DNA from: Acidovorax sp. DW039
GTDB lineage: Bacteria; Pseudomonadota; Gammaproteobacteria; Burkholderiales; Burkholderiaceae_C
Length of the DNA stretch: 64,000 nt
Assembly (NCBI RefSeq): GCF_037101375.1
Contig: NZ_AP029020.1
Coordinates: 62,001-126,000 of the forward strand
Reading direction: 5' to 3'
Below, in pieces: positions 1 to 64,000 of the stretch. Below the pieces are notes generated by a model, which saw nothing but the letters and a program-made list of their open reading frames with translations, had not been told where the DNA came from and made no database searches. Positions within the stretch are counted from its first letter, which is position 1. Each line of letters starts with the position of its first letter. A program made the translations under genes and the position numbers.

Positions 1-458
1 GCTGTGAGCGGATCGTCGCCTATCGCTTCGGCGATCGACTCGACGGTGATGCCAAAGTCGATGCGGGCGCGCTCACCCACGGCCTCGCGCAGGATGCGCA
101 CCAGCTCGGTACGGCGCAGCGTGATCCAGTCCATCTCCTTGAGCAGCTTGCGGTAGTCCACGCTGAGGAGGTCGCGGCCGCGCCGGTCACGATAGGTGTG
201 CGTGCCCATGTCGGGATAGGCGGCGGCGCGCAGCGCGTCCACCAAGCCCATGCGGCGGATGGTGCCCAGGCCAGGGCCCGAGATACCCATCATGTGTCCT
301 CCATCGCGCAGGTGGTGCGCGCGCTCAAGCACGCGGATAGACCAGCCAATATGGGTGAGCCACCATGCGGCCGCCAGGCCGGCAATGCCGGCGCCGACGA
401 TCAGGGCGTGGGGTGCATGAGGAGAGGAATCGATAGGAGAAGAAGTCGTCGAATGCAT
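1..458 (-). CDS. FAD-dependent monooxygenase, N-terminal part (runs off window)
   Basis: Reading leftward from an ATG at 458, 152 residues are visible before the window edge. An N-terminal nucleotide-binding motif GAGIAGLAAAWWL at about residues 21-33 follows a hydrophobic strand, as in PHBH-type flavoprotein hydroxylases. A later ERA..LRDGG segment fits the end of the second strand. The C-terminal substrate and catalytic parts lie outside the window, so the substrate is unknown. It starts 20 bp after the MFS gene and follows the siderophore receptor in the same direction, so it is probably the third gene of a siderophore uptake operon. A role in modifying or releasing the imported chelate is inference. 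Confidence 0.85.
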   Translation of the reverse strand, partial: MHSTTSSPIDSSPHAPHALIVGAGIAGLAAAWWLTHIGWSIRVLERAHHLRDGGHMMGISGPGLGTIRRMGLVDALRAAAYPDMGTHTYRDRRGRDLLSVDYRKLLKEMDWITLRRTELVRILREAVGERARIDFGITVESIAEAIGDDPLT

Positions 459-477
459 GGGGAGTTCTGGAAAACGT

Positions 478-1755
478 TCAAGGAAATGCGGTGCGCGGAG
501 ACGACGCAGGGGGCTGCAGCATGTTGTTGCCCCACTGGCCTCGGCGGCGCAGGGCGCGCGGCAGGGTCAGCGCTAACACGCCGCAGCTCATCGCCAGACC
601 AAAGCAGATGCCATAGCCGGCATGGCCCGCCAGCCAGCCGCCAGCCACCCCGGCCGCCATGGCGACGGCCGCTTCGGTGCACTGCAGCAGCGTGAAGTCG
701 AGCCCGGGCTGGCGCGGACTGGTTAGCCCCATGAGCCAGGCATAGCGCGTGACGAAGCCGCACGCCATGGCGACGAGCAGCGCGGCGCTGGCGGTGATCA
801 GCAGAGGTAATGCAGGCTGCAGTAGCGCGCAGGCCGCCAGCGAGGAGAGCGCCACGGCTTCCAGCGTCAGGGCGGCATGCAAGGCCCGCCAGGCACCCAG
901 CCGTTGCACCAGAAGGCCACCTGCCAGCGTGCCGACCAGCCCGGCGCAGAGTCCGCCCACGCCCCAGAGCGTTGCCAGTTGGGGCATGTGCACGCCCTGG
1001 TCAATCAGCCAGGGGCCGAGCATGCCCAGGCTCAGGCGAACGCCCAGACCCATCCCCACCACCAGCAACAGGCCATAGCACATGGCCGGACGTTGCCAGG
1101 CATCGCGCCACGTGGCCCGGTGCGATGGCGGGTTGAGGGTGGACGCGGGCCGGGGCGGCTCCTGCAGGCGCCACAGAGGTGCGGTGCAGGTCAGCGTCAG
1201 AACCGCCATCGCCGCCGAGGCGACGGTCCAGCCGAAGCGCTGGTGCAGCAACAGAAAGGCGCTGCCGCCGAGCGCGATGCCGGCATAGCTACCGCCCACC
1301 TGCGCCACGTTGCCCCAGCCGCGCTGCCCTGACGCCAACTGGTCGATGGCGAATCCATCGGCGGCTATGTCCACAGTGGCGGTTGCCAACGCTGCTACAC
1401 CGAGCAGCGCGATAGTCGGGGTGAGCTTCGCGCCCAGCAGCGCCAACGCTGCGAGTATGGCGATCACGACCGTCTGGCCCCCCAGAATGATGGGGCGTGA
1501 GCGCCGCTGGCGCGATGCCGTGGGCAAACGCCAGCGCTCAATCCAGGGAGCCCACAGGCCTTTGAGCGCCCACGGTAAGAGTGCGAGAAAGGCGAGTCCG
1601 GTGATCTGCAGCGAGGCCCCGGCGTTCCGCAGCACGGCTGGCAGTGCCTGGGTGGCCAGCCCAGTGACCAGGCTCTGTACTGTGTAGATGCCTGCCAACG
1701 CCACGCAAAGCCCGAACACGCCGGGCGCGCCCGGCACCTGGCGCTCAGTAGTCAT
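478..1755 (-). CDS. MFS permease, probably siderophore-related
   Basis: The gene encodes 425 residues of a very hydrophobic protein with about 12 predicted membrane segments and a short charged linker near the middle (about residues 195-215), as in the major facilitator superfamily. It overlaps the 3' end of the TonB receptor gene by 11 bp and is followed 20 bp later by a flavoprotein gene, which suggests translational coupling. Single MFS permeases downstream of a TonB receptor are known for siderophore import (RhtX/FptX type), and that is the most likely role at the inner membrane. Because the receptor upstream is broken by a prophage, normal transcription from the Fur-box promoter no longer reaches this gene. 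Confidence 0.8.
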   Translation of the reverse strand: MTTERQVPGAPGVFGLCVALAGIYTVQSLVTGLATQALPAVLRNAGASLQITGLAFLALLPWALKGLWAPWIERWRLPTASRQRRSRPIILGGQTVVIAILAALALLGAKLTPTIALLGVAALATATVDIAADGFAIDQLASGQRGWGNVAQVGGSYAGIALGGSAFLLLHQRFGWTVASAAMAVLTLTCTAPLWRLQEPPRPASTLNPPSHRATWRDAWQRPAMCYGLLLVVGMGLGVRLSLGMLGPWLIDQGVHMPQLATLWGVGGLCAGLVGTLAGGLLVQRLGAWRALHAALTLEAVALSSLAACALLQPALPLLITASAALLVAMACGFVTRYAWLMGLTSPRQPGLDFTLLQCTEAAVAMAAGVAGGWLAGHAGYGICFGLAMSCGVLALTLPRALRRRGQWGNNMLQPPASSPRTAFP

Positions 1756-3718
1756 ACGTGAGCATCACGCCGATCGTGCGTGGCAGGGCCACCTGGGCCA
1801 TGGACCCTACGGCGGCATTCGAGAAGCCATAGACCCGGTAGTCTTTGTCTGTTAGGTTGTGTACGTAGGTCGTGAGCTGCCACTGGCTGTTGATGGCCCA
1901 GTTTAGCGAGACATCCACTAGCGTGTAGCCGCTTTGGCGCAGCGTGTTGGCGGTGTCGAAATAGTGTGCGCCGGTGCGGCGCAGTGCCACCCGTGGGCGC
2001 ACTGTGCCCCATGCGGTAGCGATGCGGCCGGTCACGCCGAGAGCGTAACTCTGGCTGGGCGCAAAGGGCACATCGTTGCCGGTGCATGCGGCGCAAGACG
2101 AAGGATCGTCGTAGCTGCGGAACGTGGCCTTGTTGAATTGGGCCGAGGCGTCCAAGCTCCAAGCGGTGCTCACCTCCCAGCGGGCATCGAGTTCCAGTCC
2201 ACGCGAGCGGGTGTTGCCCACGTTGCGCAGGCTTTGGTAGCCCAGACTGTCACCGCGGTAGAGCTGCGCGTCCTGGATATCTACTTGGTAGAGGGCGGCG
2301 CCCAGCTCCAGCCCACTGCGCTTCCAGCGTGTGCCGAACTCGTAACTGGTGGAGCGCTCGCTCCCATACGCCCGGGCGTCTTGCGCACTCGATGGCGCCA
2401 GATTGAAGCCGGCGGGTTTGTACCCTTGGGACACCGTTACGTAGCTGCGCAATGCGGGTGTCCACTGGTAGGCTGCCCCGAGCTTACCCAAGGTCGTGCT
2501 GCCATCGGTGCGACCGCTGCCGCCGAAGCTGTCCATTCCGAAGGAGGCATTCAGGGCGGCTCCGGCAAAGTCGGTCGATGCCTTGTCGCGCGAGTGGCGC
2601 AGGCCGGCGCTCAGGTCGAGGGCGGACGTGGCGTGCCAGGTGACATCACCGTAGGCTGCGACCGAGGCACTGTCGTTGGTCGATGCGGACTGCAGCCCGA
2701 CCAGGCCGTAGGTGGGCAAGGAATTGGTGTAATCGCGGGCCTGGTGTATGGTCTGGCGATATAGGCCGAAGACGCCATCCCAGGCGCGGGTGCTGCGCTC
2801 CCCGGCTCCCTGACCGCGGGTGGCCAGGCGAATCTCCTGCACGTTCTGGCGCCAGCGCTCAGGCTGCTGGCTGTCATACGGGCCGATGGGATAACGCCGG
2901 GCGATGTCAGCGTCCTGCCAGGCGGTTATGGCGGACAGTCGCCATTCGCCCAGGTCGTATTGCGCGGTGAGGGATTGGTGGGTACCGCAGCGGCGCTGCT
3001 GGAAGCTGCTGAGCTCCGTGGGCATGCCGGTCATCACATAGGCCTGGCGGCGCCCGATGTCGTCCCAGGGCACGTAGGCATCCTGGCTGGCGCGCGTGCA
3101 TTCGCGGCCCATGGCCAGCACCACTTCCCAAGGCTGGCCGCTGGGCGCCAGGCGCAGACGCGCCGTGCCCAGGGTGGAACGGGTTCCACCCAGATCGTCC
3201 GTGCCAGTGGCGGGGTTGTGCAGTGCGCCGGGTGCGTTGTCGCGCGACAGGGCTGCGGAGCCATACAGAAGGTCGGGCACCAACGCGCCGCTGGCCGAGC
3301 CTTCCACCCGGTAGCCCCCACGGCTGGAGAATCCGGTGCCCAGGTGCACACGCGCTTCGTTGCCGGGCTGCTGGGTGACCACGTTCAGCACGCCGCCCTG
3401 CGCGCTCTTGCCATACAGCGTGCCTTGCGGGCCCTTGAGCAGTTCCACCCGCTCTACGTCCTGCAGTGCCCGGATGGCGAAGATGGGCAGCTGGGGCACG
3501 CCATCCACATAGACCGTGAGCGCTGGGTTGTAGAAATCCTGCGCAGACGATACCCCGCGCACGCTGATGATGGGAAACAGGAACGAAGCGCTTTCGGAGA
3601 TCTGCACACCTGGCAGAACGCGCTGCAGATCCTGCGTGGTGGCGACCTGCGCATCGTCGAGCTGCTGGCGATCACGCACGACGACGGAGGCGTTGATGCT
3701 CTCCAGGCTTTGCTCGCG
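1745..3718 (-). pseudogene. TonB-dependent siderophore receptor, C-terminal part (gene split by prophage)
   Basis: This is about 657 codons of an outer-membrane receptor: plug domain from QSLESINASVVV onward (RVELLKGPQGTLYGKSAQGG is the conserved plug motif), then a long beta-barrel ending in the aromatic LTYDY, a typical outer-membrane C-terminus. The open frame continues to 3880, but the first ~54 codons are prophage DNA and lack a signal peptide. The missing start (signal peptide and TonB box) lies at 13575-13732. Joining the two parts and counting the 5-bp TCGCG duplication once gives 2127 nt, exactly 709 codons with the stop, and reads ITAEARREQSLES across the joint, as expected for this family. 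The gene is therefore almost certainly inactive. Confidence 0.92.
3714..3718. repeat. Left target-site duplication (TCGCG) of the prophage
   Basis: TCGCG here and at 13575-13579 flank the inserted prophage. Five-base duplications are usual for Mu-type transposition. The copy lies in frame in the receptor gene (CGC GA on the coding strand). Confidence 0.75.
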
Positions 3719-3942
3719 TTTGCCTGCTGTGTGAATGGAGTTGAGAAAACAAAACCAAAGTGGGCGCGAAAAATCGAAATTTTGCGGGCCTACACGGAAT
3801 TTATGGGAACACAGCGTTGCAACTGGATTGCAACCCTTGGAATTGCTCAAAGGAGAGCTATGAGCAGTGCCATTAGTCAATCGTGACGGCTAGCCTCAAA
3901 ACGAGACCATCGAGCAGTCAAGTGTGTATGGGTGGCTTATTG

Positions 3943-4698
3943 TCACAGGGGACATTTCGAGAAATCGCGGGCAAAGACGTATTTCTTCCGAGATGCGATC
4001 GCATAGCGGTTGATCTCTGCCACTTCATCAAGAGAGAGGATATCGTTGTCGCTCTGAGAGACAAGACATATCGTCGGAGTCAGAGGAACTATCCTGACGT
4101 TTGAAAAGTTGTCAGGGACAATGAATTCACCTTCGCCTGCTTTGAGAATACCCCAACGGGCATCAGTCAATTGATCCCTAACAATGGCGAGATTCGTCTG
4201 GATGTTTGCTCCAGCCAAGTTTCGCCCTGGAATCGTCAGATCGGGGCGTATGAAGGCGATGTGATGCTTTTCCAGTAGCTCCTGTTGGTCCTTGGTGAGA
4301 TTTCGCTCGGGAGTGATGTTCCCTTTAATTGGTTGATCTGCAATGGGTTGGGACTTTCGGTGCGCACGAATATTCCAGAGCGCGAAGAAATCATTGACTA
4401 TAGGCTTCTCAAAGAAGCCCACATGTTTAACCCGCCCATCAATGATGGCCTCCGCCAAAGATTGAAATGCATCTTCGATCTCTCTCATGTACCCTTGCTC
4501 TGCTCGCTCATCCCACGCACGCATAGCACAAAAGAGTTCATCTTCTGGCTTTAGGCGAAATTGCTTTTTGCTCGAGGTGTAAGAGACGCATACGCGCCCA
4601 TCTCTGCCGACAAATCGAGCGATAGAGGCTCGTGGGAATGTGTGCTGCTTCACGACGAGGCGATGGGGGTTTCCCTTTTGAGTTTCTTCAAATGTCAT
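3943..4698 (-). CDS. DUF4238-like hypothetical protein (prophage left-end cargo)
   Basis: A 251-residue soluble protein. The early segment KQHTFPRASIARF resembles the QH.vPr..L..F signature of DUF4238 proteins, which I recall as uncharacterised and often found in mobile DNA. No signal peptide or membrane segment is seen. I chose the ATG at 4698; an upstream TTG at 4725 is possible. By eye the gene is less GC-rich than the phage tail genes, consistent with cargo acquired separately. It ends about 225 bp inside the left end of the prophage and is divergent from the next gene, with a 108-bp shared promoter region. Function unknown; a defence role is only inferred from its position. Confidence 0.7.
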   Translation of the reverse strand: MTFEETQKGNPHRLVVKQHTFPRASIARFVGRDGRVCVSYTSSKKQFRLKPEDELFCAMRAWDERAEQGYMREIEDAFQSLAEAIIDGRVKHVGFFEKPIVNDFFALWNIRAHRKSQPIADQPIKGNITPERNLTKDQQELLEKHHIAFIRPDLTIPGRNLAGANIQTNLAIVRDQLTDARWGILKAGEGEFIVPDNFSNVRIVPLTPTICLVSQSDNDILSLDEVAEINRYAIASRKKYVFARDFSKCPL

Positions 4699-4806
4699 GG
4701 TCAAACAAAAGCCCTGCACATACAAGAAAGGTACCTCAACACATAGAGGGTGACAGCATCTTTACATGCTCACAGCTTATAGAAACTCAGACTAAAAGAG
4801 GACGCA

Positions 4807-5556
4807 ATGAACATCAGTGCAGGAACTGATACAGCCAAAAGTCCGAGATGGAGCGTTGAATTGACGAAGGAACTGGTTACCGAGGTGTTCGGTAAGGAAC
4901 AGTGGGCGAAGGCATTCCCGAGCGTCAGGGCCGTGACTGATAGGCCAGCCTTCTGTGGATATCACTACCATGAAGCCTTAGACATGATGAACAAGTACGT
5001 CAACTCAAATATGAAGGACGTTGGCTTATTCAGTATTTTCGGGAACAGTGACGAATTCAATGAGCTGATGCTGCAAATCAGTGCGAATGTAGTTGCATTC
5101 GTACAGAGTCTTCATGCGTTAACGGATTGCTGCTCCCACATGCTTTATCACACCCTAGCGCTTGAAAAGCATCCCAGCCCGCTAAAAGAGCGTGATATCA
5201 ATGCCGCGCAGGTACTCAAGCGTTTGAAGCCGAATAGCAATACAGAGGATCTTGAGCATGGCAAGCTCTATACGTTGTTCAAGCAGATGACTACTGGCGA
5301 GGACTATCGATACCTGTGTGCGCTAAGCAACACGTTAAAGCACCGTAGCATGATTCTCCCGCAACTGAATCAGGACACTACCGGCACGCGGCAAGAGAAG
5401 TGGATTCTCTTCCTTGAACCATTCAAATACATGGGAAGTTCATTTGACAGAACAAATGTTCGCGAGTTCATGCGAAAGGAGCACGACCGAATTCAACCTT
5501 TGACGGTAGACATCGGTGTACAAATGAACGAAACTTTAAAGAGGCTCCGGCGTTGA
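4807..5556 (+). CDS. Hypothetical all-alpha protein, possibly HEPN-like (prophage cargo)
   Basis: A 249-residue protein with an ATG after a purine-rich AGAGGACGCA leader. It appears mostly helical. Its centre holds ALSNTLKHRSMI; the N..LKHR pattern recalls HEPN-type RNase-like proteins (Rx4-6H-type signature), but the match is loose. Codon use is less GC-biased than in the phage genes. It is divergent from the DUF4238-like gene and sits between the left end of the prophage and mor, a place where Mu-like phages often carry accessory genes. The two could act together, but nothing in the sequence proves it. Confidence 0.65.
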   Translation: MNISAGTDTAKSPRWSVELTKELVTEVFGKEQWAKAFPSVRAVTDRPAFCGYHYHEALDMMNKYVNSNMKDVGLFSIFGNSDEFNELMLQISANVVAFVQSLHALTDCCSHMLYHTLALEKHPSPLKERDINAAQVLKRLKPNSNTEDLEHGKLYTLFKQMTTGEDYRYLCALSNTLKHRSMILPQLNQDTTGTRQEKWILFLEPFKYMGSSFDRTNVREFMRKEHDRIQPLTVDIGVQMNETLKRLRR

Positions 5557-5587
5557 TGCGACGCCTGATCTAACGGCAATCTTGCTA

Positions 5588-5971
5588 TCAGCTAACGTTC
5601 AGCAGGTCCATCTGCCCCGCATCATCCGCTGCCCTGTTCTGAGCCTTGATCTTGTCCCGGATGCGCTGAATCAGCTTGCCCATCCCGCGTGGGGTCATGC
5701 CATAGGCTCGTGCCAGTTCGTCCTTGTTGCGGCCGTTGAACTGGTCGTAAATCTCAAGTTCCTTCAGCGTGAGCTTGTACTGCACGTCCTTGGGGAATGA
5801 CACCACCTGCCCGGCCCAGTAGGTGCTCAGGTAGTCCACCACGGACGAGGCCGTCACTGACGCGGCATCGGGTGCCGTATCCATTTCCATCAACTGGCGC
5901 GCGATCACGTCCTGCAGCTCCTGCAGCAGCTCGTGACGCTTGAGCGTCATCCGCGAGAGTTCCTGACTCAC
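5588..5971 (-). CDS. mor: Mor-like transcription activator
   Basis: A 127-residue protein similar to the Mor/C activators of phage Mu. It has an N-terminal helical dimerisation part and a C-terminal helix-turn-helix around KLTLKELEIYDQFNGRNKDE followed by LARAYGMT. In Mu, Mor turns on the middle promoter. Here it is the last gene of the leftward early cluster and overlaps the gp16-like gene by 4 bp (ATGA-type coupling). Length fits Mor (129 residues in Mu). Its target promoters may have been lost with the deleted parts of the phage. Confidence 0.85.
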   Translation of the reverse strand: MSQELSRMTLKRHELLQELQDVIARQLMEMDTAPDAASVTASSVVDYLSTYWAGQVVSFPKDVQYKLTLKELEIYDQFNGRNKDELARAYGMTPRGMGKLIQRIRDKIKAQNRAADDAGQMDLLNVS

Positions 5972-6630
5972 TCGTCGCTCTCCGCAGTGCGCAGCGGCTG
6001 CACAGCCGCCGACACTGAACGGCCCAGGATGGTCGTCAGGTCAGCCCAAGCGTTCCAATGCTTGTCAAAGCCAAGCTGCTGGTTCAAACAAGAATAAGCG
6101 CGGCTCAGTTGGGACAGGCTGCGCTCCTCCAGCGGCTGCTCCTGATGCAGTGCGAGCACCTCGTCGCACATGGTTTTCAGGTGGGCGGGCAGTGATCGCA
6201 TGGCCCACTTCTTCAGCGTCTCGATCAGCGCATCCAAGGCGGCAGGCCGCCCCCAGCGCAGGTCGTCTACCTTGGCGATGCGCTTCACATAGGCCGCCAG
6301 TGCGCGCTCCGATGGGTCACGCACCTCGCCCAAGACATGCAGAAAAAGCCACAAAGCCCGCACCTTGCTGACTTGCGGCCCCACGGTTTGTGAACGGTCA
6401 GCAGCCTTTGGACGGACCTTGAAGCCCTTGCCCTTGAAGTGTTCCAAAACCCGCTCCATCGCTGGAACATCCATCGTGGTGAGCGATTCGGACTTTCCAA
6501 CGGCGCGCAGGACGTCCCGGTATGCCAGCTCATCAAGGCCCGCCGTTCGTCCAAGCTCGCGCTTGGCCACATGGATCAGCTTGATCAATGTGGTTCTGCG
6601 GGCGTTGCCTGGTGTCTTGGTGGTTGTCAT
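5968..6630 (-). CDS. Mu gp16-family early protein
   Basis: A 220-residue protein counted from the ATG at 6630 (MTTTKTPGNARR). It contains the pattern of the Mu gp16 family (regulatory protein GemA, DUF1018): LIKLIHVAKRELG near the start, YRDVLRAVGK.SLTTMD at about 30-50, and a middle RALWLFLHVLGEV helix. Some reports link GemA-type proteins to host DNA topology and gene expression, but the role is not firm. The frame stays open upstream to 6726, but this would run into the preceding small gene. It lies in the expected order gam - small ORF - gp16 - mor. Confidence 0.8.
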   Translation of the reverse strand: MTTTKTPGNARRTTLIKLIHVAKRELGRTAGLDELAYRDVLRAVGKSESLTTMDVPAMERVLEHFKGKGFKVRPKAADRSQTVGPQVSKVRALWLFLHVLGEVRDPSERALAAYVKRIAKVDDLRWGRPAALDALIETLKKWAMRSLPAHLKTMCDEVLALHQEQPLEERSLSQLSRAYSCLNQQLGFDKHWNAWADLTTILGRSVSAAVQPLRTAESDE

Positions 6631-6691
6631 GTTGTGATGGGTATCAGGTGGCTTTCCAGAACCCCCGGCGGGGGCTCCAGAAAACCGGCTG

Positions 6692-6910
6692 TCAGTCTTG
6701 CGCCGCGCTTGGCGGTTTGGGCTCATGCCTGTCGCAGATGGCCGTGGCCGTCACCCGGAAGTCATACCGGCCACACTCCCAGCGCGGTCCTTCAGTGGGG
6801 GCCGCATGACCGGAAAACACCTCCGCGCCGTGCTTGCAGTTGCGGCAGCTCGGGCGTTGATTGGCAGTCTTGTAGCCAATAGCAGCTTGGCGCGATTGAA
6901 TGCTCCCCAT
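6692..6910 (-). CDS. Small cysteine-containing phage protein
   Basis: A 72-residue protein with four cysteines arranged C..C (SCRNCKHG), WECG and AICDRH, consistent with a small metal-binding fold. It starts 2 bp downstream of the gam stop and lies between gam and the gp16-like gene, all in the same direction, as part of the early operon. Small Cys-rich ORFs at this place are common in B3/BcepMu-type phages. Function unknown. Confidence 0.65.
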   Translation of the reverse strand: MGSIQSRQAAIGYKTANQRPSCRNCKHGAEVFSGHAAPTEGPRWECGRYDFRVTATAICDRHEPKPPSAAQD

Positions 6911-6912
6911 GG

Positions 6913-7440
6913 TCAGGCCTCCTCAACCTCGCGGGCGGCGGCTTTCAGCAGCGCATCCACCATCTTGTCAACCTCGCTGTCCACGGGCTTGACGACGCAT
7001 TTGTCGCCCGAGTCCGTTACCTTGACACCGATCTTTTTCAGATCGTTAGCGCACAGGTTGGACAGTGCATCCTTGACGGGCTCTTCCTTGGTGCGGATCA
7101 GCACATCCACTTGGTCAGGGAAGTGCTTCTTAATGCGCGCAACAACCGCGTCGGCGTCGTCAAAGCTGAGAGAACCTTTGGCCTTCGCGTAACCGACTTT
7201 GATGCCTGCCAGTACTTGCGTCTTGGGCTTCACGAAGCATTCAGGGTGCTCCTCAACCAGGGCGCGCAGCTTGGCCTCTGACTCTGCCGCTTTGGCCAGG
7301 GCGCGCTTGATGGAAGGCAGATGCTCGCGATTCAGAGCGGCTTGAGCATCTCGCAGGGCCGTCACACGCTCGCTCAACAATGAGCGGGCCTGCGAATGCA
7401 CCTCTGCGGCTTTGGTAATGGTGTCCAGTGCGGTAGACAT
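6913..7440 (-). CDS. gam: Gam-like host-nuclease inhibitor / DNA end-binding protein
   Basis: A 175-residue protein from the ATG at 7440 (the frame is open to 7533). Mu Gam has 174 residues. Family features are long helices at about 1-65, then VKPKTQVLAGIKVGYAKAKG followed by a DADAVVARIKKHFPD helix and IRTKEEPVKDALSNL. Mu Gam binds double-strand ends like Ku and shields them from RecBCD. It is the best preserved functional module of this prophage and could still protect DNA ends if transcribed, but the early promoter region upstream is deleted. Confidence 0.85.
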   Translation of the reverse strand: MSTALDTITKAAEVHSQARSLLSERVTALRDAQAALNREHLPSIKRALAKAAESEAKLRALVEEHPECFVKPKTQVLAGIKVGYAKAKGSLSFDDADAVVARIKKHFPDQVDVLIRTKEEPVKDALSNLCANDLKKIGVKVTDSGDKCVVKPVDSEVDKMVDALLKAAAREVEEA

Positions 7441-7450
7441 GGGTGACCTT

Positions 7451-7702
7451 TCAATGTTTGGTGGTGGCCGCAGGGCCGAGCTGGCCCAGGGCGATGGCTT
7501 CAACGGCCTTGAGCAGCACAGAGGGAACCTCATGCAGACGGCCTGTGTTTGCTGCGGCAGACAGGTAAGCGCTCAACATCGCATTCAGCGATATGTCGAC
7601 CAGCTCCTGCTGCCCACTGACGAACTCTTGGATGCCACGTGAAAGCACTTCCGTTCGGTTCAACAGCTCCTCGGTTGTCATGGAGACGAGACCTTTGTCC
7701 AT
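7451..7702 (-). CDS. Small hypothetical phage early protein
   Basis: 83 residues, largely helical, beginning MDKGLVSMTTEELL; an internal ATG at the second Met is possible. It stops 10 bp before the Gam start, in the same direction, so it is probably in the early operon. No domain recognised. Confidence 0.55.
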   Translation of the reverse strand: MDKGLVSMTTEELLNRTEVLSRGIQEFVSGQQELVDISLNAMLSAYLSAAANTGRLHEVPSVLLKAVEAIALGQLGPAATTKH

Positions 7703-7711
7703 GCGGCCTCC

Positions 7712-7924
7712 TCAGCAGCGGTAGCCACGGCTGGCGATACGCTGATAGTCCAACGCACCAGGCCGCAGAACCGGCGCAGGTTCAGGCCGGTACACCGGGC
7801 CATGCATCACGTTGATCTGCGGTGGCAGGGCCACGTTTGGCAGTTGCGCAGGTGCCTTCTTCGGCTTGTTGGGCGAGCCGATAGGACGGCCTCCGCGTTG
7901 CTCTCTGTGTTGAAGCTTGCTCAT
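7712..7924 (-). CDS. Small basic, proline-rich phage protein
   Basis: 70 residues, rich in Pro, Arg and Lys (GRPIGSPNKPKKAPAQLP near the start). It overlaps the preceding gene by 4 bp (stop/start ATGA at 7921-7924), which supports real translation. There is no known domain. Confidence 0.55.
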   Translation of the reverse strand: MSKLQHREQRGGRPIGSPNKPKKAPAQLPNVALPPQINVMHGPVYRPEPAPVLRPGALDYQRIASRGYRC

Positions 7925-8520
7925 TTGGGTTCACCTCCTTTTCTCTGGGCGATCTGTTCACGCATGGCGCGCACTGTGGGGCTCATGCCTCCACGGGCAG
8001 GTGCAGGCGCTGCAGGCCGGGGCACTGGCGTCGGGGCTTGGACTAGGTCGGCCACGCTGGCCGGGCCATTGACACCGGCCGCACGCGGGCCGGTGCGCAG
8101 CTCGTGCTCCCGCTGCGCCTCGGCATCGGCTTCCTTCTTGTTGGTCATGCCCGAAAGAATGGCGAACAGGTACGAATGCCCCGTGAGCGGTAGCGTCAGG
8201 CGCTCCATGGCGCGGGCCGTCAGCATCTGCTCGATAGCCGCCGCCCAGTTCGCCAGCGGGGCCTCCCAGTCGCGGCCCTTGTAGTGGATGGACCTGGCCT
8301 CCAAGCCAGGCAGCAGCTGGGTGATCAGCTTCAGCTTCTTGGTGTTGGTCAGCCGCTGGCTGGGCGGCGTGAACAGCGTCAGGTACTGCAGCACCAGGCT
8401 GGACAGCGGCACGCTGATGGCGACAAGCCGGTCAAACGTCTTGTCTGACTCCAGCCGTCCCAGAATCTGCTCAAAGGTCAGCTCAGCGCTGCACACCGGG
8501 CAGGCGAGTTTCTCGGCCAT
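7921..8520 (-). CDS. Phage early-region hypothetical protein with an N-terminal CxxC
   Basis: About 199 residues from the ATG at 8520 (MAEKLACPVCSAELTFEQIL). The N-terminus has a CPVC zinc-knuckle-like pair; the middle is helical and the C-terminal third is a Pro/Ala-rich linker. The start overlaps the stop of an upstream remnant as TAATG, so the ATG is well supported, and I reject the longer open frame to 8658. Similar proteins sit between transposase B and gam in B3-like phages. Function unknown. Confidence 0.65.
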   Translation of the reverse strand: MAEKLACPVCSAELTFEQILGRLESDKTFDRLVAISVPLSSLVLQYLTLFTPPSQRLTNTKKLKLITQLLPGLEARSIHYKGRDWEAPLANWAAAIEQMLTARAMERLTLPLTGHSYLFAILSGMTNKKEADAEAQREHELRTGPRAAGVNGPASVADLVQAPTPVPRPAAPAPARGGMSPTVRAMREQIAQRKGGEPK

Positions 8521-8615
8521 TACCGCAGCCCCCCACACATGCGCTGGCCCAGCTCCATACCCTGCAGGTGCGCAGAGTCCAGCTCGGCCTGCCATTGCAA
8601 GGTGCGCGGGCTGTG
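8520..8615 (-). pseudogene. 3' end of a phage early gene, cut by an internal deletion
   Basis: The minus-strand frame ending at the TAA of 8520-8522 reads ...RTLQWQAELDSAHLQG and so on, a plausible C-terminus coupled by TAATG to the next gene. Upstream of about 8615 this frame becomes antisense to the tail/head genes, so the rest of the gene (and A, B and the repressor beyond it) has been deleted. The exact joint cannot be set by eye. Confidence 0.5.
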
Positions 8616-8649
8616 GCCGCGCGACCTGCAGCGCCTGGGCAAAACCGGG

Positions 8650-8997
8650 CCAGACCAAGCGCCCGAGGTCAACCTGGTAGAGCGCACCATCGGCCAGCGC
8701 AGCACGCTAGGCCCCCGCACTGTGAAGGTGCCCGAAGGCATAGACCCCGGCTTTGAATACGCCCCCGGCAGCACCCGCCTGCGCACCGCTATCCCGCCCG
8801 AGCGGCCTGAGCCGCCCGTGCCCGGCAGCGCTGGCGGCAACGGCCTGCCCAACCTGCGCCCGTCGCTTCCGCTACCCGCGCCCCGCGTTGTTGCGCCCGA
8901 GGCCTTGCTCCCCACCGGCCTGCCGCCCGAGGCGTATGTGCAGGCATTCCTGGAACGCTCACGCCGATTGAGGGCGATGAAGCAGACCAGGGCGTGA
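8650..8997 (+). pseudogene. C-terminal fragment of a phage head morphogenesis (Mu F-like) protein
   Basis: The plus frame from about 8650 (NLVERTIGQRSTLGPRTVKV, then PEGIDPGFEYAPG) resembles the C-terminal tail of Mu F-like minor head proteins, which commonly have EG..PGF.YNPG. The open frame extends up to 8539 only because it reads through the opposing early gene. The N-terminal two thirds are missing. The 3' part runs directly into the tail tube gene, where several head genes should lie, so a second deletion is implied near 8.93-8.97 kb. Confidence 0.5.
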
Positions 8998-9788
8998 TTC
9001 GCCCGTACTTTGGGGCCAGCGAGACCAGCATGGTCACCCTGTACCGAAAGGTGGCCTTCAGCGTGGGCTACGCGGGCGTATCACCCGCAGGCACTTTGCC
9101 CGGCTTCACGCCACTGCTGCGCGCATGCGCGGCCAGCGCCACCAACACGCCAGCACCCGCGCCTACGCCCAACACCGTGTTCGCACCGGTGACAGACGAC
9201 ATTGAGTCGCTGTCCATCTACGCCACCATCGACAAGCGCCTGTACAAAATGGCCGGGGCACGGGGCAACGCCAAAGTGGTGTGCGATGCCAAGGCCATCC
9301 CCAAGTGGCAATTCGAGTTCACCGGCTCCTTTGTGCCGGTGGAAGACGTAGCCGCCATGCCCGCCGTCAACTACTCGGCGTTTCAGCGGCCGCTGGGCGT
9401 CAACAAGCTCAACACCACGTTCTCGATTGACGGCTACACCGCCGCCGCGAACTCCTTCCAGTTCGACTTCGGCAACCAGGTCGTCAAGCAGGACTTGATG
9501 AACGTGGACACCACCGAAATCACTGGCCGCACCTCCACCGGCAGCGTCACTTTCCGCGACACCGATGTAGCGACCAAAGACTGGCTGGCCATGGCCCGCA
9601 CCAGCGCCAAAGTGCCCCTGCTGCTCAAGCACGGCCAGGCCGCCACCAACACCGTGTCGCTGTCCGTGCCCCTGGCGCAGATCGGCAAGCCCACGTTTTC
9701 TGAGGTGGACGGCATTCACATGATCACCGTGCCTTTCCGCTGCATTCCCTCCAACGCGGGGAATGACGAGTGGTCCATCACCGTCTGA
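8994..9788 (+). CDS. Phage tail tube protein, N-terminally truncated
   Basis: About 264 residues from a GTG at 8994, but the homologous frame is already open upstream (TPIEGDEADQGVIRPYFGAS), so the native start was lost at a deletion joint. The segment IRPYFGAS...VAFSVGYAGV..AGTLPGFTPLLRAC fits tail tube proteins of B3-like siphophages, which form the inner tube around the tape measure. The 3' end looks intact and is followed by the tail chaperone gene, as in related phages. The shortened protein probably cannot assemble. Confidence 0.7.
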   Translation: MIRPYFGASETSMVTLYRKVAFSVGYAGVSPAGTLPGFTPLLRACAASATNTPAPAPTPNTVFAPVTDDIESLSIYATIDKRLYKMAGARGNAKVVCDAKAIPKWQFEFTGSFVPVEDVAAMPAVNYSAFQRPLGVNKLNTTFSIDGYTAAANSFQFDFGNQVVKQDLMNVDTTEITGRTSTGSVTFRDTDVATKDWLAMARTSAKVPLLLKHGQAATNTVSLSVPLAQIGKPTFSEVDGIHMITVPFRCIPSNAGNDEWSITV

Positions 9789-9860
9789 CCGGCGCATTTC
9801 TCGCCGGCGGATAGCCACCCCCACAACCCTTGCAACCCGATTTCAAACAGGAGAACTTTT

Positions 9861-10343
9861 ATGGCCGTCGTCCTCGCATCCGTCGCTTTCTGGGCACCCG
9901 TCATCTACCGCTTGGTGGGTGACGAGGGCGAGCCCACCACCGTCAGCTTCCGCGCCCGCTACAAGCGCCTCAAAACCTCCGAGCGCAAAGACATGGACCG
10001 CCGCCTGGCAGCGGGCCGCATGGACGAACGCGCGCGCGAGCGGCTGCGGGCCCAGCTGCAGCTTTCCCACCTCACTGAAGACGACCGCTACGAAATCCAG
10101 GCACAGCTCGACGCCGTGCCCGCCAACGACAAAGACTTTCTCGACGCCGTGCTGGTGGACTGGGACCTGACCGACCTCACACACAACCGCATTCCCTACA
10201 CGCCCGCCAACCGCGAGGAAGTGGTGGAGGAATGGGACGGCATCGAAGCCGCGCTGGTCACCGCCTACTTTGACGCAGGGCGCAAAGCCCGCCAGGCAGC
10301 GGAGATCGCAAAAAACTCCGCAGCGCCGTCCGCCACAGCCTGA
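9861..10343 (+). CDS. Phage tail assembly chaperone (upstream frame, G-type)
   Basis: 160 residues with an ATG after a clear AGGAG ribosome-binding site. It is rich in charged helices (RARYKRLKTSERKDMDRRLA; a VLVDWDLTD motif in the middle), typical of tail assembly chaperones lying between the tube and tape-measure genes. At its 3' end the heptamer A AAA AAC (10310-10316) lets ribosomes slip by -1 into the next frame, so a longer G-GT fusion is expected, as in lambda and many siphophages. Both products would coat the tape measure during tail building. Confidence 0.8.
   Translation: MAVVLASVAFWAPVIYRLVGDEGEPTTVSFRARYKRLKTSERKDMDRRLAAGRMDERARERLRAQLQLSHLTEDDRYEIQAQLDAVPANDKDFLDAVLVDWDLTDLTHNRIPYTPANREEVVEEWDGIEAALVTAYFDAGRKARQAAEIAKNSAAPSATA
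10310..10316 (+). promoter_or_regulatory. Slippery heptamer A AAA AAC for -1 frameshift
   Basis: In the chaperone frame the codons are GCA AAA AAC. A -1 slip continues as CTC CGC AGC, which is exactly the open frame of the downstream DUF1799-like segment. Position (27 nt before the first stop) and sequence match known phage G/GT sites. Confidence 0.8.
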
Positions 10344-10705
10344 CGCGGCGCGGCGCTGAAAGCCCCCAGGAGGAACAAGCCGAGCTGCGCGAGCAATGGG
10401 CGTTGCTGGGGGCTGATCCAGACCAGGCCATGGCGGCGATGGCCGATGGAGCGCTGGAGCCGGAGCCCGAGGGGGACTTTGAACTCTCCCCCGAGGAGTG
10501 GCAGGGCTGGGAGGTCTTCGACGCCATGTGGACCAACTGGATCGTCGTTGCTGGCTGGGGCGGTGCCTACCGCCAGGGCCTCAACTACACAGCGCTGCCG
10601 ACCGTCATGGACTTCCTGCAGGTCCCCCGCAAAAAGCGCCGCAATGTCTTCTGGATGGTTCGCATCCTCGAAGACGAAGCCAAAAAGCACCTGAACAAGC
10701 CCTAG
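10316..10705 (+). CDS. Tail chaperone -1 frame extension (GT-type, DUF1799-like)
   Basis: This frame is open from the slippery site to 10705 and contributes about 129 residues after the slip. It has no good start of its own; the first usable codon is a TTG at 10403 without a ribosome-binding site. The part EWQGWEVFDAMWTNWIVVAG, then YTALPTVMDFLQV and RRNVFWMVRILEDEA, resembles DUF1799 proteins found between tail chaperone and tape measure genes. The most likely product is a fusion with the 160-residue chaperone; independent expression of a short form is less likely. Confidence 0.7.
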   Translation, partial: LRSAVRHSLTRRGAESPQEEQAELREQWALLGADPDQAMAAMADGALEPEPEGDFELSPEEWQGWEVFDAMWTNWIVVAGWGGAYRQGLNYTALPTVMDFLQVPRKKRRNVFWMVRILEDEAKKHLNKP

Positions 10706-10735
10706 AGCCCACCATCAAAGGAAAGACGCCCGCCC

Positions 10736-11812
10736 ATGTCCAATGAATTCAACGTAGCGGTCAAACTGCAAGCGGACGCCTCGCAGTACACCGCCGAATT
10801 CACCAGGGCCGGGCGCACCGCACAGGCGTTTGCCGCAGAGCTGAATGCGGGCAGCTCTGCAGCGGCCGGGGGGCTGGACAAAGCCACCGCCCAGGCCCAG
10901 CGCTTCGGCGCGGCCACCAGCGCCGCCGCAGGCCAGGCCCAGCAGGGAATTGCAGCCGCTACCAGCGCCAACCAGGCCCTGGACGCTTCCATGGCCAAGG
11001 TCAACAAGACCGCCGCCAGCAACCAGCTCGGCGCATCTCTCAGCGCCGTTACCAAGGAAAGCCAAAGCGCATCGCAGGCGCTGGGCGCTGCTGACCGCCA
11101 GGCTCAGGCGCTGGGCGTCTCCGCCAAACAGACCGCCGCCGCCATGCGCGGTGTGCCCGCACAAATCACCGATATCGTCGTCAGCCTGCAGGGCGGCCAG
11201 GCCCCCATGACGGTGTTGCTGCAGCAAGGCGGCCAGCTGCGCGACATGTTCGGCGGCATCGTTCCCGCCGTGCGCGCACTCGGCTCCACGGCGCTCGGCC
11301 TGGTCAACCCCTTCACACTTGCCGGAGGGGCGGCAGCAGTGCTTGCGCTGGCCTACAAGCAGGGCTCGGCCGAGGCCGACGAGTTCCGCCGCGCCATCGT
11401 CATGTCCGGCAACGCAGCTGGCACCAGCGTAGCCCAGCTCTCCGACATGGCGCGGGCCGTCAGCGCCAACATCGGCACGCAAAGCGAAGCCGCCGCTGTG
11501 CTGGCCCAAATGGCCTCGGGCGGCCGTATCGCGGGCGACAACCTGCAGTACTTCACCGAGGTGGCCATGGGCCTGGAGCGCTACGTGGGCGTTCCCGTCA
11601 AGGCGACCATTGCTGACCTGGAAGAACTGGGCAAAGCCCCGCTGGCCGCCAGCGTCAAGCTCAACGAGCAGTACCGCTACCTGACGGTGGCCGTGTACGA
11701 GCAGATCAAGGCGCTGGATGAACAGGGCCGCAAGGAGGAGGCCGCCGCAGTGGCGCAAAACGCCTACTCGGATTGCACTTTGACGATTGAAGGATTGGAG
11801 ACCAGAGAATGA
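10736..11812 (+). pseudogene. Phage tail tape measure protein, N-terminal third only
   Basis: From the ATG at 10736, about 340 residues match tape measure proteins: an Ala/Gln-rich coiled-coil start ([20 protein letters not shown]), then [19 protein letters not shown] and [15 protein letters not shown], a signature of lambda/HK97-type tape measures. After AAVAQNAY (about 11770) the frame changes character and ends at 11812. The family is usually above 800 residues, so most of the gene was deleted. The short tail after the joint ([11 protein letters not shown]) is probably the end of another tail gene just upstream of the fibre gene. Confidence 0.75.
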
Positions 11813-12950
11813 GCTTTACCCATCACACTGCCTGCAGGCAGCGTGTGGGTCAATGGCTTGGCTCCGACACTGCAAACGGGCAAGAGGCAACGGTGGAAGC
11901 GGCGGTGACGGTAGCTACTACAACACGTCGCGGCCTGGAGGCTCTGGCAGTGGCGGCGGGGGCGGAGGCGGCGCCGGTTACGCGGGGTACGGCAATGGCA
12001 CCGTCTACCAGTCCGGGGGGCTGGGCGGTGGGGTCGGTCTTTTGGGTATTGGAAGCAATGGCACAGGCGGCTCTTCCAACCTTTCGCCGCCCGCCTCTGG
12101 CGGCCACGGGTCCAACTTGGGAAATCCCATCGTCGGCGCGGGTTCTCTGGGATCACCGGGCGGCAATCTGCGTTACCGCAACCGGATTCCTGTTCTGCCC
12201 GGCGAGACGCTCACCATCACCTTGAGTTCAAGCGCGGCACCCAATGCCTCTGGCCAGGGCTCTGGCGCTCGAATCATGTGGGGCGGCGGCCGAAGCTACC
12301 CCGGTAATGCTGGCAACGCTGTACCCACCGGACAAGTGGTCATCACAGGAAACACCAATTGGACTGTGCCCGCTGGCGTGACAACGATCCACGCTGCGGC
12401 CCAAGAGGGCCAAATCGTCGTCAACGGGGTTGTCGTGTTACGAGCGGCCAATGGCGCACGGATCGGCGACGGCGGCGGCGATGGCGGGCAGCCTGGCCGA
12501 GAGGGTGACACCGGCACTGGCGGCGGTGGAGCTGGCGGCTATCTCGGCCCAGGCGGTCAGGGCGGCGCATACACGGAAGGCAGTGCGGGCAACTGGAACG
12601 GCTCTGGCGGCAGTGCAGGACAAGGCGGGGGCGGCGGGGGCGGCGGGTCCGCAAGCCGGGTCAACAAGGGCGCGTTCGGAGGCGGCAACAGCAACTATGA
12701 CTACACCTATGCCGGTCCCGGTGGCGGCGTGGGCATATCAGGCATTGGCGATAGCGGCGGGGGCGGTTTTGGCGACTCCACCGCCAGTTCTGGCGGCGGC
12801 CGAGGATCACCCGATGTTTATGAGGGAGAAATGGGGGGCGGCTCGCCCGGACAGCGCGGCGCAGCTTTGGCCTGGAAGAACAACATCGCGGTAACGCCAG
12901 GCCAGGTGATCAGCGTCAGCGCAATGCGCGCCCGCATCATCTGGGGGCCT
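11809..12950 (+). pseudogene. Glycine-rich phage tail-fibre-like protein, frameshifted and 3'-truncated
   Basis: An ATG at 11809 follows GGAG but soon leaves the coding frame. The segments ITLPAGSVWVNGLAPTLQTG (one frame) and GNGGSGGDGSYYNTSRPGGS (another) show at least two small indels. From about 11890 the frame encodes more than 300 residues of Gly/Ser-rich sequence with two similar modules, each ending in P(G)..I.VS/T....GARI.WG. Such Gly-rich proteins are known as adhesin-like tail fibre tips. The second module stops at ARIIWGP near 12945, where the sequence joins an unrelated gene. Confidence 0.55.
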
Positions 12951-13482
12951 AGGGTATCTAGATGCGATCACAAACCCATCTGGCGTCTCTGATTTGGAGG
13001 CAGAGGGACTATGCATGGCGGCATTGACTCGCCTCTATAAGTGCTTCGGGCACAGTCAATCAAGGAAAGCATATCTACTCGACCCTCAAAAGATTCTCGG
13101 AAATGAACCAGGAGGGATGGACGCATTCAATCACTACAAGGCAGAGCGCAACAAGCATGTAGTTCATGACGAGAATGCGTTCTCACAAGCCTTTATCGGC
13201 GCGGCCATAAATGACGGGACCCACAGCCACAAAGTCGAGAGAGTGATCTCATTGGCGTGTGACATGCAGCTATTTACTGAGGAAAACTGGCGAAACCTGA
13301 GGCTGCTAACCAGCAAGACTTTGGAGTTCGTTATTGCAGAAACGGAACGTCTTTCAGCAGAAGTAAAGGCAGATCTTGAGCAGGAAAGCTACGAGGCTTT
13401 GGCGGCTCGTGAGCCAATCACCTACAAATCCCCTGTTGGGACCAATCCACTCAAACGTAGGGATCAAAGCCATCTCAATTGA
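12951..13482 (+). pseudogene. HEPN-like hypothetical protein, 5' end lost at a deletion joint
   Basis: The coding frame is open from about 12951 (LGYLDAITNPSGVSDLEAEG) to 13482. A TTG at 12994 could start a 162-residue product. The helical protein contains KAERNKHVVHDENAF, an R-N-x4-H pattern like the catalytic motif of HEPN ribonucleases. Codon use is less GC-biased than the tail genes. The frame enters directly from the fibre gene without a start, so the N-terminus has been deleted; residual expression is uncertain. As a gene near the right end of the prophage it is probably accessory cargo. Confidence 0.5.
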
Positions 13483-13574
13483 GCGTTCTCGTCATCGATG
13501 GCTGGGATGCAATTACCTTTCAACTCTTGCAACGGATGGTGATGGGATTTATCACATCCGCTCCTGCTGAGTTT

Positions 13575-13579
13575 TCGCG
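13575..13579. repeat. Right target-site duplication (TCGCG) of the prophage
   Basis: Second copy of the 5-bp duplication. It lies in the receptor N-terminal fragment and pairs with 3714-3718. Confidence 0.75.
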
Positions 13580-13732
13580 CCGTGCTTCAGCTGTGATCGT
13601 TACCGCCGGCAGCGTGAGGGAGGTTTCCGGTGCCTGCGCTGCGGCATGCCCGCACAGCAGTGCAAGGCAGGCCGCAGCCACAGGAAAGAGGGCGGACGGT
13701 GGCGAAGTCTCGCCGGCAACGCGGTAGATCAT
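13580..13732 (-). pseudogene. TonB-dependent receptor, N-terminal part (signal peptide and TonB box)
   Basis: From the ATG at 13732 the frame encodes a signal peptide (hydrophobic LFPVAAACLALLCGHAAAQA) and then SLTLPAVTITAEARRE, a TonB-box/plug start. It then runs into the prophage and stops at 13520. This is the missing 5' end of the receptor at 1745-3718. Its promoter region carries a Fur box and is shared with the divergent AraC-type gene. A truncated, secreted peptide of about 70 residues is the only product left. Confidence 0.88.
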
Positions 13733-13753
13733 GGAAGTCTGTGGAACAGAATA

Positions 13754-13774
13754 AAATGAGAATTGTTCTTATTT
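13754..13774. promoter_or_regulatory. Fur box between receptor and AraC-type regulator
   Basis: A near-palindrome ATGAGAATTGTTCTTAT with AT-rich arms (AAAT...ATTT) matches the Fur operator pattern of inverted GAGAAT-type hexamers. It lies 22 bp upstream of the receptor start and about 60 bp upstream of the regulator start, so it could repress both when iron is plentiful. The following repeats AACGGTTTT and AGCGGTTTT (13792-13820) may bind the AraC-type activator. Confidence 0.75.
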
Positions 13775-13832
13775 GATCGTTGGTGCGCTAACGGTTTTCG
13801 GACACGGTTAGCGGTTTTGAGGAGAAATATCG

Positions 13833-14798
13833 GTGGAACGGTACAGCGGTCAAAACAGCGCGTACGAAGAAGGCGGTGCTATCCCTGTGGGCGCTCACCC
13901 GCTGCTGCCCGAAGTGACGCTGCCTGCCGATTGGGCATGTATGGCACGGGTGCATGAGGTCGCGCAAGGCATCACGCTCACCTGCTGGAGCGGCAACCCG
14001 GCCAGCGATCTGGAGGTCAGCGCTAAGGGGCCGCCGATGTTCTGCATCGGTGTGTTGCTAGAGGGCCGCGCACGCATGTCGCTGGATGGTGGGCCTGTGC
14101 TGGAATTGCGCCCCGGCATGGCGGTGGTACAGACGGCAGCCCGGCCCGCTTCAGGGCGTTTTGCCATGCGCGGTGGTCAATCAAGCCGCATGGTGGACAT
14201 CCGTTTTTCGCACGATGGATTGCAGCGGGCAGGAGGACGGCCGCTGGTGGCATTGCAGGGACGCTTTCTGCACGACTGCAGCCTAACCGATGCGCAGTGG
14301 CTGATGGGTGGGTTTCCCGCCCCGGCCGCCTTGCTGCGCGTGGCCAGCGATATCCTGACCTGCGAGTTCGCAGACGAGACCGTGCGCAAGCTCTACCTGC
14401 AGGCCAAGGCGCTGGAGGCGCTAGCCATCGTGCTGCAGACGGTGGGGCCTGCGGCACCTTCGGCATCGCATGCGCGCGAGAAGGTGCGTCTTCTGCAGGC
14501 CCGCCGACTACTCGACGAGCGCTTTGGCGAGGACTGGACCATTGTCCGCCTGGCCCGTGAGGTGGGACTGGGGGAGAAGAAGCTGCAAGCAGGATTTCGT
14601 GCCATGGCTGGCCGGTCGGTGCACGAGCATCTGCGCGAGGTGCGCCTGGCGGCGGCTGCAGCCTTGCTGGCCGATGGCGTCAGCGTGACCGAGGTGGCGG
14701 CGGCCACAGGTTTTGGCAGTCTGAGCCATTTCAGCAAGGTCTTCCGCGCTGAGCGCGGCGTGCTACCCAGCCAGTGGCGCGATGCACGGCCTATATAG
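13833..14798 (+). CDS. AraC-family regulator, PchR-like
   Basis: 321 residues from a GTG with a strong GAGGAGAAAT ribosome-binding site. The N-terminal half is a cupin-like sensing domain. The C-terminal ~95 residues hold two helix-turn-helix units (IVRLAREVGLGEKKLQAGFR and VTEVAAATGFGSLSHFSKVF, with the typical final P(S)QWR). PchR-type regulators sense imported ferric siderophore and activate the receptor gene. Position divergent to the receptor, with a Fur box between them, supports this. The gene is intact, although its main target is broken by the prophage. Confidence 0.85.
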   Translation: MERYSGQNSAYEEGGAIPVGAHPLLPEVTLPADWACMARVHEVAQGITLTCWSGNPASDLEVSAKGPPMFCIGVLLEGRARMSLDGGPVLELRPGMAVVQTAARPASGRFAMRGGQSSRMVDIRFSHDGLQRAGGRPLVALQGRFLHDCSLTDAQWLMGGFPAPAALLRVASDILTCEFADETVRKLYLQAKALEALAIVLQTVGPAAPSASHAREKVRLLQARRLLDERFGEDWTIVRLAREVGLGEKKLQAGFRAMAGRSVHEHLREVRLAAAAALLADGVSVTEVAAATGFGSLSHFSKVFRAERGVLPSQWRDARPI

Positions 14799-14981
14799 AG
14801 ACACATCCGTAGGTTCAGCCGGAATCGACGTCCGCTGTGGTGACGGTACGTTATTGACCGAATTCTGCCCCAAGGCGAGGGCAGCTGGCGGATCCCGGGA
14901 TGCCCTTGTGGTCCCGCAGCTCTCTGTGGTCCGGAGCCCAGAGCTTAGAAGTCCTAGATAAGCCTAGCGCGCCTTCTCAAC

Positions 14982-15605
14982 TCAAATCTCGGTCTGTTCA
15001 TATAGCTCAAGAGCATCGTCAACCTCAATGCCAAGGTAACGGACAGTTGACTCGATTTTGGAGTGGCCAAGTAGTAGCTGGACCGCACGTAGGTTCTTCG
15101 TTCTGCGGTAGATGAGCGTAGCTTTGGTGCGCCGCATGGAGTGCGTTCCATAATCGGCTGGATCCAAACCGAGCTGCAGCACCCAGCGCTCAAGGATTCG
15201 GGCGTACTGACGCGTCCCGAGATGTGGGGACTTGTGGAGTCGGCTCGGAAAGAGAAAGTCTTCTGATTTCAGCTTGGCGTTCTTGATCCATTGCTGAAGC
15301 GCTTCACGGGTGGTCGCTGTTATCTCGAACTGGACGAGGTGACGCGTTTTGTGCTGCATTACCGTCGCTCGAGATGCGACTTGATCGCCATGGCAAACAT
15401 CGCGGACCTTCAGGGCGACCAAGTCGCATCCGCGCAGCTTGCTGTCAATTCACAAGTTAAAGAGTGCAAGCTCGCGAACCCTGTTCTCCATCTGCAGGCG
15501 CACTCGCAGCGCCCAGATGTCTTTGGGCTTGAAAGGCGCCTTCTGACCAACGATCTTTCCCTTATTCCAAGGCTCGCGATGAACGACGGCTGCAGCGGAT
15601 TCCAT
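14982..15605 (-). pseudogene. Tyrosine-type integrase with an in-frame stop
   Basis: Read from the ATG at 15605 (MESAAAVVHREPWNKGK) the frame is interrupted by TGA at 15450-15452, between ELALFNL and IDSKLRGCDLVALKV, and then continues to 14982. Catalytic features of phage-type recombinases are present: the first Arg in KLRGCD, HSMRRTKA (HxxR), GHSKIESTVRYLGI (GH and the Tyr). With one base changed it would be a complete enzyme of about 207 residues. Restart at an internal codon (146-residue open part) would lack the first Arg region. It may be the former integrase of the neighbouring island. Confidence 0.8.
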
Positions 15606-15789
15606 GATGGTCTCCTATCGAGCGGGGGGAGCAAAACCATGCGTCTTCCAGATGACGTTGTCCATGAGTGACCACTCTGGCTGTGTCGATTTTTGCTATC
15701 CAGCAAAGCGCCGGTTGATGTTCCTCAACGTCTGCTCTCGCTAACACCAGTCGTTCAACGGTTGTGTGTTGAGCGACAGCAACCAGCCA

Positions 15790-15947
15790 AATTCTGTTGA
15801 AAAACTCCCTACCTCCGTCTTGAACGATGTTTTAAGGGGGCCTTACCCCTTACCGAATGGGATGTCGTCGATCCTAGGGCGATTTGTGAGGTTGATTTTT
15901 CTGTCAACTTAGAGTAATCGGTAACTTCCGAGATTTTCAACAGAATT
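15790..15947. repeat. MITE-like element with 14-bp perfect inverted repeats
   Basis: AATTCTGTTGAAAA at 15790-15803 is exactly inverted at 15934-15947. The 158-bp unit has no ORF. The ends resemble the GTTGAAAAA-type termini of some IS families, so it may be a non-autonomous derivative. The wider stretch 15606-16118 holds no gene I can support. Confidence 0.5.
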
Positions 15948-16179
15948 AACCTGAAGCCGTCACGCCGTAGGTCTGTTCTGCAGCGGGTGCCGTCATTGGC
16001 AGTCGCGCGCCGCGTTCACGGTGTCGCGCAGGAAGCGGTCGTCTGCCAAAGTGACGGCCAGCCGGCTTCAATGACCGGATTTGAAGGTGCTGCAGTCGTC
16101 CAGCTCAACAGGTCAAAGTGAATCGCCCCGGGGGTCAGTTCATTTCTGCGGAGGCTCCACACTCTGAGAGGATTGAGCC

Positions 16180-16503
16180 ATGAGCAAGTCGAACAAGTTC
16201 TCACCCGAGGTGCGTGAGCGCGCGGTGAGGATGGTGCAGGAGCACCGTGGGGAGTACCCGTCGCTGTGGGCGGCCATTGAATCAATTGCCCCCAAGATTG
16301 GCTGCGTGCCACAAACCCTGAACGACTGGGTCAAGAAGGCCGAGGTCGACAGCGGCCATCGTGCTGGCATGACCATTTCGGATGCCCAACGAATCAAGGA
16401 ACTGGAGCGTGAGGTCAAGGAATTGCGCCGGGCCAAGGACATCCTGAAGACGGCCAGCGCGTTTTTCGCTCAGGCGGAGCTCGACCGCCGACTCAAGTCG
16501 TGA
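16180..16503 (+). CDS. IS3-family transposase OrfA
   Basis: A 107-residue DNA-binding part with an N-terminal helix-turn-helix ([32 protein letters not shown]) and a C-terminal leucine-rich coiled coil ([16 protein letters not shown]). Its stop overlaps the orfB start (GTGA at 16500-16503), so coupling or a -1 frameshift can give the OrfAB transposase. Confidence 0.9.
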
Positions 16504-17366
16504 AGGCCTACATCGACCGCTACCGTGCTGACTACGGGGTCGAGCCCATCTGCCGGGTGTTGCAGGTGGCCCCGTCTTGTTACTGGCGCCATGCAGCCCG
16601 GCAACGCAACCCCCAATTGGGCAGTGCACGCGCCCAGCGTGACGAGAGCTTGAAGGCCGACATCCAGCGCGTGTGGCACGCCAATTGGCAGGTCTACGGG
16701 GCGGACAAGGTCTGGCTGCAGATGAACCGCGAGGGCATCGTAGTGGCGCGCTGCACGGTCGAGCGACTGATGCGTGCCATGGGGTTGCAAGGGGCACGCC
16801 GTGGCAAGACGGTGCGCACCACCGTGCCGGACACATCGGCACCGTGCCCGCTGGACCACGTCAAGCGGCACTTCAATGCCAGCCGTCCCAACGAGCTGTG
16901 GGTGTCGGACTTCACTTACGTCTCGACCTGGCAGGGCTGGCTATACGTGGCCTTCGTTGTGGACGTGTATGCACGCCGCATAGTGGGCTGGCGGGTCAGC
17001 CGCAGCATGCAAACAGACTTCGTGCTGGATGCGCTGGAGCAGGCGCTGTATGACCGCCAGCCTACAGCCCATGCCTTGACGCACTACTCCGACAGGGGCA
17101 GTCAGTACGTTTCCATTCGCTACACCGAACGCCTGGACCAAGCAGGTATCAGGCCTTCCGTGGGTAGCCGGGGTGACAGCTACGATAACGCCCTGGCCGA
17201 GACCATCAATGTGCTGTACAAGGCCGAACTGATTCACCGCCGGGGACCTTGGAAGACCAGGCAATCCGTGGAATTGGCCACCCTGCAGTGGGTGCACTGG
17301 TTCAACCATGTCCGACTGCTCACGCCGATTGGGGGCATCCCTCCGGCAGAAGCTGAGGCAAACTAA
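16500..17366 (+). CDS. IS3-family transposase OrfB (DDE integrase)
   Basis: 288 residues with an HTH_21-like start and an rve integrase core: D in [11 protein letters not shown] in [10 protein letters not shown] in [16 protein letters not shown], matching the DD(35)E catalytic triad. Length and order are those of a full IS3 orfB. Nothing suggests inactivation. Confidence 0.92.
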
Positions 17367-17405
17367 TGGAGGCAACTCGCCGTCAGCGACACCTCGCCAG
17401 AGGCG

Positions 17406-17789
17406 TCAACTTAAACCAACCGGCCTCCTCAAAACCCGGGGCGCTTCATACTGCAGGCGGCCCGAGATGTGAGCCGGAACATCGCAGGGTTCGAGCAATA
17501 GGGGGATGACGTATATGTCGGTTGGCTGCTTGTATCTGAGACGCTCGATGGCATCGTTTGCCTCGCGCTGCACAAAGCCTCGTTTGTCGACGCTTCTCTT
17601 GCTCAGAAGCAAGACAACTACATTGGCTTCACTGAATGCACGCTCAATTTCTGCCTCCCAGTTTTGGCCGGGAAGTAATTTTTTGACGTCCATCCAGGGC
17701 TCCGCTCCCTCTTGGGCGAGGAGCTCGTAATACTGCAGGGCGCGACCCCTATCTTCCTTCGCGTAGCTAACGAATACCTTCAAGGCCAA
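17406..17789 (-). pseudogene. TIR-domain protein, C-terminus cut by an IS
   Basis: From a TTG at 17789 with a good GGAGG 8 bp upstream, about 113 native residues form a bacterial TIR domain: KVFVSYAKEDRGRA (box 1), WMDVKKLLPGQNWEAEI, VVVLLLSKRSVDKRGFVQRE; the Glu in QREAND is at the place of the NADase catalytic Glu. After GRLQYEA (about 17449) the frame is IS sequence and stops at 17406. TIR proteins of this type usually have a further domain or act as immune effectors by NAD+ depletion. Loss of the C-terminus may inactivate it. An attC-like site lies just upstream, so it may be an old integron cassette. Confidence 0.75.
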
Positions 17790-17823
17790 GAGATGCCTCC
17801 AAGAAGCCGGTAGGGGACTGTAG

Positions 17824-17937
17824 GTCTAACGTCGGAGTTGACCGGCACGCAGCGGCAAGGCGCCGCGAGACGTATGCTCCCGCGCACGGCTTGCGGCGCC
17901 TTGCCGCTGCGTGTCCGCGTCGAACCAGCATTAGTGA
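17824..17937 (-). repeat. attC-like hairpin (21-bp perfect inverted repeat)
   Basis: Arms at 17846-17866 and 17893-17913 are perfectly complementary over 21 bases with a 26-nt loop. On the minus strand the outer part ends in GTTAGAC, a perfect integron core site (GTTRRRY), 35 bp before the TIR gene start. The opposite outer end reads CTAAT, one base off the inverse core. Partial outer pairing (CTAAC...GG..TTGA against the other side) fits the bulged attC layout. I see no integrase of the IntI type in the window, so this remains a likely but unproven attC site. Confidence 0.5.
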
Positions 17938-18228
17938 GAGAACTAAACCAACCACCGGGCAGGGGAATGCCAGTGAGAGAACATAACCACCGGAAGCCGT
18001 TGGTGCGATTGGGTTCGTTGCCCTGACCGCTTTCGCGAACCGGGAATTCCGCGATTGGCGGGGCAATCTGGAGTTTCGGCCAAGAAGCTGGCGTCGGAGG
18101 CGGGTCGAATTCGGGATTCTTTGCCGGGTGGCGGCCGCGAAATCTCACATTTCCGCCTGGCGATTTCTGCGAGGTTGGCTGGGCGCAACAACGGGGCGCT
18201 CCGGGTACCCCGCCGCCACACGCTCCCC

Positions 18229-20412
18229 TTAGTTCTCGAGCGCCAGCCTCGCGAGCTTCTCCAGCACGCTCATCTTCGAATTGTCGCCACCGACCAGGAC
18301 TCCGTTGGTCATGGTGTGCAGGTACAGCTGCACCAGAGGCAGGTCCAAGAGGCCGGCCATCGTGAGCGCCCCACCGGCACCGTAGTGCATCACGTCTCGC
18401 ATTCCGGAGAGCGCATCGCCCGAGCCGCTGACACCGCCCTCTGGGGGCACGAACACCCGCACGTACGTCCCGCAGTCCTGCACGGGCATGCGCAAGCCCA
18501 CCCGCTCGCCGTGCTTTGCGTGCTCGGGTTTGAGCATGGAGATGTAGTACGGGAGCAGGTTGAACTCGCGCCCCTTCGACAGAAATCGTGCCTTGCTTCC
18601 TTCCTCACGCCGCTCGGCGAGGTGGCCGTCCTGAGCGGCAATGGCGTGCTCGATGCCTTCGTAGGCGTCGTTCAGGATGATTTTGGGAACAAAGGCGCCA
18701 GCCCAGACGGTCAGGCGCTCCCTGGTGGCTTGGTCGACCACCCAGAACTGGCCGTCGCGGACGGCGTCCTTGCCTTGCTCCTGCAGGAAGTCGTACTCGA
18801 ACACCAGATCCAGCACTGCGCCGCTGTTGCCCCAGGGCGTGCGGCGCACGCGAACAACTTCGATGGTGTCGCCGAGCACGCGCACGTCGACCGCGGCAAT
18901 GGTTTGCTCAGGGTCCGCGCGGCCGGGGAGGCGCGTGCGACGGGTAGCCAGCAACGTGAGGCTCGCCGGCGTACCGGGCGGCATGGAAGGCACCATGACC
19001 GGCTTGCGACCGAGGAGCACTTCCTTCAGGGACAGCTCCACCAGGCAGCGCTTCAGGGCCTCCTGCAGCTGTCGGCCTTCTGCGTTGTCAGCCTTGCCCG
19101 GCCGAAGGGACGCCAGGTCCTTGGGACCGTAGTCAAGGCCTTGTGTCGCCACCACGAAGGTGTCACGGGCGAGCAGGTGCCGGTACTTGGCCTCCGTGTA
19201 GGGGTCAGCCTTGCCTTCGCCTTTCGCCAGCGCCGTATAGGCGGCTGACGTCTTCGCGGGCTGAAGCTCGGTGGACGGTGCCTTGGCCAACCGGACGCTC
19301 CCCAGGTCCTCGTCACCCTGGCCGTTCAGGAAGAGGTAGTTGACGTTGGGCAGGAGCTCGTCGGGAACCGCGGCGGCCACTTGCAGGTCAGGTGCAGGAA
19401 AGTGAGTCTTCTTGCCGCCGGCGATGTGGTAGCCCGGAAGGTACTCAGGGAAGCGCGCCAGCGGCGCCAGCGCGTCGGCGTCCAGCGCTTCAGCCGTGGC
19501 GTTCACCACGGTCAGAGGCTGCTGCAGGCTGGCCAGCGGCTCTAGCGGGATGTAGGCGTCATCCACGCAGTGCGTGGCGGCGAAGGTCTCGCGTGCGAAC
19601 GGGACGCCAGCCTTGGTGAAGAGCCGGATGGCGAACTCGGTCAGAAGGTTCAGGTAGTAGAAGCGCGACCGGCGAATCTTGTCTGTGTCGAGGCTCAGCC
19701 CCTCCATCGGCGACTTGCGACCGTCCTGCTCGAAGAATTCGTCTGGAACGATGCGGGTCACGCCAACGAGGAAGCCCTCGCCGGCGCTGGCCAGTCGGGT
19801 AGCTGCCGCCGTCTCGGCGGACGCGGTGGCTTTGCGTGAAAACCGCTTGGCGGTGACATCACAAAGCAGGAGTCCGTGCTTCGTGTTGACCGAGTACTCC
19901 GCCTCCGCCAGCTGCAGGTATTTTTTCGAAGCCTGGCTGGCGCTTCCCAAATACACGCCGGGTCCGAACCCGCCACCGACGAACGTGTCCTGCGCATCCA
20001 GGGCAGACGATTCAATCAGCTCTTTCAGCAGCATCAGCTCGATGAACTTGCCCGGGCTGCCTGCCACGGCGTCCAGCATCGTCTGAGCGTCGAGCCTCGG
20101 CCGCGGTCCCAGGTACCACGCGTCCTTGCTGGACATGGAGAAAGACAGCTTCAGGGCTGCGTCGCCGTCAAGACCCAGCTCCTTGGCAATCTGCACTCGC
20201 ACGAGCTTCGCGCGGTGTCGGAAGAAGCTCACCCCCTTGGGCGAGTCCTCCGTCGCTCTTGGCAGCGGGATAGCAATCGGGACCAGCAGGCTGCCCTGGG
20301 TGGCCTGCCACCTCGCAAGTGCACGGGCGGCCTCGGCGACAGGCACGGTGAACCGCAGCGCGCTCAGGCGGGCGTGCGCAACCTCGTTGGGGTCAAGACG
20401 GCGAATCGGCAT
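18229..20412 (-). CDS. Large unrecognised protein, last gene of the island operon
   Basis: 727 residues from the ATG at 20412, which overlaps the helicase stop as TAATG; I reject the longer frame to 20811, which is antisense-shadow sequence of the helicase gene. The protein is soluble with mixed alpha/beta predicted content and no signal peptide. Visible segments: GKFIELMLLKELIESS with GGGFGPGVYLG at about 125-165, IAAVDVRVLGDTIEVVRVRR at about 530, and a C-terminal HYGAGGALTMAGLLDLPLVQLYLHTM. I could not assign a fold or enzyme class. The 4-gene order suggests a partner of the helicase-nuclease, perhaps a sensor or scaffold, but that is inference. Confidence 0.75.
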   Translation of the reverse strand: MPIRRLDPNEVAHARLSALRFTVPVAEAARALARWQATQGSLLVPIAIPLPRATEDSPKGVSFFRHRAKLVRVQIAKELGLDGDAALKLSFSMSSKDAWYLGPRPRLDAQTMLDAVAGSPGKFIELMLLKELIESSALDAQDTFVGGGFGPGVYLGSASQASKKYLQLAEAEYSVNTKHGLLLCDVTAKRFSRKATASAETAAATRLASAGEGFLVGVTRIVPDEFFEQDGRKSPMEGLSLDTDKIRRSRFYYLNLLTEFAIRLFTKAGVPFARETFAATHCVDDAYIPLEPLASLQQPLTVVNATAEALDADALAPLARFPEYLPGYHIAGGKKTHFPAPDLQVAAAVPDELLPNVNYLFLNGQGDEDLGSVRLAKAPSTELQPAKTSAAYTALAKGEGKADPYTEAKYRHLLARDTFVVATQGLDYGPKDLASLRPGKADNAEGRQLQEALKRCLVELSLKEVLLGRKPVMVPSMPPGTPASLTLLATRRTRLPGRADPEQTIAAVDVRVLGDTIEVVRVRRTPWGNSGAVLDLVFEYDFLQEQGKDAVRDGQFWVVDQATRERLTVWAGAFVPKIILNDAYEGIEHAIAAQDGHLAERREEGSKARFLSKGREFNLLPYYISMLKPEHAKHGERVGLRMPVQDCGTYVRVFVPPEGGVSGSGDALSGMRDVMHYGAGGALTMAGLLDLPLVQLYLHTMTNGVLVGGDNSKMSVLEKLARLALEN

Positions 20413-23400
20413 TACTTCCCCAGAACCGCTTCGCGGAGGTTGGCGTTTGGCATCCACAGGTCGGTGCCGGTGTTCGGCACGTACAGGGACATGAACCGAA
20501 TGGTTCCGGCCGGCGGCTTGGTCACCGCAAACTTGTGGGCGCCAAAGAGGTTCACGTACAGCGCATGTACTTTGTGGTCGGGAAGGAGCTCGCGCAGGCG
20601 CTGGTGCTTCTTCTCGGCTTCTTCCTGGAGCTGCTGCTTCTTGAAGCTGTCGGTGCTGCGCGCCCAGTTCTTCAGGTCCACAGCCACCAGCACGCCGGGC
20701 TGCGGCACGAGGTAGTAGTCGAACAGCTGGTAGAGCTCCGCGTAAAGCGGGTGGTCCGCAAGGGGCAGGTACTCGACCGGGCCGCCACCCAGCTGCAGGC
20801 TCTTCGGCCACACATTGAACTGGGCTCCGATGTACTGCTCGAACTCCAGCTCCGCGACGTACCCCTTCATGATTTCAGTCACGAACCAGGGCTGCGGCAG
20901 CAGGCGCTTGGTCTTGTCCGCGAGCTTGAAGCCGCGCCACTCCTTCAGCAGGCCTTGCGTGCTGGACGACAGCTGGCTGATGAGCCCTTCCGGCGCCACC
21001 ATGCCAATCCAGTTGTAGGCGTCAGCACCGTCCGCAGCGTCCGTGATGACCCGCTCCACCATGCCCGCGGCACCGAAGTCGACGGTGTACGCGTCTGCCA
21101 TGGCTGGCACCTCGACGAAGCAGCCGTCCCGGTACTCTGCGGGCATCCCGGCAGCTGCGAGCTTCTCCAGGTACTTCAGCGGGTCGCTGAACATCAGCGA
21201 ATCGAACATGCGCTGCCAGGTCGTGCGCGCTGCCGGGTCGGAACGGAAGCGCGCCGGCGTCTGGCTGGTGAACTTCCGGAATGCGACTGCCTTCTTGAGG
21301 CTGTCCCGGTGGTCGGCCTGCCGCTTGTCGTCAGAGGGGAAGATGCCGGTCTCGATGTTGTGCACGCGAATCTGCTCCAGCACCGCGCGCTGGGCGGGCG
21401 ACGCCCGCTTTCGCAGCTCCGGCGCATGCCGCAGTCCCAGGTGCACCATGCGTGCCGCTTCTGAGCTCACGTACAGGTGCTGCGTCGGCATCTGCTCGTT
21501 GGAGCGCTCGCCGCGCCCCAGCGCCTGAAAGACGGTTCGCGTGATGTCGATGAAGTGCTCCTTGCGCAGCCGGCGCCACTTGTTGCGCGAGTACTCGAAC
21601 AGCAGGTCGCCCTTCGACATGGACGCCCAGTTCTCGTTCTCGTCCCGAATCACCTGGGCGAAGCTCTGGAACATCTCCATCGAGAAGCCTGCGGACCCAG
21701 GGCGCGTGTGCCGGGTGTAGTACGGGTCGTTCAGCAAGCAGAACAGCTCAAAGTCCTGCTTCTTGCCGTGGTGGCGGGTCAGGAAGTTGATGCCGCGCGA
21801 CGCTGACTTGTAGGCAGTCCACAGCAGCAGCTTCTTGTTGCTGATGTCCAGGGCCTTCTCGAGGTCCTCGCTGAATAGGCCCTTGTCATCCTCTTCCTCG
21901 AGCGCGCCCGTCTTCGTCTTGTCACGCTTGCGGAAGCGCGCGGCGGAGTACAGGACGACCGTGATGTCGTCGGTGGGCCCGAAATCACGGTAGCTGGGAA
22001 GCGCGCGCGGGTGGATGGTGAAGAGCTCACCCGTCGTGTCGTTCTGGGTCACCAGCCCGGTATGCTGGTTGGCCAAGCGCATCAGGCACTTGCGCACGTG
22101 CTGCGTGGTCTGGCACAGGACCAGGCCCGAGCGCATCGACGTGGACAGCATCTTGTCGAGGCTTGCCACCAGGCCGGTGAGTTCGTCGCGCTTGTAGCTG
22201 TTCATCTGCGCATAGCCGGGCTCATCCTTCTTCGGCCTTGCGTCTTCGAACACCTGCAGCAGGCCCTTGAAGCTGCGAGAAACGGCGAAAGTTCGTGCCG
22301 GGTCGCGGTCGTCCAAGATGACGACTTTCCGCTCACGCCGTTTGAGCTGCTTCTCGGCATGAGCGGACACCACCTCCAGCTCGTCCTCTCCCATTTCGGC
22401 GAACAGGCCGCCGCGGGATTCCAGGCACCGCTTCAGGTGCTGCGTGTTGAAGGCGCCAGACGACGCGGACTGAAGGCCGCCGGTGGCGCTCATCAAGTAC
22501 ACGCCGTTCGTGCGGCCGAGTGCGTGAACGATGTCTTCTTCGGGGGTAGCACGCAGCGACGTGATGGTCAGCGTCAAGCTGACGTCCGCCGTCATGTTGT
22601 ATTCCTCGTGCTGGTTCCGGCTCTCCTCGAGCGTGACCACGCTCTTGGTGTCCTTGAACAGGAACGTGTCCGTCAGCAGCTCCTTGTCGCTGGTCTCAGC
22701 CGCGAGGCCTTCCTCCGTCGCGCGACCATCGAACAGACGACGAACGTCGGAGCGGAAGCGGTCCAGGCTCGGGTAGCGCTCCTGGTCGGTCTTGGACATC
22801 TCGATGGCGTTCTCGCCGCTGGTGGCGGCCAGCACCGACGCCATGAAGACCACCAGGTTCAAGTAGTCGAGCAGCGTGAACGCGTCCGCAGGCACGTCGC
22901 CGTCGTGGTAGTCCAGCCGAATGGTCTGGTGGGCGGTGTCACGGGTCAGCTGCACTTGGCGCAGGAACTCCGTGTCCATGACGCTGGCGGATTCTGTGAA
23001 GAACGTCTGCCCGGGCTGGTCCAGGACCTCGCCGTAGGTCGACCGGCTCATGGTAAAGAACTTCTTATTGGCGACCAGCTCGTGCAGGTCCCGGAAGGTC
23101 TCGTAGGCGGTGCTGCCCTGGCGCGTGATGGTGAGGACGTAGTCTCGGATGCGCTTGAGGACCCGGGCCTTCTGCCGGAACCGCTTGAAGTCGGCGTGGG
23201 CGTCGTTGCGGTCATGGAGCTGCGCAAGGACCAGCAGCAGCTCGTTGTCATCGAACCGAGTGGCCGTTGCCGGTGCCTGGGCGGTCAGGTGCTTGCGCAG
23301 GATTTCCACCCGGCGCGCGTCGTTGATGTACTTCGCGCTGGTGCGGGACACCTCCATCGCGAATTCATCCTCGACGGCCTTGCTGACTAGTGCGAAGTGC

Positions 23401-24530
23401 TCAAGGTGGTCGTACACCTTCGTGGCCAGGGCGAGGTCCGTCGGGCCGTCGCGCCGCAGCTTTTCGAAGGCCATGGGCCAGCGCAGGTCGAAGTACTGGA
23501 AGAACTCGGAGATGACCAGGTTCAGGTCGTTGCGCCCGCCGGAGTTCACCACGGACTTGCGCTGGTCGAAGAGGTACCAGTAGGAGTCTTCTTCCTCGTC
23601 GACGAAGGTGACGACGCGGGCGGAGTCCGGCCGGCCAGAGACCAGCCGGCCGAAGTAGCTGCCGTCCCGGTTCAGTTCTTCCAGGAAGAGCGGCAGGTTG
23701 TCGTACTTGTGCGCCTTGAAGCCGCCCTTGCCGTCAGGACCGTAGACCTGGTGGCCGACCTGCGCCTTGGAGGCGGTGCTAACGATGACGCCCGGGTTGT
23801 CGAGGAAGGCCTGCAGGGGGTGCAGCCGGCGAACCAGTTCAGCGACTTCCTTCGCCCGCATGAACCGGTCGGCGTCCTGCTTCAAGTGGCGCGTCTCGAC
23901 GTCCAACTTGATGAGACGCCAGACCAGGCCGTCCGCCAACGTGCGGGCCCGCTGTGCGGCCTTGATGTAGGCCGTTCGGGTGTCCTCGTACGTGTCGTCC
24001 GAGGTGGCCATGGTCAGGAAGTTTGACTTCTCGCAGTAGAGCGCCTTCTGCCGGAGCTCGTTGACCCGCGCGCGAACGCTCTTGTCCGTGTCGGCGTGCT
24101 TGACAGATGTCTCCAGCCGCGGGAACAGGTTCTGGTGCCGCTCGAGCCAGCCGACGAGCGCCAGGCAGGCTTGGAAGAAGCTGCGGTCGTTCAGGTGGTA
24201 CTCGATTGAGTACAGGCGGTGCATGGGAATGGCGAAGCCCCGCTCCTTGATGGCGGCTTCGATTTCGTCGGCGTACTCGCCCACCTTCTGGTGCTTGGCC
24301 AGTTCGTCGCTGAAGCCGGCAACGAGCGACTGCAGCGGGGCGATGAACACCGGGATGACATCGCACTTGGTGAACAGCTCGATGCTGAACGCCGCGGCGG
24401 TGTAGGTCTTGCCGAACCCGGTGTACCAGTTCAGCAGTTTGACGAAGGGACGCTCAGAGGCCTTGAGATACGGCTCCTTGAAGCCTCTCTGGAAAATAGC
24501 GCTGGCGGTCCTGGGGATCTTGAAGCTCAT
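20412..24530 (-). CDS. SF2 helicase fused to a PD-(D/E)xK-like nuclease
   Basis: 1372 residues. Helicase motifs in order: NWYTGFGKTYTA (Walker A, about 34-45), IAPLQSL (Ia), TFVDEEED (Walker B, 308-315), YLMSATGG (motif III, 678-685), GLVLCQTTQH (IV, ~801), LLWTAYKSASRGINFL (V, ~901-916) and a QVIRDEN segment near VI. The C-terminal ~150 residues contain E.EFEQYIGAQF, LFDYYL and VAVDLKNW (about 1270-1289), which fit D...DxK of the PD-(D/E)xK nuclease fold. The start overlaps the stop of the preceding gene (ATGA) and the end overlaps the next start, so all three are translated as a unit. An ATP-driven DNA-processing and cutting role, as in restriction-like defence, is the best reading. Confidence 0.8.
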   Translation of the reverse strand: MSFKIPRTASAIFQRGFKEPYLKASERPFVKLLNWYTGFGKTYTAAAFSIELFTKCDVIPVFIAPLQSLVAGFSDELAKHQKVGEYADEIEAAIKERGFAIPMHRLYSIEYHLNDRSFFQACLALVGWLERHQNLFPRLETSVKHADTDKSVRARVNELRQKALYCEKSNFLTMATSDDTYEDTRTAYIKAAQRARTLADGLVWRLIKLDVETRHLKQDADRFMRAKEVAELVRRLHPLQAFLDNPGVIVSTASKAQVGHQVYGPDGKGGFKAHKYDNLPLFLEELNRDGSYFGRLVSGRPDSARVVTFVDEEEDSYWYLFDQRKSVVNSGGRNDLNLVISEFFQYFDLRWPMAFEKLRRDGPTDLALATKVYDHLEHFALVSKAVEDEFAMEVSRTSAKYINDARRVEILRKHLTAQAPATATRFDDNELLLVLAQLHDRNDAHADFKRFRQKARVLKRIRDYVLTITRQGSTAYETFRDLHELVANKKFFTMSRSTYGEVLDQPGQTFFTESASVMDTEFLRQVQLTRDTAHQTIRLDYHDGDVPADAFTLLDYLNLVVFMASVLAATSGENAIEMSKTDQERYPSLDRFRSDVRRLFDGRATEEGLAAETSDKELLTDTFLFKDTKSVVTLEESRNQHEEYNMTADVSLTLTITSLRATPEEDIVHALGRTNGVYLMSATGGLQSASSGAFNTQHLKRCLESRGGLFAEMGEDELEVVSAHAEKQLKRRERKVVILDDRDPARTFAVSRSFKGLLQVFEDARPKKDEPGYAQMNSYKRDELTGLVASLDKMLSTSMRSGLVLCQTTQHVRKCLMRLANQHTGLVTQNDTTGELFTIHPRALPSYRDFGPTDDITVVLYSAARFRKRDKTKTGALEEEDDKGLFSEDLEKALDISNKKLLLWTAYKSASRGINFLTRHHGKKQDFELFCLLNDPYYTRHTRPGSAGFSMEMFQSFAQVIRDENENWASMSKGDLLFEYSRNKWRRLRKEHFIDITRTVFQALGRGERSNEQMPTQHLYVSSEAARMVHLGLRHAPELRKRASPAQRAVLEQIRVHNIETGIFPSDDKRQADHRDSLKKAVAFRKFTSQTPARFRSDPAARTTWQRMFDSLMFSDPLKYLEKLAAAGMPAEYRDGCFVEVPAMADAYTVDFGAAGMVERVITDAADGADAYNWIGMVAPEGLISQLSSSTQGLLKEWRGFKLADKTKRLLPQPWFVTEIMKGYVAELEFEQYIGAQFNVWPKSLQLGGGPVEYLPLADHPLYAELYQLFDYYLVPQPGVLVAVDLKNWARSTDSFKKQQLQEEAEKKHQRLRELLPDHKVHALYVNLFGAHKFAVTKPPAGTIRFMSLYVPNTGTDLWMPNANLREAVLGK

Positions 24531-26218
24531 TTGGCTTCCTCCTCGTCCCCGTTTAGCGAACCAGAGAACGCATTTTTCGTCCCCCGGGGCACTGACTCCG
24601 CATAGTCGATGTCCAGGAGCAGCGCCCGGCAGGCCCGGATGTAGCGCTCCTTGCCGTCCTTCCCGTTCCGGGTGACCCAGCGGGCAAGCGTGGTGAGCCC
24701 GCCGTACGCGACTAGACCGAGCTTCGCCAGACCATCAAGGAGGTCCTTCCCGGCCCCGGCGCTAATCAGGTAAGGGCTGTGCCGCGGCATGACGAAGTTG
24801 ATGGGCGCGTCGTCGTCCCGAGCGTCCATCCGCAGGGAGACGCAGAAGCTGTTCACGAGCTCCTGCGCCTTCTCTGCGCGCTCATCGTCCAGGCCTCTCG
24901 GCATGATGGGCTCGACGTCTTCAATGCGCGATACCAGCGCTCGCTGCAAGCCATCGTCCTGGAGCAAGGCGAGTTGCTTGCGCGCCGGCAGCAGGATGAA
25001 CGACTGCGGGTCGTCGGCGTTCAACTCTGTCGACAGGTTCTCGAACGCGCGCAGGCTGAGCTTCTCGCCGGTCTTTCGCATACCGAGCGCCTGGTCGACG
25101 ACCTCCCGCGGAACGCGGTCAGCCAGGACATGCGCGGACACCGCGCCCCAATGCACCATGACATCAGGCCGTTCTGAGTCGAACACCTGCATCCGACGGA
25201 CGGTGTCCTCCGGAACCATGTAGTTCCGGTTCCGGACGATGCGGTTGCGACGGCGCAGCAGCTTCGCGGTTTCGTCGCGGGTCAGCTCTCGCGTGGCAAT
25301 CTGAGGAACTGCTCCACCCGTCGACCGCAACGTCTGCAACTGCCACCGGTACCGCTTTGTGGGCGAGCACACCCAGTCCAGGCCGTCCAGCTCAATCGGC
25401 GATGCGGGCTCCAGGTGGCTGTCCTCCATCAGGTTCACGAGCTCGCGCCAGCACTGAAGCTCGTTGCCCCGTGCCACTTCGGCCGCCGAGTACGGTCCCG
25501 GGTCGCAGTCCAAGACGACAAGCTCGCTGTTGAGCGGGTCGTCTGGGTGTCCCTCCGGATGGGGGTTCTGAAGGCAGTACTGAATTGCGGCCACGCCGTC
25601 GACGATTGCCTGGTGCTCGGATTCCTCGAACCGCCGGCGCACGCGTTCGGCAGCGGTCACCGCGGCGCGCAGCTGGCTGGAATCATCCATGTCCCACACA
25701 ATTTCCAGCAGCGGCACGCGTCGGCCAACTGCGTTGTGGGCCTCGAGGAGGGGCTGTTGGATGCCCAAGGCGCCCGGCATGAACACGAACCGGTAACTCC
25801 GGAGCCCCTTCGCCTTGATGTCGCCAAGGAAGTAGTCGGAGATGACGTCTACCGCGTCGTCCCAGTCCTCGAGCTCGCGATTCAGCCAGGTGGCGGCATG
25901 GAAGCGAAGGGAGAGGGGCTTCTTCGTGGAAACTGACCCGCCCTCATGCCAGCTCTTGAAGCCGGCGAGTTGCGCGGCGAGCTGGAGGGCGTTGGTGTGC
26001 TTAAGTGCGATGCCCCGGGCCTGCAGGGCCGCTCGCAGCTGCTTTGCGAGCGCCTTGACCTCAGACCCGGGCTGCAGCCCGAGGTCGCGAACGATTGCCA
26101 GTGCGTCAGCGCTGGAGAACCGAGGGGTTTTGAGTTGGACGAAGGTCCACAGCGCCATGGCGCGGGACTCGTCATCGAGAGGATGGGCGGCGTAGGCCGC
26201 AGAGGCAATGGCTGTCAC
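24527..26218 (-). CDS. Island protein B, paralogue of the upstream gene
   Basis: 563 residues from a GTG with GGAG seven bases upstream. The N-terminus (ALWTFVQLKTPRFSSADALAI at about 22-42, then LAKQLRAALQARGIALKHTN) ends in a segment AGFKSWHEG. This resembles the small 'glyoxalase-related' domain that I recall from Pfam (Glyoxalase_8); the assignment is from memory. The middle (SELVVLDCDPGPYSAAEVAR; ELTRDETAKLLRRRNRIVRN) aligns with the neighbour gene. No membrane segment. The pair must have arisen by duplication together with the leader. Function unknown; the ATGA overlap with the helicase argues for a shared complex. Confidence 0.78.
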   Translation of the reverse strand: MTAIASAAYAAHPLDDESRAMALWTFVQLKTPRFSSADALAIVRDLGLQPGSEVKALAKQLRAALQARGIALKHTNALQLAAQLAGFKSWHEGGSVSTKKPLSLRFHAATWLNRELEDWDDAVDVISDYFLGDIKAKGLRSYRFVFMPGALGIQQPLLEAHNAVGRRVPLLEIVWDMDDSSQLRAAVTAAERVRRRFEESEHQAIVDGVAAIQYCLQNPHPEGHPDDPLNSELVVLDCDPGPYSAAEVARGNELQCWRELVNLMEDSHLEPASPIELDGLDWVCSPTKRYRWQLQTLRSTGGAVPQIATRELTRDETAKLLRRRNRIVRNRNYMVPEDTVRRMQVFDSERPDVMVHWGAVSAHVLADRVPREVVDQALGMRKTGEKLSLRAFENLSTELNADDPQSFILLPARKQLALLQDDGLQRALVSRIEDVEPIMPRGLDDERAEKAQELVNSFCVSLRMDARDDDAPINFVMPRHSPYLISAGAGKDLLDGLAKLGLVAYGGLTTLARWVTRNGKDGKERYIRACRALLLDIDYAESVPRGTKNAFSGSLNGDEEEAK

Positions 26219-26451
26219 TGATGAGCTCCATACGGAAAGCCACTCGGGACGGCACGCGTTGTCCGGCTTTCCTGAAACTCACCAAGCCGGGATTCGATTC
26301 GGTACTACCAACTGGCTTTGCCGGTTGCTCGGGGCCGCACCACCGAGCTAGCGTGCACTGACAGGCGCCAACTTGCCTACGATTCGGCTACGAACCGCGC
26401 TTTGATATTACTGAAATTGCTGAGGCGGAGCAAGCCTGCCCCGCTTTCAGG
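26219..26451 (-). promoter_or_regulatory. Duplicated non-coding leader, copy 1
   Basis: This intergenic stretch shares blocks with 28117-28338. GACAACGCGTGCCGTCCC (18 nt, minus strand, 26246-26263) is identical and starts 28 nt upstream of the start codon in this copy, 29 nt in the other. GGCAAGTTGGCGCC (26364-26377) is also identical. A third block (26381-26398) forms a small hairpin, seven pairs in copy 2. The spacing between blocks differs by only 9 nt. Both copies precede a GTG start with GGAGCTCA. A structured leader, an operator for autoregulation or a small RNA are all possible. Confidence 0.65.
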
Positions 26452-28116
26452 TCACTCAGGCTGAATGTGCAGGTACAGGGCGTGCCCGAACGCGAACGGC
26501 GCGACGTTCGTGCCCTTGAACTTGTCACCCAGGTCGTCGAGCGGAAAGAAGTTCGGGAGTACGCCGGCGTAGACCACCAAACCGTGCTCCTTCAGCGTCA
26601 GGCGCAGCTCCTCGCCGTCGTGGGCGTGAACAAGCAGCGGCAGGTCGTGTTCATCCGCAAACATGCCGACTTGGCGCATCTTGCGGACCCGTAGGTTGTC
26701 AATGAGCTCCTCCACGGCCTCCCGCACCACGGGCTTCTTTTCTTCAGACACGTCGTGGGTCCGGTAGCGGACTGTGTCGACACGCGGCAGCAGCGTGCGA
26801 AGTACGAGGTCGTCATCGGCGCGTGCCATCTCGGAGATGTTCGGTCGGGCGAAGAACTCATTTGGCTTCTTGGGGGACAGCAACTCCGCGGCGCTCATGA
26901 TGAAGCCGACCGGCAGCTCGGCCTGCATCGTCTCCTTGACTCCCATCGCTTCGCAGAGGCTTTCCCACGTATGCCCGGCGGCCTTTGCGGCCAGCAGAAG
27001 TCGGTGCAGGTCCACGCGGTACGTTTCGCGGGGACCGCCCAGGTACTCGACCCGCTTCAGCACCTCGTGGTGCCGCACGCGACCAGAAAAGATGTTTTTG
27101 ACCAGCCGAAAACGGCGAAGCAGGCGCTCCGTGTCCTCTTCGTTCAATTGGCGCATCTCGAGGCCGGGGACGTACTCCTTCGGCCGGATGATGTGCAGCT
27201 CCCACGTGTATCGGGTGTCTCCAATGACCCAGCTGCGGCCGTCCACCTTCGCAGAATCGGTGCCGCCACGGTCGCTCGAAGCCAGCTCGAGCTGAGCCCA
27301 GCACGTCATTTCGTCTCCACGCGCCATCTCGAACGCGTTGTGCGGGTTCAGTTCGTCGTCGTCGCGCAGCAGGACCAGTTCTGCGTTCGGGGCGTCCCCG
27401 GTGACGCTTGCGCGGCCGAGGCCGAAGGCGTATTTCGGGTCAGAGTACCGCTGCAGCAGCTGCATGACGGCGATGCCTTCCAAGGCGGCCACGCCACGTT
27501 CTTCCAAGTGCCGACGCAGTGCTTCAAACGCACTCGGCGCGGCCTCAAGCCACTCGCTGCGGTCGTCGCGGGGTCGAAGGGTGAAGATGGGGATGTTGGT
27601 GAAGTCGCCCGGCCTATCCGGTCCGCGCGACTCCGGCGTGCCGACCATCACGTAGTCCTCGCCGACGTGCACCTTGAAGGTCTTCACGGGCGACTGCGCG
27701 TAGCGGAGGTCGCACCAGTGCGCCATGCGCGGCACGGCTTCGCGCCAGGTGGCAAAGGTCTCGACCTTGCCCAAGTATTGGTCCACTCCGTTCCCAGAGC
27801 CTGCAAGTACCGTCAGTTCCAGCGTCGGCTCCGGGCCGTTGTACTCGGACTCGTGCCAGTTCGCCGCACCGAGCATCCGGGCAGCCGCCTCTAGGCAAGC
27901 CGTGTGCTTGATTCGGATGCCTTGGCGCTCCAGCAGCGGCTTCAGCCGCTTGGCCAGGTGCTTCAGGTCTTCCCCGGGGAGCGGCTCAAGGTTGTTGACG
28001 ACCGCGAGAGCGGTCTGCGATGAGAAGCGTGGCAGCTTCGCCTGGACGTAGGTCCAGAGAGCGGCAGCTTGCAGTTCGGGGGACAGCGGCGCGCGCGGCG
28101 CCTTCACTTTGGCCAC
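26452..28116 (-). CDS. Island protein A, first of the paralogous pair
   Basis: 554 residues from a GTG preceded by GGAG. It is homologous to the next gene over much of its length: ALWTYVQAKLPRFSSQTALAV with LAKRLKPLLERQGIRIKHTA (N-terminus), LGAANWHES at about 85-93 (glyoxalase-related-like end), NAELVLLRDDDE...AFEMARGDEMTCWAQLEL and LNEEDTERLLRRFRLVKN in the middle. By eye the N-terminal 85 residues are about half identical and the rest is weaker, so they have diverged in specificity. Soluble and acidic, with no catalytic signature that I can name. It is the first long gene of the leftward operon. Confidence 0.78.
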   Translation of the reverse strand: MAKVKAPRAPLSPELQAAALWTYVQAKLPRFSSQTALAVVNNLEPLPGEDLKHLAKRLKPLLERQGIRIKHTACLEAAARMLGAANWHESEYNGPEPTLELTVLAGSGNGVDQYLGKVETFATWREAVPRMAHWCDLRYAQSPVKTFKVHVGEDYVMVGTPESRGPDRPGDFTNIPIFTLRPRDDRSEWLEAAPSAFEALRRHLEERGVAALEGIAVMQLLQRYSDPKYAFGLGRASVTGDAPNAELVLLRDDDELNPHNAFEMARGDEMTCWAQLELASSDRGGTDSAKVDGRSWVIGDTRYTWELHIIRPKEYVPGLEMRQLNEEDTERLLRRFRLVKNIFSGRVRHHEVLKRVEYLGGPRETYRVDLHRLLLAAKAAGHTWESLCEAMGVKETMQAELPVGFIMSAAELLSPKKPNEFFARPNISEMARADDDLVLRTLLPRVDTVRYRTHDVSEEKKPVVREAVEELIDNLRVRKMRQVGMFADEHDLPLLVHAHDGEELRLTLKEHGLVVYAGVLPNFFPLDDLGDKFKGTNVAPFAFGHALYLHIQPE

Positions 28117-28338
28117 AGTTGAGCTCCTTCGGGGAAGACACGTAGGGACGGCACGCGTTGTCTGGCCTTCCGGGAGTTCAAAGAGCCGGGGTCGGGGTAC
28201 TGCGTCTCAACTGGGCTTCACCGTGCCAGGAGAACCTGGTGCGTGCGCTGATGGGCGCCAACTTGCCCGCGGTTCGGCTTGAACCGCAGGCAGATGGTAT
28301 TCAACGACCGCTCTCGCTGTCAACGAAGCCTTGGTGAA
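28117..28338 (-). promoter_or_regulatory. Duplicated non-coding leader, copy 2
   Basis: Partner of the 26219-26451 leader. The 18-nt block is at 28145-28162, the 14-nt block at 28254-28267, and GCGGTTC-GGCTT-GAACCGC at 28271-28289 (hairpin of seven perfect pairs). The hairpin loop (GGCTT) is nearly kept in copy 1 (GGCTA), and the arms differ there by one unpaired position. The promoter for the operon should lie upstream of this, near 28290-28340. Confidence 0.65.
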
Positions 28339-28791
28339 CTACTTGTGCGCCTTCGCGGCCGCAAGCATGCCGACCAACGAATGCCTTGCGAGCTGATTTC
28401 GTTCAGCCTTAGCGCCAGCGAGCTCTTTCACGACGCCCAGGGCTCCGCCTCCCAGCGCCCCGATGGCCGCGCCAACTGGCGTTGCCACGGCGGAGACGGC
28501 GGCGAGCGCGGGCAAGAAAGACATGGCGCCTCCGGCCAAGCCGCCCATCGCAGTGGCGGCGGCCACGCCGGCGACTTTCGGCCAGTACTTCGCTTTGACT
28601 TCCTCCATTGCCTTGGCATGTCGCTGCACGAGGGATGCAAGTCCGTGGTTCACTTCCTTCACGACATCGTCCAATTCGAGTGGCCTGGCTGATGCGAGTT
28701 GGGCCGTGTACTTCTTCAGCTCCTCTCGAAAATTGACCACCTCCAGGTTCCTGCGCATCTCCACAAGGCCAACTTCCGGTTTGAAGTGCAC
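28339..28791 (-). CDS. Small protein with two hydrophobic glycine-rich segments
   Basis: 150 residues from a GTG at 28791 (an ATG 11 codons later is also possible). An N-terminal charged helical half (NFREELKKYTAQLASARPLE) is followed by two membrane-like stretches (about 73-95 and 97-120, Gly/Ala-rich) and a basic tail. An in-frame stop lies 9 bases upstream of the GTG. It reads toward the island operon 222 bp before it, so it may be its first gene. The N-terminal half could also be the C-terminus of a longer lost protein. Confidence 0.5.
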   Translation of the reverse strand: MHFKPEVGLVEMRRNLEVVNFREELKKYTAQLASARPLELDDVVKEVNHGLASLVQRHAKAMEEVKAKYWPKVAGVAAATAMGGLAGGAMSFLPALAAVSAVATPVGAAIGALGGGALGVVKELAGAKAERNQLARHSLVGMLAAAKAHK

Positions 28792-29005
28792 AGCGGACGT
28801 TTAGTCAGATAACAGGCCAACGTCTGGTATCGGCGGCAGCGGTCACAGGCTTGCCAAATCTCAGCGGCTGCAACCAGCCTCAAACGGTCGGTCAGATAGT
28901 CTTCAATCAGGTATTCAGTAGGCTAGGAGCGCCCAGCTGAAAATTCTAGGACTCACCGCGCTCTACCCTGCAGGCGAAGGCACGTGTGGTGCCGCAGTGC
29001 TTTCA
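28792..29005. other. Intergenic region, right border of the island
   Basis: I see no gene, repeat or RNA here. The stretch separates the island operon from the polB locus. Confidence 0.4.
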
Positions 29006-29086
29006 TCACAGCCATGCCCAAATACGGCGCAGAAACGCAGGGGCGGGTCGTGCGGGTCGGAATACGTAGCGGCAGAGATTGTTCAT
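29006..29086 (-). CDS. 26-residue basic peptide divergent from polB, under a LexA box
   Basis: The ATG at 29086 has an excellent ribosome-binding site (GAGGAGAAAGCC directly before it). The peptide MNNLCRYVFRPARPAPAFLR ends in RIWAWL: six Arg, three Pro and an aromatic end. It is too short for usual ORF calling. The LexA-type operator lies 25 bp upstream of its start, so it should be DNA-damage inducible together with polB. The Arg-rich, Trp-ended composition recalls small membrane-active or regulatory peptides, but no homologue is known to me. Confidence 0.5.
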   Translation of the reverse strand: MNNLCRYVFRPARPAPAFLRRIWAWL

Positions 29087-29110
29087 GGCTTTCTCCTCGT
29101 AGGTTTTAAA

Positions 29111-29130
29111 TACTGTATATAAAATCAGTA
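29111..29130. promoter_or_regulatory. LexA (SOS) box
   Basis: TACTG-TATATAAAAT-CAGTA has both outer half sites identical to the enterobacterial LexA consensus with the correct 10-bp spacer; only the spacer departs from alternating TA. It lies 82 bp upstream of polB and just upstream of the divergent small ORF. Confidence 0.8.
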
Positions 29131-29212
29131 TTTCGTGCAAGGTCGTCCCAATATTTCTCAATCGTCCCTCAAAATTCTGCAGACTCTGCCCTAGCGTCTT
29201 TCGTTTCACCTA

Positions 29213-31615
29213 ATGTCCCCGGCCCCCAAACCCACCGAACTCCGGGGCTTCCTACTCACACGCAACTGGCGCGATCTACCAGACGGCACCGAGATCGAGT
29301 ACTGGCTGGCTACCGACCAGGGGCCGAAGAAGGTGCTTCTGAAGCAGCAGACCTCAGTTGCCTTCCTCCCAGTCCGATACAGGGCCGCGGCACAGGTCCC
29401 ACTGGCGAGCCTGCAGGGCTTGGAGGTCAAGGAGCTTGGTCTAAAGACGTTCGGCCAGAAGCCTGTCCTTGGCGTCTATGCCCGCAGGTTTCGCGATCTC
29501 GGCAAGCTGGCGCGCGCACTTCAGCCTCTGGGGATACCGCTCTACGAAGCGGATGTCCGCCCACACGACCGCTACCTGATGGAGCGGTTCATCACGGCAG
29601 GAGTTCTGGTCGAGGGCGGCCAGCGCGAAGGTTCGACCATCCTCGACGGCAGATTGAAACCCGCTTCTGGTTGGCGCCCGGTGTTGACGGTGGTGTCGCT
29701 GGACATCGAGACGAGCGCGACCGAGGATCTTTACTCCATCGCACTGGATGCCGCGGGCGACCGAGTGGTCTTCATGCTGGGGGAGACGCCAGCGCGAGCT
29801 TCGGTGTCGGAACCAACTGTGCCACCGATGGACTTCAGGCTTGTGTACTGCTCAACTCGCAGGGCGATGATCGAGCAGCTCAATGCCTGGTTTGCGGACC
29901 ATGACCCGGATGTCATCGTCGGCTGGAGCGTGATCCAGTTCGATCTGCGGGTGCTGCAGAAGGCGGCCGATGCGAACTCCGTGCAACTGCTGCTCGGGCG
30001 CGAGCGCCGCCCCATCGTGTGGCGTACGCACCCCGGCCGTCAGGGCTACCTGTTCGCGCCCATGCCCGGGCGTGTGGTTGTCGATGGCATCGAAGCACTG
30101 CGGGCGGGCATGTGGAGCTTCCCGTCTTTCAGCCTCGAAGCGGTCTCGCAAGCACTGCTGGGCGAGGGCAAGGAGATCGGAGACGCTTACGACAAGATGG
30201 CGGAGATCGAGCGGCGCTACCAGGAAGACAAGCCCGCGCTGGCCAGCTACAACATCCGCGACTGCGCGCTCGTCCTGCGCATCTTCGAGAAACTGGAGCT
30301 GCTGCCGTTCGTGCTGGAGCGAGCTGAGACGACAGGCTTGCAGATAGATCACTTCGGCGGCTCCATCGCCGCATTCAGCCACCACTACCTGCCGCGCATG
30401 CACCGCCTGGGCTACGTGGCACCCAACGTGGGTGACATCGCAGCCAAGGCTTTCCCTGGCGGCTATGTGATGGACTCCACCCCGGGCTTTTACGATTCCG
30501 TCGTGGTCCTGGACTACAAGAGCCTGTACCCCACCATCATCCGGACCTTCCTGGTGGACCCGGTAGGCCTGGCAGAGGGCGAGAGCGCCAACATCCAGAC
30601 CGGGTTGGTGCAAGGGCCACAAGGCACGCTGTTCTCGCGCGAAAAGCACTGCCTGCCGGACATCGTGACCATGCTCTCGAATGCCCGGGACGAGGCCAAG
30701 CGGGTGCGCAACCAGCCTCTCTCGCAGGCCCTGAAGCTGCTCATGAACTCCTTCGCCGGTGTGCTGGGTGCATCCGAGTGCCGTTTCTTCAACCCGAAGC
30801 TGGTGTCTGCCGTGACCCTGCGCGGCCACGAGGTGATGAAGCTCACCCGAATGTTCGTGGAGGAGCGCGGATACCAAGTCATCTACGGAGACACCGACTC
30901 CATCTTCATCTGGCTCAAGCGCACCTACCCCAACGCGGAGGCGCACGCTATTGCGGCCGGCTTGGTGCATGAGATCAATGCCTGGTGGACCCGCAAGCTG
31001 CGTGAAGAGCAGCAACTGGAGAACTTCCTCGAAATCGAGTTCGATACCCACTACGCCAAGTTTTTCATGCCCACCATCCGAGGATCGGATGTCGGTAGCA
31101 AGAAACGCTACGCCGGCCTGAGCGTCGATGAGGAGGGACGGGAGGAGATGGTCTACCGTGGGCTGGAAATGGCCCGTAGCGACTGGACCCCACTGGCACG
31201 CCAGTTCCAAGATGGCTTGCTGTCACGCATCTTCCACGGCGAGCCCTATCAGGCGTTTGTGACCGACTACGCGCGATCCATGCTGGATGGTCAGATGGAT
31301 GCGCTGCTCGTCTACCGCAAGCGTCTGCGCCACCGGCTCGATGCCTACGAGGTCAACGTACCGCCCCAGGTGCGTGCGGCCCGCATTGCTGATGCACACA
31401 ACGCGAAGTTGAACCGTCCTCTGCAGTACCAGCGTGGTGGCTGGATCGAGTACGTGATGACCCAAAGTGGCCCCGAACCATTGGAGGCGCGGCATTCTCG
31501 CATTGACTATGAGCACTACCTCGTCAAGCAACTGCAGCCCATTGCCGATGCGATTCTTCAGCCGTTGGGGGATAGCTTTGTAGGATTGACCAGTACGCAG
31601 AAGGCGCTTTTTTAG
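29213..31615 (+). CDS. polB: DNA polymerase II (family B)
   Basis: 800 residues, close to E. coli Pol II (783). Exonuclease motifs: SLDIETSA (Exo I, DxE), VGWSVIQFDL (Exo II) and YNIRDCA (Exo III). Polymerase motifs: DYKSLYPTII (A), LKLLMNSFAGVLG (B) and YGDTDSIF (C). All catalytic acids are present, so it should be a proofreading polymerase for replication restart and lesion bypass. The LexA box upstream fits its known SOS control. The start is an ATG at 29213 without a strong ribosome-binding site. Confidence 0.95.
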   Translation: MSPAPKPTELRGFLLTRNWRDLPDGTEIEYWLATDQGPKKVLLKQQTSVAFLPVRYRAAAQVPLASLQGLEVKELGLKTFGQKPVLGVYARRFRDLGKLARALQPLGIPLYEADVRPHDRYLMERFITAGVLVEGGQREGSTILDGRLKPASGWRPVLTVVSLDIETSATEDLYSIALDAAGDRVVFMLGETPARASVSEPTVPPMDFRLVYCSTRRAMIEQLNAWFADHDPDVIVGWSVIQFDLRVLQKAADANSVQLLLGRERRPIVWRTHPGRQGYLFAPMPGRVVVDGIEALRAGMWSFPSFSLEAVSQALLGEGKEIGDAYDKMAEIERRYQEDKPALASYNIRDCALVLRIFEKLELLPFVLERAETTGLQIDHFGGSIAAFSHHYLPRMHRLGYVAPNVGDIAAKAFPGGYVMDSTPGFYDSVVVLDYKSLYPTIIRTFLVDPVGLAEGESANIQTGLVQGPQGTLFSREKHCLPDIVTMLSNARDEAKRVRNQPLSQALKLLMNSFAGVLGASECRFFNPKLVSAVTLRGHEVMKLTRMFVEERGYQVIYGDTDSIFIWLKRTYPNAEAHAIAAGLVHEINAWWTRKLREEQQLENFLEIEFDTHYAKFFMPTIRGSDVGSKKRYAGLSVDEEGREEMVYRGLEMARSDWTPLARQFQDGLLSRIFHGEPYQAFVTDYARSMLDGQMDALLVYRKRLRHRLDAYEVNVPPQVRAARIADAHNAKLNRPLQYQRGGWIEYVMTQSGPEPLEARHSRIDYEHYLVKQLQPIADAILQPLGDSFVGLTSTQKALF

Positions 31616-31824
31616 GGGGAGGGGGAACCCACCCTAGGGTGATTACTGATCGTGAGACTCTGGTTGGTATGGTGTGGAATGCCAGGTTGGCCTTGTAACT
31701 GAACTCTGGGGTCCAAACCATCTTGCGCGGGACAGTGGATTGGTAGCGGTGTTGGTGATGAAAGTTAAGAGGCTCGCTGCCTTCGACCTTCAGCCATGCT
31801 TGTGCAATCAGACTGCGAATGCGC
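31616..31824. other. Intergenic region downstream of polB
   Basis: A G-rich run (GGGGGAGGGGG) follows the polB stop. No gene or clear terminator hairpin is seen. Confidence 0.35.
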
Positions 31825-32364
31825 TCAGCACCGTAACCGATGCTGCTCATCTCGTGCTTTCTTCCGCTCCGATCTCACCCAGTCCAGGTCGTAGTAGCGG
31901 CTACCTGCGCGCCCCATGGAGTCCAGCATGGCCACCCGTTCGTTCAGTGCTGTGCATTGGGCCCTGGCGTCCGCAGATGATGGGGATTGGGATGCTTGAG
32001 GTGCTCCGTTGTAAACGGCAGCAGGCCTGCGTGTCAGCTCCTCAGCCTCGTTTCTCTGTCTGCGTGCTTCTGCGACTTGGTTGTCCCAGCCAATGCCATT
32101 AGAGACCGTAGCGCTGCGCTCTAGTGTCCAGCCTCGGGTGGCACATTTTTCAGGAATCCAGTACAGGCTTCCCCCCGGTGCTCTGCACAGGTAGATGACC
32201 GTGGTCTTAGGACCGCTCAGGTCACTCAGCGTGGGCGACACATCGACAGTGCGGCCCCCTTTGCAGGGCTCTTGGGTGTAGGTGTTTCCACACCGGTAGA
32301 CCTCTTGAGCTTGCGCTGTGAACGCGCAAAGAAACACTACAGCAAACAACGCCAGACGGTGCAT
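31825..32364 (-). CDS. Exported DUF4124-like protein
   Basis: 179 residues with a signal peptide (LALFAVVFLCAFTAQA, cut after AQA) and then EVYRCGNTYTQEPC, the N-terminal pattern of DUF4124 proteins common in Burkholderiales. Six cysteines in the mature part suggest disulfides. The C-terminal helix (ARAQCTALNERVAMLDSMGR) is charged. It is probably a periplasmic protein of unknown role. It converges toward polB and is divergent from the nuclease gene. Confidence 0.75.
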   Translation of the reverse strand: MHRLALFAVVFLCAFTAQAQEVYRCGNTYTQEPCKGGRTVDVSPTLSDLSGPKTTVIYLCRAPGGSLYWIPEKCATRGWTLERSATVSNGIGWDNQVAEARRQRNEAEELTRRPAAVYNGAPQASQSPSSADARAQCTALNERVAMLDSMGRAGSRYYDLDWVRSERKKARDEQHRLRC

Positions 32365-32451
32365 CGACTTCTCTCCCTGGCTTTGAGTGTATCGATCTGT
32401 TAACGATGGATTTGGTGGTCAAATCGCGGCCCTTTTGTTGATCGATCCTCC

Positions 32452-33225
32452 GTGAAATCTCTTGCCTTCCGCCCAGTGGCTGCAGCACTGGCACTCGTGT
32501 TTCTATCTCCGTTTTATGTACAGGCCCGAGGTCACTATGACCAAAGTCCGCTCACTGTTCCTCATCCCACCAGCTTCGCTCAATGTCGGCAATTTTTTGT
32601 GGATGGGCGTCCACCTGTCGTACCTCAGCGCCCTGCACTGCGGGAGCTTTGCTATGAGTCTTTTGCGGTGCTGCACAGCGGTGAGTCCAAGACCCCGGTG
32701 TATGTCGCAGAACGCTTGAATCGCAAGATCCTTGAGGACGCAAATGAGAAGCGAGCTGATCGCTTCTTCGCCGACGCACGCTTGCCAGCGGCGGAGCGCG
32801 CAGAGCTGGAGGACTACAAGCATTCCGGGTATTCGAGGGGGCACATGGCACCCGCTGGGGACATGTCGACACCCACGGCCATGGCACAGTCATTTAGCCT
32901 GGCCAATATGGTCCCGCAGAACCCTCAGCAAAACGGAGGTTCCTGGGCAAAGATCGAACAGGACACTCGCAAGTACGTCTTGCGTGCAAGCGGGGATGTG
33001 TATGTGATCACGGGGCCAGTGTTTGAGCGAGGTGCCCCCACCATTGGTGGCGGCCGGGTGCGTGTTCCCAAGTATCTGTTCAAACTGGTCTACGACGCCA
33101 GCACTGGCAAGTCATGGGCGCATTGGCAGGAGAACCGTGAGGGGGAGCGTGTATCGGCGCCTATCAGCTATGCGGAGCTGGTGCGACGTACAGGAATGGA
33201 GTTTCTTCCGGCTACCGCCCGATAG
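32452..33225 (+). CDS. Secreted DNA/RNA non-specific endonuclease
   Basis: 257 residues from a GTG; signal peptide (FRPVAAALALVFLSPFYVQA) followed by a NUC domain of the Serratia nuclease family. The catalytic motif is SRGHMAPAGD (His as general base), with NMVPQNPQQN supplying the metal-binding Asn about 30 residues later. It degrades extracellular DNA or RNA in the periplasm or outside the cell. All key residues are present. Confidence 0.88.
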   Translation: MKSLAFRPVAAALALVFLSPFYVQARGHYDQSPLTVPHPTSFAQCRQFFVDGRPPVVPQRPALRELCYESFAVLHSGESKTPVYVAERLNRKILEDANEKRADRFFADARLPAAERAELEDYKHSGYSRGHMAPAGDMSTPTAMAQSFSLANMVPQNPQQNGGSWAKIEQDTRKYVLRASGDVYVITGPVFERGAPTIGGGRVRVPKYLFKLVYDASTGKSWAHWQENREGERVSAPISYAELVRRTGMEFLPATAR

Positions 33226-33412
33226 GCCTGAGGCTCAAGCTCAGTTTGTGGAGTTTCTTCCGTCTGATTGGCAGAAGCGAAGACAGGCATGCCCCATGCT
33301 TGCATGACAACCCCGTAGGCAATCCTGTGCGATGGAAGGCGCCGGATGCGGTCGTGGCACTATGGAGAGCCAACCAACGGGCATTGAGAAATTTCAAGTG
33401 GCGCAAACGACC

Positions 33413-34177
33413 ATGAAGCTTTACGTACTCTCAGACCTCCACGCTGAATCGGCCGTCTTCAGACCCGACGCAGAGGCTTTGCGGGCAGCCGATGTGGTCG
33501 TGCTTGCAGGTGACATCCATAACGGCGAGTACACCCCCTTCTGGGCCAGGGAAGCCTTCGGAGACAAACCCATCATTCTGGTCGCCGGTAACCACGAGTT
33601 CTACGACCGGCACTGGGAGCGGTGCTTGATGGACATGCGCAAGGCCGCACGCCAGTGTGGCGTCCATTTCCTGGAAAACGAGACCCTCACTATCGACGGT
33701 GTGGATTTCCTGGGGGCCACTTTTTGGACCGACTTTGAGTTGATGGGCGCACTGAACAAAGAGGAATCCATCCAGGCTGCCAAGCGGTTGATGGCTGACT
33801 ACCGCCAGATCGCTGGCTGCACGCCCGAGCGCACCATCGAGCGCCACCAAGCCAGTCGCACTTGGCTGGCCAGCGAACTGGCCAAGCCGCTTCAAAGAAC
33901 GCGGGTCGTAGTGACCCACCATTACCCAAGTCCTCAGTCAACGGCAGCGGAGTACGAAGGTGAGCCTGCCAATGGAGCTTTTGGTTCAGCCCTGGGGCGC
34001 GAGTTTTTTGAAAACACCCACCTCTGGATTCACGGCCATACCCACACCTCGTTCGACTACCTAGAGCACGGCTGCAGAGTTGTCTGCAACCCTCGGGGGT
34101 ACTTGCGCCGGGGTGGGCATTTCGAAAACAGCCAGTTTGACCCAGGGCTGCTACTGACGGTGAACGCAGTCAGTTGA
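33413..34177 (+). CDS. Calcineurin-like metallophosphoesterase
   Basis: 254 residues starting MKLYVLSDLHAES at 33413; the open frame begins upstream but this ATG fits the family. Metal-binding motifs in order: SDLHAE, GDIHN, GNHEFYD, THHYPS and HGHTHTSFDY. The enzyme is soluble and the substrate cannot be told from sequence. It stands alone on the plus strand. Confidence 0.85.
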   Translation: MKLYVLSDLHAESAVFRPDAEALRAADVVVLAGDIHNGEYTPFWAREAFGDKPIILVAGNHEFYDRHWERCLMDMRKAARQCGVHFLENETLTIDGVDFLGATFWTDFELMGALNKEESIQAAKRLMADYRQIAGCTPERTIERHQASRTWLASELAKPLQRTRVVVTHHYPSPQSTAAEYEGEPANGAFGSALGREFFENTHLWIHGHTHTSFDYLEHGCRVVCNPRGYLRRGGHFENSQFDPGLLLTVNAVS

Positions 34178-34353
34178 CGCCCGCGTGGAGCCCGTCAAGC
34201 GGGCTGCGGCTCTGGGTAAAAGATGCCAGCGTCGTCAATGCGGCCATGCTCCTTGGCTCCAGTGCGGGCGTCGGTGCGAATGGCCAGTGGGGGGGACAGA
34301 TCAGACGAGATTGTTACATGCTAGGCGGGGATGCCTTTCAACTATTTCGGTTC

Positions 34354-34563
34354 TCAAGGAAAAAGACACACCCTCCGGACAACAGCCCCCTTTGGCAGCT
34401 CCGCGTTGGCTACGGCCTGGAGGGCCAGTATCTGCTCAGGAGACAGTGGGCCATCGTCTGCTTCATAGCTCTGTTGCACCCTCGTTGCAGATCCGCCTTT
34501 TAGGTCGTCACGCAAAGTAGGCTTTGGAGCATTGATGCAGCTATCTGGGCATGGTTTTGTCAT
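34354..34563 (-). CDS. Possible small protein, unsupported by neighbours
   Basis: 69 residues (MTKPCPDSCINAPKPTLRDD...) with protein-like composition and a helix PEQILALQAVANAEL. There is no clear ribosome-binding site and no recognised family. It may be real, since nothing else fills this stretch. Confidence 0.3.
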   Translation of the reverse strand: MTKPCPDSCINAPKPTLRDDLKGGSATRVQQSYEADDGPLSPEQILALQAVANAELPKGAVVRRVCLFP

Positions 34564-35028
34564 GACGATTCAATCAGTCAATGGAACAGGTACGGTAATG
34601 GTGTGCTGCCGCACTGCATCTAGTCAGATGTACAGAACGTCTGATCCGCCTCGAATAGGCTCATTGTCTGGGTATAGCACCAGCAACGGCATGCGGTAAA
34701 GCGGTAATCGGGGGGCACGTTGGTTCGGTTGGCACGTTCTATCGACACATCGAATCTCTGTTGTCTCTTGCAGCGTATATTCAGCAGTCAGTACAGCGCA
34801 ATCGAATTGCTTTATTCAGTGTTGGCGATTTCATCGATGTCGTCGCTAAAGGTCATCGCCCGCTGTGTGAGTAGGGCTGAAGGGTCAGTCCGCAACTGCC
34901 TCACCGAGTCTGTGTACATAGACTGGGACCCAGCATGTCAATTCACACTGACGTCCTGTCTGCGCGCTTCGCTGGGCTACTGTCCGTTGGTCATTCCCTT
35001 CTTGTAAGATCCCTTCAGAGATATCACC
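34564..35028. other. Gene-poor stretch
   Basis: A 465-bp region with only short open frames. I see no promoter, repeat or RNA that I can support. Confidence 0.35.
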
Positions 35029-35481
35029 ATGGCTATCCTGTTTCTGGACTTTGATGGGGTCCTTCACCCTGAACATTGCCATGGGTCCCGGCATTTCTGT
35101 TGCCTTCCTGTGCTGGAAGACACTCTGCGGCAAGTGCCCCAGTGGCAAGTCGTGATTTCCAGCACATGGCGGCTGCAAAAGCCGTTCGATCAACTGCGCG
35201 ACCGGTTTTCTAAAGACATCGCACCCAGGGTGATTGCGAATACCCCCCGCTTCAACACTTTGGACGATGTTCCATCCACCCTTGTCAGCTATGAGCGGGA
35301 AGCTGAGTGCCATGCGTGGCTCAAGGCAAATGAACTATCCTATTTGCCCTGGCTGGCTTTGGATGACCGTTCATGGTTGTTTCGGCCGTTTTGTAAATCA
35401 CTGATCTTGGTGAATGGCAAGACAGGCCTTACTCCTTCGGGGGGAGACCAGTTAAAGGAGAGGATGCGTCAGTTAATCTAA
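35029..35481 (+). CDS. HAD-like hydrolase, small
   Basis: 150 residues with the HAD nucleophile motif FLDFDGVLHP at the N-terminus, VVISSTWR (motif II Ser/Thr region) and a late acidic LALDDRSW. This is the pattern of the small HAD-like proteins that also occur as RNA-repair associated domains. No cap domain. Substrate unknown. A second protein of this type is encoded on the other strand at 35816-36406. Confidence 0.75.
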   Translation: MAILFLDFDGVLHPEHCHGSRHFCCLPVLEDTLRQVPQWQVVISSTWRLQKPFDQLRDRFSKDIAPRVIANTPRFNTLDDVPSTLVSYEREAECHAWLKANELSYLPWLALDDRSWLFRPFCKSLILVNGKTGLTPSGGDQLKERMRQLI

Positions 35482-35815
35482 GGCTCTTTGGCATGCAGAG
35501 CAGATAGCTCCGCATTCTCCGGCGAGTGGTAATTTTCGACCTACATACGTGATACTGAGTGACCAAGGCGCGTATGTGTCCCCCAAGAAAATAGTCGGTT
35601 GACTTATGGGCCGAAGAAGACGCTAACAATTTAATTATGTCTTTCCACATGAATCTATATGTGGGGCTAATTTTCAGTTATGGCTATCTTCATCCGATGC
35701 GGACCCTTGCCGCTTGCAGCGGGTTCGACTGGATCATGGCCAGATCTCAGGGTTTCACAGTGTGCGAACTCCCCTATGACGCCCCCTGCCATAAGGCCTA
35801 GTGTTTGAACAATAG
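35482..35815. other. Intergenic region between two convergent HAD-like genes
   Basis: A 334-bp stretch, AT-richer than its surroundings. No gene or clear hairpin terminator found. Confidence 0.35.
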
Positions 35816-36406
35816 TCACCTAGCCAGTGCCGTATGACAACGCTGAAGCTTCTCCCGGAGTTCTCTCTGAACCTCCGGATCAGAAAGCCCTGTACCCCCT
35901 TCACATGTGATCAGGTTTTGCTTTGACACATCGGGCCAGTCCTGCACATCATCATCCAATGCAAGCCACTGCCGTGGCTTCCTGCGCCGTGCATCCTCTT
36001 GCACCTGTACGCCCCGTGGCATGCTGCGGAACATAGACTGATTCCAGGGGTCTGCACCATGTACCCGCTTGTGATACGTCCCGCCAATGAAGCGGGCGCG
36101 CAAGGAGGGGGGAAGCCGCTTGAGTGTTGCGCTGTAGCCGGGCCTGATACACCACGTGCTGCTGAGCACCAAAGCCACCGCAGGATAGGGCTCAAGGGCT
36201 GCCTCCAGGATCGGCACCCACTCAAACAAGGCGTGTCCCGCAGCTTCGTATGGGCTCATGAAGATCCCTTTGCTGGGATGCCAAAGCACTTTCTCGTGGT
36301 GCACCACGCCGTCCAGGTCTAGGTACAACACTACGTCGGCGCTGCGCGGTGTGGAGGCTGGCAGGTATGGAGAGGAGCCAGAGTTGCTCAAAGCCGTCAT
36401 GCCCAT
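35816..36406 (-). CDS. HAD-like hydrolase
   Basis: 196 residues. YLDLDGVVHH is the nucleophile motif, LVLSSTWC the second motif and WLALDDDVQDW the acidic third motif, in the same order as in the protein at 35029-35481 but with a longer middle part. The two share the motif set and general size and face each other, so they may be distant paralogues. Cytosolic, substrate unknown. Confidence 0.75.
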   Translation of the reverse strand: MGMTALSNSGSSPYLPASTPRSADVVLYLDLDGVVHHEKVLWHPSKGIFMSPYEAAGHALFEWVPILEAALEPYPAVALVLSSTWCIRPGYSATLKRLPPSLRARFIGGTYHKRVHGADPWNQSMFRSMPRGVQVQEDARRRKPRQWLALDDDVQDWPDVSKQNLITCEGGTGLSDPEVQRELREKLQRCHTALAR

Positions 36407-36728
36407 TACGGAGTTTTCGTTGTTTACAGGTAAGACAAGACACTCCTTCTCTAGAGTGCAACGTATTCAGAGCCACTAACTTGGAGAAAGCGTCTGACCG
36501 CCGTATTAACCAAAACCTGTGGGCCATCTTCGGCAGCCGGCGTGAGCTATTACCGTCGACTTCCTACAGGCGGCTTTGAGGATCGAGCCAAAAATAAAGT
36601 GTGGCATGGTGCCTTATGTATTGCAACTATGACACGGGGAACGCGCTGGATAGTCATTGGGTGTCGAAGTAACTTTCAAACAGCGCTATAAACAGCACCT
36701 CTTTCACTATGAACCACTGATCACTTAT

Positions 36729-37040
36729 ATGAACCGCGCAGAACTCGTTGAAATCCTGGCTTCAAAGAACGACCTTTCCAAAGCTGCTGCTGCAGCAGTG
36801 CTGGAGTCTTTCATTGATGCCGTCCAAACTGCTGTCAAGAAGGGCGACGCTGTCCAACTCGTGGGCTTTGGCACTTTCAAGTCCGCCAAGCGCGCTGCTC
36901 GAACGGGCAAGAACCCCTCCACGGGGGCGGCCCTGAAGATCCCCGCAACCACAGTACCCAAGTTTGTAGCGGGTACCAAATTCAAGGCTGTGGTGGACCC
37001 CAAGGCTGCCAAGCGCAAGGCAGACAAAGCAGCCAAGTAA
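36729..37040 (+). CDS. HU-family DNA-binding protein
   Basis: 103 residues from the ATG at 36729 (MNRAELVEILASK). It has the full HU fold with GFGTF.S.KRAARTGKNPSTG and the DNA-intercalating arm, plus a basic C-terminal extension (DPKAAKRKADKAAK) seen in Burkholderiales HU. A nucleoid protein that bends DNA. A rho-independent terminator follows 35 bp after the stop. The 320 bp upstream hold only its promoter region. Confidence 0.92.
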   Translation: MNRAELVEILASKNDLSKAAAAAVLESFIDAVQTAVKKGDAVQLVGFGTFKSAKRAARTGKNPSTGAALKIPATTVPKFVAGTKFKAVVDPKAAKRKADKAAK

Positions 37041-37075
37041 CAGACCACAGGCTGTGAGGTTCACAGGCCTCATTC

Positions 37076-37102
37076 AAAACCGCCTCCGGCGGTTTTGTTT
37101 TT
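37076..37102 (+). terminator. Rho-independent terminator after the HU gene
   Basis: AAAACCGCC-TCC-GGCGGTTTT is a 9-bp perfect stem with a 3-nt loop, followed by GTTTTT. Confidence 0.88.
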
Positions 37103-37170
37103 CCTGAGTGAAGACTGCAGTAGTCAATACTCACGCTCGCAGGATGAGCCGATCCCGTAACATCGCGGGT

Positions 37171-37623
37171 ATGAACACGTTCTCCAATGCATTTCGTGCT
37201 GAAGTCATCCGGATGGCCCGCAAGGAGCTCAAGCCTGAGCTCCAGAGCCTGCGCAAAATCATTACCAGCCATCGTTCGGAGATTGCTGCGTTAAAGCGCG
37301 AAGTCAAGGCATTGGCCTCACAGTTGAAGTCTGCACACCGTGTGGTGTCCAAGGCTGGTGCTACTAAAGCTCCAGCTCCAGTCGAAGCGGATCAACCTAA
37401 GCAAGCTGCTGGTGGCGATTTCAGCGCCCAAGCGTTTGCAGACAAGCGCTCTGAGCTGGGTATCACTCAAAAGCAAATGGCGCAACTTGTAGGAGCCTCT
37501 TGGCTGTCTGTCTATAAGTGGGAGTCTGGCAAAGTCCATCCCCGTGCAGCACAGATGGACCGTATTTCCAAGGTTCTTAAGCTGAGCAAGCGCAAAGCTC
37601 TGGCTTTGCTGAGTCAGGACTAG
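37171..37623 (+). CDS. XRE-type helix-turn-helix protein
   Basis: 150 residues from the ATG at 37171; an earlier in-frame start at 37108 is possible. An N-terminal coiled coil (about 20-60, RKIITSHRSEIAALKREVKA) is followed by an Ala/Pro linker and a C-terminal Cro/C1-type HTH (KRSELGITQKQMAQLVGAS with WLSVYKWESGKVHP). The coiled coil plus HTH layout is that of a Burkholderiales family of small regulators. Targets unknown. Confidence 0.78.
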   Translation: MNTFSNAFRAEVIRMARKELKPELQSLRKIITSHRSEIAALKREVKALASQLKSAHRVVSKAGATKAPAPVEADQPKQAAGGDFSAQAFADKRSELGITQKQMAQLVGASWLSVYKWESGKVHPRAAQMDRISKVLKLSKRKALALLSQD

Positions 37624-37815
37624 GCCTGCGGTCGCTGGCCCTGGATAGCTCAATGGCGGCGAATGGCTCGCAGGTTCTGTCGTCGTAGAACTGGGCCAGT
37701 GTTCTCGTCGCTTCCACAGCATCAGGCCATTTTTCAGCAATGCCGACGCGGGTCATCGCTTCGCGGCTGTCCTGCTCGTCATGCAGGTGACCGTCCTGGG
37801 AAGCATAGGTGTGGA
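37582..37815 (-). pseudogene. Fragment of an unidentified gene
   Basis: Minus-strand frame without a start, about 75 codons (FHTYASQDGHLHDEQDSREA, then EKWPDAVEATRTLAQFYDD), clearly protein-like but cut at the upstream side at 37815. It enters the 3' end of the XRE gene before it stops, so its own end is also lost. Probably debris from the adjacent plasmid-type insertion. Confidence 0.4.
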
Positions 37816-37998
37816 ATTCTAGAGCGGGTTAACACCATGCTGGCTGCAGCCATAGAGAAGGTGGCGTGGCTGGCTATCGAGTATGACCAGGTCAGTTGTG
37901 GGTGCCTCCTGTTGGTTGGCTCTATGAGTGTGTCCTGAAGAGTTCGCCGCACGTTGCGGCGCGGGCGATCGTTGGCGAGAGGGCCTATTTTCAACAGC

Positions 37999-38408
37999 AT
38001 GGCCGTGAAGCAGTACGAAGCTTGGCCGCCGCGTTCTGCCGGTGAACTAAACAAGTGGCCCAATGTTCTTATTCTCACCGACGACTTCCACAAGGAGTTG
38101 CGCGCACACGGCGTTCCACAGGATCGTCGTGCGCTTCACGCTTTGACCAGGTCCGCCCTGTGCATCGACATCTACACATGGCTGGCCAACCGGCTTCACC
38201 TCATCAAGGGGCCATCCGTGACCGTCCCGTGCGCGGCGCTGCGCCTGCAATTCGGGCAAGATTACTGCGGCGTTTGTGCCGAGGACGATTTCCGAACGAG
38301 CTTCTTGCTTGCCCTACCCAAGTGCTGGCGGAATACCCGCAAGCGAAAGTCACCCGATACCCGGGCGGGCTGGAGCTGCACGCCTTGCCTCCGCCCGTGC
38401 AACCATGA
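37999..38408 (+). pseudogene. Plasmid RepA replication protein, C-terminal part with a frameshift
   Basis: The frame from 37954/37999 encodes NVLILTDDFHKELRAHGVPQ, ALTRSALCIDIYTWLANRLH and ALRLQFGQDY, which match the C-terminal half of the plasmid RepA family. After FLLAL the reading continues only in the +1 frame (QVLAEYPQAKVTRYPGGLEL to a stop at 38408), so a one-base change broke it. The N-terminal half is missing. This suggests that a plasmid once integrated here. Confidence 0.7.
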
Positions 38409-39287
38409 GTCTTTGCGGTGAGTCCGCCCCGCCGTGCGCGATGCGAGAGGAGCGGTGCATGAGCAAGCTCATACAAAGCCTAAAAGCCAAGATGCTTCAA
38501 AGCACCAACCTTCTACAGCAGCTTGCGCCCGACCACTCGCGCAATGCCGGTCGCTCTCCCGACACGGAGCACGACTACCTGCGACTCGGGCAATCGCTGC
38601 TCACCCGAGCCAAGGTGGCGCAGGACGGGTTGATCGGCGTGGTGTCCGACACCGACGCCCCTCCACGTTCCTGAAGCGCATGTCCGCCCTGCGGTTCACC
38701 CTGCAGCAAAGGCAGTTGGAATTGTTGGGCAGCATCATCGAGCCCGTTTCCGATGACCAGGCACAAAGATACATCGCTGCGTTCGACGAACAAATCGCGT
38801 GCGTGCAGGCCCTGCTCGAACTTCGGCGAAGAGGCCTGGGCGGTCTGCGAGCGCTACGCAACAGCAAACGGCGAGCCCTCAGTGGGCTTCCCCCTGACTG
38901 GCGCGTCCAACTCTGCAAGCGCGGCAGTGCGGGACGGTACGGCGCTGCCTTGCTGGTCGCCGCGCTGACGGGATGCCGCCCTAGCGAGCTGGAGAGAGGC
39001 GTCAAGGTTTGGCAAACGCAGGATACAGCGACGCAGGAGATCGAGATCCACTTTGAGGTCGCTGGTGCGAAGGTCAAACGGGAACAGGGGCAGCCGCATC
39101 GCCGCCTGACGTACGCGGCGGGAGACACGCATCCGTTGTTGTCGATGATCAAGGCGCTGTTGTCCGGCACGGCCGAGACCCCTGTCGTCGTTGAGGTCGC
39201 GAGCGCCATGAACTTCTCTGCAGTGAAACGGCCCCCTGAATGACAGGACACGGTCCATCGCTTATCTTTGAAGATAGGAGTAGGACT

Positions 39288-39680
39288 GTGAATACGAATA
39301 GGCATACGGAGTCAGTAGAGGTCATCCTCAAAGACCAGCGCCGCAGGCGCTGGTCCCCTGCGGAGAAAGCCGCCCTGGTCAAGCGCACCTATGAACCAGG
39401 GATGTCGGTCTCACTCGTGGCCCGACAAGAAGGGGTTGCCGCCAGTTTGTTGTTTCAATGGCGCAAGCTCGAGCGTGAAGGCGCGCTGGTTGCTGTGTCT
39501 GCCGGTGAGTCAGTGGTTCCAGCATCTGAACTGGCTGCGGCCCGAGCCGAGATCGCCAAGCTCCAACGCATCCTGGGCAAGAAGACCTTGGAGAACGAAA
39601 TCCTCAAGGAAGCCGTGGAGTATTCGGTTGCAAAAAAGTGGATTGCGCGCTCACCCTTGTTGCCCAAGGACGACCTGTGA
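39288..39680 (+). CDS. IS2-type transposase OrfA
   Basis: About 130 residues from a GTG ([20 protein letters not shown]). HTH_Tnp_1-type DNA-binding part: [20 protein letters not shown] with [10 protein letters not shown], then a coiled coil ([20 protein letters not shown]). The heptamer A AAA AAG at 39632-39638 (frame GCA AAA AAG) allows -1 slippage into orfB to give the active OrfAB. Confidence 0.88.
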
Positions 39681-40561
39681 AGGTGGTCTGTGACAGCTTG
39701 CGGGTGGCGCGCTCGCATGTGAATCAACGCCTGCATAGGCCTGAGCATTGGGTTGATGGACGCACGCAGAGAAAGTGCGCCGCTGACGATGATTTGATCC
39801 AAGAGATTCGCCAGCATATTGCCGAGCTGAGCAGCTACGGCTATCGCCGGGCTTGTGCCCTCGTCAACAGGGATCGCCGTGCTCAAGGGCGTCCAGTGGT
39901 CAACGCCAAGCGTGCCTATCGAGTCATGGCTCAGGCTCACCTGCTGCTGCCCAAAGCGCCCCGCCTGAAGCAATCGAATCGGCCGCATAAGGGCAAGGTG
40001 ACGGTACCGAAAAGCGATCAGCGTTGGTGCTCTGATGGCTTTGAGATCAGGTGTGACTCCGGTGAGATCGTGACAGCGACCTTTGCCAAGGATTGCTGTG
40101 ATCGAGAGATCATGGCCTGGCGTGCCTGGTCAGGCAGGGGCCTGTTGGGAGAGCCAGTTCGAGAGATGCTCATCGAAGCCGTGGAGAAGCGCTTTGGCGC
40201 AGTGGAGGCCATTCCCGAGGGTCACCAGTTGGAGTTTTTAACGGACAACGGTGGTGCCTACATCTCCCACGATACCCGTCGAATTGCTCGCTCCCTGGGT
40301 TTGAAGCCTGTCAACACGCGGGTATGCAGCCCACAAAGCAACGGCATGGCTGAGAGATTCGTGAAGACCTTCCGGCGCGATTACGTGAGCAGAATGGACC
40401 TGCGCGATGCCACACGGGTTCTGGCCCAGTTGCCAGCGGCGTTCGAGCACTTCAATGAGGTACATCCCCATTCGGGCCTGAAAATGCGCTCACCGCGTGA
40501 ATTCAGGCAACATCGTCAGCGCCTGGGCCAGTCAAACGGCCAAGCGCTCAATTGCGAATAG
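39638..40561 (+). CDS. IS2-type transposase OrfB (DDE integrase)
   Basis: 307 residues starting right at the slippery site. Integrase core: D in [11 protein letters not shown] in [13 protein letters not shown] in [16 protein letters not shown]. Length and motifs are complete, so it should be active as the OrfAB fusion. Confidence 0.9.
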
Positions 40562-40898
40562 ACCGTGTCCGGTCATACGGGGGCAATTCCAGCAGAGGTA
40601 CAGCGCTTAGCTGGCTGCTTGTGGCCTTCGCACCCGGACACCGTGACGGCGTATTGCCTCAGGCACCAATGGGGGGCGGATGCCAAGCGTAACGGAGACG
40701 CAGACGCGGTCAGCCGGGGGCTGGGCCACCTATCCCGAAAGACTCAGAGGGTCTACGGCACCGCATCACAAGGCAAACCGGCGCATCTGCTGAAGCCACT
40801 GCGTATCGATGCAGAGAGACCGGTCAAAGGCACAGCGCCTGAAGTGGCGCCTACCGATCCCGACGAACCGGAGTCCGCAAGCTGATCCGACAGGGCTA

Positions 40899-40969
40899 AT
40901 TGGGGTAAACATCGAGTTATTGGGGCAATGAAGATCAAACATACCCCAATTTGCAGTAGCATTACCCCA
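40899..40969. promoter_or_regulatory. Four GGGG/CCCC half sites upstream of fic
   Basis: ATTGGGGTAA (40899), TTATTGGGGCAAT (40917-40929), ATACCCCAAT (40941-40950) and ATTACCCCAT (40961-40970) form two direct and two inverted copies in 70 bp directly before the fic start. ATTGGGGTA and TACCCCAAT are exact inverses. This looks like a regulator operator array; the regulator is unknown. Confidence 0.5.
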
Positions 40970-40994
40970 TTCTTCCCCGTCCGGATGCTGCTGC

Positions 40995-42074
40995 ATGCAA
41001 TCACTCTCGCCAGACTACCTCGCCAAGCTGCGCTTCGACGCGCAGCAGCTGGCGACCCTGCGCGCCCTGGGTGAGTTCAGGGGCAAACAGCAGCTCTTCG
41101 TGGCGCAGTCGCCGGAGGTCTTGAGCGACCTGCGGCAAGTGGCAGTGGTCGAGTCCACCGAGTCGTCGAACCGCCTGGAAGGCGTGGTCGTCGCCGCGCA
41201 CCGGCTCAAGTCACTGGTGCTCAAGAATGCCGCGCCGCAAAGCCGTTCCGAGCAAGAGGTGGCAGGCTACCGCGATGCCCTCGGTCTGATCCATGAGAGC
41301 GGCGAGCAGATGCCGTTTTCCGAAGGCACGGTCCTGCAGCTGCACAGCATGCTGTACCGCTATATGCCACAACCAGGCGGGCAGTGGAAGGCCACCAACA
41401 ATGACATCGTCGAGCGCCACCCCGATGGCAGCTCGCGCATCCGCGCTCAATCGGTTGCCGCGCACCTCACGCCCATCGCGATGGCGGACCTGATCGCGCG
41501 CTACCGCTTGGCCTTGGATCAGCACTTGGCAGACCCCTTGGTGCTGGTGCCGCTGGCCATCCTCGACTTCCTGTGCATCCACCCCTTCCCGGATGGCAAC
41601 GGCCGCATGGCTCGGCTGCTGACCCTGCAGCTGCTCTATCACTTCGACTATGCAGTGGGCCGCTTCATCAGCCTGGAGCGCATCTTCGAAGAATCAAAAG
41701 AGAGCTACTACGAAACGCTGGAGGCCAGCTCCCAGGGCTGGCACGAGGCCGCACACGACATCGCCCCCTGGCTCGACTACTTCTGGGGTGCGCTGCTGCG
41801 TGCCTACAAGGAATTTGAAGAGCGTGTGGGCACCATCGAGCGCGGCCGGGGCGCCAAGGGCGACCGCGTTCGCTCTGAAATTCTCAAACGCCAACTGCCC
41901 TTCTCCATCTCGGAGATCGAAGAGGCCTGCCCCGGCATCAGCCGCGACATGGTGCGCGTCGTCTTGCGCGCAATGAAGGCGGAGGGACTGATCGCACCAA
42001 ATGGCAAGGGACGGGCTGCCAAGTGGATCAGGTTAGACAGTGGTTCTCAACACCTTGATCGGATCGATCAATAG
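40995..42074 (+). CDS. Fic-domain AMP-transferase-like protein
   Basis: 359 residues. The Fic motif HPFPDGNGRMAR is complete (catalytic His). An N-terminal SNRLEG within VVESTESSNRLEG matches the (S/T)xxxE(G/N) inhibitory helix, so the enzyme is a class II Fic with built-in autoinhibition. A C-terminal winged-helix-like part (SISEIEEACPGISRDMVRVV) may bind DNA. It would transfer AMP or a similar group to a protein. Fic genes are often embedded in type I restriction loci, and the next gene is an hsdR fragment. Confidence 0.88.
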   Translation: MQSLSPDYLAKLRFDAQQLATLRALGEFRGKQQLFVAQSPEVLSDLRQVAVVESTESSNRLEGVVVAAHRLKSLVLKNAAPQSRSEQEVAGYRDALGLIHESGEQMPFSEGTVLQLHSMLYRYMPQPGGQWKATNNDIVERHPDGSSRIRAQSVAAHLTPIAMADLIARYRLALDQHLADPLVLVPLAILDFLCIHPFPDGNGRMARLLTLQLLYHFDYAVGRFISLERIFEESKESYYETLEASSQGWHEAAHDIAPWLDYFWGALLRAYKEFEERVGTIERGRGAKGDRVRSEILKRQLPFSISEIEEACPGISRDMVRVVLRAMKAEGLIAPNGKGRAAKWIRLDSGSQHLDRIDQ

Positions 42075-42106
42075 GTAGCGGACCACGAGGCGAGAGGGAG
42101 CAAAAG

Positions 42107-42497
42107 ATGACGAAGACGGAGGCCCAAACCAGATCGGAGCTGATCGACCAGCAACTTGCTTTGGCAGGCTGGGACGTGAACGATCCGACTCAGGTTGTTG
42201 AGGAATTCGACATCCTTACCGCCCTACCCGATGGGGTGGCGGAGCCACGCAAGCCCTATGAGGGCCACCAGTTCAGCGACTACGTCCTACTTGGCAAAGA
42301 TCGCAAACCCTTGGCCGTAATCGAGGCCAAGAAGACCAGCCGTGATGCCGCGATTGGCCGTGAGCAGGCCAAGCAGTACTGCTACAACATCCAGAAGCAG
42401 CTGCGCGGTGAGCTGCCGTTCTGCTTCTACACCAACGGCCACGATCTGTATTTTTGGGATCTGGAGAACGCCCCACCGCGCAAAGTGGTCGGCTTCC
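42107..42497 (+). pseudogene. Type I restriction HsdR, N-terminal nuclease part only
   Basis: About 130 residues matching the start of HsdR: LIDQQLALAGWDV, SDYVLLGKDRKPLAVIEAKK (PD-(D/E)xK nuclease core, D...ExK), and YFWDLENAPPRKVVGFPT. In intact proteins helicase motifs follow. Here the homologous reading ends at 42497, where an unrelated gene fragment is joined, and the frame stops at 42526. The ATG has a purine-rich leader. It may still give a short, inactive product. Confidence 0.75.
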
Positions 42498-43176
42498 CTA
42501 CCTGCTCGACTTCTTGCGCGGGCTGACTCGCGAGCATGAGCTTGGTTTGGCTGCCGTGCTTAAAGCACGCGTTGCCGCCATCTGCGAGGCCACGGAGGGC
42601 CTCAACGAGGGCATGCAATCTGCCGACATGGATCGGGCGCGTGTCATCAAGACCCTGATAGTGCAAGGTGCAGATGTTGAGTAGCGTGCGTTGACCGACA
42701 GCCAGTCACCGCTGTACTACCTGGTGAGTCGGTTGTCTGGCAAGGTAAACCCAACGCGGATGCTGGTCACCTTGACTGCGCGAATGATGCAGGAGCCAGA
42801 CTTGATGCTTCAGGACACGTTGCGCCGATTCGGTGTCGGAGTCGCTGGCGCTTTCGGTTCGAGCACAGCCGCGTTGCGCTCGCATCAAGAACTGGCAGTT
42901 GCTGTGGCCGAGGCGCTGGTTGACCAGCTCGTGTCAAGGCAATCCGTTCCCAAGTTGATGCGAATCGCCGCAGCACTTCTGGGAGCAGGAGCCAACCCGA
43001 ACGCATCTCACAAATATCCAATTCCTGTCCGAACGCCGCTGATGCTGGCGGCCGAACACGACTTGCCCGAACTGTTTGATTTGATGATCCAAAGGGGGGG
43101 GAGCCACTCAGGCCAGATGCGCATGGGCAAGACAGTTGGCAGATCGCGCGAGCCTTTCAGTCAAGGCGTGTTCTGA
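42498..43176 (+). pseudogene. Ankyrin-repeat protein fragment with an internal stop
   Basis: The frame YLLDFLRGLTREHELGLAAV ... VIKTLIVQGADVE is stopped by TAG at 42682-42684. The same frame then continues (RALTDSQSPLYYLVSRLSGK) and shows an ankyrin-type repeat (LLGAGANPNASHKYPIPVRT, PLMLAAEHDLPELFDLMIQR). The 5' end is lost at the joint with hsdR and the 3' end changes character after IQRGG. Probably a decayed effector or immunity gene. Confidence 0.55.
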
Positions 43177-43304
43177 ACTACCTGAGCCGAAGTTCGTATT
43201 GACGCCAGGCCCTCGACCTTTGCGCCTGTGGACTCGGGGCTGTGACAGTCGGCCACCCAGGCGGTTACCGTACCTTTGGTAGATACGGTGGCCGCCTCTT
43301 GCCC

Positions 43305-43509
43305 TAAGAGCCTGTTCAAAATCTTTGCCTGAGGTGACTGCAGCTATGCTGCTGCGCCCATGAGAGCCAAGTACCCCAGCGACATCAGCCCAGAGAAGTT
43401 CGAACTCATCCGCCCTTTGCTGCAGAGTGCTCGCAAAGCAAGCTCTTCACAAATCGACTCTGTATGCGCCATGGCGATGTGCGAAGTTAAAAGCACTCAC
43501 GTCGAGTAA
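43305..43509 (+). pseudogene. IS5-family (IS427-like) transposase fragment with its left end
   Basis: GAGCCTGTTCAAAATCT at 43305 is a common IS5-type terminus. From the ATG at 43360 follows MRAKYPSDISPEKFELIRPL, LQSARK, the usual start of such transposases. After about 27 codons the sequence is unrelated. The remaining ~200 bp to 43705 hold nothing I can support. Confidence 0.65.
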
Positions 43510-43705
43510 CTTTTGCGTGTGCACGGGCACCCTCAGACGCTGCACGGGGCCATTGACCCCCGAACTTGGGCGTCACGCCCCCTGCACGCGCACCTGTGGG
43601 GATAGATTGAACTAACTGCACACGGAGATGCCGCTCTTGCGTGCACCGCGGGTACGCCCGTTTACTAAATGCCTTTGTGAGGCCAAGCTGATGCGCAGTA
43701 GGGTC

Positions 43706-44641
43706 TCATATCTGACCGACTGGTAGCTCCAGAAGGGGAATGTTGCCTTTTTTGACTTGGTGCGCTGCGCGATGCAAGTGCGCCATAAGGTGGCGCAACA
43801 CGGCGGAGGGAACAGAGTCGCTGCGCAGGATGGCACCGACTTGCAGGGGGTAGCCGCCTTCCTCCAACTCAATAATCGAAAGAAATTGCGAAACAAAGGG
43901 CAGCCTTGCAATTTGTAGTGGCATCAGTGCCACATAGTCTCCGGAGCACGCCAAAGATAGCAGTGCCAGGGTGGAGTTGACGGTAGCGCCCACGGCAGGG
44001 GCGCTGAGGCCATGGTGTTCAAACAGCAGCTTCGCGTAGCCCGATTCGCTTGTGGAGCCGGTGTACACCCACTGGGCTGATTGAAGGTCTGACAGTCGCC
44101 GAGCCTTGGTCCAGGGGCTGCCTTTCCGCACGGCAGGCACCATGGTAGTTTCCATCAGGGGCTCTATATGAAACTCGCCTGTGGCCAAGTCATCAGGGAT
44201 GCCACCGATTGTGATGTCCACCTCGCCAGAGCGCAGCTTATGCAGTTGTGCCACGTACAACTCTTCACTAACCCGCAGCTTGATACCAGGAAAATCTCGC
44301 ACAAAAGTGCGAAGGGTTTCGGGTATCAGGAGCATCACCGCTACTGGCACAGCTCCAAGGTGCAGCTCGCCTACCAAGCGTCCGTCCATCTGATGGATTT
44401 CGTCCACTGCGGCGCGCAGCTCGCGGTTAGCCCGCACTGCACGCTCGTATAGCACCTTGCCTTGTGCTGTGGGTTGTACTCCACGCGAGGTGCGCATGAG
44501 TAAATTGGTTTCCAGCTCAATTTCCAACTCGCGGACCATTTTGGTCAGGGCAGGTTGCGATACCCCTACGCGACGGGCAGCGCCCCTCAGGCTGCCTTCT
44601 TCGATAGCGGCCACCAGGGCATTGAGTGTGGTGATTTTCAA
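43706..44641 (-). CDS. LysR-type regulator of the gallate/aromatic locus
   Basis: 311 residues: N-terminal winged helix (LVAAIEEGSLRGAARRVGVS, QPALTKMVRELE) and a type 2 periplasmic-binding-like effector domain from about residue 90. It is divergent from the dioxygenase gene, the classical LysR arrangement, with a 17-bp palindrome in between. Likely activator of the dioxygenase and transporter; the effector would be gallate or a related acid. Similar genes are called galR, but I leave the symbol empty. Confidence 0.8.
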   Translation of the reverse strand: MKITTLNALVAAIEEGSLRGAARRVGVSQPALTKMVRELEIELETNLLMRTSRGVQPTAQGKVLYERAVRANRELRAAVDEIHQMDGRLVGELHLGAVPVAVMLLIPETLRTFVRDFPGIKLRVSEELYVAQLHKLRSGEVDITIGGIPDDLATGEFHIEPLMETTMVPAVRKGSPWTKARRLSDLQSAQWVYTGSTSESGYAKLLFEHHGLSAPAVGATVNSTLALLSLACSGDYVALMPLQIARLPFVSQFLSIIELEEGGYPLQVGAILRSDSVPSAVLRHLMAHLHRAAHQVKKGNIPLLELPVGQI

Positions 44642-44842
44642 AAGTCTCTCCTGCGCAGCGATTGCCTAAATGTGAGGCAAGCGTTCACCCCTGACTTTAT
44701 CAATTACTTCAGGTTATCGCCAATGGCGAGTGGTGATGACTCGGCGGGACGGTGCTTGCAGTGCAAAAAATACAGCTTCGCCAAATCGGTTGAAAAGATT
44801 TGGGCCTTGTGCCTTTCGTCAAGCCGCACCATCGTCTGTATT

Positions 44843-44859
44843 GATAACTCAGGGTTATC
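44843..44859. promoter_or_regulatory. LysR-type operator (GATAAC-N5-GTTATC)
   Basis: A perfect 6-bp inverted repeat with a TCAGG centre lies 105 bp upstream of the dioxygenase start, containing the T-N11-A core of LysR sites. A related half site (GGTTATC) lies at 44712-44718, so two sites may cooperate. Confidence 0.55.
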
Positions 44860-44963
44860 TCGCGCGACATCGCGGTATCTGGGCGAAACGGGCGGTGCTT
44901 TGCAGAATGCGCCCTTTTTAGCGACCGCAGGGCCGCCCTTTCATCCATTCAGCGAGAGACAAC

Positions 44964-46247
44964 ATGGCACGAATCATTGGCGCGATTGCCACGTCACACA
45001 CGCCGACCATCGGGTTTGCGTTAGACCAGAAAAAAGAAAACGATCCCGTTTGGGCCCCTATTTTCGAAGCCTTCCAGCCCGTGCAGCGTTGGATTGCAGA
45101 ACAAAAGCCCGATGTGCTTTTCTTTGTCTACAACGACCATGTGACCTCGTTCTTTTTCGATCACTACTCCGCCTTTGCTCTAGGAGTGGGTGAGAGCTAT
45201 CCCGTGGCCGACGAGGGCGGAGGTGCGCGCGACTTGCCCCCGGTGGCTGGGCACTCTGCACTGGCGCGGCATATTGGGCAATCGCTGGTGGCCGATGAGT
45301 TCGACATGTCCTTCTTTCAGGACAAAGCTCTGGATCACGGTTGTTTTTCGCCATTGTCCATGCTGTGCCCGCACACACCCACTTGGCCGGTGCAGATCGT
45401 GCCGTTGCAGGTGGGGGTGCTGCAGTTCCCAGTGCCTTCGGCACGCCGCTGCTACAAGCTGGGGCAGGCGCTGCGCCGCGCCATTGAGAGCTATCCGGAG
45501 GACCTCAAAGTGGCTCTGGTGGCAACGGGCGGGTTGTCGCACCAAGTGCATGGAGAACGTGCAGGCTTCAACAACCCCGAGTGGGACCAGCGCTTTCTGG
45601 ACCTGATTGAAAACGACCCCGAGCGCTTGGCAGATATGACCCAGGCCGAGTTTGCAACTCTGGGTGGCATGGAGGGGGCCGAAGTCATCATGTGGTTGGT
45701 GATGCGCGGCGCTATGTCGGCGCGTGTAAGGAAGGTGCATCAAAGCTACTACTTACCTTCCATGACTGGCATTGCGACGGCTATTTATGAGAACCAAGCT
45801 AGCGCGCCCGTGCAAGGTGAGGTTGAGCGCCACCGTGCGCATATGGCCACCCAGCTGCAAGGGGCGGGAGCGCTTGCCGGCACATACCCCTTTGACCTTG
45901 CCCGTAGTGTCAAGGCTTACCGCCTGAATCGCTTCTTGCACGACCTGATCGATCCCGCAGTGCGCGAGCGCTTTCTGCAAGACCCCGAAGGCGCGTTCGA
46001 GGCCGCAGCCCTCACGCCGCAAGAGCGCGAGCTGGTGCGTCAACGTGACTGGCGCGGCCTCATTCACTACGGCGTGATCTTCTTCATGCTGGAAAAGCTG
46101 GGCGCGGTGGTGGGGGTGTCCAACCTGCACATTTACGCGGCCATGCGCGGCCAGACGCTGGAGGCCTTCATGCAAACGCGCAATGCGCCAGGGGCACTTT
46201 ACTCCGTGGCTGGTAAGAGCGACCAGAAGCTGGAATGGAACCGCTGA
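44964..46247 (+). CDS. galA: Gallate dioxygenase-like class III extradiol dioxygenase
   Basis: 427 residues. The N-terminal ~280 residues are a LigB-type catalytic domain (ARIIGAIATSHTPTIGFALD; His and Glu ligands in SHTP and FVYNDHVTSFF; GGLSHQVHG) and the C-terminal ~120 are a LigA-like domain (NRFLHDLIDPAVRERFLQDP). Such one-chain fusions are typical of gallate dioxygenase GalA/DesB; protocatechuate 4,5-dioxygenase has two separate subunits. It opens gallate to 4-oxalomesaconate. The other gal genes (hydratase, aldolase, isomerase) are not in this window, so the pathway must be completed elsewhere. Activity on protocatechuate cannot be ruled out. Confidence 0.78.
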   Translation: MARIIGAIATSHTPTIGFALDQKKENDPVWAPIFEAFQPVQRWIAEQKPDVLFFVYNDHVTSFFFDHYSAFALGVGESYPVADEGGGARDLPPVAGHSALARHIGQSLVADEFDMSFFQDKALDHGCFSPLSMLCPHTPTWPVQIVPLQVGVLQFPVPSARRCYKLGQALRRAIESYPEDLKVALVATGGLSHQVHGERAGFNNPEWDQRFLDLIENDPERLADMTQAEFATLGGMEGAEVIMWLVMRGAMSARVRKVHQSYYLPSMTGIATAIYENQASAPVQGEVERHRAHMATQLQGAGALAGTYPFDLARSVKAYRLNRFLHDLIDPAVRERFLQDPEGAFEAAALTPQERELVRQRDWRGLIHYGVIFFMLEKLGAVVGVSNLHIYAAMRGQTLEAFMQTRNAPGALYSVAGKSDQKLEWNR

Positions 46248-46420
46248 GGGTTTGATCCTGCAGCCCCCGCGCAGACCTGTGCGGGGAAGCGCTGAAAGGC
46301 GCTGGAGAGGGCCTCGTACCTTCTTGCCTACGCATGGGCCACGCGTGGCTCGGTGCTGGCGCAGCGCTTTCCCATTCATCACGCTAAGAGAGGGGCCACA
46401 GGCCCCCGGAGACAAACACC

Positions 46421-47764
46421 ATGCAAACCTCTATCGCACCGGGCCTGCCGGATGCGTCCCAAACGCTCGACGTTCGGGCTTTCATCAATCAACGTGCACT
46501 CTCTCGCAACCAGTGGATCCTGGTCCTGCTGTGCTTTCTCATCGTGGCTGTTGATGGCATGGACGTGGCCATCATGGGCTTTGTAGCGCCGTCGATCATC
46601 CAGGACTGGCAAATTTCACGGCCCGCCTTCGGCCTGGTGATGGGGGCTGCCCCCATGGGCTTGGCCGTAGGAGCCTTGCTGGCAGGTCCGTCGTCAGACT
46701 GGTGGGGGCGACGCAAGGTGCTGATCGGCTCAGTGCTAGTCTTTGGCTTGTGCACGCTGTTCACGGCTTGGACCCGCAACACGACTGAAATGGCGGTGCT
46801 GCGCTTTCTCACCGGCCTAGGCCTGGGGGCGGCCATGCCCAACACCACCACGCTGTTGTCTGAATACGTGCCTGAGCGCCGTCGCGCCTTCCTGGTGGCG
46901 GCCATGTTCACAGGCTTTAACTTGGGCTCGGCCGTAGTGGGTTTTGTGGCTGCAGCCCTGATTCCGCGTTTTGGCTGGCAGTCTGTGCTAGTGCTGGGCG
47001 GTGCATTGCCACTGGTGCTGTTGCCTTTGCTGTTGGTGTACCTGCCAGAGTCGGCACGCTTTTTGGTGGTGCGCGGGACCGAAACGGCTAAAGTGGCTGG
47101 AGTGCTCTCGCGCATGTGTGGCGCTTCGATGCAAGGTGTGGTGAAGTTTGTCTCTGGTGAGTCCGAAGTCAAATCGCGCCAGCCGATGGCAGTGCTGTTC
47201 TTGCCTGAGTACCGCCTGCGTACGCTCACACTGTGGGTCACGTACTTCATGGGCCTGCTGGTCATTTACCTAACCACCAGCTGGCTGCCCACCATGATGC
47301 GCGACGCGGGCATGTCGATTGACCGCGCAGCCAGCGTGACGGCCATGTTCCAGCTCGGTGGCACCGTGGGTGCGTTGGTGGTGGGCTGGCTCATGGGGCG
47401 TCTTAACCCCAACCGGGTCATCGCTGGCTCGTATGTAATGGGGGCGGTGGCTTTGGTAGTGATGGGGCTTAACGGCCTGAACTCGCTCTGGGTGGTTGCG
47501 TTTGTGGTGGCGGTGGGCTTCTTCCTAAGTGGCGCACAGACTGGCCTCAATGGCTTTGCCCCCAGTTGCTACCCAACGCTGGCGCGGGCTACTGGCGTTA
47601 GCTGGATGCTCGGGGTGGGGCGCTTGGGTAGCATTTTGGGCTCTTCCATCGGTGGCGTGCTCATGACTATTGGATGGGGCTTTGAGGGCATCTTCATCGC
47701 GCTGGCAGTGCCCGCCATCCTTGCTGGGGGCGCGATTTTGCTTAACCGTAGAGGCGGTGAGTGA
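46421..47764 (+). CDS. MFS aromatic acid transporter (AAHS family, GalT/PcaK type)
   Basis: 447 residues with 12 membrane segments. Family signatures: DGMDVAIMGFVAPSI in helix 1 (the Asp pair typical of AAHS), GPSSDWWGRRKVLIG in loop 2-3 and PESARFLV after helix 6. It should bring an aromatic acid (gallate or protocatechuate) through the inner membrane with protons. The gene lies 173 bp after the dioxygenase in the same direction and is probably in its operon. Confidence 0.85.
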   Translation: MQTSIAPGLPDASQTLDVRAFINQRALSRNQWILVLLCFLIVAVDGMDVAIMGFVAPSIIQDWQISRPAFGLVMGAAPMGLAVGALLAGPSSDWWGRRKVLIGSVLVFGLCTLFTAWTRNTTEMAVLRFLTGLGLGAAMPNTTTLLSEYVPERRRAFLVAAMFTGFNLGSAVVGFVAAALIPRFGWQSVLVLGGALPLVLLPLLLVYLPESARFLVVRGTETAKVAGVLSRMCGASMQGVVKFVSGESEVKSRQPMAVLFLPEYRLRTLTLWVTYFMGLLVIYLTTSWLPTMMRDAGMSIDRAASVTAMFQLGGTVGALVVGWLMGRLNPNRVIAGSYVMGAVALVVMGLNGLNSLWVVAFVVAVGFFLSGAQTGLNGFAPSCYPTLARATGVSWMLGVGRLGSILGSSIGGVLMTIGWGFEGIFIALAVPAILAGGAILLNRRGGE

Positions 47765-48728
47765 GGACAATCTGCGCAAGTACCTGTGCACAGGCGAGGC
47801 TCAGCTGCACTGCGACAAGCGGCTCAGTCATTGCGGGCACCGACCCATTCGCTCGGAAACTCGCCCGCTGTCTGGCTCAAGACTGAAGCCGACCTATCCC
47901 GGAAGTAGGGGCGTACCGTCAAGCAGATGTACGTGGATTTGTAAGCGCTCGGTTACGGCGGCTCCTACGCCCCCGGGGTAGTAGCATCTGCCAGAGTCTG
48001 GCACGAGCAGCGCCTAATTACACAGCAGCCATCAGAGGCAGGCGCTGACCCGCGGCGTTGCAGCACGGCGGTACATTGGTTTGCCCGAAGTTTTTACAGT
48101 CTCAGCACTGAAGGGCCCCACACGCAGTTAATGCGCAGGTATGTGCATCAACAGCGGACACTTGACTGGTGATGGCGCAAAGCAATGCGCGGGGTAAAGA
48201 GTGCTGGATTGCGCGGTGACCATAGGGCTCATTATGGTGAGCAGCAGCAGACACCTGGGGGCCTGCGGCCCTTTGATAGTGCTTTGGTGAATCGAAGTGC
48301 GCCAATAGCGAAGCTTGCCAGGGTGCCACGTGTGATCTCCCTGGGATGTGTCTGCTCGGCTGGGACATTTCACCCGTTATGACTTGGCCAAAGACAAATA
48401 TGCGCTGTAGATCTAAAGTCAGATCGTGGCGCCACGCACTCAGTGCCAGCCATCGTGGCTTCGAAATCAGTTGTCACTCAGCTTTTTCTAGAGCACGTCC
48501 CTGTCTGCTGGATCTCGATAGACCAGAAACGAGCGGTAGGTCAGTGCTTTGAATCTTCCCCAAGGTCAAAAAAGAACCTTGACGGAACACGACACAAGGC
48601 ACTCTAAAGGCTTTGGCTTTGTTGATAAATCCAACGGTCCAGAAGCCAACGTGGATATTTGGGTAATGCGTCGCAGGAGCATGGGTGATCCTGCCTGCTC
48701 TTACCCTCTGGAAGCTTGAGCAGTTGTT
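47765..48728. other. Gene-free stretch with a possible IS21-family remnant
   Basis: No intact gene. Around 47905-47985 the plus strand reads GRTVKQMYVDL, a stop, then ALGYGGSY, resembling the IstA transposase segment R.V..YL...GY.GSY; this is too short to be sure. The rest shows nothing I can name. Confidence 0.35.
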
Positions 48729-49502
48729 TCAGAAATGATTGAAACGCGCAGGACGCTTGTCCAGTCGGGCGCGCATGCCCTCCTGCTTGTCAGGGCTCGC
48801 AAATGCTGTCTGGAAAGCGTTGCGCTCATATTCCAGCCCTGCGGACAGTGATACCTCCATTGCCATCAGCACCGATTCCTTCACCAGGCGCAGCGCCACT
48901 GCAGGCAGTTCCACAAGCCGTTGCGCCAGCGCCAGTGCACGTGGTTCCACAGCGTCGTCGTCCAGTACTTCTGCCACTAGGCCGATGCGTTCGGCAGTTT
49001 CCGCATTGATCGGGTCGCCGAGCAGCAGCAGTTTCATAGCGCCATGCTTGCCCAACGTGCGCGTCAGCCGTTGGGTCGCCCCACCGCCGGGCATGATGCC
49101 GACCTTGACCTCCGGCTGGCCGAAGCGCGCACTACGTCCGGCGACGATCAGGTCGGAGTGCAGGGCCAGTTCACAGCCACCGCCCAGTGCGTGGCCCCGC
49201 ACCGCGGCAATCACTGGTTTTTTGCAGGATGTGATCGTGCCCCAGAGCAGGTCGTGCCTGCGTTGCAGGAGATCGATGGGACTGGCGTCAACGTACTCGC
49301 CCAGGTCGGCGCCAGAGCAGAATGCCTTGGCGCTACCTGCTATCACGATCACGCGTGCCGTCGAGTCAGCGTCGAGTCGGCGGAAGGCGTCTGCAAGGGC
49401 GCGTCGTAACGCTAGGTTGAGTGCATTCAGCACTTCGGGCCGGTGAAGGCGCAGCAACACGACGCCGTCTGCTGGCCGTTCTTCGATCAGGATCTCGCTC
49501 AT
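48729..49502 (-). CDS. Enoyl-CoA hydratase/isomerase family protein (last operon gene)
   Basis: 257 residues of the crotonase fold. Oxyanion-hole segments are KAFCSGADLGEY and RGHALGGGCELAL; the Glu of VKVGIMPGGGATQRL supplies one catalytic acid, as in classical hydratases. It would add water to a 2-enoyl-CoA. Its start overlaps the stop of the preceding hydratase gene by 4 bp (ATGA). It is the last gene of the leftward catabolic operon. Confidence 0.85.
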   Translation of the reverse strand: MSEILIEERPADGVVLLRLHRPEVLNALNLALRRALADAFRRLDADSTARVIVIAGSAKAFCSGADLGEYVDASPIDLLQRRHDLLWGTITSCKKPVIAAVRGHALGGGCELALHSDLIVAGRSARFGQPEVKVGIMPGGGATQRLTRTLGKHGAMKLLLLGDPINAETAERIGLVAEVLDDDAVEPRALALAQRLVELPAVALRLVKESVLMAMEVSLSAGLEYERNAFQTAFASPDKQEGMRARLDKRPARFNHF

Positions 49503-50308
49503 GTTGCGCCCCCGCAGAACACCGGTGCACGCTTTTGAAAGAAAGCGGCCAAGGCTTCGGCGTGATCGGCCGTGTGGTGGGCCAGGCCCTGCAGATGGCC
49601 CGCGGCGTCCAGCGCCTCGTCTAGCGTGCAGGTGCGTGCCTGTTGCAGAAGCTGCTTGGTCCAGCGCAGTACCTGTGGTGGGTTGGCGGCGATGCGGGTA
49701 GCCAGAGCCAGTGCCTCGGGCAGCAGCTCGTCAGGTCCGACTACACGCGAGACCAAGCCGATACGTAGGGCCTCGTCGGCTTCGATGGTGTCACCTGTCA
49801 GTGCCAGCTCGGCCGCTTTAGCATGGCCTACCACGCGCGGTAGCAGCCAGCAGCCACCATCGCCGGGAATGATGCCGATCTTGACGAAGCTTTCGGCAAA
49901 GCGCGCGGTGGTCGAGGCGATGCGCAGGTCGCACATGCATGCCAGGTCGTTGCCCGCACCAATCGCCGGGCCGTTGACTGCTGCGATCAGCGGCACCTGC
50001 AGCCGGACGAGTGCGCGGGGGATGCGCTGGATGCCCTGGCGGTAGCGTTCGGTGATGTCCTTGGGTGAGCCGGCGAACATGCCGGTCCGTTCACGCATAT
50101 CGGTCACGTTGCCGCCCGAGCAGAAAGCAGTGCCTGCGCCGGTCAGTACCGCGGCGCGGACTGACAGGTCGGCGTTGAGTTCGTCGACCAGCGATTCAAA
50201 CGCGGCGAACATGTCCTCGCCACTGAGCGCGTTTCGGGTGTCTGGACGGTTGAGTGTGATGATCGCAATATGGCCACTGCGAGTGATGAGCAAGGGTGGA
50301 TTGTTCAT
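49499..50308 (-). CDS. Enoyl-CoA hydratase/isomerase family protein
   Basis: 269 residues, crotonase superfamily. TAFCSGGNVTDM and NGPAIGAGNDLACM form the acyl-CoA pocket; FVKIGIIPGDGGCWLLPRVV holds an Asp at the second catalytic position where many hydratases have Gly, so it may be an isomerase or a lyase-like member. It is overlapped by the next hydratase gene and lies 148 bp after the thiolase gene. Confidence 0.83.
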   Translation of the reverse strand: MNNPPLLITRSGHIAIITLNRPDTRNALSGEDMFAAFESLVDELNADLSVRAAVLTGAGTAFCSGGNVTDMRERTGMFAGSPKDITERYRQGIQRIPRALVRLQVPLIAAVNGPAIGAGNDLACMCDLRIASTTARFAESFVKIGIIPGDGGCWLLPRVVGHAKAAELALTGDTIEADEALRIGLVSRVVGPDELLPEALALATRIAANPPQVLRWTKQLLQQARTCTLDEALDAAGHLQGLAHHTADHAEALAAFFQKRAPVFCGGAT

Positions 50309-50456
50309 GGTTGGACCTTTGTCCTTTGAGCTGTATGAAGTGGTCGACGATCCGGCGTATGGTCGCTCCTAGCCGTAGCAGCCCCCGGACCCGGCGAAGA
50401 CTGCGGCACCTCCCGGTAGAAGTGCAGCGACCCTCACGGCGGTGGGGCGTGGGGAC

Positions 50457-51662
50457 TCAAGTGCGTTCAATGGCCATGGCCACGCCCTGGCCCACGCCCA
50501 CACACATCGTGACTAAGCCATAGCGTCCACCGGTGCGTTGCAATTGGCGTGCGGCGGTGAGCACTAGGCGCGCACCGCTCATGCCCAGCGGGTGGCCGAA
50601 GGCGATGGCTCCTCCATTCGGGTTGACGTGTGGCGCGTCGTCGGGAAGACCCAGCGCGCGCGTGACGGCCAGGCCCTGTGCAGCGAAGGCTTCGTTGAGC
50701 TCGATCACATCAAAATCGCTCATGCGTAGAGCTGTTTGTGCCAGCAGCTTGCGTACTGCGGGTACTGGACCGAAACCCATGACGCGCGGAGCGATGCCAG
50801 CGCTGGCGTAGCCCACGATCCGTGCCATCGGACGCAAGCCGTGCTGCGACACTGCAGCTTCGCTGGCCAGCAATAGAGCTGCCGCACCGTCGTTCACGCC
50901 TGACGAATTGCCAGCTGTGACGCTGCCGTCTGGTCGGAAGGCCGGTTTGAGCGCGGTCAGGCTCTCGGCCGTGGTATCGGCGCGCGGATGCTCGTCTTCG
51001 ACGACCCGCATAACGGCTCCCTTGCGGCCCGGCACATCGACCGGCGTGATTTCCTCAGAGAGCACATCCGTGCGCATGGCAGTGGCAGCGCGCTGCTGGC
51101 TGCGCAGCGCAAACGCATCTTGATCTGCACGCGAGATACCGTGTTCGCGTGCCACGTTCTCGGCCGTTTCGCCCATGGCGTCGGTGCCGTGAAGAGCGTC
51201 CATGCGCGGGTTGACGAAGCGCCAGCCGATTGTGGAGTCGTGGATTTCCGCATGACGCGAGAACGCAGCCGTAGGCTTGGGCATAACCAGTGGAGCGCGG
51301 CTCATGCTCTCGACACCACCGGCGATGGCTAGTTGAGCATGACCTGTTTGGAGCGCCCGCGCCGCCTGTGCCACAGCTTCCAAGCCGGACCCGCAGAGCC
51401 GGTTGACTGTGACCGCAGGCACCTCCACCGGTAGGCCGGCTAGCAGCGCGCTCATGCGCGCCACATTTCGGTTGTCTTCACCGGCCTGGTTGACGCAGCC
51501 GTACACCAGTTCGTCGATGAGGGTCGGGTCCAGCCCGGGATGGCGGGTCATTAGAGCGCGGATGGGTACGGCGCCGAGGTCGTCGGTGCGCACACCGGAG
51601 AGGGCACCGCCGTAGCGACCGATCGGCGTTCGCAGGCCATCGCAAATGAATGCAGGGAGCAT
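50457..51662 (-). CDS. Acetyl-CoA C-acyltransferase (PcaF/PaaJ-like thiolase)
   Basis: 401 residues from the ATG at 51662 (MLPAFICDGLRTPIGRYGGA); the longer open frame upstream is not used. Catalytic residues are all present: Cys in TVNRLCGSGLEA, His in NPNGGAIAFGHPLG and the C-terminal Cys in VTMCVGVGQG. The start RTPIGRYGGALS is typical of 3-oxoadipyl-CoA thiolases, but the substrate may be another 3-oxoacyl-CoA. Together with the two hydratases and the CoA ligase it completes a beta-oxidation-like set. Confidence 0.87.
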   Translation of the reverse strand: MLPAFICDGLRTPIGRYGGALSGVRTDDLGAVPIRALMTRHPGLDPTLIDELVYGCVNQAGEDNRNVARMSALLAGLPVEVPAVTVNRLCGSGLEAVAQAARALQTGHAQLAIAGGVESMSRAPLVMPKPTAAFSRHAEIHDSTIGWRFVNPRMDALHGTDAMGETAENVAREHGISRADQDAFALRSQQRAATAMRTDVLSEEITPVDVPGRKGAVMRVVEDEHPRADTTAESLTALKPAFRPDGSVTAGNSSGVNDGAAALLLASEAAVSQHGLRPMARIVGYASAGIAPRVMGFGPVPAVRKLLAQTALRMSDFDVIELNEAFAAQGLAVTRALGLPDDAPHVNPNGGAIAFGHPLGMSGARLVLTAARQLQRTGGRYGLVTMCVGVGQGVAMAIERT

Positions 51663-51681
51663 GTGGAGTTCCGTGAAAAGA

Positions 51682-53307
51682 TCAGAAAGGTAAGGGTCGA
51701 CCCAGGCCCTGGGTGTAGAAGCGGTCCCAGAAGGCGAGCGCCGGGCGGAAGGGAACGGCCACCGGGGTGACAGCGTCTCCCAGCTCCATCGCCTGGCTGC
51801 TGTCGTCCACAAAACGTGGCCAAACCGGTAGGCCAGTACCGTTGGGGTTGCCATGGCGCGCGAAGTTGACGAGGTAGCTGGACGCCGTGGCGGCGAGCCG
51901 ACGGTCCACATCGGTGTACGGACGAGCTGGCGCACTCACATCGAGGTTGTTGTAGAGGTACACCTGCTCGAGCGAGTGGTAGGCACCGAACTTGTCGGGC
52001 GAGCTCTGACCCGCGAAGTTCTGGTCCGGGTAGTAGGGCGGGCGGCGGGTGAAGAAGTAGAGGTAGGTAGCTGACCGCTTTTGCGATGCGTGGGCGCGTG
52101 CCACTGTCCAGGGCTGCCAGGCGAACAGGTTGTCGCGCATGGGGGCATAGGCCATGGCGAGTACGTCGGCATCCGAGGCCACCGGATAGACCGACCGGAA
52201 GTCGGCGGCCAGGCTACCAAAGCGCGCATCGACTAAGGTGTTATAGCCTGCCAGCGTGGTGGCAAACGGTGGGTATGGCGTGCCCTCGTCGGCGTTCCAT
52301 CCCAGCAGCAGTGGAACGTCGTGGGTCTGGCCAGCAGCATAGAGCTGGTCCAACTGACCAGGCAGCACGGTGCCGTCCACAATGGGGCCGATGATCGAGC
52401 CGGCACCGGCCATCACCGTCTGCGCCGGCAGTGCGCGCAGCGCATCTAGGTCGGCGGCGCCCAGGTTGACAGCAAAGCTCTGGCCTGCGGCCTCGGCCTG
52501 CGCCAGCGTAGTGTTGGGCGTGCCCGCAGGCAGTGCGGCCAGGCTGCCAATCACCAGCTTTTGGAACAGCCCTTTTGCCGGGGGGGAGGCCAGTAGCACG
52601 CTGGCCAGACCTGAGCCTGCCGACTCGCTGTAGAGGGTGACATTGGCGGGGTCTCCCCCAAGTTGAGCGATGTTGTCCTGCACCCATTTCAGTGCGGCAA
52701 TTGCGTCTTTCAGTGCGTAGTTACCTGATGTTGCGTCGGCCGATTCGGCACTCAGCGCCGGGTGTGCAAGGAAGCCCAAGGGGCCCAGGCGGTAGTTCAG
52801 CGTGACCACCACTGCCCCCTTGCTGGCTAGGCCGCGGCCGTTGTAGTTGGGTTGTGAGCCAGCCCCCAGTTGATACGCGCCACCATGCAGCAGCACCATG
52901 ACCGGGCGCCGCTCACTGCTGCGGCCTGCAGGTGCTCCGGTCCAGACGTTGAGGTACAGACAGTCCTCGCTCTGTGCTTCGGCCTGCTGAAACAAAATGG
53001 AGCCCGGCCGACCTGCCGGCCGATCGCTCATGACGCAGGCGTTGGAGAAATTGTCGCCACTGCGCACCCCGCTCCAAGGGACGACGGGTTGAGGCGCTCT
53101 CCAGCGCAAAGAGCCCACTGGCGGTGCCGCAAAGGGCAGGCCGCGGAACACCCTCAGCTCGGCGGTGGAGTCAGCGGCGGCGCGTACCGTGCCGCCGCTG
53201 ATGGACACTAGGTCCTGCAATGCGTTGTAGGGCTCGCTACCGCCACAGGCGGTGAGCAGCGTTGAAAATGATATGGCCAGGGTCGCGGCGCGAAACAGCT
53301 TTTTCAT
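51682..53307 (-). CDS. Carboxylesterase type B, probable lipoprotein
   Basis: 541 residues from the ATG at 53307. The signal peptide FRAATLAISFSTLLTACGG has a lipobox (LTAC), so it is probably anchored in the membrane facing the periplasm. Carboxylesterase B features: FRGLPFAAPPVGSLRW, EDCLYLNVW, LLHGGAYQLG (oxyanion hole) and the nucleophile elbow, which reads SESAG here instead of the usual GESAG. It could release an aromatic acid from an ester (such as a feruloyl-type or benzoate ester) before uptake. The substrate is inference from the neighbours. Confidence 0.82.
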   Translation of the reverse strand: MKKLFRAATLAISFSTLLTACGGSEPYNALQDLVSISGGTVRAAADSTAELRVFRGLPFAAPPVGSLRWRAPQPVVPWSGVRSGDNFSNACVMSDRPAGRPGSILFQQAEAQSEDCLYLNVWTGAPAGRSSERRPVMVLLHGGAYQLGAGSQPNYNGRGLASKGAVVVTLNYRLGPLGFLAHPALSAESADATSGNYALKDAIAALKWVQDNIAQLGGDPANVTLYSESAGSGLASVLLASPPAKGLFQKLVIGSLAALPAGTPNTTLAQAEAAGQSFAVNLGAADLDALRALPAQTVMAGAGSIIGPIVDGTVLPGQLDQLYAAGQTHDVPLLLGWNADEGTPYPPFATTLAGYNTLVDARFGSLAADFRSVYPVASDADVLAMAYAPMRDNLFAWQPWTVARAHASQKRSATYLYFFTRRPPYYPDQNFAGQSSPDKFGAYHSLEQVYLYNNLDVSAPARPYTDVDRRLAATASSYLVNFARHGNPNGTGLPVWPRFVDDSSQAMELGDAVTPVAVPFRPALAFWDRFYTQGLGRPLPF

Positions 53308-53332
53308 GGAAGTGAGGTACCTCTCTTCGTGG

Positions 53333-54175
53333 TCACAGACCCAGCACGCGCTCAGCGTTGCCATGCATGATCTTCTCCATGATTTCCGGCTTGTAGCCCA
53401 GTTCGTCCCATTCGCGCAGGATGCGTTCGTAGGGCAGGCTGGGATAGTCGCTGCCGAACATGATCTTGTCCTGCAGTCGGCCGCGGATGTCGACCTTGAG
53501 GTTGCCTGGGAAGTGCTTGGGTGCCCAGCCTGACATCTCCCAGTACACGTTGCCCTTATGCAGCGCGACGGCGGTGGTTTCGTCGACCCAGGGCCAACCG
53601 GGGTGGGCCATGATGATCTTCAGCTGAGGGAAGTCGGCTGCGAGCTGATCGATATGCTTGGGGTGGGCATGCCGCACCAGTGCTCCGTTGCCACCGGGCA
53701 TGCCGGCACCCATGCCTGTGGTGCCTACGTCGATCATCACCGCAGCACCCATGCCATTGATCTCTTCGAACAGTGGGTAGTAGCGCCGGTCGCTCACTGC
53801 GAAGTGCTGCATGATCGGGTGAAAGTGGAAGCCGATGAAGCCCAGTTCTTTGATGGCTTTGCGGGCTTGGATCATCGCGATCTCGCCCTTGGCCGGTTCT
53901 ACCGCGCCCCAGCACTGGATGACGCGCTGAGGGTGGCGCTTCCACATGTCATGTACGTACTCGTTGGTGCAGGGTGGGGCAGCGATGGTGGTCTCCAGGT
54001 CTAGCGCGACGAGGCAGGCCTCGACGCCTGCGCCGGTGAACTCAGCGATTACGTCGTCTTCGCTCTTACCAACCCAGTCGCGCTTCCAATAGCGGGCGAG
54101 TTCGGCCGGGTAGGGACCTTGGGATTTGATCCAGGTGGGGGTGCCGGGGTAGCAGTGCAGGTCAATGATGCGCAT
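53333..54175 (-). CDS. Amidohydrolase-2 family enzyme (decarboxylase/hydrolase-like)
   Basis: 280 residues with the TIM-barrel metal sites of the family: IDLHCYPGTP (first position, D-x-H), GFHFHPIMQ, MAHPGWPW and FGSDYPSLPYE. Members include gamma-resorcylate and aminocarboxymuconate semialdehyde decarboxylases and several hydrolases. The N-terminus is complete and cytosolic. Position between ligase and esterase genes places it in the same pathway, perhaps removing a carboxyl group or opening a ring product. Confidence 0.75.
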   Translation of the reverse strand: MRIIDLHCYPGTPTWIKSQGPYPAELARYWKRDWVGKSEDDVIAEFTGAGVEACLVALDLETTIAAPPCTNEYVHDMWKRHPQRVIQCWGAVEPAKGEIAMIQARKAIKELGFIGFHFHPIMQHFAVSDRRYYPLFEEINGMGAAVMIDVGTTGMGAGMPGGNGALVRHAHPKHIDQLAADFPQLKIIMAHPGWPWVDETTAVALHKGNVYWEMSGWAPKHFPGNLKVDIRGRLQDKIMFGSDYPSLPYERILREWDELGYKPEIMEKIMHGNAERVLGL

Positions 54176-54198
54176 TGTGTGTTTCCTCTCTAATGGGT

Positions 54199-55857
54199 TC
54201 AGTGGGCGGATGTGGCTTGTTCTTCTTGCAGCTTGCGTGCAATCAGTTCACCCAAGGCTTTCTTTGACACCTTGCCAAATGTGGACACAGGGAAATCAGA
54301 TAGCACTTCCAGTCGCTCGGGCAGCTTGAACTTGGCGATTTCCTTTGTGAGCAGGAAACCCACCAGTTCCTTGAGGTGTAGCTTTTGGCCGGGCTTGAGG
54401 ATCACGAAAGCGCACATCTTTTCGCCCATGGCTTGGTCCGGCATGGGAACGCAGGCCACGTTTTGCACGGCGGGGTGCATGAGGATCAGGTTCTCGACCT
54501 CTTCGGCGCTGATCTTCTCGCCACCGCGGTTGATCAGGTCCTTCTTACGGCCCTCGACGATGTAGTTGCCGCTGGGGTGCTTACGCATCAGGTCGCCGGA
54601 GCGGTAGAAGCCCTCGGGCGTGAACTGGCGCGCGTTGTATTCGGGCACGCCGTAGTAGCCGCGCAGCGTGTAGGGGCCGCGCACGGTGAACTCGCCGACC
54701 TCACCGTCGGGCACCTCGCGCCCTTCGTCGTCGAGCAAAAGCACCTCGTCGTCCGGGCAGACCGGGCGGCCGCAGGTCTCCAGTTTCACTTCTTCAGGGT
54801 CGCTGGCGCGCACGAACATCAGTGTGCCTTCGGACATCCCGAAGTTCTCCTGTACGAATACGCCAGGGATCAGCGCGCGCGTCTTCGCGCGCACCTCGGG
54901 CTGCATGCGTTGGCCGCCGCTCTGGATCAGCTTCAGGCTGGACAGGTTGAAGTTCTCCACCGCCGGGTCGTTGATCAGTCGGATCAGCAGCGCTGGCACC
55001 ACCTTCAGGTGCGTGACCTTGTGCTTCTCGATCAGTGCGAACATCTCCGCTGGCCGGGTATTGCCGTGCAGAACCACCTTGGCGCCCTTGAACAGGAATC
55101 CCTGGATGCCCGGGCAGGCCAGTGGCAGATTGTGGGCGATCGGCAGCACCAGCAGCAGCACCGAGTCGGGCGTGATCTCGCACACCTCGGCCGCCGCCTT
55201 GGAGTTGTAGGCGTAGTCGTTGTTGGTGCGCGGGATCAGCTTGGGGATACCGGTGGTGCCACCCGAGAGCTGGAAAATGCAGGGGTCTGTTGGGGAGATC
55301 TGGATGTCGGCCAGGCGTGAGGTCGGAAGTGTGGCGGGCTTGCGGATCAGTTCGCGCAGCGAGACTTCGCCAGCGCCGGCTTCGCCCAGCACGATGCGGA
55401 ACTTCAGCGACGGGTTCTCGTTCTGCACACGCTGAATCACGGGCGCGAAGGCGAACTCGCCCACCGTCTCGGGGTAGACGCAGGTGGTGGCTCCCGAGAG
55501 ATGCACGAACTGGCTGATCTCGGCGTAGCGGTGTGTTACCAAGGCTGCGATGGGAATGCAGCCGATCTTCTGTAGTGCGAAGTACAGCACCACGAACTCG
55601 TGCACATTGGGCAGCGTGGGCACCACGCGGTCCAACGGTTGCAGGCCGAGCTCGAGCAGGTTGAGCGCGAGGTTAGAGCTGATGCGGTCCAGCTCGGCGT
55701 AGGTATAGACGGTGTCGCCGTCGATAAGCGCGACGCGCTCGGCGTAACGCAGGAAAACGTCGGCGAATTCCTGCGCCAGCGAGCGGTCCTGCCAGTAGCC
55801 TTTGGCGCGGTAGCGCGCGCCGAATTCAGGGGGAAAGGGAACGAAGCCTTCGAGCAT
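54199..55857 (-). CDS. AMP-forming aryl acid ligase (EntE/DhbE-like)
   Basis: 552 residues of the ANL superfamily. LSGGTTGIPKLIPRT is the ATP/AMP loop, NFGMSEGTLMF the A5 motif, YRSGDLMRKHPSGN and GRKKDLINRGGEKISAEEVE the hinge region, with the catalytic Lys near FGKVSKKALGE. The start (EGFVPFPPEFGARYRAKGYW) closely resembles 2,3-dihydroxybenzoate-AMP ligases. No carrier protein or NRPS gene is nearby and beta-oxidation genes follow, so a CoA ligase for a hydroxybenzoate or hydroxycinnamate is more likely than siderophore assembly. Confidence 0.82.
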   Translation of the reverse strand: MLEGFVPFPPEFGARYRAKGYWQDRSLAQEFADVFLRYAERVALIDGDTVYTYAELDRISSNLALNLLELGLQPLDRVVPTLPNVHEFVVLYFALQKIGCIPIAALVTHRYAEISQFVHLSGATTCVYPETVGEFAFAPVIQRVQNENPSLKFRIVLGEAGAGEVSLRELIRKPATLPTSRLADIQISPTDPCIFQLSGGTTGIPKLIPRTNNDYAYNSKAAAEVCEITPDSVLLLVLPIAHNLPLACPGIQGFLFKGAKVVLHGNTRPAEMFALIEKHKVTHLKVVPALLIRLINDPAVENFNLSSLKLIQSGGQRMQPEVRAKTRALIPGVFVQENFGMSEGTLMFVRASDPEEVKLETCGRPVCPDDEVLLLDDEGREVPDGEVGEFTVRGPYTLRGYYGVPEYNARQFTPEGFYRSGDLMRKHPSGNYIVEGRKKDLINRGGEKISAEEVENLILMHPAVQNVACVPMPDQAMGEKMCAFVILKPGQKLHLKELVGFLLTKEIAKFKLPERLEVLSDFPVSTFGKVSKKALGELIARKLQEEQATSAH

Positions 55858-55875
55858 GGAGATCTCCTCGGTGTG

Positions 55876-56649
55876 TCAGGTGGAACTCGTGAAGCCGCCG
55901 TCGATGACGACCACTTCGCCGGTGACAAAGCGCATGCCGGTGATTAAGTTCAGCATCACTTCGGCCACGTCGTCGGCGGTCACGCAGCGCTTGAGCGGTG
56001 TGGCCTTGGCGCGCGCACCCATGAGGGCGTCGTACTTGTCGCCCAGCATGCGCTCCATCCAGTCGCCTTCCATCCAGCCCGGTGCGACGGCGTTCACACG
56101 GATGTCCGGCCCTAGGTTCCAGGCCATCATCTTGGTCAGGCTCACCACGGCGGCTTTGCTGGCGGCGTACGGTGGCGGTTGCGGGCCGGGGCGCAGGCCT
56201 ACGATGCTGGCGGTGTTGACGATGCAGGGCTCGCCGCCGACTTCCTTGCTCTTGCGCAGCAGTTCCACTGCCGCGCGCGTCACCTGGAAGTTGCCGCGCA
56301 CATTGACCGCGAAGGTGCGGTCCCAAGCATCCATGTCCAGGCTGTCCAGGTCCTTGACTTTCCAGTTGGCAGTGGTGCCGGCGTTGTTGATTAGGGTGTC
56401 GAGATGGCCGAAGGTCTCGCCCACCTTGGCGAGCATCTGGCGCACGGCCGCGTCGTCGCTCACATCGCACTGCATCAGCATGGTCTGTGCGCCCAGGGCC
56501 TGCGCTTCTTCGGACACCGCCTGGGCGGCCTTGGCGCTGGAAGCGTAGTTGATGGCGACGTCGAAGCCGGCGCGTGCTAGGGCCAGCACTGCACTGCGAC
56601 CAATTCCTGTCCCGCCACCAGTGACGAGGGCTTTCTTGCGTTGTGTCAT
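55876..56649 (-). CDS. Short-chain dehydrogenase/reductase
   Basis: 257 residues: TGGGTGIGRSAVLALARAG (cofactor loop), NNAGTTANW, NTASIVG (catalytic Ser), YAASKAAVVSL (Tyr and Lys), and the C-terminal VTGEVVVIDGGFTSS. Probably an NAD(P)-dependent 3-hydroxyacyl-CoA or alcohol dehydrogenase in the operon's pathway. It is the second gene after the Bug receptor; 18 bp separate it from the ligase. Confidence 0.87.
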   Translation of the reverse strand: MTQRKKALVTGGGTGIGRSAVLALARAGFDVAINYASSAKAAQAVSEEAQALGAQTMLMQCDVSDDAAVRQMLAKVGETFGHLDTLINNAGTTANWKVKDLDSLDMDAWDRTFAVNVRGNFQVTRAAVELLRKSKEVGGEPCIVNTASIVGLRPGPQPPPYAASKAAVVSLTKMMAWNLGPDIRVNAVAPGWMEGDWMERMLGDKYDALMGARAKATPLKRCVTADDVAEVMLNLITGMRFVTGEVVVIDGGFTSST

Positions 56650-56731
56650 GAGGAGTCTCCAGTAAAAAAAGGGTGTGCAGGGTCCTAACCCCGGCCATCC
56701 GGGGTTTTGGAGCTGCGAGAAGAAGGGGGGC

Positions 56732-57718
56732 CTACTGGGCTAGGATGCCGAGGTCCGCTACGAGGCGCTTCATCGCTTTGTGCTGCTCGTCGAAGAAGGA
56801 GCGAGCCGTGGCCACGCTGTCTTGCCGCGGGTAAACTCCCATCTCGGCTAAGCGTGCTGCCACTTCCGGCGAGGCAGTGATGCGGTTCACGTCGCTGTTG
56901 ATGCGTTCGATAACTGCTTGCGGCGTGCCGGTTGGAACAATGATCTGGAACCAGCCGATGGCCTCGTAGCCTGGATAGGTCTCAGATACAGCCGGCACAT
57001 CGATGCCCGGCAGGCGCTTGGCCGAGGTTACGCCGATGGCGCGCAACCGGCCTGACTTAACGTGCTGCAGTAACCCGGGCACGCCGTCAATGGTGAGCAT
57101 TGCATCACCCGCCAGAACAGCCGACACGGCCTCGGGTGGGGCACGGAAGGGTACGGTGAAGAGGCCCATGCCGCCGGCTTTGCTCACCATCTCTCCGGCC
57201 AGGTGTGGCAGTGAGTTTAGTTGTGGTGCGGCAAAGTTCACCTTGCCGGGGTTGGCCTTCGCATACCTTGCCAGGTCAGCTACCGACTGTATGCCGCTGT
57301 TTGCCGGCACCGCCAGCATCAAGGGGCTAATGCCGACTGTGGCAACTGCGCTGAGTTCGGTTTCGGGGTTGAACTGTGGATTTTTGAACACCAGAGGGGT
57401 AATAGTGCCCATGGCGGCGGGAACGAATCCGATGGTGTAGCCGTCACGCGCCGACTTGGCCAGTGCTGACATGCCTGGGATTCCGCCCGCTCCAGGTCTG
57501 TTGTCTACCACTACACCCTGACCCCAAGCGGTGGCCAGCCGCTCACCGACTATGCGGGCAATGACGTCGGGGGCAGCGCCAGCCCCGACCGGTACGATCA
57601 TGCGTACAGGCTTGTCGGGCCAGTTCTGTGCATGTGCGTTGAACAAGGAGCAAGCGGTAGTCAGGGTCAGCAGAGTGAATGCGGACTGCGTGAACCCGCG
57701 CCGAGTCATAAGGTGCAT
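56732..57718 (-). CDS. Bug-type periplasmic solute-binding protein (TTT receptor)
   Basis: 328 residues. Signal peptide with a twin-Arg start (MTRRGFTQSAFTLLTLTTA) ending at NAHA. The mature part has the Bug fold: WPDKPVRMIVPVGAGAAPDVIARIV, VDNRPGAGG and a long C-terminal lobe. Such receptors bind carboxylates for tripartite tricarboxylate transporters. No TctA/TctB membrane genes are in the window, so it may serve as an orphan receptor. It is the first gene of the operon, divergent from the LysR gene. Confidence 0.88.
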   Translation of the reverse strand: MHLMTRRGFTQSAFTLLTLTTACSLFNAHAQNWPDKPVRMIVPVGAGAAPDVIARIVGERLATAWGQGVVVDNRPGAGGIPGMSALAKSARDGYTIGFVPAAMGTITPLVFKNPQFNPETELSAVATVGISPLMLAVPANSGIQSVADLARYAKANPGKVNFAAPQLNSLPHLAGEMVSKAGGMGLFTVPFRAPPEAVSAVLAGDAMLTIDGVPGLLQHVKSGRLRAIGVTSAKRLPGIDVPAVSETYPGYEAIGWFQIIVPTGTPQAVIERINSDVNRITASPEVAARLAEMGVYPRQDSVATARSFFDEQHKAMKRLVADLGILAQ

Positions 57719-57748
57719 GTCTTGTCTCCGTCATGTTTGTTTTTAGTG

Positions 57749-57763
57749 CCCATAACGTATGGG
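57749..57763. promoter_or_regulatory. LysR-type operator (CCCATA-ACG-TATGGG)
   Basis: A perfect 6-bp inverted repeat lies 30 bp upstream of the Bug gene and about 95 bp upstream of the LysR gene, in the shared divergent promoter region. Confidence 0.55.
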
Positions 57764-57858
57764 ATGAAACAGACTCTAGACGGAGGGCAGCATTCCAATA
57801 AGATGGTGCAATATCCAAAGCGATGTTTTTTTTACATCCCCGGATTAACCCTTGTTCC

Positions 57859-58752
57859 ATGAAACTCGAACAACTTCGGCATCTGATTGCTATCGTTGAA
57901 CACGGCAGCCTACGCGCAGCCTCGCGTCGCCTCGAAGTAGCCCAACCGGCGCTAACGCGTAGCGTGCGTTCGCTAGAACGAGAACTGGGAGTGGACCTGT
58001 TTGCGCGCCAGACTTCGGGCATGGTTTTGACAGCTGAAGGCGTACGCTTTCACCGCCGAGCCTGTGCCATTGCTAACGAGGCGCGGCGTGCCGTTGAGGA
58101 GGTGCAACAACCCGGACCTGGGTACGAAGGCACGGTGTCGATTGCACTGTCCATCATGCCGCATCTAGGCATGTTGCCCGAGGCGCTGCCGGTGTTCCGC
58201 CGTAGCTATCCCAAAGTTAAACTGAATATCACCGAAAGCCTTCTCCCCGCCGTGGAAGGATCTCTGCGTGAGGGCGGCATCGACTTTTATCTAGGTGCAG
58301 CACCTCGTCTTAAGCCGGCGCCGGGTTTGACGTTGCTGCATCTATGCAATAACACTCGTGTAGTTGTCTGCCGCAAAGGCCATCCTCTTGCGGGAGCTCG
58401 TAGCCTCAAGGAGCTGTCTGGTGCGGAATGGGCGGTCACCTCCATCGATCACAACGTCGAAGAAGACCTAGAGCACCTGTTCGGCGCACATGGACTAAAT
58501 GCACCGCGGGTCATGTTGCGAGCGCATTCGGCGTTGTCTGTCCAAGTGGCGCTAGCCCGGACTGATCTGCTGACCATGTTACCTAGGCAATGGGTGAGTT
58601 TTGCGATGACGCAAGATCTGCTTGACGTGGTGCCGGTGTGCGAAACGCTCCCTGCGCCAGCCATTGTGCTGGTTCGTCGTCCAGACCTTCCGCTGTCGCC
58701 GCCGTCGGAATTCTTCTGCGACGTGCTTCTACGCAGTTTGCCGCATGTCTGA
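57859..58752 (+). CDS. LysR-type regulator of the CoA-dependent operon
   Basis: 297 residues from the ATG at 57859 (MKLEQLRHLIAIVEHGSLRA). Winged helix at about 4-62 (ASRRLEVAQPALTRSVRSLE), then an effector domain. Divergent from the eight-gene operon with a palindrome between them, so it is most likely its regulator. Of the LysR genes in this window it is most like the one at 43706-44641 in the HTH part (RRVGVSQPALTKM versus RRLEVAQPALTRS). Confidence 0.83.
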   Translation: MKLEQLRHLIAIVEHGSLRAASRRLEVAQPALTRSVRSLERELGVDLFARQTSGMVLTAEGVRFHRRACAIANEARRAVEEVQQPGPGYEGTVSIALSIMPHLGMLPEALPVFRRSYPKVKLNITESLLPAVEGSLREGGIDFYLGAAPRLKPAPGLTLLHLCNNTRVVVCRKGHPLAGARSLKELSGAEWAVTSIDHNVEEDLEHLFGAHGLNAPRVMLRAHSALSVQVALARTDLLTMLPRQWVSFAMTQDLLDVVPVCETLPAPAIVLVRRPDLPLSPPSEFFCDVLLRSLPHV

Positions 58753-59084
58753 ATCATCGCTACGAATATGGACTGTATCTACCTTACCTTGCAATCCACT
58801 TGTAGCGATTGCAATGTTGGCATGTGTGATGCAGGCCCTGAAATGGCGCTCCTGATCTTCAGCAAGGCCGTGCCGCGAAACGGTAGTGGGGATGTTCATT
58901 TCCGATGCTTCACCCTCATTTGGCATATGTGGAGAGGTGATACTGCGGTAAAGCCGCCTCCTACTATGGCGTGTCATCATTCAAGGCTGTACAAATCCCT
59001 TGCGCTACGGCCTCTCAGACCTGCCAAACCATGGACGCAGCCAAGTGAATAGCTCACAGAAAGTTGCAGGCAGTCTTGTCCTAG
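58753..59084. other. Intergenic region before an IS
   Basis: 332 bp between the LysR gene and an IS5-group element. No gene, hairpin or repeat that I can support. Confidence 0.35.
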
Positions 59085-60266
59085 GGATTCTTTGCACGAA
59101 TCCCCCAAGCGATGTGATTGCTCGGAGGGCTGAAGCCGAGACAATAGTCGCATGAAGCAAAGCAGCCTGGGCCTTAGCAAAACAGGCGGGCGCACCCGCA
59201 AGCGCGAGTTCCTGGACGCCATTGAAATGGTGGTGCCCTGGACTGAGCTGGTCTCGCTCATAGAGCCGTACGCGCCCGAAGCCGGACGCCGGGGTCAGCA
59301 GCCCTTTGCAGTCCAGACCCTGCTGCGCATCCACTTTATGCAGCAATGGTTCAAGCTCAGCGATCCCGCCATGGAAGAAGCGCTGCACGACGTGCCAGCC
59401 TTTCGGGACCTTGCGGGCCTGACCCACTGGGACGAACAGATTCCCAGTGAATCGAGCATCCTGCGGTTTCGCCACCTGCTGGAGCGCCACAAGCTGGCCG
59501 ATCAGATCCTGGCCACGGTCAATGCGCTGCTGCATGCCAAAGGGCTGCAGCTCAAAGCAGGCACGGTGGTGGATGCCACGCTGATTGCCGCACCCACTTC
59601 CACCAAGAACCAAAGCGGCGAGCGCGACCACGAGATGCACCAAAGCAAGAAGGGCAACCAGTGGTACTTCGGTATGAAAGCCCACATTGGCGTGGATGCG
59701 GACTCGGGCCTGGTGCACACGGTGCGAGGCACTAGCGGCAACGTGGGTGACGTGATCGAAGCCAACAGCCTATTGCACGGGCAGGAGACAGAAGCATTTG
59801 GAGATGCGGGCTACCAAGGCGTGCACAAACGGCCTGATGCCAAGCCAACCGTGCGCTGGCACGTAGCCATGCGTCCAGGATTGCGCCGGGAGTTGGACAA
59901 GGACAAGCCTCTTGAGGCGCTGATCGATCAACTGGAGTGCACCAAGGCTAGCATCCGGGCGAAGGTGGAGCACCCGTTTCGAGTGCTCAAGCAGCAGTTT
60001 GGGTACGTGAAGGTGCGCTACCGGGGACTCAAGAAGAACACGGCGCAGATCGTTACGCTGTTTGCGCTGTCAAACCTGTGGATGGCATGGCACAAGTTGA
60101 TGGCTTGTATGGGGCAGGTGCGTCTGCAAGGGGCGTAATGCCCCAGCGAAGCCGGGCAATTGCCCTCGCGCAGCGCCTGCTGGGCGTGCCCCATTACCCA
60201 AAGCTGGTGCTGTTTGAGTTCGGGCGTCGCTACGGCACAGTCAGAACCGATTCGTGAAGAGCTTCC
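59085..60266 (+). mobile_element. IS5-group insertion sequence with CTAG target duplication
   Basis: 1,182 bp. CTAG at 59081-59084 and 60267-60270 is the expected YTAR duplication. Terminal repeats start GGATTCTTTGCACGAATC (left) and, inverted, GGAAGCTCTTCACGAATC (right), matching in 14 of 18 positions. It has one complete transposase. Clean ends and an intact gene suggest a recent insertion. Confidence 0.93.
59152..60138 (+). CDS. IS5-group transposase (DDE)
   Basis: 328 residues. DUF772-type N-terminus (PFAVQTLLRIHFMQQWFKLS), the first Asp in VVDATLIAAPT, the second in FGDAGYQGVHKRP, and the catalytic Glu in RAKVEHPFRVLKQQFG, with the Y-(2)-R-(3)-E-(6)-K pattern of IS4/IS5 enzymes. Complete. 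Confidence 0.93.
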   Translation: MKQSSLGLSKTGGRTRKREFLDAIEMVVPWTELVSLIEPYAPEAGRRGQQPFAVQTLLRIHFMQQWFKLSDPAMEEALHDVPAFRDLAGLTHWDEQIPSESSILRFRHLLERHKLADQILATVNALLHAKGLQLKAGTVVDATLIAAPTSTKNQSGERDHEMHQSKKGNQWYFGMKAHIGVDADSGLVHTVRGTSGNVGDVIEANSLLHGQETEAFGDAGYQGVHKRPDAKPTVRWHVAMRPGLRRELDKDKPLEALIDQLECTKASIRAKVEHPFRVLKQQFGYVKVRYRGLKKNTAQIVTLFALSNLWMAWHKLMACMGQVRLQGA

Positions 60267-60270
60267 CTAG

Positions 60271-60577
60271 CGAGTGGCAATGCACCGGTATTGTTTCAGG
60301 CGTGCATAGATGTTTTCTATCAGATGCCGCACCTTATATAGATCGTGGTCATATTCGCGTTGCTGCTTGTTCGTTCTTGAAGATCACAAAAACGGACTGG
60401 CAGGTCACTCCATGGGATGTCTACACGGTAGCGGTTCAGCACGGCGTTAACGAACAGTCGGTAGCGCAAGGCATGCCCCGCATGACGAGGCAGAAGGTAC
60501 CTGATGAGTTTCCATTAGGTATCAAGCAGGGCGTATCTTTTACTCACGGCCTCTACATGGGCTGGAGACAGGATCTT
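60271..60577. other. Intergenic region between IS and catR
   Basis: About 307 bp; only short open frames. I see no feature here. Confidence 0.35.
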
Positions 60578-61561
60578 TCAACTATGCGGGGGCTTTGATT
60601 GATGACACTCTCTTGGAGAAGGTGCAGGAGAGACAGCTGCGCCCGGAAACACGCTGTGCTCCACATCCAGCCAGGGCGGGTTCTCTGCATACATGGCGGC
60701 TACCATTTCCTTGATGGCCGGGATGTACCAGGCCGTGTCGTGGAGCCTGTGACTCATGATGATGGGCGAGGTGATGCGCGGATCATCAATCAGCCGGTAA
60801 TGCAGGTCACTGCGCAGGCGGGCAGACGCCGGTATCAGGCACAGACCTGACTCCGCAGCCACCAGGCCCAGGGCGGTCTGGATCTCACGCACTTCATGCA
60901 CCCGGGCAGGCCGTACGCCATGGTCGTTCAGCAGGCTCAGAACATGGTCTGCAAAGCTGGGGCGCGGCTCCTTGGGGTACACGATGAGGGTCTGCCCGCT
61001 GATGGCGTCCAATGCCACGCGGTTGGTCTCTGCAGCCAGCGCAAACGCGGGCGGTATGGCCAGCACCAGCCGCTCCTCACGCAAGATGGTCCGCGCCACG
61101 GTGGAATCGTTGCCCCGCACGCGCCCGAACCCCACGTCGATGCGACCCGACTTGAGCGCAGCAAACTGCTGCTGCGACGTCAGCTCCACCAGCTGAATGC
61201 CCACATCGGGGTAGCTCTGGCGCAGCTTGCGCACCAGCATGGGCAGCCCCCCGTACAGCGTTGAAGCAACAAACCCGATGGACAGGGTCTGTTGCTGGTT
61301 GAGCCCGATCTGACGCGTTGTGGCTTTGAGCTGATCCACACGGTTGAGGATTTGCAGGGCCTGCTCATAGAACATGCGACCCGCTTCTGTCAGACGCAAA
61401 GGCCGACTGTTGCGAAGAATGAGCTGTACCCCAAGCTCTTCCTCCAGCAACTGAATCTGTCGGCTCAGCGGAGGTTGGGCGATGTGCAACAGCTCGGACG
61501 CCCGCGTGAAATTGCGGGCGTTGGCGACGGCGACAAAGTACTTGAGCTGGCGGATATCCAT
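60578..61561 (-). CDS. catR: LysR-type regulator of the catechol genes (CatR/BenM-like)
   Basis: 327 residues from the ATG at 61561; the open frame to 61630 is not needed. MDIRQLKYFVAVANARNFTR and the HTH ELLHIAQPPLSRQIQLLEEE are typical of the CatR/CatM/BenM/CbnR group, followed by the effector domain (LSIGFVASTLYGGLP). Known members bind cis,cis-muconate and activate catBA. Divergent from catB with a matching operator between them. The C-terminal ~25 residues (Pro/Ser-rich) are longer than usual. Confidence 0.87.
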   Translation of the reverse strand: MDIRQLKYFVAVANARNFTRASELLHIAQPPLSRQIQLLEEELGVQLILRNSRPLRLTEAGRMFYEQALQILNRVDQLKATTRQIGLNQQQTLSIGFVASTLYGGLPMLVRKLRQSYPDVGIQLVELTSQQQFAALKSGRIDVGFGRVRGNDSTVARTILREERLVLAIPPAFALAAETNRVALDAISGQTLIVYPKEPRPSFADHVLSLLNDHGVRPARVHEVREIQTALGLVAAESGLCLIPASARLRSDLHYRLIDDPRITSPIIMSHRLHDTAWYIPAIKEMVAAMYAENPPWLDVEHSVFPGAAVSPAPSPRECHQSKPPHS

Positions 61562-61577
61562 CAGGGTAAACCATAGG

Positions 61578-61600
61578 TTTGCGAATGACACATTCGCAAA
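61578..61600. promoter_or_regulatory. Perfect 10-bp palindrome in the catR leader
   Basis: TTTGCGAATG-ACA-CATTCGCAAA lies 17 bp upstream of the catR start. It is a perfect inverted repeat and may be a second operator for CatR autoregulation or a hairpin in the catR mRNA. Confidence 0.6.
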
Positions 61601-61631
61601 CTGTTGATTTGTATAGCAATGCACGAACACT

Positions 61632-61646
61632 ATACCTTGAAAGTAT
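61632..61646. promoter_or_regulatory. CatM/BenM-type operator (ATAC-N7-GTAT)
   Basis: ATACCTTGAAAGTAT matches exactly the consensus ATAC-N7-GTAT known for BenM and CatM. It lies 59 bp upstream of catB and 71 bp upstream of catR, the right place for muconate-dependent activation. Confidence 0.78.
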
Positions 61647-61704
61647 GGTGCAAGACCTATTTGGTGTTGGATGTCCGAAGGGGTTCAGGCGTTCAATCCG
61701 GTCC

Positions 61705-62901
61705 ATGCAATACACACAACGTCCTCATTCCACCGCAGATGCCGCGGTCATCGAGCGGGTGGAGACCCTGCTGCTGGATTTGCCCACCATCCGTCCGCAT
61801 CAGCTGTCGATGGCCACGATGAACGGACAAACCCTGATGCTGGTACGCATCTACTGCGCAGATGGCACCGTGGGAGTGGGCGAAGGCACCACCATCGGAG
61901 GTCTGGCCTACGGAGCGGAATCGCCTGAAGGCATGAAGCTGGCGGTCGACACCTACTTTGCCCCGCTGCTTATCGGCGCTGACGCCAACCATGTGCCTGC
62001 CATCATGGCGCGGCTGAACAAGGCGATCAAGGACAACCGGTTTGCCAAGTGCGCCATCGAGACCGCATTGTTCGATGCACTCGGCCATCGCACGGGCCTG
62101 CCCGTTTCGCAGTTGCTGGGCGGCCGGGTGCGCGACAGTCTGCCCATCGCCTGGACGCTGGCCTCTGGCGACACGGCCAAGGACATTGACGAAGCCGAGC
62201 GCATGCTGACACAGCGCAGGCACAACATTTTCAAGCTCAAGATTGGCCGCCGCGCCGTCGCCGACGATGTGGCTCACGTAGCCGCCATCAAGAAGGCACT
62301 GGGAGACCGCGCCTCAGTGCGCGTAGATGTGAACATGGCCTGGAGTGAACTGGAGGCACAGCAGGGGCTGGCAGCGCTGGTGGATGCAGGCTGTGATCTG
62401 GTCGAACAGCCCGTAGCCTCGGTGGACGCCTTGGCACGCCTCAAAGGTCGTCATGCCATCGCCGTGATGGCGGATGAATCGCTCACCGGACCGGCCTCAG
62501 CCTTCGCCCTCGCTCGCGTGGCCGGCGCTGATGTATTCGCCATCAAGATTGAACAGTCTGGCGGTCTGCTGGAAGCACTGCAAGTGGCTGCCATTGCCGA
62601 TGCGGCGGGCATCGAGCTCTACGGCGGCACCATGCTGGAGGGTGCCGTAGGCACCATGGCATCGGCCCACGTGTTTGCCACGTTCCGCACCCTGCAGTGG
62701 GGTACGGAGCTTTTCGGCCCCTTGCTGCTGACGGAGGAAATCCTCACCGAACCCCTGCAGTACAGGGACTTTCAGCTCCCTGTACCCACCACCCCCGGCC
62801 TGGGTATTGCGCTGGATGAAGACCGCGTGCAGCACTTCCGTCGGGATCGCCCCCGCACCAGCGTTACCACGTCAGGCCCGCAGGCCGCCGCAGCGCACTG
62901 A
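61705..62901 (+). CDS. catB: Muconate cycloisomerase
   Basis: 398 residues from the ATG at 61705 (MQYTQRPHSTADAAVIERVE). Enolase superfamily: general base Lys in FKLKIGRR, metal ligands in RVDVNMAW (Asp), LVEQPV (Glu) and VMADES (Asp), and the second Lys in FAIKIEQSGG. It turns cis,cis-muconate into muconolactone. The upstream open frame to 61579 is leader. The spacing to catA is 72 bp, the usual catBA order. Confidence 0.93.
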   Translation: MQYTQRPHSTADAAVIERVETLLLDLPTIRPHQLSMATMNGQTLMLVRIYCADGTVGVGEGTTIGGLAYGAESPEGMKLAVDTYFAPLLIGADANHVPAIMARLNKAIKDNRFAKCAIETALFDALGHRTGLPVSQLLGGRVRDSLPIAWTLASGDTAKDIDEAERMLTQRRHNIFKLKIGRRAVADDVAHVAAIKKALGDRASVRVDVNMAWSELEAQQGLAALVDAGCDLVEQPVASVDALARLKGRHAIAVMADESLTGPASAFALARVAGADVFAIKIEQSGGLLEALQVAAIADAAGIELYGGTMLEGAVGTMASAHVFATFRTLQWGTELFGPLLLTEEILTEPLQYRDFQLPVPTTPGLGIALDEDRVQHFRRDRPRTSVTTSGPQAAAAH

Positions 62902-62973
62902 CCCAGATGCGATCTACGCATTCACTGTTTCGCCGCCCCCACCATTGCCCCACAACAATCCAAGGAGATAACC

Positions 62974-63909
62974 ATGGCCACCCATATTTTCAACACCCCC
63001 GAAGTCCAGGACTTTCTGCGTCTGGCCAGCGGCCTGAACCAGGCTGGCGGCAATGCACGCACCAAGCAGATCGTGCACCGCCTGCTGTCAGATCTGTTCA
63101 AGGCCATCGATGACCTGGACATCACGTCGGATGAATACTGGGCAGGCATTGCTTACCTCAACACCCTGGGTGCCCGTGGCGAAGCTGGACTGCTGTCGCC
63201 CGGCCTGGGCCTAGACCGCTTTCTGGACATGCGCATGGATGCCAAGGACAAGGAGCTGGGCATTGAAAACGGCACGCCCCGCACCATCGAAGGCCCTCTG
63301 TATGTAGCGGGTGCTCCAGAGGCGAAAGGCTTTGTCCGCCTGGACGACGGCAGCGACCAGGCCGGCCATACGCTGATCATGCACGGCACCGTATACGGTG
63401 CTGATGGCAAGCCCCTGCCCAACGCCAAGGTGGAGGTGTGGCACGCCAACACCAAGGGCTTCTATTCGCACTATGACCCCACTGGTGAGCAGAAGGCCTT
63501 CAACATGCGCCGCACCATCGTGACCGATGCTCAAGGTCGCTACAAATTCCAGAGCATCGTACCCAAGGGCTACGGCTGCCCACCCGACGGCCCCACACAA
63601 GCGCTCCTGAACCAACTGGGCCGCCACGGCAACCGCCCGGCCCACATTCACTTCTTCGTGACGGCTGACGGCCATCGTAAGCTCACCACGCAGATCAACA
63701 TCGATGGGGATCCTCTGGTGAATGATGACTTTGCCTACGCCACCCGCGAAGGCCTGGTGCCACCTCTGGTCGAGCGCACAGATGCTGCCAGCATCAAGGC
63801 GCAGGGCGTTGACGGTCCGTTCGCAGAAATCGTTTTCGACTTCACGCTGAGCGCACTGGTTGACGGTGTGGACAACCAGATCGTTGAGCGCCCCCGCCTG
63901 GCGGCCTGA
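62974..63909 (+). CDS. catA: Catechol 1,2-dioxygenase
   Basis: 311 residues with a strong AAGGAGA ribosome-binding site. Intradiol dioxygenase: N-terminal helical linker domain (about 1-100), then the catalytic part with iron ligands Tyr in FYSHYDPTG, Tyr in QSIVPKGYGCPPDG, and the two His of RPAHIHFFV. It cleaves catechol to cis,cis-muconate with O2. Length and all ligands are normal. Muconolactone isomerase (catC) is not seen; it may lie beyond the window. Confidence 0.95.
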   Translation: MATHIFNTPEVQDFLRLASGLNQAGGNARTKQIVHRLLSDLFKAIDDLDITSDEYWAGIAYLNTLGARGEAGLLSPGLGLDRFLDMRMDAKDKELGIENGTPRTIEGPLYVAGAPEAKGFVRLDDGSDQAGHTLIMHGTVYGADGKPLPNAKVEVWHANTKGFYSHYDPTGEQKAFNMRRTIVTDAQGRYKFQSIVPKGYGCPPDGPTQALLNQLGRHGNRPAHIHFFVTADGHRKLTTQINIDGDPLVNDDFAYATREGLVPPLVERTDAASIKAQGVDGPFAEIVFDFTLSALVDGVDNQIVERPRLAA

Positions 63910-63968
63910 TCCCCACGGCCGGGTGCTTGGCCACTCGGCTGCCCCCTCCCTATTGCTTTCGCCCCTGA

Positions 63969-63989
63969 CTGCTGCGCTACGCGCAGCAG
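63969..63989. terminator. Hairpin 60 bp after catA
   Basis: CTGCTGCGC-TAC-GCGCAGCAG is a perfect 9-bp stem with a 3-nt loop, without a T-run. It may end transcription or be one of the GC-rich palindromes common in this family. Confidence 0.4.
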
Positions 63990-64000
63990 GGGGACAGCTG

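Follow-up and report, generated by a model that had tools for sequence, protein, structure and literature searches.

Organization of the locus

The window analysed here, a 64,000-nucleotide stretch of Acidovorax sp. DW039, contains four ORFs on the minus strand, designated A, B, C and D (Table 1). An earlier note, made from the sequence alone, had described four long genes at these places. A-D are true genes because they are conserved in relatives: the family of B comprised 22 proteins, that of C 74 proteins (E ≤ 0.01) and that of D 138 proteins, the query counted in each (for C and D, scoring was confined to the 7,993 candidates with the most shared words). The overlaps read earlier between B and C (ATGA) and between C and D (TAATG) are both present in the printed sequence; A and B do not overlap and are separated by an intergenic gap of 233 nt. 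The flanking integrase fragment, IS3 transposase and TIR gene were all recovered, and the proposal that a helicase-nuclease system sits here in a mobile or defence context was supported. The earlier note could not match the operon to BREX, DISARM, Druantia, Hachiman, Zorya, Gabija or pPIWI-RE. None of A-D had a match in PADLOC at E ≤ 1. The same search of NCBIfam also gave no match for A-D, and PHROGs gave weak matches only.

Table 1. Features of the A-D locus (window positions).
Feature	Position	Strand	Description
Integrase fragment	14982-15422		Phage_integrase, E 2.3e-17
IS3 transposase	about 16143-17450
TIR gene	17406-17789		E 2.3e-21
Gene D	18229-20412	-	727 aa; DdmE-like full-length Argonaute, probably slicer-dead
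Gene C	20412-24530	-	1372 aa; DdmD-like SF2 (XPD/DinG-type) helicase with C-terminal PD-(D/E)xK-type nuclease
Gene B	24527-26218	-	563 aa, GTG start; accessory paralogue with Glyoxalase_8-like N-terminal module
Leader RNA copy before B	26219-26417	-	conserved in other loci; R1 match 183.6 bits (training copy, n = 9 in training); base-pair covariation
Gene A	26452-28116	-	554 aa, GTG start; accessory paralogue with the module of B
Leader RNA copy before A	28117-28306	-	R1 match 178.7 bits (training copy)

The window lies on contig C2 (364,914 bases), which starts with parA; a Rep3 initiator follows 2.8 kb further on. Because both are present, the replicon looks like a plasmid. RPA-type replication of this replicon was rejected: the RPA family was not found in the genome, whereas Rep3 was. 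MkoA of Mokosh is encoded on contig C2 as well, at a distance of about 21 kb from the operon.

C and D form a linked pair

Thirteen distinct C loci were compared (the window, L009-L019 and L028; L020 to L023 duplicate the window, L012, L015 and L028). D directly follows C in 11 of them, window included. L019 has a broken C and lacks D; in L018, C is intact and the contig stops 334 bases past it, with no D start recognisable there. The C tree (12 rows) and the D tree (11 rows) had five well-supported groups in common and disagreed on L010/L012/L013 and L028, where support in the D tree was weak.

The C-D pair is rare and patchy. C was present in 3 of 299 genomes of the family, and D in those very three (own genome included). 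Counts of C were 2/399 for the order, 1/369 for the class and 1/47 for the genus, the own genome counted each time, and 1/150 for the family of genome G675. C was not found in the plasmid collection (72,556 records), and the sole D match there was a Comamonas plasmid gene that matches residues 320-727 only. A phage or virus origin of C was rejected; C was not found in phages or in viral_contigs, where none of nine pattern matches was confirmed.

Predicted folds of C and D resemble DdmD and DdmE

The SF2 motifs and C-terminal DxK end noted earlier in C proved to be conserved. The motifs are TGFGKT (residues 37-42, motif I), DEEED (311-315), SAT (681-683) and QALGRGER (1002-1009), and the nuclease end has E1227, D1271 and D1285-x-K1287; across 44 rows, the key residues were either fully conserved or conserved to at least 90%. 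In Pfam, C had a weak ResIII match under the cut-off (E 0.0091). A PADLOC scan of 11 C rows gave weak matches throughout: PbeA in four (best E 0.0025), and Cas3c, ZorB, pPIWI_RE_REase (E 0.0067) and PprPIWI (E 0.012) in one each. The same scan of 42 D rows gave a weak Cas5 match in one.

The structure model of C starts at residue 173, and motif I is known by sequence only because the first 172 residues are not in the model. For residues 173-1372, the 19 best PDB matches were DdmD, followed after a wide gap by a DinG; the next folds after DdmD were DinG/XPD. The DdmD match spans helicase, insert and nuclease. TM-scores against DdmD were low (0.24-0.30), with an rmsd of about 20 Å that we put down to a putative domain movement. 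The AlphaFold2 model of D is a full-length Argonaute, and its closest fold in the PDB was DdmE, which accounted for all of the top four matches with moderate TM-scores (0.40-0.46 by query). Residues 482-500 of D had no conserved acid across 42 rows compared by sequence. D is DdmE-like by its model and probably a slicer-dead Argonaute; in DdmDE, the PIWI domain is catalytically dead.

DdmDE is a bacterial Argonaute plus helicase-nuclease system that destroys plasmids. Its gene order is helicase-nuclease and then Argonaute, and DdmD combines helicase and nuclease in one chain. C and D look like a far-diverged version of it: a gene for a full-length Argonaute with predicted DdmE fold adjoins a gene for an SF2 helicase with C-terminal nuclease and predicted DdmD fold, in an island or mobile setting. 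They differ from DdmDE in having no HMMER-detectable sequence similarity to DdmD or DdmE, in the length of C (1372 aa, whereas solved DdmD chains reach up to 1190 residues), and in the optional A/B genes with RNA leaders and the frequent Shango neighbour described below. The link to DdmDE came from predicted folds alone. Searches of the PDB with C and D by phmmer, and by profile hmmsearch at E ≤ 10, found neither DdmD nor DdmE, and Pfam, NCBIfam and PHROGs likewise gave no DdmDE link; PADLOC gave no DdmDE match for C or D, the presence of DdmDE models in the copy used being unconfirmed. The term "undescribed" applied earlier to the operon holds at the sequence level but not beyond, because the models of C and D carry DdmD and DdmE folds.

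A and B are accessory paralogues

A and B had been described as tandem paralogues sharing an N-terminal module. The similarity is real, but it is not confined to that module and spans most of both proteins (28% over 524 aa, E 2e-40). PF20066 (Glyoxalase_8) matched residues 52-91 only of B (E 4.5e-6) and matched A under its cut-off (E 1.7e-4). The resemblance to Glyoxalase_8 is limited to about 40 residues near the N terminus of each protein. The match covers positions 9-48 of 143 only, and no further Pfam match ties A/B to glyoxalases. An A/B profile gave a single weak match in the PDB (E 1.6).

Intact A/B-type genes precede C at only five of the 13 loci (two each in the window, L012 and L014; one each in L010 and L015), which fall in three branches of the C tree. 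A deletion remnant was seen in L016 and a second, short remnant in L010. L010, L015 and L018 have little upstream sequence before their contigs start, so further A/B-type genes may lie outside them. Of the eight loci without intact A/B, six have an intact C-D; the other two are L018 and L019. The gene before C overlaps it as ATGA also in L012, L014 and L015. The general unit is C-D rather than the four-gene operon proposed earlier.

A-like genes (26% identity over 98%) were found on 3 of the 72,556 plasmid records, all Variovorax. They occur without C, as judged from the plasmid collection, in which C was not found, and from one neighbourhood examined of the three. In genome G077, two genes share with A and B the module alone (BLASTP); one of these two matches DUF6035 and DUF7830 and, weakly, CoiA_nuc. 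A and B are accessory to C-D. An accessory or regulatory function fits them at least as well as the sensor or specificity function suggested earlier, because they are dispensable, found solo and preceded by their own leaders.

A conserved leader RNA precedes A and B

A conserved element of ~190 nt, absent from the earlier note, precedes both A and B. Copies in L010, L015 and L016 were 72-83% identical to these two stretches, which had no match in Rfam 15 (4227 families; window positions 18000-29200, E ≤ 1). A model, R1, was built from nine copies. Over 19 sources (396 kb), R1 found the nine training copies only; the seven C loci that have neither an A/B gene nor a remnant gave no leader, L018 and L019 among them being short. 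Four genomes were also searched, with 150 of 344 to 580 first-look candidates scored per genome. This search recovered the known copies plus two further ones in G077; G675, in which C-D is present and A/B absent, gave none. A twelfth copy precedes a Variovorax A-like gene, at a locus picked by protein similarity; of the three Variovorax records, one was scanned. The leader pattern was not found in viral_contigs, nor was the leader of B found by blastn in the plasmid collection.

Each of the 12 copies ends where an A/B-type gene, or what remains of one, starts. Across these copies, 94.2% of 430 cells pair, versus 32.3-40.0% after a shift of 1 to 3 columns, and 13 of 37 pairs changed on both sides, versus 4.5 in shuffles (0/500 as high); these counts lean towards the model because the alignments were fitted to it. 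The long-range helix P3 was 100% paired, with three doubly changed pairs. Further pair types were not above shuffles (25 versus 23.5; 128/500 as high). The P4 hairpin showed no excess when its 42-nt region was scored singly in the nine training copies (48 to 886 of 2000 shuffles reached the score). With P4 anchored to P3 and the scores of 11 copies added up, the total was 158 versus a shuffle mean of 67.4 (sd 18.3; 0/2000 single-base shuffles). The second leader copy of L038 has no P4-type stem. Thermodynamic folding of single copies was unremarkable (z -1.62 and -1.46), and the RNAalifold covariation term was near zero (-0.06) on the first alignment, in which the P4 hairpin was misaligned.

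In the last hairpin of the leader, UUCC pairs with the Shine-Dalgarno GGAG. Because of this pairing, the leader probably controls translation of A/B. Leaders that mask the ribosome-binding site include riboswitches and autoregulatory leaders. The A/B leader resembles them as a conserved multi-helix RNA whose last hairpin pairs with the Shine-Dalgarno stretch before the start codon, and differs in having no Rfam 15 match.

Neighbours of C-D

Shango, BREX or transposition genes adjoin C-D in 7 of the 13 loci. Shango genes account for five: SngA-C is complete in L009 and L013 (PADLOC) and in L011 (tblastn), and partial in L017 (part of SngA) and L019 (part of SngC). The Sng genes share the direction of C in all five and lie on either side of it. 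The independent cases are fewer than five, because L009 and L011 are close relatives. L017 additionally has a GmrSD gene. In L028, BREX BrxA-B-C lies beside C-D, and in L010, TniB-type transposition genes do (the neighbours of TniB were judged by eye). The window and L010, L012, L014, L015, L016, L018 and L028 had no Sng match (several of these are short or cut off by the end of a contig), A-D had no Shango match in PADLOC, and SngB was not found in the own genome. Strong SngB matches (E < 1e-160) were present in 7 of 299 family genomes, and matches at E ≤ 1e-3 in 13. A/B and Shango occurred together at none of the 13 loci within the flanks examined.

Discussion

The locus is, in our judgement, probably a deeply diverged DdmDE in which C-D would destroy DNA found with a guide, joined by accessory A/B genes with a leader that probably sets their translation. 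The predicted folds, the C-D linkage, the patchy spread, and the conservation and covariation of the leader were obtained by computation; the mechanism that follows and all roles of A/B are inferred. D, a guide-loaded and probably cleavage-dead Argonaute, would locate foreign DNA, most likely plasmids. The opened strand would be passed on to C, which, as an SF2 helicase carrying a nuclease at its C terminus, would move along the DNA and degrade it. The assignment of guided finding to D and destruction to C follows the homology to DdmDE. The leader may set A/B translation through feedback from the N-terminal module of A/B, or through a ligand. C-D is probably a guided, DNA-destroying, anti-plasmid defence; its location on a plasmid-like replicon is odd for such a system, unless it is aimed at rivals.

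It is quite improbable that C-D belongs to a pPIWI-RE-type or other separate Argonaute-helicase-nuclease lineage for which DdmDE is merely the nearest solved structure. The missing sequence similarity to DdmDE, the DinG/XPD folds next in line for C, and the weak PADLOC matches to pPIWI_RE_REase and PprPIWI (beside the more frequent PbeA) would suit it, and pPIWI-RE likewise unites a PIWI protein, which bears an R-E signature in its PIWI domain, with a DinG-like helicase and a PD-(D/E)xK nuclease. However, pPIWI-RE encodes helicase and nuclease in separate genes, whereas C is a single chain as in DdmD. Its DdmD match covers helicase, insert and nuclease with DinG far behind, the best matches of D are DdmE, and the gene order is that of ddmDE. 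An obligatory four-part machine of A-D, with A/B as sensors or specificity factors, likewise has little probability. The recurrent ATGA overlap before C and the spread of A/B-type genes over three branches of the C tree speak for it, but most C loci lack intact A/B-type genes, usually with C-D intact, and such genes with leaders also exist away from C-D.

We regard it as unlikely that C-D is an extension of Shango for which A/B substitute elsewhere. The complete or partial Shango sets in the direction of C, the scarcity of strong SngB matches in the family and the lack of any locus shared by A/B and Shango within the flanks examined are in its favour; the own genome nevertheless lacks SngB, eight loci, several of them short or cut off, gave no Sng match, and co-mobilisation in islands would yield the same picture. 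Instead of being a translation switch, the leader could act in trans, bound by A and B as a working component of an RNA-protein complex. All 12 copies lie directly 5′ of a same-module gene or remnant, even where the rest of the protein differs, and the L038 genes share with A/B only the module (BLASTP, E ≤ 1e-3). This reading is doubtful but deserves some weight; the leader pairs with the ribosome-binding site at its 3′ end and stops at the start codon, as a cis-acting leader would. A further reading, speculative and of low probability, is that the leader represents an undescribed class of structured RNA and the dedicated partner of the A/B N-terminal module. The two would form a portable RNA-protein unit that is exchangeable for Shango. 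A diverged DdmDE would recruit it as an RNA-bearing component that regulates, or that senses invading plasmids or phages.

Under the preferred reading, a diverged DdmDE with accessory A/B, the leader offers a testable handle: a conserved RNA with compensatory changes ahead of accessory genes in an Argonaute system. The presence of A/B or Shango as partner, never both in the 13 loci and flanks examined, prompts one to ask which components DdmDE requires in addition to D and E. The finding also suggests that a plasmid can carry Argonaute-guided DNA elimination, perhaps against rival plasmids. Because sequence searches did not tie the C-D lineage to the DdmDE of the two species named in PDB titles (Vibrio cholerae and Lactobacillus casei), it further suggests that profile searches underestimate how widespread Argonaute-guided DNA elimination is.

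Defence genes and relatives of the operon genes

The plasmid-like replicon that holds the A-B-C-D operon (contig C2) bears a second defence gene, that for MkoA of Mokosh, which lies ~2.9 kb ahead of the window start. A GmrSD-type gene was also seen close to the replication genes of this replicon. A Pfam search of the 150-aa gene upstream of A returned no match.

Genes of the accessory A/B type, with the leader RNA, were found away from the DdmDE-like pair C-D. One of the two in the G077 genome (L038) has DUF6035/DUF7830/CoiA_nuc-like parts, and the A-like gene of the Variovorax plasmid is preceded by a gene annotated as a glyoxalase superfamily protein. The partial D-like gene of the Comamonas plasmid is flanked by aromatic-degradation and transposase genes. 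At L010, a C-D locus elsewhere, transposition genes of TniB type lie downstream of the pair, which may therefore be carried on a Tn7-like element.

Features in the window, on its replicon and at other loci
Feature	Location	Strand	Remarks
150-aa gene upstream of A	window 28339-28791	(-)	matches LeoBC weakly (E 1.8e-5)
DNA polymerase II (family B) gene, adjoining operon	window 29213-31615	(+)	
MkoA (Mokosh), full-length	L029:4218-9098		NERD-kinase-SF1 helicase; PADLOC E 0
GmrSD-type gene	L031:8301-10355		
TniB-type transposition genes	L010:9006-16293		TniB E 3.5e-28; others by eye
1404-aa protein adjoining D	L015:8750-12964		PIN-TPR-GreABC PIN domain, E 6.4e-19
Two A/B-module genes, apart from C-D	L038:5701-7377, 12219-14072		each with own leader RNA
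A-like gene, Variovorax sp. SRS16 plasmid	L039:7630-10584		with leader; gene annotated as glyoxalase superfamily ahead of it
Partial D-like gene, Comamonas sp. C11 plasmid	L027:11995-13239		60%, D residues 320-727 only
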